A DNA stretch of 44,225 nt, taken from a bacterium (GTDB lineage Bacteria > Planctomycetota > Planctomycetia > Kolteriales > Kolteriaceae). Made by a program: the position numbers and the translations under genes. The DNA is taken from NCBI GenBank assembly GCA_019748235.1, contig JAIEPU010000106.1, forward strand, positions 1 to 44,225. Reading direction: 5' to 3'. This document shows, one piece after another, positions 1 to 44,225 of the stretch; positions within the stretch are counted from its first letter, which is position 1, and every line of letters starts with the position of its first letter. Below the pieces are notes generated by a model, which saw only the letters and a list, made by a program, of their open reading frames with translations, did no database searches and was not told where the DNA came from.

Positions 1-3000
1 GGAGAGCGCTTTCTTTAGCGGTCCACGGAAGTCCTCGAAGAAGCCGAGTCCTCCCGTCGTCGCTGCCGCAGAGGCAACCATATCCGTAGTGGCTGCGCGA
101 AGTGCTTGGGCATCCACGAGTGAGGCGCCGCGAGCGGCGGACGCACTGATACCAATATCGGGCAAATCACCGATCGTTCCGATCAAAGGAAGTTTCATTC
201 CGAGTAGACTATCTTCCAGCAGATCGAGACCTTCCTCCAGTCCGTTGATCGTGTCCCCCACATCGAGCTTCGTATCGAGAATGCGCACTTCCTGGTTCGG
301 CAGTGTCAAGTCGTTCCAGATATCGTCGTCACTCTTCGTGGAGTAACGAACGAAGCTCTTGTGATACTCACCGGGTTCCGCGAGCGAGTTCTCAAGGGCA
401 GAGACCGTTACCGTCTGCGGCGTGAACCAATTGTCAGGAGTGAACGTCAATACGACAGCGTTCCGATTGAGTGATGACTTGACCGGAGTTAGTGTGATCG
501 TCTTCTGTGTGCCATCGAGATTGATGGTGAATGAGAAGACGCCGTTAGCGTTCGGTTTCAATTGAGTGACCAGCAATCGCTGGAATGTATTCCACGTCCC
601 CTCGACCGATTCACCCGCAAAGTCAACGTCATCCGATCCGGGGACTTCGAAAATGGCGGTCGCGGACCCTCCGCCATTCGCCCCGGCAACAGTAAGCTGC
701 GAGACGAACGCATTCTTCACCTGTGACACCGACGCTAGGCGGGTGTCGAAAACGGCCGTGTATCCTTGATCCGTCTCATTGAGCGAGACGAAATTCAAGT
801 CGAGATTCGGCGGTACCTGGCCGTCGTCATACGTGTAGTTCAGCACATCAATCGTTTGAGTCGAGGTCGCCTGGGGATTGATGAACTCGATGTCACCCGC
901 CGGAGTCAGAGTCACGACAACAGTCTTCTTAGGCTCTGCGGTGAGCGCCACTTTGAAAGTCGTGGTGTCCCCTTCCGCCACGGTCGTATGGTCGCCGGTT
1001 TCAATGATCTGAATCCCCGGCACGTCATCGTCATAGACATTCATTCGAGCAACAACACGATTGGGATCAAGGTTCGCCGCGATCGCGGGACTTGCCCCTT
1101 GCTTGTCCGGTGCGAGTGGCAGCGAGTATCCGACTCCCCCCAGCAGTGTCACTTGCACATCTTCAGATTCGATGCGTCCTTTGAATGTCCCCGGATTCGC
1201 AAGGAAGAGATCGGCATCAGCTTGCGAGATATCGACGGAAACGTCGGCGGAATAGTTCGAGCCGGTAAGGCCGAGCGGAGTATCCTTCTTGACCTTGAAC
1301 TCAACTTCCTGCGTGGACGAGAGCTGGAACTTGATAATCGTGCCCGCCGCGATCATATAACTTGAATCAAGCGTTCCGTCAGTGTCGGCCAGACTTGCTT
1401 TTGCGGTAATCTTGAACTTCCAGCCAAGTACGGCATCTGATCCGAAGTTGCTCACGGTTACGGGGAGGTCTTCGACAAGTTTATCATCGACGGGGACGAT
1501 ACCGATATTGGCCTGAACATCGCCGGGCGCCACGCGCACCCATCCCAAACCAGTGGATGGGTCAAAATAGTCCGCCAGCACGGTGAAGTCATGATTGGCC
1601 GAAGAAGTCGTTCCATAGGTCGCCCGACCGGAAATCTTGAAGTTGACTTTAACTCCCGACTCATTTCCTTCTGCCGATGCGGGCGCGCTCAATCGAACGG
1701 CGAAATAGCTCGGTTGACTAAAGACCTCAGAGGCGGTCCCACCAGCGATGACTTCGGCGATGGGGATGTCATTATCCGTGATGGAGACCGTCACCGGAGT
1801 GATGGGGAACTTTTCGAATCCACGCGTTGCGTCATCGATTAATAGATCGAACTTCGTGAGGGTACTGGTTCGTCCGTTGTCAGAGAGTCGAATCAAATAC
1901 GTTCCTGCGGCGAGTTGATCCAGACTCAATGTCGTCGTCGCGGGAACGGCCTTATCGGTAAGCTGCACGGGGAACACGGCGGGCGTGTAAACCCCCGACT
2001 TGATCAATGTCGACCCATTTGCCGAATAAAGACTGAGGGTCGGAATGTCTGTCAGGTTATCGCCCCGAGTCAATAACCGAATCGCATTGAGCGATGTCCC
2101 GATCTTGGAAAGAGTGATGCGATACCATTGCTCTCCCGCGGTAACGGGGTCGAGATCTCCCACAGGCGGTAGGCTCAAATTATTCCAACGAATGCCTCCG
2201 CTGATGTCACCGAGATCAAGTGCCTGATTGGCGACTCCGATATCCGCCGACGAGTTCGAATCGTAACGACGCCCCGATTCAATGGAGAAAGTGATCTTGC
2301 TTTCATGGATGTACTCAACGACTCGGTCATCAAGCGCGACAACCTGGACCAACTGCGGCAAGTTCCAATTTGACGAATTAAACGTCAGTGTGGCCGGGTC
2401 TCCCGCATGCGCCCCATTGATCGAGATTTGATCGTTCTGCGGCGTCATCGTCACACGAACTTCACCGAGCGGCTGTGTGTTCAGCACAACGCTGAACACG
2501 TTCGTGCGACCGTTCACTGTGTTCTGAGGCGACGTCGTGCTGATTCCGAGCGTGTCATTATCGATCGTATTCGCACTAAATGTCTGCTTCGCGAGTGCAC
2601 GATAGGCGTCATCCTCACTTTGTGTGCTGACGACCACCTTATAGGGAACGCTCGTTCCCTCATCGATCTTGTTATCGACTCCCTTCACATAGAAGGATTG
2701 AGCGACGTTCCAGTTCGTCGGCGTAAAAAGAAGGCTGATGACCGCCTGACCCGCACCGGCCGGATCCACCGTAATGACGCCGGCATCCTTGTCGCTCGAT
2801 GCCACATAAACGGTCACATTGGAAGTGGGCTTGGTCGCGAGTCGAACGGAGTGCGCGACCGCTGCCACTGATTGATCTTCATAAGTGGTGATGGTTGACG
2901 TTTGTGGCGAACCATTTGGTCCGTTGACGATGATGCCGGCGACGTTGACATCCTGAACTTCGAAATCGGCCGTGTAGCCAGGGTCCACCGTCGTTGCTGG

Positions 3001-6000
3001 TCGATAACCGGGCATATCGACCACCGTTGCTCGAACAACTAGATTCGTGTTCGCGGCGGAATTGTCAATGCCGTCATTGATCAACGTGACCTTAAGAACC
3101 TTATTCGTCGTCCCCTTTGGAATGAAAACTTCATTGGGGTTACCCGTGCCCGTGTCAACGGTGAAGTTCTGCCCGAGAATTGCCGTCCCGCGCTGGTAGT
3201 CGAGTTTCAGCGTCAGATCTTGAGTCGCAGGCTTTGAAAGTGTGATGAGGAATCCATCAATCGTCGTTCCTTCCGAACGAGGCACCGTCGGAATGGCAGC
3301 GATTGTCACTTCAGGCGCATTGGGCTCATCATTCGTGTTTTGGACGGGAGGTTGAACGAAGGTACCGCGATCGACATTGGTGATGTTGAACGTGAGAGTC
3401 TTGTTGTGATACTTCACATCCGCACTACTGGTAAGGGCGGTAATCGTATACGTCTTGTCTCCGTCGGCTACTCCATCGTCAACTGAAGTTACCTGGACCA
3501 GTTGATACTGATTCCAATTAGTCGGCGTAAAGACAAGCGTTGACTTGGAAAGACGTCCTTCTCCCGGTGCACTGTTCGAAAGAGTGATCGTCACATCGGC
3601 CAGTGGCTTTGAATCTAGGCGAAGTGCAATTTGGTTGGGATCGACTTGTGCCGCGCGAGCGACGACTGTTCCAAATGCAAGATCGTACTTATTGAGCGTG
3701 CCGCTCGTGACACCCGCGATGCGAACTTCATAGTCCCCATCTGTGAGGGACGAAAGTGACAATGTCTTGACGGCATCAACGGTACTGTTGCTCGATATCA
3801 GCGATCCCGTCTTCCAGTTGTACAGTGAAACGCTCAGATTCCCGTCCGTGGGAACAGTGATCAGACTTAGAGAGGATGGTCTTCCCGAAGTGGTGTCCAA
3901 TGTGAATCGGAAGCTATCCGTCGGCTTGGAGGAAGTGATGGCGAAATCGTTGTAGCGGTCTCCGTTTGCCGCGACGCCGAGATAAATCGTTTGTCCCGTT
4001 GATGGCTCGGCCGGATTTACGAGAGTTCGGAATTTCAGAGTGTAGTTGGTCGACACGAGAGCGGCCGAGACCCCTCGCACCGCAACATAGTAAGTTCCGT
4101 CTGCCAGAGATGCGAGATTGAAGTATTCGTTTGCCGTCGAACGATCGGCGGAAGTGAAATAAGTGCCGGAGGAGTTGTAGAACCACATTTGAAGATTGTT
4201 CTTCGAATCGTTGTCCGCCTGGTCGAAAAGAAGCGCAATCGTATCGGGTCGACCGGCTGTGCTGTCGAGCGTGAACTTGTAGTAGTCGACGTCGGTCACG
4301 GAATCGATCATTTGATTCGGAATGGAGATTCCGTCAATCACCGTCCCGAGGTTGTAAGCGGTGGCGATCGTATTATTCGGCTCCAGGGCGAGCGTCGCGG
4401 CCGGAATCGTTTCATTCGTCACGAGTGGGGCGTACGTGGGGGAGTAATTCGTCACCGTGGACGTGGTTTGCAACGCGTAGGGAGCGGTCGCCCCAGTCGT
4501 CAGAGTCGCGACATAATCATAGGAAGCGCCCGTCGCCCCCTCGGCCTGCCCCATGATTTGAGATAGATACGACGGCCCAGAAATAACCAGTTGGTAGGTT
4601 CCTGCCGCCAACCCTGCGAGTGACCACTCCAATCGATCATTGGCAACGACCGCTCCACGCCGAGCGGTCGTCAGCGTGCCGCCCATCAGTCGCGTTCCGC
4701 TCGCTCCCGCGGCGTCAAGCGCACTTAAAAGGGGAACAGTGTTGACGTAGTCCGCGCCAGTTGCCAGCGTCGGGATGGCGGCTTCCCCATTCGCGGTTGA
4801 CGGCGTCAATTGCAAACTCAGTTTCGTGTTCGCGTCACCAGCGGTCGCGAGAGTGAATTCGATTGTATCCCGGTTGTATCTTCCATCGAAGTTCGACGAG
4901 ATTCCCCCGGTAAAAGTGAATCCGGGCGCATCGAATGTGCCGAAGGTACCAAGGGATTGTTTCGCGCTATCTCCGTACGCATAGATCGACCCGGCCTCTT
5001 GGACGTTCAATCCTGATCGCAACAGCGACTTCGTATTAGACACATCGACGAAGGTGGGATTGGAAACGATAATCCGAGCTTGATCGTTTTCGATGATTTC
5101 GACAGTTGTCTTCGAATTCGTGGCAAGGTTGTATCGCGAGCTGGCGGCAAGTTGAATGACGAAAGACTCATTTCCCTCGGCGAGATTATCGTCGATCATC
5201 GTGATGGGAATGACGGCTTTTGTCTCACCTTCTTCGATGTGAACGACGCCGGTGGGAAGAGCATAATCTGTCCCTGGTGTGGCCGCCGTACCGGTGGCCG
5301 GATTAGCAAGGGAATAGAGCACATCGAGTCCGCCGGTCGGTGCCGGAGTATCCAAATTCACTTGAACGAGGGCGGGCTGATCATCGTTCTCTTTTACGTT
5401 CCGTATCGTGACGATACTCACTGTCGGAATCAGCGGACTCACATCGATCGGATTTCCTTCCGTCACGTCCGCGCGATTGGGTGCGACTTGAGTGAAAGGA
5501 ATCGACAGACCGGCCGCGCCGATGTAGCTCGTCCCCAGTGACCCCGCGCCGACGACTTTAAGTACGCCAGTGGTCACGATGGGTTGGGCCAGCGTCAACT
5601 TCTGGGGGACGTCCCAATTATCAGGAGTGAAAACAAGTGTTCGCGTCGAATAAATGGTTCCGTTGTAGCTGATCGCAACGCTTGGATAATTCCCGAACGT
5701 TAGAGAGACCTGCTGAGAATTGAAGGATGGATAATCCGGCTGGCTCGTCAACTTCACATAGATGTCAGCCAGCCCGGTGGTCACCGGAATGTAGAGCGGG
5801 TTCGACCCGTTGATTGGACGACCGGCCGCATCCGTGACCTGAATTCCTTGTGTATATGCTCCGTTGTCCGCGATATTGACCGTCGCGGTCGTCGTGCCGC
5901 CCAGGTTGTAGTCTCGACCACCGGCAACGTTCAAGAAACTGTTGTTCGTCAAGGCGATGTTGACCGTTTCCGTCGGCTCGACAATCGCATCAGGTTTCGC

Positions 6001-8445
6001 GTAGAAGTAAATCCGCCCCTTTGACTCGCCATAGGGGATGATAATGCCGAACTTCTCGGTCGTCGGCTGCCCCACAACCTTTCGAAAACTGGAACTGACA
6101 AAGTCAGTATCTCTGATCGCGGTTCCACCCGTGATGTTGTACGTCACCCAGAGACCCACGGGATCGGTCACCGGACGGTCGAGAATGACATCGACGTAGC
6201 CGATCTGTGGAGCGGGATTCTCAATTCTGGATTTAGGACGGACGTTAATCGTATAGCCGGAGTTCGACGAATCGAGTTCGAGTTCGCCGCTCGGGTTGTC
6301 GAAGTTCCAATAGGCGATGAGTCCTGCTTCGTTGCCATTCAGTGGGGTGAGAGAGTTCTCCTGAAGTTCTTCCTGAGTTCGCGCGATGTTCCATACACGG
6401 ATCTCATCGACTGCTCCCGTTCCAACAGCCGGGACTGAGGTTCCGGAAGTTTGATTGAAAGCCAATCCTTGGGGATCATTGAGATAAACCGATTGATAGT
6501 CGGGAACCGTGTCCGGGACCTCGGCGAGGACAACACCATTCACGAAAAGACGAAGATCCTTGCCATCGAAAGTAACGGCTAGATGATTCCATGCCTCTTT
6601 GTTCAAGGCATTGTTCACTGTCAGGTCGAAATTAGATCCTTCGACCGCCGCTCCCCCTCGAGAAACGCGGAGCCGAAGCCCGGTATCGTTCACTCTCATC
6701 AATTGGTAAGTGGTTCCAAGGCTAAGGATCGCCCCATCCGAAATCCCCGACTTCGGGTAATACCATCCTTCGATGGTGAATTTGTTGGTTTCCTTGAGCG
6801 GAATTCCACTCAGCCAGCTTCCGTCCCCCGCGTTCGAAGCAGTCGTATCGAGTGCGCCTCCCAGGCCAGCGATCGTGCTTCCGAATCCAAAGCCTTCGCT
6901 GATATTCGTGTAGTTAATGGGCCCAAAGGAAACCGTCGGAAGAGAATGAGTCAACGAAACCAAGTACGTCGTGCCGCGATTCGGAGACGCCGACTGCAGT
7001 GCGAGTTTGTAGCTCCCCCCATCCGCGCCATCCAAATTGAAACGAAGCGTGTTGGTCGAAACATCGTAAGTCCCATTGATCACCGATCCGCTCGGTCCAG
7101 TAAGGGTAGAGTTGATGAGTGAGTTAATGGCCGTCCCGGCATAGGGAAGGCTTATGACGACTTGTGAGCCAGTCGTGCCGCGCGATGGGAGTACGAAGGC
7201 GACATTGTCTTGATCGGTGGCAACGCCGAGCGCGGTGCCTGGTTCGTTGTAGCTCCGCAGAATTCCAGAAACCGTCGTGGTGGTCTTGTTCACGCCGATG
7301 GGCGAGGAGACTGTGACCGTCGAATCTACCGTTTCTGAGAGAGATGATTCCGTGACGTCCGCCGTCGGCACTTGGCCATACGATTCGACAAAGACCTGGT
7401 ATCCTGTTCCCCCTTGATTTTCAGGCGAACCAAACTGCAGATAGTGATATGCCGCTTGTGAATCGTTTGGATTGATCCAGGTATACCGGTTATCAACGGT
7501 GGTGGTCGGGCTCGCGATTTGGATGTAATTGTTACTATCGAAGTACGTTACGGCTGGCGTGGTTATCGTGCCCGGGCCGGCATCGGTCACGAGCGTCGTG
7601 ATGGTATAGCCATCCCGAACGAGGTAGCTCACCGTATCTTGAGGATCATTCATAAAGGTTCCCGGAGCGGGCGAACCTTCCAAGTAACCCGCCCCGTAAT
7701 AGGTCTGTCCAACCGCAGGGAGTGGAAATACCACTTCGCCGGTGCCGGGCGCAGCCTCTTTCACCGAATCAGGGGTTCCCAGCGGCGAGGGGAAGCTCTC
7801 AAAGACGGCCTCATAGGTGAACGCGATCGCCCTTGGTGTCCGCACGGCTTCATTCATCTGGAGTGACAACATGTAGTCACCAGCGGCCAGGCCATTGAGC
7901 GACCACTCAATCGTCTTGTTATCCGGATAACTCGCCGTCGAACTGACGACACCTCCGCTCGAATTTCGCAGACCTGATTTCGCCAGACCGTTCCCCACCG
8001 AGAATAAGTTCGACAGATTGAACGTAGAGACGTTGTTACCACCAGAGACCACCGTCGAAACGAGTAAATCACTCACGGCATTCGACGGAGTGAACTGAAC
8101 GCGGATCTTCGAATTCGCGTTTCCGGTAGCTGCCAACTTGAAGGGAATCGCATCGACATCGACCGTATTGCCATTAACGAACACCGACGGACTCGATTGA
8201 AGCCCACCCGTGAAAGTTGCACTCGGCTGAGTGGCGGTACCGATGATCCCCACCGTTGACTTGATGTCGTTATTGTTGATCGTGAATTGCTCGGGTCCCT
8301 CCGTCACCCAGTTCGCGGCAAGGAGATTTCGCTGTTCGAGATCCTCGAAACAACGGACGCGAGAGGAACACTCCTTCGCTCCTTTTCTCTTTGATTGACG
8401 GAGCGCACCAGTCTGCTTCTTTCGATTGCGACGTGATGACGACAT
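1..8445 (-). CDS. Giant LEPR-XLL surface protein with LamG, Calx-beta-like and PPC-like repeats (3' end outside window)
   Basis: This frame stays open for 2815 codons from ATG 8445 to the left edge, so the stop lies outside the window. GGAGG at 8455-8459 is a good ribosome binding site. Residues 36-44 read LEQRNLLAA, a variant of the planctomycete LEPR-XLL N-terminal motif, after a Lys/Arg-rich leader. A LamG/concanavalin A-like domain lies near residues 511-732, with the typical 'WNHLAVTFDG' and 'DEIRVWN' stretches. Calx-beta-like domains lie near 740-835, 1020-1105, 1705-1795 and 2227-2296. PPC-like (bacterial pre-peptidase C-terminal) domains lie near 1340-1475, 1490-1600 and 2075-2200. 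A module with an FTPxNWxxxQ core recurs at least five times. Residues about 45-200 resemble about 1130-1285. No enzymatic domain was seen. It is probably an exported adhesion or surface-layer-like protein. It is third in line after the sigma factor and kinase genes. Confidence 0.9.
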   Translation of the reverse strand, partial: MSSSRRNRKKQTGALRQSKRKGAKECSSRVRCFEDLEQRNLLAANWVTEGPEQFTINNNDIKSTVGIIGTATQPSATFTGGLQSSPSVFVNGNTVDVDAIPFKLAATGNANSKIRVQFTPSNAVSDLLVSTVVSGGNNVSTFNLSNLFSVGNGLAKSGLRNSSGGVVSSTASYPDNKTIEWSLNGLAAGDYMLSLQMNEAVRTPRAIAFTYEAVFESFPSPLGTPDSVKEAAPGTGEVVFPLPAVGQTYYGAGYLEGSPAPGTFMNDPQDTVSYLVRDGYTITTLVTDAGPGTITTPAVTYFDSNNYIQIASPTTTVDNRYTWINPNDSQAAYHYLQFGSPENQGGTGYQVFVESYGQVPTADVTESSLSETVDSTVTVSSPIGVNKTTTTVSGILRSYNEPGTALGVATDQDNVAFVLPSRGTTGSQVVISLPYAGTAINSLINSTLTGPSGSVINGTYDVSTNTLRFNLDGADGGSYKLALQSASPNRGTTYLVSLTHSLPTVSFGPINYTNISEGFGFGSTIAGLGGALDTTASNAGDGSWLSGIPLKETNKFTIEGWYYPKSGISDGAILSLGTTYQLMRVNDTGLRLRVSRGGAAVEGSNFDLTVNNALNKEAWNHLAVTFDGKDLRLFVNGVVLAEVPDTVPDYQSVYLNDPQGLAFNQTSGTSVPAVGTGAVDEIRVWNIARTQEELQENSLTPLNGNEAGLIAYWNFDNPSGELELDSSNSGYTINVRPKSRIENPAPQIGYVDVILDRPVTDPVGLWVTYNITGGTAIRDTDFVSSSFRKVVGQPTTEKFGIIIPYGESKGRIYFYAKPDAIVEPTETVNIALTNNSFLNVAGGRDYNLGGTTTATVNIADNGAYTQGIQVTDAAGRPINGSNPLYIPVTTGLADIYVKLTSQPDYPSFNSQQVSLTFGNYPSVAISYNGTIYSTRTLVFTPDNWDVPQKLTLAQPIVTTGVLKVVGAGSLGTSYIGAAGLSIPFTQVAPNRADVTEGNPIDVSPLIPTVSIVTIRNVKENDDQPALVQVNLDTPAPTGGLDVLYSLANPATGTAATPGTDYALPTGVVHIEEGETKAVIPITMIDDNLAEGNESFVIQLAASSRYNLATNSKTTVEIIENDQARIIVSNPTFVDVSNTKSLLRSGLNVQEAGSIYAYGDSAKQSLGTFGTFDAPGFTFTGGISSNFDGRYNRDTIEFTLATAGDANTKLSLQLTPSTANGEAAIPTLATGADYVNTVPLLSALDAAGASGTRLMGGTLTTARRGAVVANDRLEWSLAGLAAGTYQLVISGPSYLSQIMGQAEGATGASYDYVATLTTGATAPYALQTTSTVTNYSPTYAPLVTNETIPAATLALEPNNTIATAYNLGTVIDGISIPNQMIDSVTDVDYYKFTLDSTAGRPDTIALLFDQADNDSKNNLQMWFYNSSGTYFTSADRSTANEYFNLASLADGTYYVAVRGVSAALVSTNYTLKFRTLVNPAEPSTGQTIYLGVAANGDRYNDFAITSSKPTDSFRFTLDTTSGRPSSLSLITVPTDGNLSVSLYNWKTGSLISSNSTVDAVKTLSLSSLTDGDYEVRIAGVTSGTLNKYDLAFGTVVARAAQVDPNQIALRLDSKPLADVTITLSNSAPGEGRLSKSTLVFTPTNWNQYQLVQVTSVDDGVADGDKTYTITALTSSADVKYHNKTLTFNITNVDRGTFVQPPVQNTNDEPNAPEVTIAAIPTVPRSEGTTIDGFLITLSKPATQDLTLKLDYQRGTAILGQNFTVDTGTGNPNEVFIPKGTTNKVLKVTLINDGIDNSAANTNLVVRATVVDMPGYRPATTVDPGYTADFEVQDVNVAGIIVNGPNGSPQTSTITTYEDQSVAAVAHSVRLATKPTSNVTVYVASSDKDAGVITVDPAGAGQAVISLLFTPTNWNVAQSFYVKGVDNKIDEGTSVPYKVVVSTQSEDDAYRALAKQTFSANTIDNDTLGISTTSPQNTVNGRTNVFSVVLNTQPLGEVRVTMTPQNDQISINGAHAGDPATLTFNSSNWNLPQLVQVVALDDRVVEYIHESKITFSIESGRRYDSNSSADIGVANQALDLGDISGGIRWNNLSLPPVGDLDPVTAGEQWYRITLSKIGTSLNAIRLLTRGDNLTDIPTLSLYSANGSTLIKSGVYTPAVFPVQLTDKAVPATTTLSLDQLAAGTYLIRLSDNGRTSTLTKFDLLIDDATRGFEKFPITPVTVSITDNDIPIAEVIAGGTASEVFSQPSYFAVRLSAPASAEGNESGVKVNFKISGRATYGTTSSANHDFTVLADYFDPSTGLGWVRVAPGDVQANIGIVPVDDKLVEDLPVTVSNFGSDAVLGWKFKITAKASLADTDGTLDSSYMIAAGTIIKFQLSSTQEVEFKVKKDTPLGLTGSNYSADVSVDISQADADLFLANPGTFKGRIESEDVQVTLLGGVGYSLPLAPDKQGASPAIAANLDPNRVVARMNVYDDDVPGIQIIETGDHTTVAEGDTTTFKVALTAEPKKTVVVTLTPAGDIEFINPQATSTQTIDVLNYTYDDGQVPPNLDLNFVSLNETDQGYTAVFDTRLASVSQVKNAFVSQLTVAGANGGGSATAIFEVPGSDDVDFAGESVEGTWNTFQRLLVTQLKPNANGVFSFTINLDGTQKTITLTPVKSSLNRNAVVLTFTPDNWFTPQTVTVSALENSLAEPGEYHKSFVRYSTKSDDDIWNDLTLPNQEVRILDTKLDVGDTINGLEEGLDLLEDSLLGMKLPLIGTIGDLPDIGISASAARGASLVDAQALRAATTDMVASAAATTGGLGFFEDFRGPLKKALS

Positions 8446-8481
8446 GGTGGGCAACCTCCAAATATCTTCGGGGACCGATCT

Positions 8482-8496
8482 TGAGGGGATCCCTCA
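8482..8496. promoter_or_regulatory. Inverted repeat upstream of the giant gene
   Basis: TGAGGG-GAT-CCCTCA is a perfect 6-bp inverted repeat with a 3-base centre, 37 to 51 bases upstream of the giant gene's ATG in the 212-bp gap after the kinase gene. It could be an operator or a small hairpin in the leader mRNA. No matching regulator was identified. Confidence 0.3.
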
Positions 8497-8657
8497 CGAA
8501 CAACTCGCAGCTCAAAATGAGAGAGGAATGAAAAAGAACCTCCCGCTTTGGGGAAGTAATGCAAAAGGGAATGAAATCTAACGGAGCCGCGAGAGAAAAC
8601 AGAGGAATGAGAATTGACTGCTTTACAAGTACTGTCAGCACAGATATTTACGCGGGA

Positions 8658-10910
8658 CTACCGTACTCGAAAAACCTTAACTTCGCTGATAAGAACAGAT
8701 CTCGATATGCCTGGGATGCCCATATTTCCATCTGGTCCGGCGAGCAGTTCCAACCGAATAGCCGTCACATCGCGGAAATTCCCCTGCGAAACAATGGAAT
8801 AATCGCACTCTTCAATGGAATTTCCTTTGGTGATCGCGACGACACCATCGGGGCTAATTGTCGCTTCGGATCCCAATGGTTCGACACGTACCTGCGACGG
8901 AATGATGCATTGCCATCGGATCTTCGGATCATTTACGTGAGCGTCGGGATCGGTGGTGTAAAGGATGCGAAACCGTCGGAGACGTTCTGCGGCAGCACCG
9001 CTGTTATTGAAGATCTCAACTCCCAATTCCTTGGCTGTGAGTGGTTCGCGAAGTTGAATCACCGCCGCTTGATCATGATGAACGGCATCTCCGGAAACTT
9101 TCCAGAACCCAAGTCCCCTTTCGCTGCCGTCGATTAAAAATGACGGGTCCGTGATCGGGTTATCAATGAAGGTTGCCGTGACTGACTCGAGAGGCACATA
9201 CTCATGGGACTGCTGAGAAACAGGAGCCGGATAAGTTAGCATTTCGAATTCAGTGATGTGCATGTCCCACCCATTGGGACCGCCGAAACCGACTCTCCCG
9301 GATTCCGACGGCAATAGATCCAAGCGTATACCGGTGATGCTCTTGAAGTTTCCAATCACAAGGACCGTGTAGTCATCAGGAACTCTTCCATTTCCTTTGA
9401 TGTCAATCGTCCAACCATCCGAATCGATCACTCCAAGTGATTCCTCCCGCGACGTGTGAACTTCCGCCGGTCGGAGCGGCTCCCATTTGATTTTTGCGTT
9501 ATCAACGGTCGGATCCGGATCACTCGTCATGGAGATTCGAAAACGACTCGGTTTGTATCCTGGAAACCCGCCTCCATTGTTATCGATCTTGAAGAGGAGT
9601 TGTTCGGCATCGACGGGCTGCACGGTTTGAAAAACCGCTGAGTGGGCTTGATCCTCTTTTTTTCGCACGGACCATCCACCAGCATGACGAACGCCATCGA
9701 TCGCGGACCTAATATTGAAGTCGTCGTCTTCCCAAAAATAAGTCGCTGTCGGATTCTTGAAATCGACATAGGATCGAGCAAGGGAACTATGCACAGCGAG
9801 CAGATTTTGGCTTGCGGAGAGGTTCGCCAACTTTACCGGCTCACGAGGACGAGCGACGAGATAACCCCCACCCAGAACGACAAAAAGTAGAAGGGTTGTC
9901 GCGCTGAGTAAGAAACGCCGGCGGGCGTATCGAGTAGTCGCTATACGGTGAAGTTCCGTCCCGACTTCATCCGCATTCTGAAAACGCTGATCAGGATTCC
10001 GCTTGAGAAGCTTTTGGACCAGAGCGTCAAAACGTGGATCGACCTTTCGAATCTCCGTAGGTGCTTGGTAGTCGACTGCGGGACGAATCCCCGTCAGCAT
10101 CTCATAGATCACCACTCCGAGCGCGTATAGGTCCGCGCGATGATCGATAGGCGTTTGCCCCTCCACTTGCTCCGGCGATATGTAGTGCGCCGATCCCACC
10201 ACTTGCCCGGTGAATGTCAGTACGGGCGAAAACGTAACATCGTCTTGCGTCATCTTCGCCAGTCCAAAGTCGGCGATCTTTACCGACCCGTGAACATCAA
10301 GAAGTAGATTCTCCGGCTTGATGTCTCGATGAATGACACCGTTCTGATGAGCAAATGCGAGGCCACGGCAAATCTGCTGGGCAATGGAGATGATCGACGT
10401 CTCGTCGAGACTTCCCTCTCGAAGCTTGGTTCGAAGATTTCCACCTTCGAGGTATTCCATCAGGAGGCAAATATGCCCTGCGTGCTCGCGAATCTCATGA
10501 ACGGTGACAATATGCGGATGGGACAGCCGAGCGATGAGTTTTGCTTCACGGGTAAATCGCTCGAGAGCGAGATCGTCTTCGGTGTTTTCGATCGTCACAA
10601 GCTTCAAAGCGACGACACGACCGAGTGACGGTTAATGGGCAAGATAGACCGCTCCCATCCCACCCGCACCAATGAGATGATCAATGTCGAGATCGGCAAA
10701 CCAGGTATTCACCTCACTGGCGGGAACAGCATTCACTGGGCTCGACCTGCTTGCCCTCGTTCGGCTGACATTGAGCGCGAGTTTCACAAGGCAGATCGGA
10801 CACTGAGCGAAGGGCGCACCGGGCGGAATGATATTTCCGCATTCCATACATCGCGAAAGGGCAACATCGCTTGTCAATGCTCCCTCCTCAACAGCGAGTT
10901 GTCGTGGCAC
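8658..10910 (-). pseudogene. Membrane Ser/Thr protein kinase interrupted by an in-frame TAA
   Basis: A PknB-type kinase read in one frame throughout except for a TAA at 10632-10634. Before the stop come a two-CxxC zinc-ribbon-like N-terminus (CMEC...CPIC) and the glycine-rich loop GAGGMGAVYLAH. After it the same frame continues PSLGRVVALK, with the ATP-binding lysine, then HRDIKPEN, DFGLAK and SPEQ. A transmembrane helix (LLSATTLLLFVVLGGGYLVA) follows, then two similar beta-rich domains, probably galactose-binding-like, outside the membrane. Related kinases usually have Gln or another residue at the stop, so a CAA to TAA change explains it. Translation restarting downstream would lack the nucleotide loop and probably be inactive. 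The start is GTG 10910, or more likely TTG 10877, which has GGAGGGAG just upstream. The stop could also be a sequencing error. It lies 33 bp after the sigma factor gene. Confidence 0.8.
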
Positions 10911-10943
10911 GGATCGTTTTACACGATTCTGGAAAGATGAATT

Positions 10944-11723
10944 CTACGAAGTCGAAAGCGCGGCCCATATCCTCATGAGTTCATCTTCGATGTCGTCGGG
11001 GTGGCTCACCGTCCGTTCGATTTCTTCACGTAGGAGTTTACCAAACCGCTGCCGGAGTCGAACCAGAGCCATGGCAAATGCGCTGTCGGTCATGCGAAGC
11101 GCGGATACGGCCTCTTGCCGACCTGACCGGCGATCATCCGTCAGAAAAGGTGCGATCGCTTCAAATCGCTCCGCTCGGCCTGTTTTCTCGTACTCTCGAC
11201 GAAGGCGGTTCATCGTCAATTCGAGAACGGTAATTGCCCACGAATGATCGAATAAACGATCGGCCGAAAGTTGATGGACCATCGCTCGTTCGAAGCGTCT
11301 TTCCGCATCAGCGAAGTGAATAGACAGAATAGGATTCGAAGGACTTCGCTTTTGAGCATGTGCCTTGCGATGCTCACGAGCACAGAATTGACGAAACGCG
11401 ACTTGCAGGAATGTGCGAAATCTTCCACGGTCCCGATCCGCTCGCTTCACAATGTCATGGGTAAGCAGCCAGCCAAAAAACTCCTGCACCAAGTCCTCGG
11501 CATCGTGAAATGAGTACACTCTTTGACGTGCATAAGCGTACAGTGGAAACCAGTAGACGCGGCAAAGTTCCGCCAAATAGTCTGAGGCTTTTCCATTCTC
11601 CTGGCGGGCTTGCAAAACCATGGACCAATTTGTCGTCACAAAGTCTTCGGGACCTGAAATGAATTGCTCGTTTCCCGTGCGGCCCGACTTCGAGACTCCA
11701 GCGTAACTCATGAGCCAATCCAT
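10944..11723 (-). CDS. ECF-type RNA polymerase sigma factor, kinase-linked
   Basis: A 259-residue sigma-70 family protein of the extracytoplasmic-function type. The region 2 helices are visible near residues 45-90 (LYAYARQRVYSFHDAEDLVQEFFGWLL), with the conserved DAEDLVQEFF core. Region 4 is near residues 205-240, with a helix-turn-helix around 'MTDSAFAMALVRLRQRF'. The N-terminal 'FVTTNWSMVLQAR' is typical of planctomycete members. Planctomycetes commonly pair such sigma factors with a Ser/Thr kinase that takes the place of an anti-sigma factor, and here the kinase gene follows 33 bp downstream on the same strand. The likely role is to direct transcription of a surface-protein regulon under kinase control. 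With the kinase interrupted, that control may be lost. ATG 11723 has no strong ribosome binding site; ATG 11711 is an alternative. Confidence 0.88.
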   Translation of the reverse strand: MDWLMSYAGVSKSGRTGNEQFISGPEDFVTTNWSMVLQARQENGKASDYLAELCRVYWFPLYAYARQRVYSFHDAEDLVQEFFGWLLTHDIVKRADRDRGRFRTFLQVAFRQFCAREHRKAHAQKRSPSNPILSIHFADAERRFERAMVHQLSADRLFDHSWAITVLELTMNRLRREYEKTGRAERFEAIAPFLTDDRRSGRQEAVSALRMTDSAFAMALVRLRQRFGKLLREEIERTVSHPDDIEDELMRIWAALSTS

Positions 11724-12134
11724 AAGACGGTAAGTGAATGCGGCGGACTCTCACTTCTTCAAACCAATAAGCTCCGATTCATTCGCGTCCCGCAACGCGC
11801 AATCGTTGAAAGCTGCATGATATTCATCGAGACACCGCCGTCTGCCATGAATGAAATAGGATCTCAAAAGCAGTGCGAGTTGAAAAGGATTAAATCGAGA
11901 CGACGCCTCCATCTCGTCTCGAACATTCCCCATCACGACCAAATCAAACAAAATGGGAATTTCATCTCACCAGTTTTCGCCATTTCAGTCGTTTCCTAAT
12001 GGGGAGAAATCAATTCGAATGGCCGATCGTTAAGAACTTGAAGAAAGTGCTTCAGATGAATCCCCAGGATCCTGGCGGATCATGACGAAAGAGGAATGGT
12101 CCTCGTCTGGTTCGCCATTCTTGTGGATTCGAGT

Positions 12135-12149
12135 ATTGATCTGATCAAT
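12135..12149. promoter_or_regulatory. 15-base palindrome, possible operator
   Basis: ATTGATC-T-GATCAAT is a perfect 7-bp inverted repeat around a single base. It resembles an FNR/CRP-type half-site pair (TTGAT...ATCAA), but the spacer is three bases rather than the usual four. It lies about 240 bp upstream of the SGNH hydrolase start, and the regulator is unknown. Confidence 0.3.
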
Positions 12150-12186
12150 GATAAATGGGGCCAAGGCCCTGGCGGGGGTTATCACC

Positions 12187-12220
12187 GTTCACCGAGACAG
12201 CATCTCGGGCGACGGTGAAC
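12187..12220. repeat. Nested imperfect hairpin
   Basis: GTTCACCG (12187-12194) pairs with CGGTGAAC (12213-12220). Inside, CGAGA (12193-12197) can alternatively pair with TCTCG (12203-12207) around a CAGCA loop. No T-run follows, so it is not a classic terminator. It may be an operator or an RNA structure in the leader of the downstream gene. Confidence 0.3.
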
Positions 12221-12384
12221 AAGTTTCCGACTCTAAGTCACGATGGCTCTTAGCGAGTCAAGAATTCAGATCGCAAGTCAACGATTCGATTGAGCGGCGA
12301 GTTCACTCATTGAGATGAGATCGACACCGACGGCCACTTCACCTGCAACACGGATCGGTTTTGGGGAAAGCCAGGAGAAACATC

Positions 12385-15186
12385 ATGTGGGGACATCGAA
12401 AACCCAATTCATTTCGAATGCTTTCCAACAGTCATGATCGCGCGCCTTCGTCTGCAATCCGGTGCCGTCAAGAATACCAAGCGGCGTTCGAGGCTTTGGA
12501 GCCCCGAGTTGTCCTAAGTGCGGAACGAATCGTTACGATCGGCGATAGCTGGGCGTGGCTGGTCGCCAATGGCGCTCCCGGTTCGACGGTGAACCAAGCT
12601 GGTTTTGGGAACTCACTTCAAAATGTCTTGAACACATTTCACCCCGGTGTGACTGCCGCGAACGAGTCGTTCATGGGAGGCACCGCGGCTCAGATGGCGA
12701 CGATGCTCCCCTCCATCACTGATCGCATCAATGCGCACCCCGATGCCGACATCGTTTGGCTCAGCATCGGTGGAAATGACATGCTGGCAGGAGCACTCGG
12801 CGGCGGGTACACGAACCTACTCACCGCAGAACAGAAATCCGCTCTATATGCGACGATCACTGGCAACGTCGAGACCGTCGTCAATCACATCCTGAGCCTA
12901 CGTCCCAACATTCAGATCATGATCGAGGGGTACGATGCGATCAATGTGTGGGACCTCCCCAGCGGCACGGCGTCAAATAACGTGCGGGCCAACTTAGGAA
13001 TCATCAAAAGTGGAAACGTTATCGTTGATGCACAGCAGAATCAGCAGTTGAACCAAGGATTTCTCGACCTCGAAAATAGCATCGCAAATATTGCGACAAA
13101 CAATCGCCGCGTTGCGTTCGTGAATAACTGGGGCCTGAATCACACGATGGTAGGCTACAGCGGTTACTTTGGAAACTTCCCCGCCATTGGCACCTTCCCT
13201 CCTGACTTCTATCCGTATCTGCCGACGCCGACGAGTCGGATGAATAGCGGCGACCCCATTCACCTTAACACCGCAGGCTACACGAACATCGCTCTGAATG
13301 CGCAAATCAACTTTCTCAGCACCGCCTTACAGGCGGGTCAGCTTGGGCTGAGCACTTCGACGCTCGACTTTGGGCAAGTCCGATTAGGGACGTCAGCGAG
13401 TCTCGGGGTTACGGCATCGGACGTTGGCCCGAATTATTCGAAGGTAGCCAACCTTTTTTTTCCGATCGCAACGAGCAGTTTTTCTGGAGGTAATCAGTCC
13501 TTCAATCCACTTTTCAAAGATCCAACGTTGGGAAGTGATACGGCGACTGTCACCTATGCATTCAATCCTGTCACGAGTGGAACCAGCAGTCAAACACTCG
13601 CCGTTACAAGCGATAGCGGCTCTATTAGTTTGAATCTGACGGGAAGCGGGGTCGGTCCTGTCGCCTCGGCGGCGCCTAGTATTAACTTTGGAAATGTCCT
13701 CTATGGCACAACATCAGCACAAGCACTCTCTGTGAACAATGCCACCACGAACGGCAATCTCGGAAACCTTACGAACCTCACTTTACTCTCCGCGACGATC
13801 ACCGGGCCTGATGCCGCACGATTCTCCTTGTCGGGATTCACTCCCGGTTCTGTCCTCAGCGCCGGCGGCTCGCTCCCCCTGAGTATTCTGTTCGATGGGA
13901 ACGGCGGGACACTTTCCGATTACAACGCGACACTCTCTATCGTCACCGACCAAGGTTCTGCTTTTGGGACGGTGGGACAAACGATTAACATTCCGCTCTT
14001 CGCGCTTTTAGTTCAAGCACCGCCGATGACTCAGCTATCCGCCCCTTCCCTGGCCCTTCGCGGAGAATCCGTCATCTTTACCATCCAAGGGATCGATCAA
14101 CCGACGCTCAGCGAGCCATCTTCATTCACCTTTACGGTAAACTGGGGTGACGGGAGCGACGTTCAGACGGTCGTTGATGTGATCGGACCGACAACGCTAA
14201 GCCATCAATTCTTTGCGACCGGCAATTACCAAGTCAGCGTCACGACGACCAACTCCACGGGCACCGGACCGGCGACGAGCCTTGGAATCAGCATCGTCCC
14301 CTATCTGCTTCGAGCTGATGTTGAAAATCCCCTCCTGTTCAATCTGCTCTATGGCGGTACCGCAGGTGCCGATGCCGTTACTTTCACCCCTAATGGCGGT
14401 GATGGAATCATCATTCACGAGTCCGCCCTAAATGGCATCGCGGTTGACAACACGTTTGCGGTGAACGGTGTCACCGGTCAACTCATCGCCTATGGGTGGA
14501 AAGGGAACGATACACTTGATGCCACTCTCATGACATCGGCTGTGCAACTTGATGGAGGCGCAGGAAACAACAGCGTCTTCGGCGGATCAGGCAACGACAT
14601 TCTCTTCGGTGGAACGGACGGTGCGGAGGGTCGCGACGGAAATAACCTGGTCGTCGGCGGAGAGGGAGACGATACGGTCTACGGCAACGGACTCGTCTCA
14701 CGCAAGGGAGAAACAGGGGGAAACAACATCCTCGTCGGCGGAGAAGGTGACGATACGATCTTCGGAAACTACTCCACCAACGCAATGGGTGACGGTGGCG
14801 AGGGAGGGCAGAATGTCATCGTCGGCGGTGACGGAGCCGATACGATCTACACCTCACAAGGAGTGGATGGGGCCGAGGGAGGACATGGCAGCATCGCGAT
14901 GGCCGGCACAACGACACTCGATCTCTCTGGACTACAAGCCGTGCAAAGCGAATGGACTAACTCCACTCACACTCTTGAAGCCAAGGTGTCAAATATCTCC
15001 GGTACGACCAGCAGTGGATTGAATGGAGGCACCTATCTTCAACCCGAATCAACAGTGATCGATGACAGCTCTGCCGATCAAGTCTTCAGCGACACGCACG
15101 GCTCAGCGAACTGGCTCTTCGTGAACATTGCGCCCGATGTGCTGAGCCGTACGAAATCGAAAGATGTGGTGACCGAGTTCGTCTGA
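12385..15186 (+). CDS. Secreted SGNH/GDSL hydrolase with LEPR-XLL, Ig-like, PKD and RTX-like repeats
   Basis: A 933-residue exported protein. ATG 12385 is chosen because AGGAG lies seven bases upstream; an in-frame TTG at 12361 would add eight residues. LEPRVVLSA (residues 38-46) is a textbook LEPR-XLL motif. An SGNH hydrolase domain follows, with GDSW (Ser55), GGND (Asn131) and DPIH (Asp290, His293), which gives a complete catalytic triad. It probably hydrolyses an ester on a carbohydrate or lipid outside the cytoplasmic membrane, but the substrate cannot be read. After it come ASH-type Ig-like segments ('LDFGQVRLGTSASL', 'INFGNVLYGTTSAQ'), a PKD domain ('VNWGDGSD'), and Gly/Asp-rich RTX-like calcium-binding repeats ('GGEGDDTVYG', 'GGEGDDTIFG') near residues 715-810. 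The C-terminus has no anchor. It is convergent with the DUF1080 gene. Confidence 0.92.
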   Translation: MWGHRKPNSFRMLSNSHDRAPSSAIRCRQEYQAAFEALEPRVVLSAERIVTIGDSWAWLVANGAPGSTVNQAGFGNSLQNVLNTFHPGVTAANESFMGGTAAQMATMLPSITDRINAHPDADIVWLSIGGNDMLAGALGGGYTNLLTAEQKSALYATITGNVETVVNHILSLRPNIQIMIEGYDAINVWDLPSGTASNNVRANLGIIKSGNVIVDAQQNQQLNQGFLDLENSIANIATNNRRVAFVNNWGLNHTMVGYSGYFGNFPAIGTFPPDFYPYLPTPTSRMNSGDPIHLNTAGYTNIALNAQINFLSTALQAGQLGLSTSTLDFGQVRLGTSASLGVTASDVGPNYSKVANLFFPIATSSFSGGNQSFNPLFKDPTLGSDTATVTYAFNPVTSGTSSQTLAVTSDSGSISLNLTGSGVGPVASAAPSINFGNVLYGTTSAQALSVNNATTNGNLGNLTNLTLLSATITGPDAARFSLSGFTPGSVLSAGGSLPLSILFDGNGGTLSDYNATLSIVTDQGSAFGTVGQTINIPLFALLVQAPPMTQLSAPSLALRGESVIFTIQGIDQPTLSEPSSFTFTVNWGDGSDVQTVVDVIGPTTLSHQFFATGNYQVSVTTTNSTGTGPATSLGISIVPYLLRADVENPLLFNLLYGGTAGADAVTFTPNGGDGIIIHESALNGIAVDNTFAVNGVTGQLIAYGWKGNDTLDATLMTSAVQLDGGAGNNSVFGGSGNDILFGGTDGAEGRDGNNLVVGGEGDDTVYGNGLVSRKGETGGNNILVGGEGDDTIFGNYSTNAMGDGGEGGQNVIVGGDGADTIYTSQGVDGAEGGHGSIAMAGTTTLDLSGLQAVQSEWTNSTHTLEAKVSNISGTTSSGLNGGTYLQPESTVIDDSSADQVFSDTHGSANWLFVNIAPDVLSRTKSKDVVTEFV

Positions 15187-15219
15187 TCTATGTTTTGATC
15201 AATTGGTAATCGACTTGCG

Positions 15220-15248
15220 TCGGCGCACGGAACCAAAACGTGTGCCGA
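15220..15248. terminator. Hairpin between convergent genes
   Basis: A 10-bp stem (TCGGCGCACG with CGTGTGCCGA, one G-U pair) around a nine-base loop, lying in the 69-bp gap between two convergent genes. There is no clear U-run on either side, so it may serve both strands weakly. Confidence 0.5.
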
Positions 15249-15255
15249 TCATTGA

Positions 15256-16317
15256 TCACTTTGTCCGATTCACGGGAACCTGCTCACCCCCGATGTTCAG
15301 CACGAACCCTCCGACCTTTCCGTCCTTTTTCACATTGAATACCAAGTGAGCCGCGGTCCATCGAAGGGCGAATTCAGACTCCGAACGAGGAACGAGATCA
15401 ATAACTTGCCCCGTCTTCATGTGAAGACGAAGTTGGTCACCAACTAGTTCGATCGATCCAAACTCGCCGATGAGCGTGCTGTAATTTCCGACGAACTTCT
15501 GAAGTTGACCATTCGTCAGAGTCACCTTTGCGGGCTCGCTGGCCACAGGTGGCGCCCAGTCACGGGGTTCGGACAACTTGCGGAGCCAGATATTCCTGTA
15601 CCGCACTGGATTTCCGTGGTCTTGCAGTGACAAATGAAGCTCTTCGGCCTTATTCGTGTAGGGCATACGTTGGAGCCAAGCGGTCGGCCCCCAAATCTCG
15701 GAATTGTCCTGAATCAAAACGCCATTATGAACAACGGTCATTCTCGCCGCTCGGGCCAAGGTGCCATCCGCATGGAACCGCGGGCGACGAAACACGATGT
15801 CGTAGCTCTGCCACTCGCCGGGAGGTAGGCAAGCGTTAACGAGCGGTGGATACTGACCATAAATGGCGCCCGCCTGACCGTCCGGGTATGTTTCGCTGTT
15901 ATAGGAGTCGAGGACTTGAACCTCGTAGAGGCCCATCAAGAACACTCCACTGTTACCCCGACCCTGACCACGTCCCTTGGCCGGAAGCGGAGCGGCCCAC
16001 TCGACGTGAAGCTGAACATCACCGAATTTCTCTTTCGTGAAGAGATATCCGCTGAGCGGAACAGACTCCATCGCTCCGTCGCGCACCTTCCAACGGGCAG
16101 GCGCGCCTCCCTCACTTTCCCACTTGGTCAAATCTTTTCCGTCGAACAGAACGATTGCGTCTGAGGGTGGAGCGACTGGCAATGAGAGTTTTCCCGGCAC
16201 CACGACCGGCGGACGAGGGCGATTCATATCGTGCGCCAGCCATGTCACTGGAGTCTGCGCCAAGGTTACCGTTACAACGCTGAATAACAGCCCGGCGGTC
16301 CCCCATCGAATAGTCAT
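15256..16317 (-). CDS. DUF1080 (3-keto-disaccharide hydrolase-like) exported protein
   Basis: A 353-residue protein starting at ATG 16317, with GAGGA eight bases upstream. Residues 1-21 form a signal peptide ending near 'TVTLAQ'. Residues about 50-252 form the DUF1080 domain (PF06439), seen in 'IVLFDGKDLTKWES', 'GNSGVFLMGLYEVQVLDSY', 'GEWQSYDIVF' and 'LHLSLQDHGNPVRYRNIW'. Members have a concanavalin-like fold, are very common in planctomycetes and act on glycans; some are 3-keto-disaccharide hydrolases. Residues about 265-353 form an extra beta-rich C-terminal domain, like those at the end of some serine hydrolases. It stands alone between a convergent hydrolase gene and a regulator gene on the same strand. 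Confidence 0.92.
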   Translation of the reverse strand: MTIRWGTAGLLFSVVTVTLAQTPVTWLAHDMNRPRPPVVVPGKLSLPVAPPSDAIVLFDGKDLTKWESEGGAPARWKVRDGAMESVPLSGYLFTKEKFGDVQLHVEWAAPLPAKGRGQGRGNSGVFLMGLYEVQVLDSYNSETYPDGQAGAIYGQYPPLVNACLPPGEWQSYDIVFRRPRFHADGTLARAARMTVVHNGVLIQDNSEIWGPTAWLQRMPYTNKAEELHLSLQDHGNPVRYRNIWLRKLSEPRDWAPPVASEPAKVTLTNGQLQKFVGNYSTLIGEFGSIELVGDQLRLHMKTGQVIDLVPRSESEFALRWTAAHLVFNVKKDGKVGGFVLNIGGEQVPVNRTK

Positions 16318-16449
16318 CAACGTTTCCTCGTCAAACGAAAGAATTGCCCGGCGATTGTAAGCGGACAGTGGATGCTGATTATGCTTTTACCCAAAGAGAT
16401 GCCGACAGGACAAAGGATTAATCAAGCGAATTCGGAGGGGATGATCGGA

Positions 16450-16803
16450 CTACTTTCCTTTGATCAGATCTATGAGATCACCGATGGTTCGATGTCTTTC
16501 AATGGGATGACGGAGAAATTCATCGGTTTGCAGCGAGTACCTATTCTGTCGTCCGACTTTTTCTCGTTCGATGAATCCCCCTTCTTCCAGGTCCGAAATA
16601 ATGCGCTGGACGGCTCGTTCCGTAATACCGACTCGGAGAGCCACTTCTCGGAGAACCATCGAAGGATCTTGCGCCAGAAGTATCAATACATGCGAGTGAT
16701 TGGTGAGAAACGTCCAACGGGGCGTCGACTCTTCCGCAGGAGGGAGCGATGATTTCGCAGTCACCGTCACCTTGCTGGCTCGCTTGACACTTTTCTTGGC
16801 CAC
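16450..16803 (-). CDS. Winged-helix transcriptional regulator (MarR/ArsR-like)
   Basis: A 117-residue protein starting at GTG 16803, with GAGGGG seven bases upstream. A Lys-rich, disordered N-terminus (residues 1-28) is followed by a winged helix: '[54 protein letters not shown]'. The recognition helix is around '[13 protein letters not shown]' and the wing around 'VGRQNRYSL'. No metal or ligand site was seen. It is transcribed away from the cytochrome genes that start at 17230, so it could regulate them, but only position supports this. Confidence 0.85.
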
Positions 16804-17229
16804 TTTTGCGCCCCTCTCCTTTCATTAATGATTTCCAAAGTCGCCGATAGACGTCAACGGATTTAGCCAAAGCCTAATACTGCGATGACGAACCGTCAAT
16901 CACGACTTCTGATTACCGAAATTTAACGTCCATAACCCCGTTGACGAAATGACACCATGTAATCGTCGTTTTCTGGGTAGTTCGATCCACGGTGTTGGAA
17001 AAGTCTGGTCGCACCACGTTCCGACATTTTTCCTCTGAACGATCGCCAAAAGTTCCTCGTCCCAACAGCGAGCTGTAGGGAATAATCGGGTAATAACGGT
17101 TGTCAGGTCAAATATTGAATCTCTAAAGCGATCTGCGATCCTGGAGCTAATCAGGGGGGCGAATTCACCGATAAGGGGAGTGGATGCGATGCGCGCGGAG
17201 AACATGACGACTGTAGTTAGACGACTTGC
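16804..17229. other. Divergent intergenic region of about 430 bp
   Basis: This gap lies between the winged-helix regulator (minus) and the first pentaheme cytochrome (plus) and should hold promoters for both. I saw no convincing promoter motif. One 101-codon minus-strand frame (16900-17205) has no ribosome binding site and no recognisable family. Confidence 0.4.
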
Positions 17230-18723
17230 ATGATGTCACCTTTCCGACTTCGATTACTGATGGCTGGCCTGACCCTATCATTCGCTGGCATGAGCACTCT
17301 CTTGCTGAGGAACTCAGACGAGGTCACCCTGCCGATGGAAAATGGCTCTATCGGATGGGCACCTCCTGCTCAGGGATGGATCGGAACCGCCTCGTGCGCC
17401 TCCGCCGCATGTCACGGAGCCGACGGTCCGCAAGGGACCAAAGGTTGCGAGTATTCCACATGGAAAGAGAGTGATCCGCACTCGCGAGCCTACGATGCGC
17501 TCTTTTCCGAGCGATCGCTTCGAATGGCTCGTGTTCTTTGGCCCGATGAGAAAACTCCCGAGCCCTGGAAGAAATCCGAGTGCCTTGCTTGCCACACCTC
17601 TTTCGAATCGGCAAAGGAACACGCTGATTCCGCGAAGTCGCCGGACGGTACATCCCCGAACCCGCAGTATGGCGTCGGATGCGAATCCTGCCATGGTCCA
17701 GCGCGTGATTGGATCGGCGTTCACACGACAAACGAGTGGCAAGCCCTGAGTCCGACGGAAAAAGAACGGCTCGGATTCCGGAATTTAACACAGCCGCTCG
17801 CTCGCGCGGAAACTTGTGTTCGGTGCCATACAGGCTCACCGAACCAAGAAGTCAATCATGATCTAATCGCCGCGGGTCATCCTCGACTCTTCTTCAATTT
17901 GGTGGGCTTTAGTGAATCTCCCCCCACGATGGGAGATAAGTCCTACCGGGGAAAATGGCACTGGCTATCACGTCGCAATCCGATTGCTGGTTCGGAGGAA
18001 TCGCGCGGCATCAAACTCGCACGCGAATGGGCTGTGGGTGAAGTCGTTGCCGCGATTGCCTCGCTCGATTTGCTTAACCATCGGCTGAACGCCGCGGACA
18101 AACCAAGTTCCAATTGGCCGGAACTCGCCGAGTTCAATTGCTACGCCTGCCATCATGATTTAAGCGAGCACAATGGTATGGAGCGTACGACGGTTACGAT
18201 CCCCAAAGCATCCGCACCTTCGAAACCCGTGGTCGGACGATTGGCATGGGGTGCATGGAGCTTTGCCACTATTCCCTCGATCGCAGAAGCGAGTGGTTTG
18301 GACGCTGAAAAGATACGAATCTCGCTGGAAACGTTGCGTAGGCTCATTCCTGGAAATGATGAGGATCGTCGGGCGGCGATGAAAGTCGTGACCACCTTAA
18401 AGCAATATCTGCAATCGGACTTGCTTCCCGCCGTCGAAATGCAATCGATTAATACCACATGGCTTAATTCGGTTCGAGGTTCCTTGATCGCGGAAGCCAA
18501 GTCATCTGCACCGAGTAGCACTTGGGATCAAGCAGCGGCGTGGTATATCGCATTCGTCGTTCTCGATCGCTTGCAGCAAGACTTGTTGGGGAACGAGGGT
18601 CGACGAATGGCATCGAGCGTTCCCTCTGGATTGCTTTTCCCGAAAGGCTTTGACAGCCCGCGAGGCTTTTCTCCCAAGATGCTTGCGGACTTCTTAAAGA
18701 CCGTCGAGAATACCAATCCATGA
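17230..18723 (+). CDS. Pentaheme c-type cytochrome (cytochrome c554-like family)
   Basis: A 497-residue exported protein with an N-terminal hydrophobic signal (residues 6-26). Heme attachment sites are CX4CH at Cys56-His62 (CASAACH), then CLACH (118), CESCH (151), CVRCH (196) and CYACHH (304). The heme region fills residues 50-310 and the rest is a helical tail. 'NHDLIAAGHPRL' between the fourth and fifth hemes supplies candidate distal histidines. The arrangement resembles planctomycete multiheme cytochromes of the cytochrome c554 type. It should carry electrons in the periplasm; its partner is unknown. Another pentaheme gene follows after 60 bp, and a close paralogue lies at 31561-33036. 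ATG 17230 and the adjacent ATG 17233 both lack a clear ribosome binding site. Confidence 0.9.
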   Translation: MMSPFRLRLLMAGLTLSFAGMSTLLLRNSDEVTLPMENGSIGWAPPAQGWIGTASCASAACHGADGPQGTKGCEYSTWKESDPHSRAYDALFSERSLRMARVLWPDEKTPEPWKKSECLACHTSFESAKEHADSAKSPDGTSPNPQYGVGCESCHGPARDWIGVHTTNEWQALSPTEKERLGFRNLTQPLARAETCVRCHTGSPNQEVNHDLIAAGHPRLFFNLVGFSESPPTMGDKSYRGKWHWLSRRNPIAGSEESRGIKLAREWAVGEVVAAIASLDLLNHRLNAADKPSSNWPELAEFNCYACHHDLSEHNGMERTTVTIPKASAPSKPVVGRLAWGAWSFATIPSIAEASGLDAEKIRISLETLRRLIPGNDEDRRAAMKVVTTLKQYLQSDLLPAVEMQSINTTWLNSVRGSLIAEAKSSAPSSTWDQAAAWYIAFVVLDRLQQDLLGNEGRRMASSVPSGLLFPKGFDSPRGFSPKMLADFLKTVENTNP

Positions 18724-18783
18724 TCAATGGCCGGCCACGATTCGACTTCATCCCTCGTCGCAGCTTCGCGGAGGAAGCGTGAG

Positions 18784-20430
18784 ATGACATTTCGAGTCAA
18801 TTCACTTCGCGTTCAACTATTAGCTGCACTTTTTTTGCCGACAGTCATCTCCGCGATCACTTGGCAAGCACTTTCGGCGTCCGACCGAGACATCCCCAAG
18901 GAAGCATCATCATCGGTTGAAACTCTTGGCTACCGCGGAACGGCGTCATGCGATGCATGCCACACAGATGCGCACACGTATGGAACCGGCGGCCGCGACG
19001 ATCGAGGCGACTGGATTCGCGGCAATGAGATGGCCGTCTGGTCAAGTGATGACATACACTCTCAAGCGTTTCAACTGTTGAAAGAGAGCCCCATTACCGA
19101 GAGGATGGCGAAGGGTCTGGGCAAAACCAAAGTACAACTTTTGTCAGATCAAGCCTGCCTGAATTGCCATTTCCCTTTCTCAGAGAACATTCACAACTCT
19201 CCCACCGTGTCACCGATTCCCGAAGGGGTCAATTGCGAGGCATGTCACGGCCCTGCGGAAAAGTGGATCGGCCCTCACAGCCAACTCGATTGGAGACGTA
19301 AATCCCCGGCCGATAAGAGATCACTCGGGATGCGAGACATGTCCGATGCCGTCGATCAAGCCGAGCTTTGTCTCACTTGCCACGTTGGACAAAAGAGTAA
19401 ATCCTCTTTCGAAAATCGATTCGTCACGCACGAAATGTACGCCGCCGGCCATCCACCGCTCCCAAGCGTAGAGGTCGCTACATTCTCAAACGTGCTCCCT
19501 CATCACTGGCGGTATAGTGATGAGAAAGAAGCGGCTTTCTCTGCTTGGTTCGATCAGTTTAAAGCAAAGCGGCAAAGCGATCCCCGAATCACCAATGCGA
19601 ACGACTGGCAAGAGAAGTATTGGCCCGCTGCAACGAAAAGGGGAGATCGTTCCCGCACCAAGTTAGTCGTGCTCGGCAGCGTGGTCGCCATCCGCAAAAC
19701 GATGGAATGGCTCAGGCAGGATTCGATCGAAGCTGAGACATGGCCGCACCTTGAATATTACGACTGCCAAGCGTGCCATCATGAACTTCGAATTTCTGAT
19801 AAAAGCTGGAGGCAAAAGCGAACGAGCGCCACGGGAAAGCCTGGCCGACCGATGCTCCGGCGTTGGCCTGAAATTGGAGTCGAGCTGGCCCAGTCATTCG
19901 CCACGACTGATTCGAAGGGGGATCAAGTTCCCAATGTAACGGCTGAACTACAACATCTCGATCAACTCTTCGGCGCGAAGCCGTTTGGTAATCCCGCCGA
20001 TATCACACCCGTCGCCCGCGATGTTGAGAAAAAGTGCAATGACTTGCTCACGATCTTAGACGGTCTTAAATACGGACCATCCGACTCCATTCGACTATTC
20101 AAACTCCTCGCTCGGCTCGCGACACGGGATGAGAGACTTCTCGACTACGATTCGGCGCGGCAGGTCGGATGGGCTCTTCGCATCTTCTGGGAAGATGCCG
20201 GCAATCAAATCATTGACGATAAGTCGAAGAATGACGAGCTAAAAAAGCAGTTGGAAGAGGTCGACCGATTAGTCGATTTGTCATTACCAGGTCGAAAGCG
20301 AACGGAAGAACCACGTCAACAAATCGGACTACCCTATGCGGCTGTTTCAGACTATGACGCGGAAGAATTCGCCAATCGGCTAAACAAAATCAATCAACTC
20401 TTGTCCGACAATCCCACTGCGTCACGGTAA
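18784..20430 (+). CDS. Pentaheme c-type cytochrome, second paralogue
   Basis: A 548-residue exported cytochrome. ATG 18784 is chosen over the upstream in-frame ATG 18727 because GGAGG lies nine bases before it and the signal peptide (MTFRVNSLRVQLLAALFLP) then begins at residue 1. Five CXXCH sites are present: CDACH, CLNCH, CEACH, CLTCH and CQACHH. 'THEMYAAGHPPLP' between the fourth and fifth matches the 'NHDLIAAGHPRL' of its paralogues. Unlike them, its first site is CXXCH rather than CX4CH. The C-terminal 200 residues are charged and helical. It is probably co-transcribed with the cytochrome ending at 18723 and converges on the ten-heme gene 21 bp away. Confidence 0.9.
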   Translation: MTFRVNSLRVQLLAALFLPTVISAITWQALSASDRDIPKEASSSVETLGYRGTASCDACHTDAHTYGTGGRDDRGDWIRGNEMAVWSSDDIHSQAFQLLKESPITERMAKGLGKTKVQLLSDQACLNCHFPFSENIHNSPTVSPIPEGVNCEACHGPAEKWIGPHSQLDWRRKSPADKRSLGMRDMSDAVDQAELCLTCHVGQKSKSSFENRFVTHEMYAAGHPPLPSVEVATFSNVLPHHWRYSDEKEAAFSAWFDQFKAKRQSDPRITNANDWQEKYWPAATKRGDRSRTKLVVLGSVVAIRKTMEWLRQDSIEAETWPHLEYYDCQACHHELRISDKSWRQKRTSATGKPGRPMLRRWPEIGVELAQSFATTDSKGDQVPNVTAELQHLDQLFGAKPFGNPADITPVARDVEKKCNDLLTILDGLKYGPSDSIRLFKLLARLATRDERLLDYDSARQVGWALRIFWEDAGNQIIDDKSKNDELKKQLEEVDRLVDLSLPGRKRTEEPRQQIGLPYAAVSDYDAEEFANRLNKINQLLSDNPTASR

Positions 20431-20451
20431 TCTCGGGCGGATGTCGGGCAC

Positions 20452-23400
20452 TTACTTGACGTCTACTTCTTCCACGGGTTGGCGCGTGATGTTGACCGAT
20501 CGATCACGGACACATTCGGGAATTCGGCTTCTCCTCAACTTTTCAGGATCGCGCGGCGGGCCTAGGTACTCATAGATCGAATCGGATGGATCGTTCGACG
20601 TCCGATATATACGTCCCTCGTGCATGTAGAGCCGCTGTTGCTCCGCGAGCTCGAGAGGGCGGGCACCGACTCGACCGAACACCGAGATCTGATTTCCTGA
20701 TTCATCCACCGCCCGATCGCGGTCAACGCCGCGCGAAATGGCAAGCACTCGCCCAGTTGGAGGTTTAAAAGTCGAAATCAGATGAGGGAACGGCTTAGCG
20801 AGGAATCCGTTATTTCCCGGTGTGTCAGGGCTCGTCAACTGTAAGACGCGTAATCCGTTCACTCCGTCGGCCACGTAGGCAAACGCGCTGTTGTAGGTGA
20901 TGCCGAGTTGCACGTCATGCACGTCGTTCATACAGCCGTCGGCATCGTAAATCTGACTGACATTTGGAACTTCAGGATTCGTGATATCCACGATAGCGAC
21001 ACCTTGCGGGCCAGCCGCCACGTAGGCGTAAGTTCGCGACAGATAGATGTTGCGCGCATGGGCCAAGTCGAGCTTCGCAACCGGCTTTGGTTGCGACAGA
21101 TCGCTGATATCGAGTACCTTTATTCCCTCACGATCACAGACGAATGCATAGCGAAATTGTGCCGCAACGGCCTTGGCTCCCTGTATTGAGTCGGAACCGA
21201 CCACCGATGTCACCTTCGGGCACTTCGGATCTTCAATACTGACAACCACCAACCCTGCGTCGCAACACACGTAGGCATACGTGCCGACAATCGTGACGGA
21301 CTCCGCCCCGTTGAGAATGCCATCGGGATTGAAAGTAACCTCTCGCTTGAGGAAGTTATTGAGGGGATTACCATCTAGCGTCGTTCCCGCTCCGACGAGA
21401 ATGAGCCCCTCGTACCGGTCAGTGACGTAGATGTAGGCATAGATCGCATGGACTGGCGTCTCATGATTTTCCGGGATGTGCGTTCGGGTCGGATCGGGGG
21501 CGGTGGTCACGGGAGCCGCCACCGACGTCGCGTATCTCGTCGGGACATAAAATCGTTGGCCGAGGGGTGACACTGGCGCCGTCGACACCCGTTGAGAGAA
21601 CCCCTTATTGTCGATGAACGCAACGTCATACAGCTTGAGTCCTCCCTCACCGCAAGCGGCATAGAGATACTCGCCTCGAAGTTGCACGTCGAGCACCTCG
21701 ACATCGCGAAACGGATGGAACACATTCGCTGAAATGTCTTTGCCCGGATGATGGTGGAAGTCTTGTAGTTGTTTCCCCTTCTCTAGGTGATTGCGGTAGA
21801 AGTCGGGAAAGACGATCTTGTGCATCGTGCTGCCGATAACAGTCTGTGGCTCGAGTTGTTCTGTCACGACCGACGCATAAAGCCCTCCATCTCCGGCGGC
21901 CATCCAACAATACCGACCGATGAAGTTCATGTATCCCGTGCCATGCATGAGGAGTTGCGCCATCAGGGCATTGTTCGTGTTGTCTTTCGCCAGATGGCAA
22001 TCGTTGCACATCTTCGTTTCGCCGACACCGTTTCCACGGACGGTGTGCGGCACGTTCGTGCTAAATGCGATTCCGCTCAGTCCCTCCCCCGAAATCGTTT
22101 GCTGCTGCACATAGATGGATTCACGATTGTTGTTGTAAGAGCCCACGTGAATGGCGCAGGATGATCGGGCCGGCCCAATTCGATTCCCGGTGGCATTGCC
22201 GTCCTTCGCGAGCATGTAAACGTCGTCGCGCAGCGTCTGCCAATCGTACGCAACATAGTTGCGCGTCACCTGACCTTCGAAGTGTAGGTTGGGAAGTTTT
22301 CGATTCGCTTTCTGTGGCAGGTGACAACCGAAGCAGCTTGGATTCCACGAAGAATGGCAGGCGATGCAGCTCATCTTTTCCGACGCGTGAACGCACTTCT
22401 TCTCATCCTGCACTTCGCCGTTCCATATCAGGCCCGGCTTCTCCGGATCATGGCTTGGCACCGCTCCCCATTCGAAACCGTCGCCTCCAGAGCGATGCTG
22501 AACCGTCTTGGCCAGATGAGATTTCTCGTTGTAATCGGGATGCTCAGGATCGAGCGTGTTGGCCGTTTGAGTGATCTCCCAAGCGACGTATGGATACACC
22601 ATCGAGTTTTGAATGATCTTGTCTCCGCGACGCTCGAAGCGAGGTTTTCCGGACGGAGTCTTCATTCGCGTCAGGTCTCGTCCGCGAGGGATGCCGGGAT
22701 CGACGGGGTCACCCGCCGCGGGTCCAGATGTTCGCAAGGTCGCTTTCTTCGAGAACGAGCCGTGGCAATCAACGCACTGAATCTCGATCGCCGCACGAAC
22801 TTCGCCGTATAGCTTGGCGTCACCATGAACGTCTTGTGAGAAGTGGCAATCGACGCAGTGCATTCCCTTTTCGAGGTGAATGTCCTTCAAATGGACGGGC
22901 GATCCCTCAGCACACTTCTTCCCTCGATCCGATTTCAGCTCCTCCTCGGAAAGATCGCGAATCGCCTCTTGCAGGAGGGCCTGATTCACCTCCGGAATCG
23001 GATTTCCCGCATAGTCGAGCAGCGTTCCCTGCAGGTTTTTCTTAAAGACCGCGCGAAAGACCCACCCGTGGCCGTGAAAATCGCCGAACTGCGTTTTGTC
23101 CATCAGCGCATTGAGATCTGTCACGTCATTGAGGAACTCATCGTCATTCCACAGTCCACGCGCGCTGGTCTCGTTTGGATCCTTCATCTGCGCCTTGGCA
23201 AACTCTTCAGAGGTCGGATAGCGCTGCTCGGCGGGATACATTTTCTGCGCTTCGGTTTCGAGATCCCACCACATGTAACCGAAGTAACTGTTCATCACAT
23301 TCGTTCCTGGATGAATGTGACAAACCATACATTGGCTACTCGGTACACCGCTGGTAAACGCGTGTTGAATCGGATGTCCTGATTCGTTCTTCGGAATCGT

Positions 23401-24528
23401 TGGATCAGGATTGTCGCTCGCCGTCATGCCACGATTGCCGAATGCCGCATAGGGCCCTGAATGATTGGCGGAGCGATCGTTCGCATAGACGACGTGACAA
23501 GCGGTGCATCCGCTCGAGCGATAATCACCCGGATGATCGTTGGTTCCCATGAAATTCAATGTCGGGTCGAGGAGGCGAGTTTTTTGCAACCCAATGAAAA
23601 CGGGATCAGTCCGATTCTGTGTTCCGAGCCCACGATCGCTCAACCGTTCGCGCGGCTTTCCCGACTCTTCCTGTGACTCAGGGATTCCCAGTTCCGAACG
23701 AAACCGACCTCCTCGCTCGAAGATGCGAAGAACATTGCCCGGTTGTGAAACTTCAAATCGAGGCAATGGATCGAGGAATGGCAGAACGCCCCGTGCCATC
23801 TCCTCGGCGGTGGGAGCGGGAACGGTTTGCAACCGAACGGGCTTGCCGTTCATCGTGTAGGCTTCGCCGTATCGAGGCCACTTGAAGGGAATCGCTCCGT
23901 TGTTGTAAAGGGCGGCTCCCCAGAGCATGCAACCATGCGTCATCATGCTCTTGCGGTTCTGCAGCACTTCCTTGGGATGACAACCCGCCGTGCCGCAACT
24001 GATGTGGGCGATGCGAAGGTCACCTGGGTTTACGAATCGAACGAACTCGGGGGATTCATCATTGAGAAGCGTGTACGAGCGAACGGGATTCGCGGAACTC
24101 ACCCACGCTTCCGGATGTCGAGGATGCACATGAGCCGCCAACTTGTCGGTTGCCGACGCATCTCCAGCATGACAGTCTGTGCATCCCAGATGCACGTTCG
24201 GCTTATTGACATGCGGATCACCCACGCCCTGATGGCAATGAATGCAACCAGTGCTTTTCGAAGCGGCTTGCTCCTTCGATTGCTTCATCAACTCGACACC
24301 AATGAGATCAGCGGGCATCGGGTACGGATTCGAATCGGCGTATCGCTCCTTCGCTCGGCGCGCGTTGTCCGCGGCCTCTTCCTCACCCGCCGCGAAACCT
24401 GGTCGGGTGGAAGGATTCGGCATGACCGTGAGAACAGCACCAAGGACCATCGCGAGCGTGATGGCCACGGAACCCCATACGCGTCGCCGCAATATTCGAA
24501 GTGAATTGTCTGTTGCCATCGCGTCCAT
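20452..24528 (-). CDS. Ten-heme c-type cytochrome fused to an LVIVD beta-propeller
   Basis: A 1358-residue exported protein with a signal anchor near residues 17-38. Ten heme sites are visible: CIHCH (95), CTDCH (116), CX4CH CGTAGCH (178), CTACH (342), CMVCH (401), CVDCH (559), CVDCH (586), CIACH (722), CFGCH (733) and CNDCH (842). From about residue 943 to 1240 come at least five LVIVD repeats (PF08309), for example 'YAYVAAGPQGVAIVDITNPEVP' in part and 'AYVADGVNGLRVLQL', expected to form a propeller. The heme part should move electrons; the propeller probably binds a partner protein or surface. ATG 24519 is an alternative start; neither has a strong ribosome binding site. It lies between convergent pentaheme genes and an outer-membrane barrel gene on the same strand. 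The substrate is unknown. Confidence 0.9.
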   Translation of the reverse strand: MDAMATDNSLRILRRRVWGSVAITLAMVLGAVLTVMPNPSTRPGFAAGEEEAADNARRAKERYADSNPYPMPADLIGVELMKQSKEQAASKSTGCIHCHQGVGDPHVNKPNVHLGCTDCHAGDASATDKLAAHVHPRHPEAWVSSANPVRSYTLLNDESPEFVRFVNPGDLRIAHISCGTAGCHPKEVLQNRKSMMTHGCMLWGAALYNNGAIPFKWPRYGEAYTMNGKPVRLQTVPAPTAEEMARGVLPFLDPLPRFEVSQPGNVLRIFERGGRFRSELGIPESQEESGKPRERLSDRGLGTQNRTDPVFIGLQKTRLLDPTLNFMGTNDHPGDYRSSGCTACHVVYANDRSANHSGPYAAFGNRGMTASDNPDPTIPKNESGHPIQHAFTSGVPSSQCMVCHIHPGTNVMNSYFGYMWWDLETEAQKMYPAEQRYPTSEEFAKAQMKDPNETSARGLWNDDEFLNDVTDLNALMDKTQFGDFHGHGWVFRAVFKKNLQGTLLDYAGNPIPEVNQALLQEAIRDLSEEELKSDRGKKCAEGSPVHLKDIHLEKGMHCVDCHFSQDVHGDAKLYGEVRAAIEIQCVDCHGSFSKKATLRTSGPAAGDPVDPGIPRGRDLTRMKTPSGKPRFERRGDKIIQNSMVYPYVAWEITQTANTLDPEHPDYNEKSHLAKTVQHRSGGDGFEWGAVPSHDPEKPGLIWNGEVQDEKKCVHASEKMSCIACHSSWNPSCFGCHLPQKANRKLPNLHFEGQVTRNYVAYDWQTLRDDVYMLAKDGNATGNRIGPARSSCAIHVGSYNNNRESIYVQQQTISGEGLSGIAFSTNVPHTVRGNGVGETKMCNDCHLAKDNTNNALMAQLLMHGTGYMNFIGRYCWMAAGDGGLYASVVTEQLEPQTVIGSTMHKIVFPDFYRNHLEKGKQLQDFHHHPGKDISANVFHPFRDVEVLDVQLRGEYLYAACGEGGLKLYDVAFIDNKGFSQRVSTAPVSPLGQRFYVPTRYATSVAAPVTTAPDPTRTHIPENHETPVHAIYAYIYVTDRYEGLILVGAGTTLDGNPLNNFLKREVTFNPDGILNGAESVTIVGTYAYVCCDAGLVVVSIEDPKCPKVTSVVGSDSIQGAKAVAAQFRYAFVCDREGIKVLDISDLSQPKPVAKLDLAHARNIYLSRTYAYVAAGPQGVAIVDITNPEVPNVSQIYDADGCMNDVHDVQLGITYNSAFAYVADGVNGLRVLQLTSPDTPGNNGFLAKPFPHLISTFKPPTGRVLAISRGVDRDRAVDESGNQISVFGRVGARPLELAEQQRLYMHEGRIYRTSNDPSDSIYEYLGPPRDPEKLRRSRIPECVRDRSVNITRQPVEEVDVK

Positions 24529-24676
24529 GCCATGAAACAGTGGGCACCGCGCAGGGCGTATCCCTCCGCGGCAATCGCATTTCGTCGTAACACGGCATCA
24601 GCTAAGGGTCAAGGGCGACTAGAATCGTCAAAAATGACGTCGGTCGCGTTCCATATCGTTGCTTGAGCTACGAGAT

Positions 24677-24692
24677 TACTGAGGAATCAGTA
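24677..24692. terminator. Small hairpin overlapping the barrel gene's stop codon
   Basis: TACTGA (24677-24682) and TCAGTA (24687-24692) form a perfect 6-bp stem with a four-base loop that includes the TGA stop of the barrel gene. The stem is AT-rich and no T-run follows, so a terminator role is doubtful. Confidence 0.25.
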
Positions 24693-25799
24693 CTTCAGGC
24701 CGAGTTGCAGGAAAAGCCCAGAGAGGCTCAGATCCCCGGCCTTTTGCGCGAGTTTCGCCGGATTGCCGACGAAACCGACCACATCGTACGTCTGGATCAG
24801 GTTGATCCACTGAGTCACTTCATAACCGACGGTAAACTGAATCGAACGCCAATTGAACTGAGCACCGGTGGCGAGTCCAAAGACAGGAATGACATGTTGA
24901 TCCTTGCTGGAAATGGCGACCTGATAGGTCTGTCCCCCGTCGCTGGTCTGGTGGAGCGACGTCGAGATGTCTCCCACCATCATCGCCACGTCCGCACGCC
25001 CGAAGATTCCGAGCCAGTCGGTAAACCACCAATCCGCTCGCCCGCCGCCGTGCAAACCGATTCCGTGAAAGGATATTGGATTAGAAACGAGTGTCGTGCC
25101 AAAGGCGTTTGTGTAGTACGCATTCATCTCTTGGTCGATCCACGCGCCACGAAGACCTCCGAAGACCCGCCCTTCCGCCTTTTTCCCTAGGGGAAACAGT
25201 CGGCCGATATTCTTGTCGAGTACGTTGTAATTCAGATTGCTTCCTGCCGCCGCCGAGTTGAATTCGCCGCCAAAGACGCTGGGGGCCGTCGACAATCCAT
25301 AGATTGTTCCAACGTTTGGACTCGTCACCTGGCTATTGCCGGCCGTGTGAAAATAGGTGTAGGTCAGATTCGAAAACCATGTGTGATCGTTGTTAACGAA
25401 TCCGATCGTCGACCGAATTCCGGATCGAGTATCCCAATTCGCGGACGAAATCTGCCCCTGCGGGCTCAGGTCGTTCGTCGGGTCGACAAGCGCATAATCA
25501 AGGCCCGGTCGATCCGCTTTCAGCAGCAGATACTCGACATTCCCGAAAAAAATGATCCCCTTTTGCTAGCAGAGCAAACACTGCGTCGTCGATGTGATTG
25601 GACCAGTAGACGAGGAGTCTTCGAGCACGCTTCCAATCGGATCACTGGGAACGACGGGAGTCGCACGCTCTATGACTGGGGGTTCCTCCGCCACCTTCAG
25701 TGCGGAACCCGAGGTACCGGAGTCAAGCGGAGGGGGCGTCAACTGCCCGATCGTTACCGTTGAATGCAAAAGCAGAAAACAGGTGAACACCGCGTTCAT
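24687..25799 (-). pseudogene. Lpg1974-type outer-membrane beta-barrel protein interrupted by an in-frame TAG
   Basis: ATG 25799 follows a GGGGGA ribosome binding site and begins a signal peptide (MNAVFTCFLLLHSTVTIGQ) and a Pro/Ser-rich linker. Codon 78 is TAG (25566-25568). The same frame then continues 'QKGIIFFGNVEYLLLKADRP' and a long beta-barrel resembling Lpg1974/BBP7-like pore-forming outer-membrane proteins, ending 'LSGLFLQLGLKY' with a terminal aromatic. The later part (from about 25328) can be read on its own but has no export signal, so I treat both parts as one gene. CAG to TAG would explain the stop. A sequencing error is possible. It lies 158 bp upstream of the ten-heme cytochrome gene on the same strand. 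Confidence 0.75.
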
Positions 25800-26243
25800 T
25801 TCCAATCCCCCAACCGCGAACGAAGGAGACACGACGGACCGAAGGCTTCAAACATCGGGGCGTCACACGAATCAAAAGCCGATCGTGCGATCGCACTCGT
25901 TCGCCAACTCTTCCCCCAAGACGGGTGAAAAGAGAGTGCGAAGACTTGATCGCCTGAGTCCGAAAAATACTTCTTCGATGTAGCCGGCCGGATAATGTCC
26001 CCTCGCAGACGACGCAAGGGAGATTTCGTTTCCGTCACTCGAGGGCAAGTGCTCGGAGCGCGTGATGGAACGAGCCAGTGACCTCCCATCTCCCCTAAAC
26101 CTCCAAACAGTCACCACTCTTTCCTTGAGTCTTAGTTGAGTTCAACAGTTAGGGAAAATGTGCCGATTATTCCGAGGGACGACCTTGTCCGCGCGCCGAC
26201 TCATCGGTGTGTTGCCTGGATTGCCCGATTGAGAGAATGATCG
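25800..26243. other. Divergent intergenic region of about 440 bp
   Basis: It separates the outer-membrane barrel gene (minus) from the GlcG-domain protein (plus). The 12-base palindrome at 25885-25896 is its only clear structure. No RNA gene or convincing small coding frame was found. Confidence 0.45.
25885..25896. promoter_or_regulatory. Perfect 12-base palindrome
   Basis: GTGCGATCGCAC is fully self-complementary and lies 86 to 97 bases upstream of the barrel gene's ATG, a plausible operator position. It contains GCGATCGC, which can be common in some genomes by chance, so a regulatory role needs counts across the genome. Confidence 0.3.
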
Positions 26244-28922
26244 ATGGTCAAACGAATCTCCAATCATTCCGGTGGAAATGACCCTCGTCGGCCACGATTG
26301 ATGGATGTCGAGGTATTAGAGCCACGCCTTATGCCGGCGGCCATCGCTTCACTGATCGGTCACACGCTCTCGGTTCAAGGTGACGACCATCCAGCCAACA
26401 TCGAAGTGTTTCTCGACAATTCATCACGAAACATCCTCGTGCAAAATTCCGGCTCGATGATCGGCAGTTTCACTCGTTCGAGCGTCAATGCTTTGATAAT
26501 CGAAACCGGTGGGGGCAACGATCAGATCTCGATCGGGAGTTCCGTCATACAACCCGTTAAAATCATGGGGGGAGCGGGGAACGATCTCATCGTCGCGGGA
26601 GGTGGACTCGCCACGATCATGGGAGGTATGGGAAACGATACCCTCGTCGGTGGATATGCATCGAACTTGATCTACGGTGACGATGGGAACGACTACCTCG
26701 TGGCGGGGGCGGGGTCCGACATCTTGGATGGCGGAAATGGTGAAGACACGATCGACGGGAGCACAGGAACCGGTTGGCTCAGTGGCGGACTCGGGAACGA
26801 CAGTATCAAGGGGGGATCGGGAAACTACACCCTTTCCGGCGGTGTAGGCGATGACACCCTCACCGGTGGAAGCGGTGCCGGCGCGTTGAATGGTGGCACT
26901 GGTAACAACATCATTTTTGGAGGGGTCGGCTCTTATCAAGTCCAGCTCGCCGGAGGCGCTGATACCGATGGTGACACCGGCTTGTCACTCTCCGCACAGT
27001 CCGAAACGCTTCCGACTCCTAGCGCTTCTGCGAGCATGGATTCGACTGAGACACTTACGTCGGCGAACGTGACCAATCTTTTGAGCCGGGCGGCGGCGGC
27101 CTCTTCAAGTAATGATGCCATCATCGCCGTCGTCGATCGGAACGGGCGCATTCTCGGCGTGCGCGTTGAATCGGGTGTTTCGCCTGTCCTCATGGCGGAC
27201 CTAGCGAACTTAATGACCTTCGCAGTCGATGGAGCAGTCTCGCTCGCACGAACGGCTGCATTCTTTGCGAATAATGGCGCTCCTCTGACGTCTCGATCCA
27301 TTGGATTCATCAGTCAGTCAACTGTCATCGAACGAGAAGTGAATTCGAATCCGAACATCGATCAAGGGAATGAGAATTCTACGATAAACGGGCCGGGCTA
27401 CGTCGCTCCCATTCAAATCGGCGGGAACTTCCCACCCGTTGCATTCACTCCAACGGCGAACCTGTTCAATATCGAGCACACCAACCGGGACGTGATGTAC
27501 AGCGACGGCGCGAACGGTGATCCCAACGGTGGAACGGGAGACGACATCGTCTTCCAGCAGCGTTTCAACATCAAAACCGCTGACCTTGCGGCAGGGGCGC
27601 AACTCTTTGCTCCCGTGTCGTTTGGCGACGCCCAGTATTCGGGTTGGAACACCAGTGCCCTCCCGCGCGGCATCGCCACACTGCCGGGAGGCGTTCCGAT
27701 CTACAAGAATGGCCAGCTGGTCGGCGGGATCGGTGTCTTCTTCCCTGGCACCACTGGATTTGCATCGGAAGAGAATTCGTCTCTCTCGGCGGACTATAAC
27801 CCCAATAAGGCGGATCGTACTCGCGAAGCAGAATACATCGCGTTTGTCGCGGCCGGTGGAAGTACGCTCGCCCATGCGTCGTTCCAGGGCCCGATTGGAA
27901 ATGCACCCGCGCTCGCCGGCTTTGATATTCCCTTTGGACGCATTGATGTTGATGGAATCACCGTTCCCATCTTCGGGCCTTATCCCGGACAACGAGGCGT
28001 CACGGCTCTCCTCGATTACGGTCAGTATCTAGGCACTGGCAACGCCAATGACGGTACGAACGTCTTCGGGCCTCAGGCGGGTCAGACGGTCACGAGTGGT
28101 TGGATCGTCAATCCGAAGAGTAGCGCGATCGGTGGGCTATCGGCGGCGGACGTCGAACGAATCATTCTTCAAGGGATTGATCAGGCGAACCGAACTCGCG
28201 CGAATATTCGATTGCAAGCGACCCCTTCAGGCCTTGGTCCCGGCGCGACGACCGCAATGGTCTTCGCCGTTTCTGACACTGACGGAACCGTCCTTGGACT
28301 TTATCGAATGCCCGATGCGACGGTCTTTTCCATCGGCGTTGCTGTCGCGAAGTCACGCAACACCGGCTATTACGCCAACTCTGGTTTGCTTCAGCCCGAG
28401 GATATGATCAAAAACCGCGAAGGACAAAATTCGGTTCCGTCGGGCGTTGCCTTCACCAATCGAACTTTCCGCTACGCCGCCCTCCCGTTCTTCCCTTCTG
28501 GAATCAACTCGGAAGAACCGGGAGACTTCTCGATCCTTCTCGATGGACAAGCGGATGAACATAACGGACTCAATGAAGGAAATCCCCTTCCCGTCTCCGC
28601 GTTCGAATCGGTGGCGGGCTATGATTCGTTCCATCCGAACAGCAACTTCCGAGATCCGCAAGTTGCCACCACGGGAAATGGAAATGGTGTCGTCTTCTTC
28701 CCCGGCAGCAGCGCCCTTTACAAGGACACGAACGGCGATGGAGTGCCGGACCTTGTCGGCGGACTGGGCGTGAGCGGTGATGGTGTCGATCAGGACGACG
28801 TGGTGACGAACAGCGCCATCGTCGGTTTCCAGGCTCCCGATAACCTCCGCGCGGACCATTACTTCGTGGACGGCGTCAGACTCCCCTACATCAAGTACAG
28901 CCGCAATGCGGAGAATCTATGA
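26244..28922 (+). CDS. LEPR-XLL/RTX-like protein with two GlcG/HbpS-like domains
   Basis: An 892-residue exported protein. LEPRLMPAA (residues 25-33) is a LEPR-XLL variant. Residues about 90-230 are Gly/Asp-rich RTX-like calcium-binding repeats ('GGAGNDLIVAGG', 'GGMGNDTLVGG'). Two regions, about 272-355 and 632-725, look like the HbpS/GlcG family (PF03928, Haem_degrading): 'AIIAVVDRNGRILGVRVESG' with 'SLARTAAFFAN', and 'MVFAVSDTDGTVLGLYRMPD' with 'AVAKSRNTGYYAN'. Related proteins such as HbpS bind heme, but heme binding here is inference. The C-terminal third also has a 'DTNGDGVPDL' calcium-type loop. Finding GlcG modules on a surface repeat protein beside many cytochromes suggests a heme-related job. 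The start at ATG 26244 has a weak GA-rich ribosome binding site. Confidence 0.85.
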   Translation: MVKRISNHSGGNDPRRPRLMDVEVLEPRLMPAAIASLIGHTLSVQGDDHPANIEVFLDNSSRNILVQNSGSMIGSFTRSSVNALIIETGGGNDQISIGSSVIQPVKIMGGAGNDLIVAGGGLATIMGGMGNDTLVGGYASNLIYGDDGNDYLVAGAGSDILDGGNGEDTIDGSTGTGWLSGGLGNDSIKGGSGNYTLSGGVGDDTLTGGSGAGALNGGTGNNIIFGGVGSYQVQLAGGADTDGDTGLSLSAQSETLPTPSASASMDSTETLTSANVTNLLSRAAAASSSNDAIIAVVDRNGRILGVRVESGVSPVLMADLANLMTFAVDGAVSLARTAAFFANNGAPLTSRSIGFISQSTVIEREVNSNPNIDQGNENSTINGPGYVAPIQIGGNFPPVAFTPTANLFNIEHTNRDVMYSDGANGDPNGGTGDDIVFQQRFNIKTADLAAGAQLFAPVSFGDAQYSGWNTSALPRGIATLPGGVPIYKNGQLVGGIGVFFPGTTGFASEENSSLSADYNPNKADRTREAEYIAFVAAGGSTLAHASFQGPIGNAPALAGFDIPFGRIDVDGITVPIFGPYPGQRGVTALLDYGQYLGTGNANDGTNVFGPQAGQTVTSGWIVNPKSSAIGGLSAADVERIILQGIDQANRTRANIRLQATPSGLGPGATTAMVFAVSDTDGTVLGLYRMPDATVFSIGVAVAKSRNTGYYANSGLLQPEDMIKNREGQNSVPSGVAFTNRTFRYAALPFFPSGINSEEPGDFSILLDGQADEHNGLNEGNPLPVSAFESVAGYDSFHPNSNFRDPQVATTGNGNGVVFFPGSSALYKDTNGDGVPDLVGGLGVSGDGVDQDDVVTNSAIVGFQAPDNLRADHYFVDGVRLPYIKYSRNAENL

Positions 28923-28999
28923 CGCTCCCTTCATGCGTGAGTGGCGAATGCTCGCCCCTTTTGCTGACGCGATTCGTTCCATAGTTCAAGGATAGTCTC

Positions 29000-29449
29000 A
29001 TGAAGATCATTCGCCCTGTCTTCGAGCGATTCGAATTTCAATCGATTCTCGGCCTAGATTGGAATACCGTCGGTGAAATCATCGTCGCGCGGTCGCGAAT
29101 CGTCATGGCAGGATCGATCGCCTATCTTTGCTTCCTGGCTCCTGCGGACGCCTTCGATCGGCAAACCCACACGATGGAGCGAGCAGGCAACCCCGACAAA
29201 ATCGCTTGTTGGGCGATTCCATTCCCGAATCACCGATATGTCGGATACTACGTGGGGGGCGGCGTCGCCTGTGGAGGTGAACCACGATTACCTGATGATG
29301 GAACGTGGGGACTCGATTATCAGGGTCGAATCTTGCCGCGAAAGGTGATCCAGAACTTCTCTCACGGCAGGCTCTATCAGGGTGGGACCGGCTCTTACAA
29401 GACCGACGGGCCACGGGTAAAACCGATCGGTCATCTGCGAAACTTCTAA
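29000..29449 (+). CDS. Small exported hypothetical protein
   Basis: A 149-residue protein with AAGGA eight bases before ATG 29000. A hydrophobic stretch (RIVMAGSIAYLCFLAPADAF, residues about 33-52) looks like a late signal peptide or membrane anchor. The mature part has 'YVGYYVGGGVACGG' and 'DDGTWGLDYQG', a pattern I associate with short uncharacterised planctomycete proteins. Two Cys residues (in 'KIACWAIP' and 'GVACGG') could form a disulfide. No function is known. It follows the GlcG-domain gene by 77 bp on the same strand and could be co-transcribed with it. Confidence 0.7.
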   Translation: MKIIRPVFERFEFQSILGLDWNTVGEIIVARSRIVMAGSIAYLCFLAPADAFDRQTHTMERAGNPDKIACWAIPFPNHRYVGYYVGGGVACGGEPRLPDDGTWGLDYQGRILPRKVIQNFSHGRLYQGGTGSYKTDGPRVKPIGHLRNF

Positions 29450-29489
29450 CGCGTTACTCGGAAGAGGTCATTCAACTCAAGGAATCGGG

Positions 29490-31295
29490 TTATCGGCCTC
29501 GACCGCCACGTCCTCCTCCGCTACCACCACCGATTCCGATTCCACCACCCCAGCGTGATCCACCGATGATCCCTTGGAGGATTGATCCACCAGTGCTTCG
29601 GCGTGATGAGTCATTGTCACGCCATTGGCTACCGTATCCACTGCCGCGCTGTTGGTATCCGCCGTTGTTGTAATCACCATACTCCGAGTAACCACTGCTC
29701 GGAACAGGCTGGGTGGTGACCGGTGTCGATGCGACCGGCTGTTCGAAGAGCGCGCTCTTTTGAATGTACCCCTTTAGCTTCTCGCTACCATCAACCGACG
29801 TCACCCAGAACCATTCCCCCTCGACAATCCGCGAGACAATCACAATCTGTCCCTGCTTGACCTTTCCCTTGACGTCGTTTGTCTTGACGTTATTGCCGAC
29901 CACGAGTTCAGCCGTTGCGGCTTTCACAGGGAATGGAATGCCTGGCAACCCGGCTGCCATGTGATCGATCAAAGCTTTGTCGATATCTCCTTTCTGACCA
30001 CGTGAAAGGAATGCGGCTCCGCGACCTTTGCGAGCTTCTTTTGAGATCGATCCATCAACGCTCTTATCATCAATGATCGCGGTATATGCGATGATTGCGT
30101 TTTCGTAGTCACCTTGCTGCAAATAGCTGTCACCCTGTTTGAGAAGAGGCGAGTCAATGCTCTTCGTCGGCTCTTCGATTTTCTTGGCTGCTGCCGGAGG
30201 AGTAACCATGGCGACTTCCACGGGAGCCTTCTCAACAATCGGCTTTTCCGACGCAGGCTTCTCGCTGGCCTTCTCCACCTTCTCCTCTTGTTGAGGCTTT
30301 TCCTCCGCGACTTTTTCTTCCGCTACCTTTTCCTCTTCACCTTTTTTGTCATCGGAAAGCCCGAGTTGGCTGGCAACTTCCACCGGCTTCCTTTCGCGAC
30401 GAACGACGTTTCGAACGTGGGATTCGTCGGGAACAATCGCCAAATCGAACCGACCCACCATCTCACCACGCATCATCGGCCGCTGAACGATTCCGTGAGA
30501 CCTCGCGACGTGGATCTTGGTCTTTTCATGAGCGTAGTAGTAAAGCTCATCGAGCGAGATCCGTCCGTTCTTATTTCCACCAATGTCGACGTTCGAGTCG
30601 GCTGGCCCTTCAAGTCCCTCGATCACGTAGTTCATGAACACGCCGTGCTGAAGCTCGGGATCTTCGGCGGAAAGCTGATGTGGCTCGCAGCTCGACATGA
30701 CGATCAGTCCGCGTGGAGGAGCTTGTACTTGCAATGCAAGGTTGTCCGCCAATCTCCCGGCACGGAACCCGCGTACGATTGGCTCGTTTCGGCAGGCATC
30801 GACGATGAGCAGTTTTTCCCCTGCTGGGCATTGCTCCATCATGTCGTAGATTCGATTGATTTCGACAAGGCTACCCGTTCCATCCAGATTGGCATCCGTT
30901 GGACAGAGATAGCTCTGACCATCGATGTGAACGCCGTGACCACTGAAGGCAACGAGAACGACGTCATCCTTGTTCGCGAGTTGAAGGCGGAGCGATAGCT
31001 CACGCAGGATGTTCGCCTTCGTCGGGTGCATGCGAGACGACTTCGAACGATCGTTCATGAAGGTGATGTTGTCTGGAGCGAAGCCTGCGATTTCGAGATG
31101 CGCTCGCAGATCATCCATGTCGTTGTAGCAGTACTGCAGCTTGCTCAGAGGAGGAGCGTAATCATCAGCCCCGATCAACAAGGCGTACCGCTGAATCTTT
31201 CGGGTCGCGGGACGATCGTCATCTCCCCAGGCAGCATTCCCCGCAACAATGACGAGAAACAGCGAGCAACCAAGAAGGGGGGTGAAGCGGATCAT
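29490..31295 (-). CDS. Exported caspase-like (C14) peptidase with SH3-like domain and glycine-rich tail
   Basis: A 601-residue protein. ATG 31295 is chosen because AGGAG lies eight bases upstream and it begins a signal peptide (MIRFTPLLGCSLFLVIVAG); an in-frame start at 31412 would put 39 residues before it. The caspase fold spans residues 34-290, with catalytic His120 in 'AFSGHGVHIDG' and Cys168 in 'LLIVDACRNEP'. A Lys/Glu/Pro-rich repeat linker (about 310-375) follows, then a TPR-like pair ('SYLQQGDYENAIIAYTAII'), a bacterial SH3-like domain (about 455-520) and a Gly/Arg-rich low-complexity tail. Such orthocaspases cleave after basic residues in characterised cases. Substrate and role here are unknown. 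Confidence 0.9.
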   Translation of the reverse strand: MIRFTPLLGCSLFLVIVAGNAAWGDDDRPATRKIQRYALLIGADDYAPPLSKLQYCYNDMDDLRAHLEIAGFAPDNITFMNDRSKSSRMHPTKANILRELSLRLQLANKDDVVLVAFSGHGVHIDGQSYLCPTDANLDGTGSLVEINRIYDMMEQCPAGEKLLIVDACRNEPIVRGFRAGRLADNLALQVQAPPRGLIVMSSCEPHQLSAEDPELQHGVFMNYVIEGLEGPADSNVDIGGNKNGRISLDELYYYAHEKTKIHVARSHGIVQRPMMRGEMVGRFDLAIVPDESHVRNVVRRERKPVEVASQLGLSDDKKGEEEKVAEEKVAEEKPQQEEKVEKASEKPASEKPIVEKAPVEVAMVTPPAAAKKIEEPTKSIDSPLLKQGDSYLQQGDYENAIIAYTAIIDDKSVDGSISKEARKGRGAAFLSRGQKGDIDKALIDHMAAGLPGIPFPVKAATAELVVGNNVKTNDVKGKVKQGQIVIVSRIVEGEWFWVTSVDGSEKLKGYIQKSALFEQPVASTPVTTQPVPSSGYSEYGDYNNGGYQQRGSGYGSQWRDNDSSRRSTGGSILQGIIGGSRWGGGIGIGGGSGGGRGGRGR

Positions 31296-31560
31296 CTCTG
31301 TGACTCCTGACCATGCCGATTGCACGAACCCAGCGAAGGGGGGACGTGCGAGCGAAAGGGCATTCAAGCGATTCTGCGATAGATACTTGGGTAACGGCTT
31401 TTCCCGTCCCACACCCTATCATGGTTAGTTTACCCCGAAAGCGGACATTCATTTTTTGGAGACTTCGGAATTTGACAAAAGTAGATGCCAAGCTCCCACT
31501 TAAGGGGCATTGGTTCAAGGGATTAAGGGGGTGGCAATCGAGAAGTAGACAGACGAAGTA

Positions 31561-33036
31561 TCACTTCGGCACGGATAGGAAAGGAACGACCGTCGAACGA
31601 AATTCCGATGAGCGTGGATCGAAGTCAGAAGGACTGAGCCGACCCTCAGGAAAGGACAATAGCATTGATAGTTGTTTGAGCTTTTCGTTCTGGTCGGGCG
31701 AAAGATCGCCGTCATCTCGAAGGGCCCGAAACTCGATGAGAAGTTGCGCGGCGACGTCCCAATCCACAGCAGACGGATCATTCATCAGTTGCGAAATTCG
31801 CTCACTGAGACTCTGACGAAATGCTGCTAAGTTGAACTCAACTTTCTGCCCATCCCCTCCCTGCTGAACTTCCTTCATCGCATGGAGAAGAGCATCAGCA
31901 TTCTTCCCGATCTCATCGGGAGAAGTCATTGGATTCACGAGTGAGGAGTCGAGCTCTTTCCAACGTTCAAGGAGCGGCGCGGTCGATATCCCAGGGAAGA
32001 GCACGGCAGCCGCATCCGCAAAGGTGTTGCTGTAATAGTTTCCCCACTTTAACGATCCAGGAGAGGATGCCGACTTCGTCAGCCCCTGCTGGCGCCAAGC
32101 ATTCTCTTTCAAATCATGGTGACAACTAAAACACCGGTATTCAGCGAGTTCAGGCCATCCATTCTTTTCGCCAGTCTCCGACCGATATCTCAGGAGTTCC
32201 AGCCAAGCCCGCATGGCACTCCACTGCCCCGCCGCCCACCTTCTCAGATGCAAGTTCGCGCTTGAATCGTGTTCGTTCCAGTGAGGAGGCATCGCTTTTA
32301 GATACGCATTCAGATCGAACTGTAGTCGAGGATGTCCTGCGGCGATCAAGTCATGATTCACATCTCTGACCGGCAATCCCTGGGGACTGGTCGATGGCGG
32401 GGCCCCCACATGACACGCGGCGCAGGTCTTGGCCCGAGAGAGATCGTCCCCGAGCCAGACCATGTCATGAGCCGCATATGCCTCGCGTAACCGATGATCA
32501 ATATCAGGAGACTTCTCTTTCTTGAGCATCTCCCGCCACGCGTAGTGTTGATCCCGCCAACGATCCGCCCGACCATGGCAGGCTTCGCAACTGACTCCGT
32601 GAGTATCCCAGTGTCCACCGCTTGTGTCGGCCGTTCCAATAGTGGGGGTGCTATGACACGCAAGGCAACGAACATCCTGATCCGCGGGGATAGGGGTGGT
32701 GCCAGGGGGCGACAATCGAAGGGATATACTTTTCGCCAAATCGGACGAAAGGCTCTTCCATGCCTCGGCATGATGATCTCTGGTGGACCAAACGGTGCTT
32801 TCAAGCTGACTCAGGTCACCGTCCGAATGCGGAATAATATCTCCGTGACAGTTTCTCGCGGAGCAGGAATTATCCACCATCACGGGCATGGTGACCGGCG
32901 CTGGAGATTGGGTAATGTCGCTTGGTTTCCCTGCCGGCTTTTCTCGGAATTGCGGAATGGCCACAAATACGGCAATGAAAATCGCGACAGCTGAAAGGAT
33001 CATTGCCGGGTAACGGAGAACGGAAAGGGCGTTCAT
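31561..33036 (-). CDS. Pentaheme c-type cytochrome, third paralogue
   Basis: A 491-residue exported cytochrome with a hydrophobic N-terminus (residues 8-27). AAGGTGA precedes ATG 33036. Heme sites are CX4CH (CSARNCH), CLACH, CEACH, CAACH and CFSCHH, in the same order and spacing style as the cytochrome at 17230-18723, including 'NHDLIAAGHPRLQFDL' before the fifth site. This makes the two close paralogues. The C-terminal half is helical without further hemes. It is divergent from the cytochrome b / NuoEF cluster, sharing the 385-bp upstream region, and is a candidate periplasmic electron carrier for it. The caspase-like gene lies 265 bp downstream on the same strand. Confidence 0.9.
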   Translation of the reverse strand: MNALSVLRYPAMILSAVAIFIAVFVAIPQFREKPAGKPSDITQSPAPVTMPVMVDNSCSARNCHGDIIPHSDGDLSQLESTVWSTRDHHAEAWKSLSSDLAKSISLRLSPPGTTPIPADQDVRCLACHSTPTIGTADTSGGHWDTHGVSCEACHGRADRWRDQHYAWREMLKKEKSPDIDHRLREAYAAHDMVWLGDDLSRAKTCAACHVGAPPSTSPQGLPVRDVNHDLIAAGHPRLQFDLNAYLKAMPPHWNEHDSSANLHLRRWAAGQWSAMRAWLELLRYRSETGEKNGWPELAEYRCFSCHHDLKENAWRQQGLTKSASSPGSLKWGNYYSNTFADAAAVLFPGISTAPLLERWKELDSSLVNPMTSPDEIGKNADALLHAMKEVQQGGDGQKVEFNLAAFRQSLSERISQLMNDPSAVDWDVAAQLLIEFRALRDDGDLSPDQNEKLKQLSMLLSFPEGRLSPSDFDPRSSEFRSTVVPFLSVPK

Positions 33037-33421
33037 ACCATCACCTTGGCTTTAAAACACAGAGTCGATGCGAATTTCGGAATCTCACAAGTCAACTGAA
33101 TGATCCGTTCCGAATGATCCCTTATACCTTGCCGTCGGGACTCGCAAGAAGGGACAAGAGGCGAATTCTGTCAGCCGCTCGAGGATCAATTCTCGTCGTT
33201 CACGACCCGACGTTGTCGAGAAATTCCCGCACCGAGTCAATCCATGTCGCTCTTGAGAGTAACTCGATTGACTTAATCACACCTCATGCCGTAGCCTAAC
33301 AACCGGTTGAAGAGGCCAACCATCCACGACTCTAAGCCGTCTTGGGGGTTGAGTGCTCTCAACTGGTTCTGATCGAGCCAGTCACAGAAGCGTCCAAATT
33401 CCGAGGAAATGCACCAGCCCC
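33037..33421. other. Divergent intergenic region of about 385 bp upstream of the redox cluster
   Basis: It lies between the third pentaheme cytochrome (minus) and the membrane cytochrome b-like gene (plus). It holds an 8-bp inverted repeat at 33235-33273. Nothing resembling a tRNA or a small conserved protein was seen, and no strong promoter could be read. Confidence 0.4.
33235..33273. promoter_or_regulatory. 8-bp inverted repeat in the shared upstream region
   Basis: AGTCAATC (33235-33242) and GATTGACT (33266-33273) are perfect reverse complements 23 bases apart. They are placed about 200 bp upstream of one gene and 150 bp upstream of the other, consistent with two operator half-sites. Confidence 0.3.
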
Positions 33422-34402
33422 ATGCTGCTGAACCGACAGACCTGGCCACAACATCGCGGATGGGTAGCTGCGTCTCTCGTCATCGTACTCATTTTCCTCG
33501 TCCTGTTCGTGATCGAAGCCTACCTGTCTCACTCTTGGCCAACCGGGAGCAGCGATGTCGGACTCATCGCGGGGATGTTCGCGGGGGGATTGATTCTCTT
33601 TGAAATGGGTATCTGGGTTCGAAAGCGAGTTCGAACGTGGCGTCGGCTCGGTCGCGCTAAAGTGTGGATGATCGCTCACATTTGGCTCGGGTTGATCATC
33701 ATCCCTATCTCCTTCATTCACAGCGGATGGCAATGGGGTGGACCGCTTAGCACCAGCCTAATGGTCCTGTTGATACTGGTCGTCGGTAGCGGGATCTTTG
33801 GATTCGTGGTTCAACAATTTGTTCCGAATCAAATGTTCAAGGAAGTACCGGCAGAAACGATCTATTCACAAATCGACAACATCGTCCGTTACTATCGCGA
33901 CGACGCGATCGGGCTCGTCCAAGCCGCGTGCGGAACCGAATCATTGAACTTAGAATCGACCTATTCGCTCAGCCAGGAATTCGATCTCGCGGAGTCCCAG
34001 ACTTATCATGTCCTCTCGGTCACCCAATCCCTCGGTGAGATACAGGGAAAGGTCTTTCACACAAAGTCCCGTGAATCGTTCGTGCAGCATTCTCCCGAGT
34101 TGATTGATTTCTTTACGGATTACGTCGACCCTTTCCTGCAGCCCGGTTCGGTTGCTTCGCTCCCCTTGGCTGATTCGGCACACGCGAACAATCTTTTCGA
34201 ACAGTTAAGACGCAACGTCGATCCAAAGCTCCGACCGACCGCGAAACAATTGCAAGAGCTTTGCGATCAACGGAGGCAACTCGTCCGCCAAGCCCAATTG
34301 CATTGGTTGTTGCATGGTTGGCTTTTGGTTCATCTGCCGTTGTCCGTCGCGCTTGTGGCACTTTTGTTCGCGCACGCGTTCGTCGCGCTTCGCTATATGT
34401 AA
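33422..34402 (+). CDS. Membrane diheme cytochrome b-like protein
   Basis: A 326-residue integral membrane protein with about five transmembrane helices: residues 14-34, 46-66, 82-102, 110-131 and 296-321. The third helix carries His86 and His100 and the last carries His304 and His318. Both pairs are His-x13-His, the spacing that holds two stacked b hemes in bc1-type cytochrome b. No standard cytochrome b family could be named. Residues about 140-290 form a soluble domain between the last two helices. The proposed job is to pass electrons across the membrane between cytoplasmic Fe-S partners and the decaheme cytochrome encoded 95 bp downstream. The start is ATG 33422; an in-frame GTG at 33353 is the alternative, and neither has an ideal ribosome binding site. 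Confidence 0.75.
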   Translation: MLLNRQTWPQHRGWVAASLVIVLIFLVLFVIEAYLSHSWPTGSSDVGLIAGMFAGGLILFEMGIWVRKRVRTWRRLGRAKVWMIAHIWLGLIIIPISFIHSGWQWGGPLSTSLMVLLILVVGSGIFGFVVQQFVPNQMFKEVPAETIYSQIDNIVRYYRDDAIGLVQAACGTESLNLESTYSLSQEFDLAESQTYHVLSVTQSLGEIQGKVFHTKSRESFVQHSPELIDFFTDYVDPFLQPGSVASLPLADSAHANNLFEQLRRNVDPKLRPTAKQLQELCDQRRQLVRQAQLHWLLHGWLLVHLPLSVALVALLFAHAFVALRYM

Positions 34403-34497
34403 AGTCATAATTCCAAAGGCATGAAGAGAACGGAATGTTTAGCACTTCAGAAAACAGGATTGAAGTGATCAAATAGCACCGGGGAAAGTTAGCGTTC

Positions 34498-36234
34498 ATG
34501 GCGGATTCACGTTCATCGTCGTCGTCCGATGACCGCACCTCAAAAGGGCGCGCGAAACGTATCCCGCTAGACTACTACAAAAAGCCCGATCTCGTGGGCA
34601 ATCTCAAAACCGCGGCCACTGCGATCGTTGGTGTCATCCTGCTTCTTTGGATCGTGCGAAGTATCGACTTCTCGAATCTGATTCAAGGAAAGGATCCTCT
34701 TTCAGCAGCCGCGAAGAGAGATTCCTCGCACGGCGAGCTCTCCTTTCATCACGCCGCATGGGACACGAAATGCGAGGCCTGCCACCTTTCGTTTCGTCCG
34801 ATCAAAGGAGGTGATGTCATCACCGGCCTCGTCGGACGACCCGATCTCGTCAATCAGAATTGCCAGACGTGCCACGCCGGCCCTCCGCACCATCAAAACA
34901 TCAAAGAAACCAGACAAATAAATGAATGTACCGCCTGTCATAGCGAGCATAAGGGGCGGAACTTCTCCCTGGTCGACTTGAAGGATCGATCGTGCACGCA
35001 GTGTCATTCGAATCTTGCTGAGGCGATGGCTCACCCGAATGACAAATTGGACGATGCCGATAAAAACATCGACAAATTCACGGTCGATTCGCACCCTGAG
35101 TTCCGGGCCGTTAGAGAGCAAGAGGGGAAAGCTCCGCGCGATCCGTCGCATCTCAAGTTCAATCACGCCCTCCATATGAACCTGGGGATGGCAGCGCCGG
35201 GTGGAAAGCCGTTCTTTAAGTATTCAGGCATAACCTCGAACAAAGAACAGTATGGCCACACCTCCACTCCCGACGAGTTCGTTCAACTCTCGTGCACCAA
35301 TTGCCATCAATCGACCGCTAATCTGGCTGACGGAGGTTCTGCACTCATTGATGAACGAAATTTCGTGCCGGTTCAATTCAACAACCACTGCATCGGCTGC
35401 CATTCGTTGGACGTTCCAAAACAACCGACGGAATTGATCGCGAATGCCGCGAAGAATTGGAGCAAGACGCCCGAGGAAGCGAGAGCCGCCTCTCCAATGC
35501 CTAGCACGATCGCCATTCCGCACGGCGAGCAGCCCTCTCGCCTCAAAGAACTACTGCAAAGCACCTATTTCAAGGAACTACTCTCACACGACAAAACAAC
35601 GGCCTCGGAATTGAGTGAACCGCTGGAGATGCCGGGCCCACAAAAGGAGATGGCAAGAAAGCTCCAGGCGACAGTTGATAGCGAAGTGAACTTCGCTGAA
35701 GAGATTTTATATCTGGGTCAACAAACCTGTTCGAAGTGCCACTCATATGTCTCCACCGATGGCAAATCACGCTGGTTTGAGGAGAAACAACTGACGTCGG
35801 AACAGCAAGCCGGTTTCGAAAAGGCGATCGCCACCAATGAATTCAAAGTGGAACCGACCAGCGTTCCTTCGAATTGGATGCCGCGGGCGGTCTTCTCTCA
35901 TAAAAGCCATCGTGCGGTGGACTGCCAACAGTGCCATGCCGCCGCCCATCCTTTGAGTGACAATCGATCTGTTTCATCGCAAGACGTCATGTTGCCCGGC
36001 ATCAGCAACTGCGTTCAATGCCATGCTCCACACCAAAACACGCCCAACGGTCCGATCGGTGGAGTTCGTCACGACTGCGTCGAATGTCATCGTTATCACG
36101 ATGTCAATCTCATGATCGATCAATCACCGCGACCATCAGCCCCCGATCAGCAAAGAAGCATCGAAGAGTTTCTTTCGCCCGCTTCGGCGCAATCGAGTGA
36201 TACCGGCAAGTCAAACAGTGAAAACGGGAGGTGA
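34498..36234 (+). CDS. Membrane-anchored decaheme c-type cytochrome
   Basis: A 578-residue protein with a charged, Ser-rich cytoplasmic tail (residues 1-35), one transmembrane helix (about 38-54) and a large periplasmic heme domain. Ten CXXCH sites are visible, with Cys at 92, 122, 144, 166, 266, 298, 411, 476, 505 and 527. 'ELSFHHAAW', 'LKFNHALHMNLG' and 'VFSHKSHRAVDCQQCH' supply candidate axial histidines, typical of class III/NapC-like multiheme proteins. GGGGAAAG precedes ATG 34498. Its stop lies five bases before the NuoEF start, which suggests translational coupling. It probably takes electrons from, or gives them to, the neighbouring cytochrome b. The final acceptor is unknown. Confidence 0.92.
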   Translation: MADSRSSSSSDDRTSKGRAKRIPLDYYKKPDLVGNLKTAATAIVGVILLLWIVRSIDFSNLIQGKDPLSAAAKRDSSHGELSFHHAAWDTKCEACHLSFRPIKGGDVITGLVGRPDLVNQNCQTCHAGPPHHQNIKETRQINECTACHSEHKGRNFSLVDLKDRSCTQCHSNLAEAMAHPNDKLDDADKNIDKFTVDSHPEFRAVREQEGKAPRDPSHLKFNHALHMNLGMAAPGGKPFFKYSGITSNKEQYGHTSTPDEFVQLSCTNCHQSTANLADGGSALIDERNFVPVQFNNHCIGCHSLDVPKQPTELIANAAKNWSKTPEEARAASPMPSTIAIPHGEQPSRLKELLQSTYFKELLSHDKTTASELSEPLEMPGPQKEMARKLQATVDSEVNFAEEILYLGQQTCSKCHSYVSTDGKSRWFEEKQLTSEQQAGFEKAIATNEFKVEPTSVPSNWMPRAVFSHKSHRAVDCQQCHAAAHPLSDNRSVSSQDVMLPGISNCVQCHAPHQNTPNGPIGGVRHDCVECHRYHDVNLMIDQSPRPSAPDQQRSIEEFLSPASAQSSDTGKSNSENGR

Positions 36235-36239
36235 CGACT

Positions 36240-38006
36240 ATGAGCGCCGAGCCATCAGCGAAGATCGTCCCCCGTTTAATCAAGCTGCAAAAGGAATGCG
36301 GCGGTTATCTTCCCCAGGAACGGATGAGGGACCTCGCCGAGGAGTTGGAAGTACCGCTGTATCGCTTGCAAGCGGTCGCCAGCTTCTTTTCGCATTTCCG
36401 CTTCGACCCGCCTCCTCGGGTAGAAGTCTTGGTCTGTCGCGACATGGCGTGCCATATGGCGGGCGCCGAATCTCTCTGCGATGGACTGGAATCATTGGCT
36501 GCTGAAATTGGCGGCAAGCAAATCCATATCGCCGGCACGTCGTGCCTGGGTCGATGCGATCAACCAGTGGCGATCTCGATCAATGACCGGTATTACTGCG
36601 GCCGCGACGAATTCGAAATAGCCGACCTCGTTCGGGCTGCGATGGACCGAGAAGCATCCATCGACCGCAACCACCGGGCGGACGCAGGGTCCCTCAAGCC
36701 GACGGGATGGAATATCGATCCCTACGACGGAGAACCTCGCTTCACGGTGCTCAAGTCACTTCTTCAGGCCGACGACTTCGAAGCGGCTCGGGAGAAGTTT
36801 CTCAAATCCATCGAAGAGTCGGGTCTTGTCGGTAAAGGAGGTCCGGGCGCAGGGCCGGTGAAAAAGTGGCGAGCCGTCATCAACGCGCCGGGCAAGACCA
36901 AATATGTCGTTTGCAATGCCGATGAAAGCGAGCCCGGAACGTTTAAGGATCGCGAGCTCATGCTTCGCGTTCCCCACCTCGTGGTCGAAGGAGTGTTGAT
37001 CGCCTGCGCCGTTCTCGATGCGGAAAAGGGATACATCTATGTCCGTCACGAATATCCCGAACAAGTCAAAATGCTCGAGAGAGCCATCGCACAGGCTAAG
37101 GCGATCGGACTCAAACGCAAGCGACCCGATGGGTCAGAGCTCAGGTTTGACGTCGACGTATTCGTCAGTCCTGGAAATTACATCTGCGGTGAGCAGTCCG
37201 CCTTGATCGAGGTGATTGAGGGGAAACGGGCCGAGCCGCGGCAGCGTCCCCCCGACCTGGAAATTCAAGGATTATTCGGCAAACCGACACTGGTCAATAA
37301 TGTCGAAACCTTGGCATGGATTCCTTCCATCATCACGCGCGGCGGAAAATGGTATGCCGATTTAGGCATCAACGGCGCGAAAGGAATGCGATATTCTTCG
37401 ATCAGCGGCGATGTGAAGAATCCAGGCGTCTATGAAGTGCCGCTCGGCATCACCGTCGGCGAACTGCTTGACCTGTGCGGTGGCATGGCCGGCGGTGACA
37501 CGTTCAAGGCGTTCGCTCCCTCTGGGCCATCGGGAGGATTTCTCCCTCGTTATATCCCAAGAGACAAACTCCCCGCGTCGTTCGTGCAGTCGGTACTCTC
37601 CGCCGAGGAGAAAGCTTACGATCTTTTCAAGCTGCCCCTCGATAACAACTACTTCCGTTACCAATTGAAGGGAACGATGATGCTGGGGGCCGCTCACGTT
37701 TTTTACGGCTCGCGACGTCGTCTTCTGGATGAAGCCATTAATAACACCGAGTTCTATCGCAATGAATCATGCGGCAAATGCGTTCCCTGCCGAATGGGAT
37801 GCCAAAAACTCGTTGAGATCGGCCATCATCATCTCAGCGGTCCCAACGCTCCCGAGATGATCGATCTCGTCGAAGAGTTGGGAGAGGTGATGTCTTCGAG
37901 TTCCATTTGCGGATTGGGTCAAGTCGCCGCGAACCCGCTTTTATCGTTGATTGAATTCTTTCCCGATGAAGCCGTTCGTCGCGGATCATCTTTTCAGAGC
38001 GTGTAG
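36240..38006 (+). CDS. Fused NuoE-NuoF flavoprotein, NADH dehydrogenase module
   Basis: A 588-residue cytoplasmic protein starting at ATG 36240 after GGGAGG; the upstream gene ends five bases before. Residues 1-140 are NuoE-like with 2Fe-2S ligands Cys66, Cys71, Cys102 and Cys106. Residues 150-588 are NuoF-like. 'NADESEPGTFKDRELM' (from Asn226) forms the FMN site, and SCGKCVPCRMG plus a later Cys (Cys511, 514, 517, 557) hold the 4Fe-4S cluster. The usual GRGGAGFPTG nucleotide loop is replaced by GKGGPGAGPV (198-207), so NADH is not certain as the partner. Similar fusions occur in HoxF- and FdsB-type enzymes. No other complex I genes are nearby. It probably exchanges electrons between NAD(H) and the Fe-S protein encoded 11 bp downstream. 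Confidence 0.9.
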   Translation: MSAEPSAKIVPRLIKLQKECGGYLPQERMRDLAEELEVPLYRLQAVASFFSHFRFDPPPRVEVLVCRDMACHMAGAESLCDGLESLAAEIGGKQIHIAGTSCLGRCDQPVAISINDRYYCGRDEFEIADLVRAAMDREASIDRNHRADAGSLKPTGWNIDPYDGEPRFTVLKSLLQADDFEAAREKFLKSIEESGLVGKGGPGAGPVKKWRAVINAPGKTKYVVCNADESEPGTFKDRELMLRVPHLVVEGVLIACAVLDAEKGYIYVRHEYPEQVKMLERAIAQAKAIGLKRKRPDGSELRFDVDVFVSPGNYICGEQSALIEVIEGKRAEPRQRPPDLEIQGLFGKPTLVNNVETLAWIPSIITRGGKWYADLGINGAKGMRYSSISGDVKNPGVYEVPLGITVGELLDLCGGMAGGDTFKAFAPSGPSGGFLPRYIPRDKLPASFVQSVLSAEEKAYDLFKLPLDNNYFRYQLKGTMMLGAAHVFYGSRRRLLDEAINNTEFYRNESCGKCVPCRMGCQKLVEIGHHHLSGPNAPEMIDLVEELGEVMSSSSICGLGQVAANPLLSLIEFFPDEAVRRGSSFQSV

Positions 38007-38017
38007 AGGTAGCACCG

Positions 38018-40516
38018 ATGCCACGGGTATTTACTTTACCGCCTGACGATCTCCTCCCCTACACCATCGAGGGACAGATCGCCACGCTCGATCAAGCGAC
38101 TATCGAAAAGACGCGTGAAATCGTGACGTTAACGATCGATGGCGAAACGGTCTCGATGCCTCGCGCGGTCATTGCGAAGGACGCCGACCGAAAAGACATC
38201 CTCGACGAGAACGGCCGCGCGACCTACCGATATACCACCATCTACGAAGCGTTGCTCAATCACCTCGAGAATAAGATCGACCGTGAAGATGAGCATGGGA
38301 TGTATGAAAAGTACCCGCTCCTCCGCTTGCAGCGACTGAAAGAGCTGAATCCAATCCCCATCGTCTGCCATCAAGAACATCTTCGCCCCATCGGCGTATG
38401 CCGGATGTGCGTCGTCGAGGTTTTGAAGGATGGTCGTCCAGAGGCAAAGCTTGCGCCGGCATGCCATCGTATTCTCGACAACGGCATTGAAGTCCGCACT
38501 CAAGCGACCAGCGAACGAGTCAAGAATACGGTTCGAACGCTGGGCGAACTTTTGATGTCGGATCAGCCGCCGGCCAAAAATCCGGAAGCAAAGCCGAAGC
38601 TGCATCAACTTGCCGAACGCCTCGGCATTCCATCAGAGAATCGCTTTCCTAAACCTTCCGTGCCGCGTGAAAAGGATCTCAGTTCTCTCATCATCAATGT
38701 TGATCACGACGCCTGCATCCTTTGCGACGCATGCATTCGCTCCTGCACCGACATGAAACATAACAACGTCATCGGTCGAAACGGAAGAGGTTACACCGCG
38801 AACATCGGGTTTGATCTTAACAATCCGATGGGAGATTCGAGTTGCGTCGCATGCGGCGAATGCGCCGTCTCTTGCCCTACCGATGCCCTCACGTTTAAAC
38901 AAGCCGCAGCCCAAAGGTGGGAAGGAGAATACGAACCCGTTCGTTGGCAGGATCTGCTGAAACACCCTCTTTTTAGCGGCGTTTCTCCCAAATTCCTGGA
39001 ATGGAATCAAGGATCGATCATTCGTCGGCGGTACAAGAAGGGAGATGTCGTCTGCCGTGAAGGTGATTTCGGATCGAGTGCATTCCTTATCGAGAGCGGT
39101 CGCTTCGAAGTTTCGATTCAGTCATCGATCGGTCATGTCGAGAAGCAAAAGAAGCCCGGCCTTCTCGCCGGACTCTCGAGCTACGTCAGCAGCCTCTCCT
39201 CTGCTGACTTATCGCTCGGATCGGAAAGCTACAGTAACATCAGTTTGGACAGCACTTATGCGATGAACATTCAAGACGACCGCGTCGTCGTCGCCGAACG
39301 AGGCCCCAAGGACATCATCATCGGCGAGATGACTTGCCTCAATCTCTATCCAAGGTCGGCCACCGTCATTGCGAAGGAAGATGGCGCTGAACTCATCGAG
39401 ATCATGCGCAACATTCTTTACGTTCTCTATCGCAACAAGGCCTCACGAGAGATATTGGACGATCTCTACCGAAAGCGGACCTTTCCTACCGTGCTAAGTA
39501 AGCTAGATCTCTTCCAGAATGTACGGGGAGATGAAGCACGCTTCAAAAAGCTGACGGATTGGCTTCAGCCCAGACTTGATCTGGTCCGCGTCGACCCTGG
39601 GCAACTCATCTTCAAACAGAACGATCCCTCCGACGACTTCTACATCGTTCGGGTCGGGTACGTACGCGTGTCGCAGCGGGGACCAAGCGGCGAGGCCGTC
39701 GTCCGAGATTACATCGGGCCGGGCGGATACTTTGGCGAGATCGCCGCACTCACGGCCGATCCCCATTCATCGTTCTTGGAAGGATTCAATTTCCCTCCCT
39801 CATTCCAACCGGGCAGACGGACGGCCGATTGCAGTGCCGTTGATCACTTGGAACTCGTCAAAATTCAAGGTCGGCATTTCCGCAGGTTATGCGAGCAGTT
39901 CCCCGAAGTAGCATCGCAAATCAAGCTCGAAGCGAAACGCCGGATCAAACAACGTGAAGAGCAAGATCTATTCACCAACACAAATTCGGTAGGCGAATTC
40001 CTCGATCAAGGATTGCAAAACGCTCAGTATCTTCTCGTCATCGACTTGAAGAGCTGCACGCGCTGCGACGAGTGCACCAAAGCATGCTCCGATTCGCATG
40101 AGGGAGTGACCCGACTGATTCGCGAAGGCCTTCGTTACGACAAATATCTCGTCGCTAGTTCGTGCCGCAGTTGCCAAGATCCGGTCTGCATGGTGGGATG
40201 CCCGGTCAACTCAATTCACCGTACCGAATCGCTCGACATCGTGATTGAAGACTGGTGCATTGGCTGCGGGCTGTGCGCGAATAACTGCCCCTACGGCAAC
40301 ATCAATATGCACACCATCACGACCCCGCAGAAGGGAATTGGAAAGCATTTGCAAAAGCCGATCGTTCAACGAAAAGCGACCACCTGCGATACCTGCAAAA
40401 ATGTCGTCGGTCGGAACGATCAACCTAACTGCGTGTATGCTTGTCCGCATGATGCCGCCCACCGAATGAGCGGCCAGGAGTTCCTTAATGTTGTCCGTGA
40501 AGAAAAGCGGCGATGA
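38018..40516 (+). CDS. Multi-cluster Fe-S protein with NuoG-like, twin cyclic-nucleotide-binding and DmsB-like ferredoxin domains
   Basis: An 832-residue cytoplasmic protein without a signal peptide. Domains in order: a NuoG-like 2Fe-2S ferredoxin (Cys117, 128, 131, 149); two 4Fe-4S sites (Cys233, 236, 239, 243 and Cys276, 279, 282, 286); a cyclic-nucleotide-binding domain (about 320-470) with phosphate-cassette GE (436-437) and PRSAT (445-449); a second one (about 495-640) with GE (573-574) and RRTA (600-603) split by a roughly 20-residue insertion; and a DmsB-like ferredoxin with four Cys groups (680-690, 716-728, 747-757, 790-809). That gives up to seven clusters. Parts of these 4-cysteine groups usually share clusters between groups. 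AGAGG precedes the ATG. It could wire the NuoEF flavoprotein to the membrane cytochrome b while a cyclic nucleotide controls flow. Confidence 0.9.
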   Translation: MPRVFTLPPDDLLPYTIEGQIATLDQATIEKTREIVTLTIDGETVSMPRAVIAKDADRKDILDENGRATYRYTTIYEALLNHLENKIDREDEHGMYEKYPLLRLQRLKELNPIPIVCHQEHLRPIGVCRMCVVEVLKDGRPEAKLAPACHRILDNGIEVRTQATSERVKNTVRTLGELLMSDQPPAKNPEAKPKLHQLAERLGIPSENRFPKPSVPREKDLSSLIINVDHDACILCDACIRSCTDMKHNNVIGRNGRGYTANIGFDLNNPMGDSSCVACGECAVSCPTDALTFKQAAAQRWEGEYEPVRWQDLLKHPLFSGVSPKFLEWNQGSIIRRRYKKGDVVCREGDFGSSAFLIESGRFEVSIQSSIGHVEKQKKPGLLAGLSSYVSSLSSADLSLGSESYSNISLDSTYAMNIQDDRVVVAERGPKDIIIGEMTCLNLYPRSATVIAKEDGAELIEIMRNILYVLYRNKASREILDDLYRKRTFPTVLSKLDLFQNVRGDEARFKKLTDWLQPRLDLVRVDPGQLIFKQNDPSDDFYIVRVGYVRVSQRGPSGEAVVRDYIGPGGYFGEIAALTADPHSSFLEGFNFPPSFQPGRRTADCSAVDHLELVKIQGRHFRRLCEQFPEVASQIKLEAKRRIKQREEQDLFTNTNSVGEFLDQGLQNAQYLLVIDLKSCTRCDECTKACSDSHEGVTRLIREGLRYDKYLVASSCRSCQDPVCMVGCPVNSIHRTESLDIVIEDWCIGCGLCANNCPYGNINMHTITTPQKGIGKHLQKPIVQRKATTCDTCKNVVGRNDQPNCVYACPHDAAHRMSGQEFLNVVREEKRR

Positions 40517-40686
40517 AATGCGTTGCCTCTAATCTGCTAATTTGGGGGATTAATACAGTCTAGCGATCCCCACCGTCAGGTCACCCTAATCCTCCTAGTC
40601 TGTTTAATCCGCACAACTGGCATAATTCTCAAGATCGTTATCTTTCCTACCGATCAACAATATGGGGTGTTATCGATCGACGATGT

Positions 40687-42633
40687 ATGGACGGGATTGC
40701 CGACGGAATGCTCGCCCGATCACGACCGATTCTGATCATCGCGCTCGTGGTCTCGTGCTGCGCTTCCTGGAATTCGTCGATTCGTGGTGATGAAAAACCG
40801 CTTCCCGTCGTCGAAGTGGACGACGAAACACCGGTTGAAAACAACGAGCCGGCTCCCGCTCGCCCCTTTCCTCCTCTGGTGGATCCGCAAACACTCGAAA
40901 TGAATGAGGAAGCGGCTCAATCGCTCCAGATCGAGGAGGGTCCGTTTCCGCTCCTACGCACACCGGTTGATCCACCTCTCGGTTTTACCGGACCGTCAAG
41001 CATTCGCCCCGAGTTCGTCGAGGAGAACAGCCACTTCATTCCGGTGGAGGATCGTTGGCGGCTCGGCTTCCCCTCTTGGGATCGCTATGGCCAAGGGCAT
41101 CCCATCGTCACTGACTATCCCTACATGCTCGGTAACATTTGGGACCCGTTCAACCAGAACGTGCTCAAGGCGGATTACCCGATCATCGGACAAAACACGT
41201 TTTTGAACATCGCGGTCGCGGACATTCAAAACTTTGAAGGGCGACAAGTCCCCACGGCGACCACCCCCTTTGAAAGCACCGTTCGCCCTGGTGAGCAGGA
41301 CTTCTTCCAGAATCCAAATCAGTTCTTTTACACGAACTTCTTTCGCGTGCAGGTGGATGTCTTTCACGGCGATACCTCATTCAAGCCGCTCGATTGGCAG
41401 ATTCGAATCGCTCCCGTGTTCAACGTCAATCACCTCGCCACGAACGAACTGGCGGTCGTCAATCCTGATGTGCTCGACGGTTCGACTCGGACGCAAACTT
41501 GGTTGTCGCTCAACGAGTGGTTCATCGAGACCAAGCTTCTCGATCTCAGTCCCGACTACGACTTTATGAGCGTTCGTGGTGGTTCGCAGTTCTTCAACAG
41601 CGATTTTCGCGGCTTTATCTTTGCCGACACCAATCGCTCCGTACGGCTCTTCGGTAACCTCAGGGCTAACCGTCATCAATACAATCTGATCTTCTTCGAT
41701 CAGACCGACAAGGACATTAACAACGGCCTGAACACTTTCCGCGATCGCCATCAAAACACGATCATCGCGAACTATTACATTCAAGACTTCATTTGGCCCG
41801 GATACACATCGCAATGGAGCGTCCATTACAATAACGACATGCCGAGCTTTAAGTACGACCGAGATGATGTTCTTGCCCGACCTGACCCCGTCGGCGTCTA
41901 TGGCCCGCACCGAGTCGAGTCGGTCTATTTTGGTTGGACGGGGAACGGCCACATTGATCGATTCAACATCACGCACGCCTTCTATGAAGTCGTTGGACAC
42001 GACACACTGAATCCACTCGCTGGTCGTTCCGTCGATGTCAACGCGCAAATGGGCGCGCTCGAACTCTCCTACGATCGCGATTGGGTACGCTTTCGCGCGT
42101 CAGGCTTTTATGCATCGGGTGACGGCAATATCAACAATGGGCACGCGACCGGATTCGATACTATCTTCGACAATCCGAACTTTGCCGGCGGGCAATTCAG
42201 CTATTGGCAACGAGAGGCCATTCGGCTTGGAGGTGTCAATCTCGTTCAGTCGAACAGTCTCGTCCCGGATCTCAGGTCCAGCAAATTCATGGGGCAAACC
42301 AACTTCGTCAATCCCGGCCTCTGGCTCGTCAACGTCGGGATGGACTTTGAACTCACGCCAAAGTTCCGCATCATTCAAAACAACAACTTCCTCTGGTTCG
42401 ATAAGACCGCTGTTTTGGAACAGTATCTCTTTCAGGCGAACATCAGCCGCCAGATCGGCTACGACGTAAGCGTAGGAGCGGAATATCGTCCGCTGCTGAG
42501 TAATAACGTCATCGTGACCGCGGGGGTCGGCGGCCTGATCCCCGGTCCCGGCTTCAAGGATATTTACAGCCCCATCGTGGGAAGCGTCAATACCCTGGCC
42601 ATGGGCTTCATGCAGCTCGCTCTGGCGTACTAA
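40687..42633 (+). CDS. Outer-membrane beta-barrel protein
   Basis: A 648-residue exported protein. A signal peptide (MLARSRPILIIALVVSCCASW if started at ATG 40708) precedes an acidic Pro-rich stretch (residues 35-100). The rest is rich in alternating hydrophobic residues and aromatics and ends 'MGFMQLALAY', with the terminal aromatic expected of barrels inserted by BamA. No family could be named with certainty. 'QNVLKADYPIIGQNTFLNIAV' resembles N-terminal stretches of uncharacterised planctomycete and acidobacterial barrels. It follows the Fe-S protein gene by 170 bp on the same strand, so it could be the outer-membrane partner of the redox cluster. The LVVSC stretch is also a weak lipobox. 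ATG 40687 is the alternative start. Confidence 0.8.
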   Translation: MDGIADGMLARSRPILIIALVVSCCASWNSSIRGDEKPLPVVEVDDETPVENNEPAPARPFPPLVDPQTLEMNEEAAQSLQIEEGPFPLLRTPVDPPLGFTGPSSIRPEFVEENSHFIPVEDRWRLGFPSWDRYGQGHPIVTDYPYMLGNIWDPFNQNVLKADYPIIGQNTFLNIAVADIQNFEGRQVPTATTPFESTVRPGEQDFFQNPNQFFYTNFFRVQVDVFHGDTSFKPLDWQIRIAPVFNVNHLATNELAVVNPDVLDGSTRTQTWLSLNEWFIETKLLDLSPDYDFMSVRGGSQFFNSDFRGFIFADTNRSVRLFGNLRANRHQYNLIFFDQTDKDINNGLNTFRDRHQNTIIANYYIQDFIWPGYTSQWSVHYNNDMPSFKYDRDDVLARPDPVGVYGPHRVESVYFGWTGNGHIDRFNITHAFYEVVGHDTLNPLAGRSVDVNAQMGALELSYDRDWVRFRASGFYASGDGNINNGHATGFDTIFDNPNFAGGQFSYWQREAIRLGGVNLVQSNSLVPDLRSSKFMGQTNFVNPGLWLVNVGMDFELTPKFRIIQNNNFLWFDKTAVLEQYLFQANISRQIGYDVSVGAEYRPLLSNNVIVTAGVGGLIPGPGFKDIYSPIVGSVNTLAMGFMQLALAY

Positions 42634-42900
42634 AATCAACCGCGATTTCTGGGCTTGATAACTTTCATTCACCCTCCGATTTCGACTCGCAAAACATTGA
42701 TGTCTCGAAAACCCAAGTATCCGATCCAATTGATGCATTTGCGCGGGATCAAAACAGAGCGGGTTGAAATTCCATATTTGGCACACCGCGAGCTTCGGTC
42801 GTATGCTGAACTACACTGGTGCAGGGTGATAAAGTTTGCCAACCAGCGGAACTCTGTCAACAACCGGAAAATCGAAGGGTAGAAATAAGGAGTCAGTTAC

Positions 42901-43404
42901 ATGGCCACGACGAAGACGAAATCCCCTCCGTTCGCAACGAAGAATGATCTGAGTCCAGAGGTCCGCCAGCAAATGATCGATCTGCTCAATCAGCAGCTCG
43001 CGGACACGTTCGACCTCTACAGCCAAACCAAACAGGCACACTGGAATGTGAAAGGGACTGACTTCTACCAGCTTCATTTGTTGTTCGACTCGCTCGCTGG
43101 CGGCGTATTGGAGTTTGTTGATACCATTGCCGAGCGTGCGACCTCGCTGGGAGGAGTTGCTCTCGGCACGGCTCGCATGGCGGCCGATAACTCTTCTCTG
43201 AAGGAATATCCGGTGGATGCTGTCGACGGCCGGTCTCATGTCGAGGCCGTTGCCGCACGTTTCGCCGCGGTAGCCAACAGCACGCGTGCTGCGATCGATA
43301 AGGCCGATGACGCGGGAGATGCCACGACAGCCGATCTCTTCACCCAGCTCTCTCGAGAGCTCGACAAAAACCTTTGGTTCATCGAAGCCCACTTGCAGGG
43401 CTAG
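42901..43404 (+). CDS. dps: Dps-family ferritin-like DNA-protecting protein
   Basis: A 167-residue cytoplasmic protein with AAGGAG before ATG 42901. It forms a four-helix ferritin-like bundle. The ferroxidase ligands match E. coli Dps spacing exactly: His47, His59, Asp63, Asp74 and Glu78, seen in 'QAHWNVKGTDFYQLHLLFDSLAGG' in part and 'FVDTIAERA'. Dps dodecamers oxidise ferrous iron with hydrogen peroxide, store the iron and protect DNA. The N-terminus has Lys residues (MATTKTKSPP) that could contact DNA. It appears to be monocistronic: 267 bp separate it from the barrel gene and a strong hairpin follows. Its place beside an iron-rich redox cluster fits an iron or oxidative-stress role. Confidence 0.96.
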   Translation: MATTKTKSPPFATKNDLSPEVRQQMIDLLNQQLADTFDLYSQTKQAHWNVKGTDFYQLHLLFDSLAGGVLEFVDTIAERATSLGGVALGTARMAADNSSLKEYPVDAVDGRSHVEAVAARFAAVANSTRAAIDKADDAGDATTADLFTQLSRELDKNLWFIEAHLQG

Positions 43405-43420
43405 TCGTCTACCGACTGAC

Positions 43421-43458
43421 GGACTCGGCTATACCTCGTTCCGTAAATAGCCGAGTCC
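43421..43458 (+). terminator. Rho-independent-type terminator hairpin after dps
   Basis: GGACTCGGCTAT (43421-43432) and ATAGCCGAGTCC (43447-43458) form a perfect 12-bp stem with a 14-base loop, starting 17 bases after the dps stop. The sequence that follows is T/C-rich rather than a pure T-run. Confidence 0.75.
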
Positions 43459-43557
43459 ATTCTCCATCCCTTCTCTCTCAATCCTTCCTTCTCCTCCATT
43501 CTTCTGCTAACCTGGATCTCACAATTTCAAGATCCTTTACTGCGGGAAAGGTGCGAC

Positions 43558-44225
43558 ATGCAATTCGGTGGTAACTACTGGCGAGGATCGTTCGCGATTC
43601 TTGTCTTAGCGCTCTCGTTCGCTCCCCTGTCACGAGGAGCGGAAACGGCGCTCGATCGTTATGTCAAAAAGGAAGATCCCACCTACGCGTGGAAAGTTGT
43701 CAGCGAAACGCCGGTGGAAGGCGGAACGCAGTTCGTTCTCGAACTCACTTCGCAAACATGGCGGACCGAGAAAGAGGTGGATCGCCCGGTCTGGAAGCAT
43801 TGGCTCACGATTCTGAAGCCGAATGAAGTCGAATCAAAGATCGGCTTTCTTTTCATCGTCGGCGGAGCCAATGACAGCGATCCTCCCAAGGCCCCAGACG
43901 CTCGCACGATCGCGATTGCAAAGTCGACGAAGAGCGTGGTGGCTGAGCTTAAAATGGTCCCGAACCAAGCACTCATCTTTCATCAAGACAACACCCCGCG
44001 CAAAGAAGACGACCTCATCGGATACACATGGGACCAGTTCCTCAAAACAGGGGATGAAACTTGGCCCGCGCGTCTTCCCATGGTGAAAAGCGCTGTTCGC
44101 GCGATGGATGCCATTCAGGAATTCATGGCGAGCGACAAGGGTGGAAAAGTCACGGTCAATCAATTCGTCGTCGCGGGCGGATCAAAGCGTGGCTGGACGA
44201 CTTGGTGTACCGCCGCCGTCGACAA
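43558..44225 (+). CDS. PqaA-like (PhoPQ-activated pathogenicity-related) protein, 3' end outside window
   Basis: The first 222 codons of an exported protein that runs off the right edge. AAAGGTG precedes ATG 43558. A signal peptide (residues about 1-27, ending near 'LSRGAE') is followed by 'LDRYVKKEDPTYAWKVV', 'GFLFIVGGAND', 'NQALIFHQDN', 'GYTWDQFLKTGDETWPARLPM' in part and 'FVVAGGSKRGWTTW'. These are hallmarks of PF10142, an alpha/beta-hydrolase-fold family. Ser in 'GGSKRGW' is the probable nucleophile. The remaining catalytic residues would be past the edge. The family is common in planctomycetes. It stands alone after the dps terminator. Confidence 0.9.
   Translation, partial: MQFGGNYWRGSFAILVLALSFAPLSRGAETALDRYVKKEDPTYAWKVVSETPVEGGTQFVLELTSQTWRTEKEVDRPVWKHWLTILKPNEVESKIGFLFIVGGANDSDPPKAPDARTIAIAKSTKSVVAELKMVPNQALIFHQDNTPRKEDDLIGYTWDQFLKTGDETWPARLPMVKSAVRAMDAIQEFMASDKGGKVTVNQFVVAGGSKRGWTTWCTAAVD

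Follow-up and report, generated by a model that had tools for sequence, protein, structure and literature searches.

Planctomycete genes, and their relatives in some acidobacteria, that probably pass electrons from NADH across both membranes to the cell exterior

A group of planctomycete genes, similar to a set known from some acidobacteria, probably encodes a path by which electrons of cytoplasmic NADH cross both membranes towards the outside of the cell. The genes were studied in a window of 44,225 nucleotides, the whole stretch of DNA analysed (contig JAIEPU010000106.1 of assembly GCA_019748235.1, family Kolteriaceae). Taken as a whole, they are best read as an export conduit of the porin-cytochrome type that is fed by NADH and senses cyclic nucleotides, a reading with a probability of roughly 0.5, built on gene content, ligand conservation, gene order and co-occurrence. 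Protein C would oxidise NADH at FMN; by way of cluster N3 the electrons would reach the HoxU-like part of D with its [2Fe-2S] and [4Fe-4S] clusters, this order of clusters being the presumed one. The DmsB-like four-cluster part of D would then deliver them to A, whose two b hemes would take them across the inner membrane and on to the anchored decaheme cytochrome B. Pentahemes of the X/W type would bridge the periplasm from B to the outer-membrane pair E-Z, in which Z, with its ten hemes and LVIVD repeats and presumably located at the surface, would be the terminal redox protein. A messenger from a GAF-class III cyclase, in many cases encoded nearby, could set the flow through the cyclic-nucleotide-binding (cNMP) domains of D. 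If this is true, planctomycetes and acidobacteria, common in soil and water, own an NADH-driven electron exit in which the redox chain bears its own messenger sensors, and the conserved unnamed protein families A, D, E and Z gain a testable function.

Four plus-strand genes form the core of the locus: A (33422..34402, ATG start), coding for a diheme b-type inner-membrane protein of 326 aa; B (34498..36234, ATG), a decaheme c cytochrome of 578 aa with an N-terminal membrane anchor judged by eye; C (36231..38006, GTG, with a possible ATG at 36240), a NuoE-NuoF fusion of 591 aa constituting the NADH-oxidising module; and D (38018..40516, ATG), an Fe-S protein of 832 aa composed of a HoxU-like part, two cNMP domains and the DmsB-like part. 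The original prediction had described these four genes with gaps of 95 bp (A-B), 5 bp (B-C) and 11 bp (C-D); the coordinates were confirmed, the 5-bp gap assuming the ATG of C at 36240. The limits it had drawn around them, 33422–40516, are too narrow, since the genes for E, X, Z, W1 and W2 fall outside them. The gene for E, a putative outer-membrane beta-barrel-type protein of 648 aa, as suggested by its predicted strands and C-terminal aromatic residue, starts 170 bp downstream of D (40687..42633, plus strand). X (31561..33036, minus strand, divergent from A) encodes a c554-type pentaheme cytochrome of 491 aa with four CXXCH motifs and one CX4CH; W1 (17230..18723, plus strand, 497 aa, the same motif set) and W2 (18727..20430, plus strand, 567 aa, five CXXCH) encode further c554-type pentahemes, and the W1 family is seen again elsewhere next to A-B, C-D or Z. 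Z itself (20452..24528, minus strand), a large decaheme c cytochrome of 1358 aa with nine CXXCH motifs, one CX4CH and the LVIVD repeats, lies 16 kb from E on the opposite strand. The promoter scan returned 0 promoter-like sites against a mean of 4.5 in shuffled sequences, and the terminator scan nine terminator-like sites against 9.7.

The identity of C as a NuoE-NuoF fusion was borne out by Pfam matches to NuoE (PF01257, 3.3e-20) and NuoF (PF01512, 2.9e-41; PF10589, 1.7e-23). The cysteines of the sites that we take to be N1a and N3 are invariant in 25 C sequences, and the glycines of the FMN/NADH site are kept. The N-terminal start of D is HoxU/NuoG-like, matching HoxU and group A6 [FeFe] hydrogenase as well as subunits of NAD-dependent formate dehydrogenase and hydrogenase with solved structures; the ligands of its presumed N1b cluster are invariant in 23 D sequences, while the His-Cys3 site of N5 in HoxU/NuoG is missing from the window protein and degenerate in its relatives. 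Pfam detects 4Fe-4S domains in D, the match to PF13247 (19.9 bits) falling below the 26.2-bit cut-off, and cNMP domains (PF00027, 3.8e-31), which sit between the two cluster-bearing parts. Twenty-eight cysteines are invariant in the 23 D sequences, and their spacing fits seven clusters, one 2Fe-2S and six 4Fe-4S, in agreement with the seven-cluster protein with two cNMP domains proposed earlier, the cluster assignment being read from the spacing. The phosphate-binding cassette of cNMP domains has the motif Gly-Glu ... Arg-x-Ala; G436, E437, R446 and A448 are invariant in the first domain and G573 and E574 in the second, where R601 and A603 are present in at least 90% of the same sequences, so that both pockets appear to be retained as predicted nucleotide sites.

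C-D thus has the N1a, N3 and N1b ligands in common with the HoxEFU/NuoEFG diaphorases, from which it differs in the lost N5 site and in the continuation of D into the cNMP and DmsB-like parts; its presumed partner is a membrane cytochrome instead of a hydrogenase, a formate dehydrogenase or complex I. As predicted, no other complex I subunit beyond C and the start of D was found among the 16 window ORFs scanned with Pfam, and neither were complex I membrane or quinone subunits. A scattered complex I module was rejected, since the same genome has complex I genes (NuoE, NuoF and NuoD) on a separate contig, C116.

The earlier description of A as a diheme b-like protein agrees with the invariance of H86, H100, H304 and H318 in 43 A sequences. 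Its predicted model has a mean pLDDT of 87.8, and the AF2 helix list, read by eye, is compatible with five membrane helices. Pfam gives only a sub-threshold match, to Ni_hydr_CYTB (E 9.2e-4); a Foldseek search with the model returned no match at E <= 0.001, a search that helical folds may escape, and a profile search of the PDB gave nothing informative. Alternative complex III and NrfD complexes were dismissed, as A has no NrfD match in Pfam or NCBIfam. Two WX3HX13H motifs and SGXXG are present in 43 of the 43 A sequences, and the account of the predicted PCC4 clusters reports the same motifs in their inner-membrane protein, which has five transmembrane helices with the motifs on helices 3, 4 and 5 (PMC5566968). 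Its authors propose quinone activity for that protein, and A may likewise bind quinone, in which case the original prediction's remark that no standard quinone-binding subunit lies nearby would not hold. The conduit might then be linked to quinone, with C-D feeding the quinone pool via A, or quinol feeding A, and with some external partner giving electrons to B, X and E-Z or taking them up; the variants of D that occur without C (see below), in which NADH is not always wired via NuoEF, also speak for this. It is nonetheless considered unlikely, as D, in which a HoxU-like part is fused to a DmsB-like one, would offer a quinone-free path to A, at least in the NuoEF form.

B has ten CXXCH motifs, and the ligands of its ten c hemes together with ten further histidines are invariant in 19 B homologues, which upholds its description as an anchored decaheme cytochrome, the anchor being judged by eye. 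The sequences that it matches in the PDB, all weakly and over part of the length, are 'Multiheme cytochrome cf' (6qvm, E 1.1e-9), chain A of 6r2q (E 7.8e-8), which we take to be MtrA although the PDB listing gives another name, and ActA of alternative complex III (3e-7).

The NADH export conduit would further need an outer-membrane part, for which E is the candidate barrel. E has no match in Pfam or NCBIfam, and its predicted model is of low confidence (mean pLDDT 51.6), for which reason its role as a cytochrome-holding barrel stays putative. In MtrCAB and OmbB-OmaB-OmcB a barrel and multiheme cytochromes span the outer membrane, a general plan resembling that of E-Z; E itself has no match among PDB sequences at E <= 1. 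The heme ligands of Z are invariant among its homologues, as are many other residues (mean column identity 58%), and typical wire cytochromes are far less conserved and have fewer residues per heme. High conservation and many residues per heme may mark Z as an enzyme with its own substrate, admitted by E and with A-D as electron partner, not a surface wire. The LVIVD repeats and the invariant non-ligand residues fit such a role, as would a two-heme stretch resembling NrfA and eight-heme nitrite reductases, a likeness that is not significant (E 0.09 to 0.9); yet profile searches including the PDB gave no match to known catalytic families and no substrate or active site was recognised, which makes a dedicated enzyme decidedly improbable.

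Recurrence in many genomes shows that the four-gene cluster is not a product of chance. Among named loci with at least 5.5 kb of upstream sequence, A, B, C and D are colinear in 33 of 43, and A and B are both present in 36; the co-occurrence of homologues expected in the original prediction therefore holds. At the level of loci, A-D are seen in Tautonia sociabilis (L077), Roseiconus nitratireducens (L105) and Rubripirellula obstinata (L106). In a sample covering 55 of the 91 D-positive and 20 of the 107 D-negative genomes of the class, E is present in single copy in 39/40 genomes with the system and in 0/35 without it; Z is found in 39/40, with only weak repeat matches in 4/35, and A in 39/40, with weak matches in 3/35. 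Presence and absence of the system are both found inside five families and two genera. By these counts, together with recurrence and gene order, chance neighbourhood was discarded, and so was the view of E as an unrelated neighbour. The proposed chain from NAD(H) to periplasmic hemes is hence supported by ligands, order and co-occurrence, but the four genes do not make up the whole machine, which would include E, Z, the pentahemes and often a cyclase.

The linkage of the two halves is uneven. E adjoins D both in L093 and in the window, L095 has E-A-B as a contiguous group, and in four loci of the Acidobacteriota type (L143, L144, L147 and L150) the order D'-A-B-X-E-Z is found on one strand, D' denoting the variants of D without C, which precede A. 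In all 20 loci fetched for the acidobacterial sample (20 of 25 E-positive genomes), the gene for Z comes after that for E, at most 1.5 kb away and on the same strand. In many planctomycete genomes, however, E and Z occupy loci separate from A-D, 13 of the 20 acidobacterial stretches contain no convincing D'-A-B set, and a relative of C is found in 2 of the 20, all of which weaken the conduit reading. The separate loci and the missing D'-A-B sets would suit two systems sharing one lifestyle, A-D having another periplasmic partner and E-Z co-occurring by niche; given the contiguous loci and the near-perfect co-occurrence inside families and genera, this is very improbable. For the single conduit, NADH may enter by two routes, through NuoEF (C) or through the cNMP-bearing NDH-2 that is encoded beside D'-A-B in L067; NDH-2 relatives also occur at L139, L148 and L211. 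A more far-reaching version can be offered only tentatively: a two-membrane valve common to Planctomycetota and Acidobacteriota, in which electrons would pass from NADH via nucleotide-gated D and the diheme b to the barrel pair with no quinone, NuoEF and cNMP-fused NDH-2 being interchangeable and the cyclic nucleotide serving as the on/off switch of export.

Such control by a messenger acting on the sensor domains of D may be reflected in the gene neighbourhood. In 15 of 36 genomes a class III nucleotide cyclase is encoded no further than 15 kb from D, A or E, against about 2.5 expected, and the maximum in 200,000 simulated sets was 11 per set. In the genome of the window the sole cyclase match is on a different contig.

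The outward direction is favoured because export would follow the membrane potential and start from a low-potential donor, and reduction of NAD+ by this path would have to work against both with no pump in the set; this argument joins established bioenergetics to inference. An inward flow, in which a metal or reduced compound outside or in the periplasm is oxidised at Z and electrons reduce NAD+ via A-D, is accordingly held to be quite improbable, even though PCC4 first came to light in iron oxidisers and was given an inward model (PMC5566968).

The statement that no characterised enzyme is known to have this gene set stands, but predicted relatives have been published. The window system would best be regarded as kin to the PCC4 clusters and not identical to them, PCC4 being compared by its published description, available in part (PMC5566968). 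PCC4 also has a porin, multiheme cytochromes, one of them with ten hemes, and hosts among Planctomycetes; its three cytochromes have 4, 5 and 10 hemes, a pattern not matched in the window, where pentahemes X, W1 and W2 and decahemes B and Z include no tetraheme. In subgroup II the Fe-S gene (pfam13247) lies directly upstream of the membrane-protein gene, whereas D follows B and C; NuoEF and the HoxU-like extension of D set the window apart, and the accessible text on PCC4 makes no mention of cyclic-nucleotide domains, of which D has two. A partly available 2026 report on a ghost-rock metagenome describes Group 1 PCCs in which a decaheme cytochrome gene of 4–5 kb stands beside a porin of about 20 strands, like E-Z, and 7 of 11 lie near a gene named ferredoxin-NADP+ reductase, like E-Z with NDH-2; the likeness is one of description, and A-D, NuoEF and cyclic-nucleotide domains are not described in that part (PMC13264449). 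L065 and L066, two PCC4-like loci that each have a tetraheme and a decaheme cytochrome, belong to genomes in which neither E nor Z was found. The planctomycete locus L065, resembling subgroup II, encodes homologues of A (E 2.8e-12) and D (E 6.8e-53).

The genes A to D, together with E and Z, can be considered a porin-cytochrome-type conduit with direct NADH input and messenger sensors. Anatomy and co-occurrence speak for this reading in Planctomycetota, and partly in Acidobacteriota; the conduit's direction, terminal partner and control we infer. The original prediction of a compact plus-strand cluster at 33422-40516, leading from NAD(H) to periplasmic c hemes, holds in its layout: the reading frames lie at the predicted positions, and the gaps of 95, 5 and 11 bp are right provided that C is taken to begin with the in-frame ATG at 36240. 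Family scans bore out the composition, with a multiheme c cytochrome (B, anchored decaheme), a NuoE-NuoF fusion (C) and an Fe-S protein with cNMP domains (D); the sole family match of the diheme b-type membrane protein A was Ni_hydr_CYTB, below the cut-off. Planctomycetes provide the best named matches to D, on which ground the window's own genome (6.34 Mb, 89.8% complete) is taken to be planctomycete. The four genes also stand side by side elsewhere. Among 80 named loci, a survey overlapping the unnamed-genome set, with some assemblies in both, C and D are both present in 64 and are same-strand neighbours in 63 of these. In the 43 loci whose sequence extends 5.5 kb or more upstream of C, the order A>B>C>D is colinear in 33, and A and B occur anywhere in the locus in 36; in certain genomes A-B is placed opposite to C-D or elsewhere in the genome.

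In each of 43 A sequences two WX3HX13H motifs and an SGXXG motif are present, and H86, H100, H304 and H318 are invariant. The structure model of A (mean pLDDT 87.8) is by eye compatible with five membrane helices, and its basic loops, also judged by eye, would place the further helices in the cytoplasm. No solved relative of A was found by sequence, the six hits (E-values 0.1 to 0.4) belonging to ATP synthase subunit b and to one further chain, and Foldseek gave no match at an E-value of 0.001 or lower. Enlarged A-like reading frames occur, of 566 aa at L063:6193-7893 (-) and of about 700 aa in G115 and G119; their two matching halves are separated, as if by an insertion in the cytoplasmic part. 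All ten CXXCH motifs of B are invariant in 19 sequences, as are ten more histidines (85, 131, 151, 199, 223, 226, 342, 468, 471 and 534), which could provide every heme with its second ligand. In 25 C sequences the invariant residues include C69, C74, C105 and C109, then C514, C517, C520 and C560, and the glycines G201, G203 and G204, which we take to be N1a, N3 and the FMN/NADH site, respectively. In family scans the start of D is HoxU-like and its end DmsB-like, and cNMP domains are also present. Its 28 cysteines match the need of one [2Fe-2S] and six [4Fe-4S] clusters (23 sequences); the D of the window lacks the N5 site of NuoG, which is degenerate in its relatives among the 23 D compared. 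The same 23 sequences retain Gly-Glu and Arg-x-Ala in their cNMP cassettes, with at least 90% conservation of Arg and Ala in the second.

A putative barrel-type protein, E (40687-42633, +), starts 170 bp 3' of D; it is conserved and ends in Phe or Tyr in all 20 sequences, and its model has about 19 strands, of a quality too poor for classification. A Dps-type ferritin-like protein (42901-43404, +; PF00210 and a Dps model) follows it. Z (20452-24528, -), a large cytochrome with LVIVD repeats, is separated from E by 16 kb and encoded on the opposite strand. Its nine CXXCH and one CX4CH are all kept in 11 sequences, the last as CXXCH in two; no solved relative was found by sequence (best E-value 0.09), and conservation this high points to a defined partner or substrate. 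Immediately 5' of Z, in the same orientation, is a short barrel-type protein (24687-25328, -; PF05150, 9e-23), absent among the best matches listed for 142 loci by tblastn at an E-value of 1e-8 or lower.

Co-occurrence was assessed in 75 genomes: the window's own, 36 more from 91 D-positive genomes, a further 18 D-positive ones in which different parts of D were matched, and 20 taken from 107 negatives. E was present in 36 of the first 37 and in three of the remaining 38 (G115, G119 and G135), all three with A and with D matches outside the HoxU part; they were thus counted as having the system, a post hoc regrouping, made after the result was known, into 40 system and 35 other genomes. On this count E occurs in 39/40 and 0/35, Z in 39/40 and 4/35 (weak, E-value about 1e-11, repeat part only), and A in 39/40, with weak matches in 3/35. 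Each protein is missed in one system genome (E in G086, Z in G094, A in G146), and these assemblies have a completeness of 81-89%. E is associated with Z at a Fisher p of 4e-19, kinship ignored; since presence and absence of the system are both found within five families and two genera, shared ancestry alone explains the co-occurrence poorly. In the 28 loci with at least 2 kb after E, a few of them the same assembly twice, Z follows 3' on the strand of E in 16, lies within 1 kb in 15, and is not seen after E in that stretch in 12.

The porin-cytochrome clusters PCC4 predicted by He et al. 2017 (PMC5566968) comprise a membrane protein with the same motifs as A, a porin, and multiheme cytochromes with 4, 5 and 10 hemes; in subgroup II an Fe-S gene precedes that of the membrane protein, and Planctomycetes are named. 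Two planctomycete loci, L065 and L066, resemble subgroup II, both with a tetraheme, a cNMP-Fe-S protein and a decaheme, and L065 with a membrane protein carrying these motifs; their genomes (G028, G078) have no E, and no Z at an E-value of 1e-10 or lower. A 2026 study (PMC13264449) describes a decaheme of 4-5 kb adjoining a porin of about 20 strands, with a 'ferredoxin-NADP+ reductase' nearby in seven of eleven; we take these to be E-Z, likened by description rather than sequence. The verrucomicrobial system of He et al. (PMC5615132) is a different porin-multiheme one. Among the papers listed from the main texts of the open-licence literature, none was recognised that combines such a conduit with NuoEF and a cyclic-nucleotide-binding Fe-S protein.

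In Acidobacteriota, D' (a D variant that also occurs without C), A, B, X (a c554-type pentaheme), E and Z follow on a single strand in L143, L144, L147 and L150, three of them accompanied by a PP2C phosphatase. L144, titled Acidimicrobiia (MAG), has a cluster most similar to those of Acidobacteria loci and is possibly misnamed or a mixed bin; its D' (L144:9959-12238, +) ends in an FHA domain (PF00498, 1e-18), and a PP2C-like gene follows B, which hints at phosphorylation control alongside cyclic nucleotides. E matches all ten genomes of L139 and L142-L150, partially G201, and 25 of 247 acidobacterial genomes. Of these 25, 20 neighbourhoods were fetched, and in every one Z comes after E in the same orientation, at most 1.5 kb away; within the fetched stretch, D'-A-B is present in seven (L208, L213, L222-L226) and a C relative in two (L208, L213), which makes the link between A-D and E-Z less firm in this phylum.

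L067, from the window's own family, carries D', A, B and X opposite to an NDH-2 and a GAF-class III cyclase. This NDH-2 type NADH dehydrogenase (L067:11095-12873, +) has a fused C-terminal cNMP domain, an unusual fusion that would allow messenger action at a second NADH entry. Further NDH-2 relatives are found in L139, L148 and L211, the last stretch also with a cyclase relative. At least 15 of 36 genomes have a cyclase no more than 15 kb away from D, A or E, and another has one at 16 kb; the expectation was 2.5 genomes, and the maximum over 200,000 simulated sets was 11. In the genome of the window a single cyclase was matched, located on a different contig; over 473 residues it shares 32% identity with the L067 cyclase.

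In the window, X (31561-33036, -) adjoins a caspase-domain protein with TPR matches (29490-31412, -; PF00656, 5e-21) that looks secreted, signal peptides being judged by eye. At 8658-11723 (-) a protein kinase gene and a sigma-70 region 2 (ECF-like) gene are direct neighbours.
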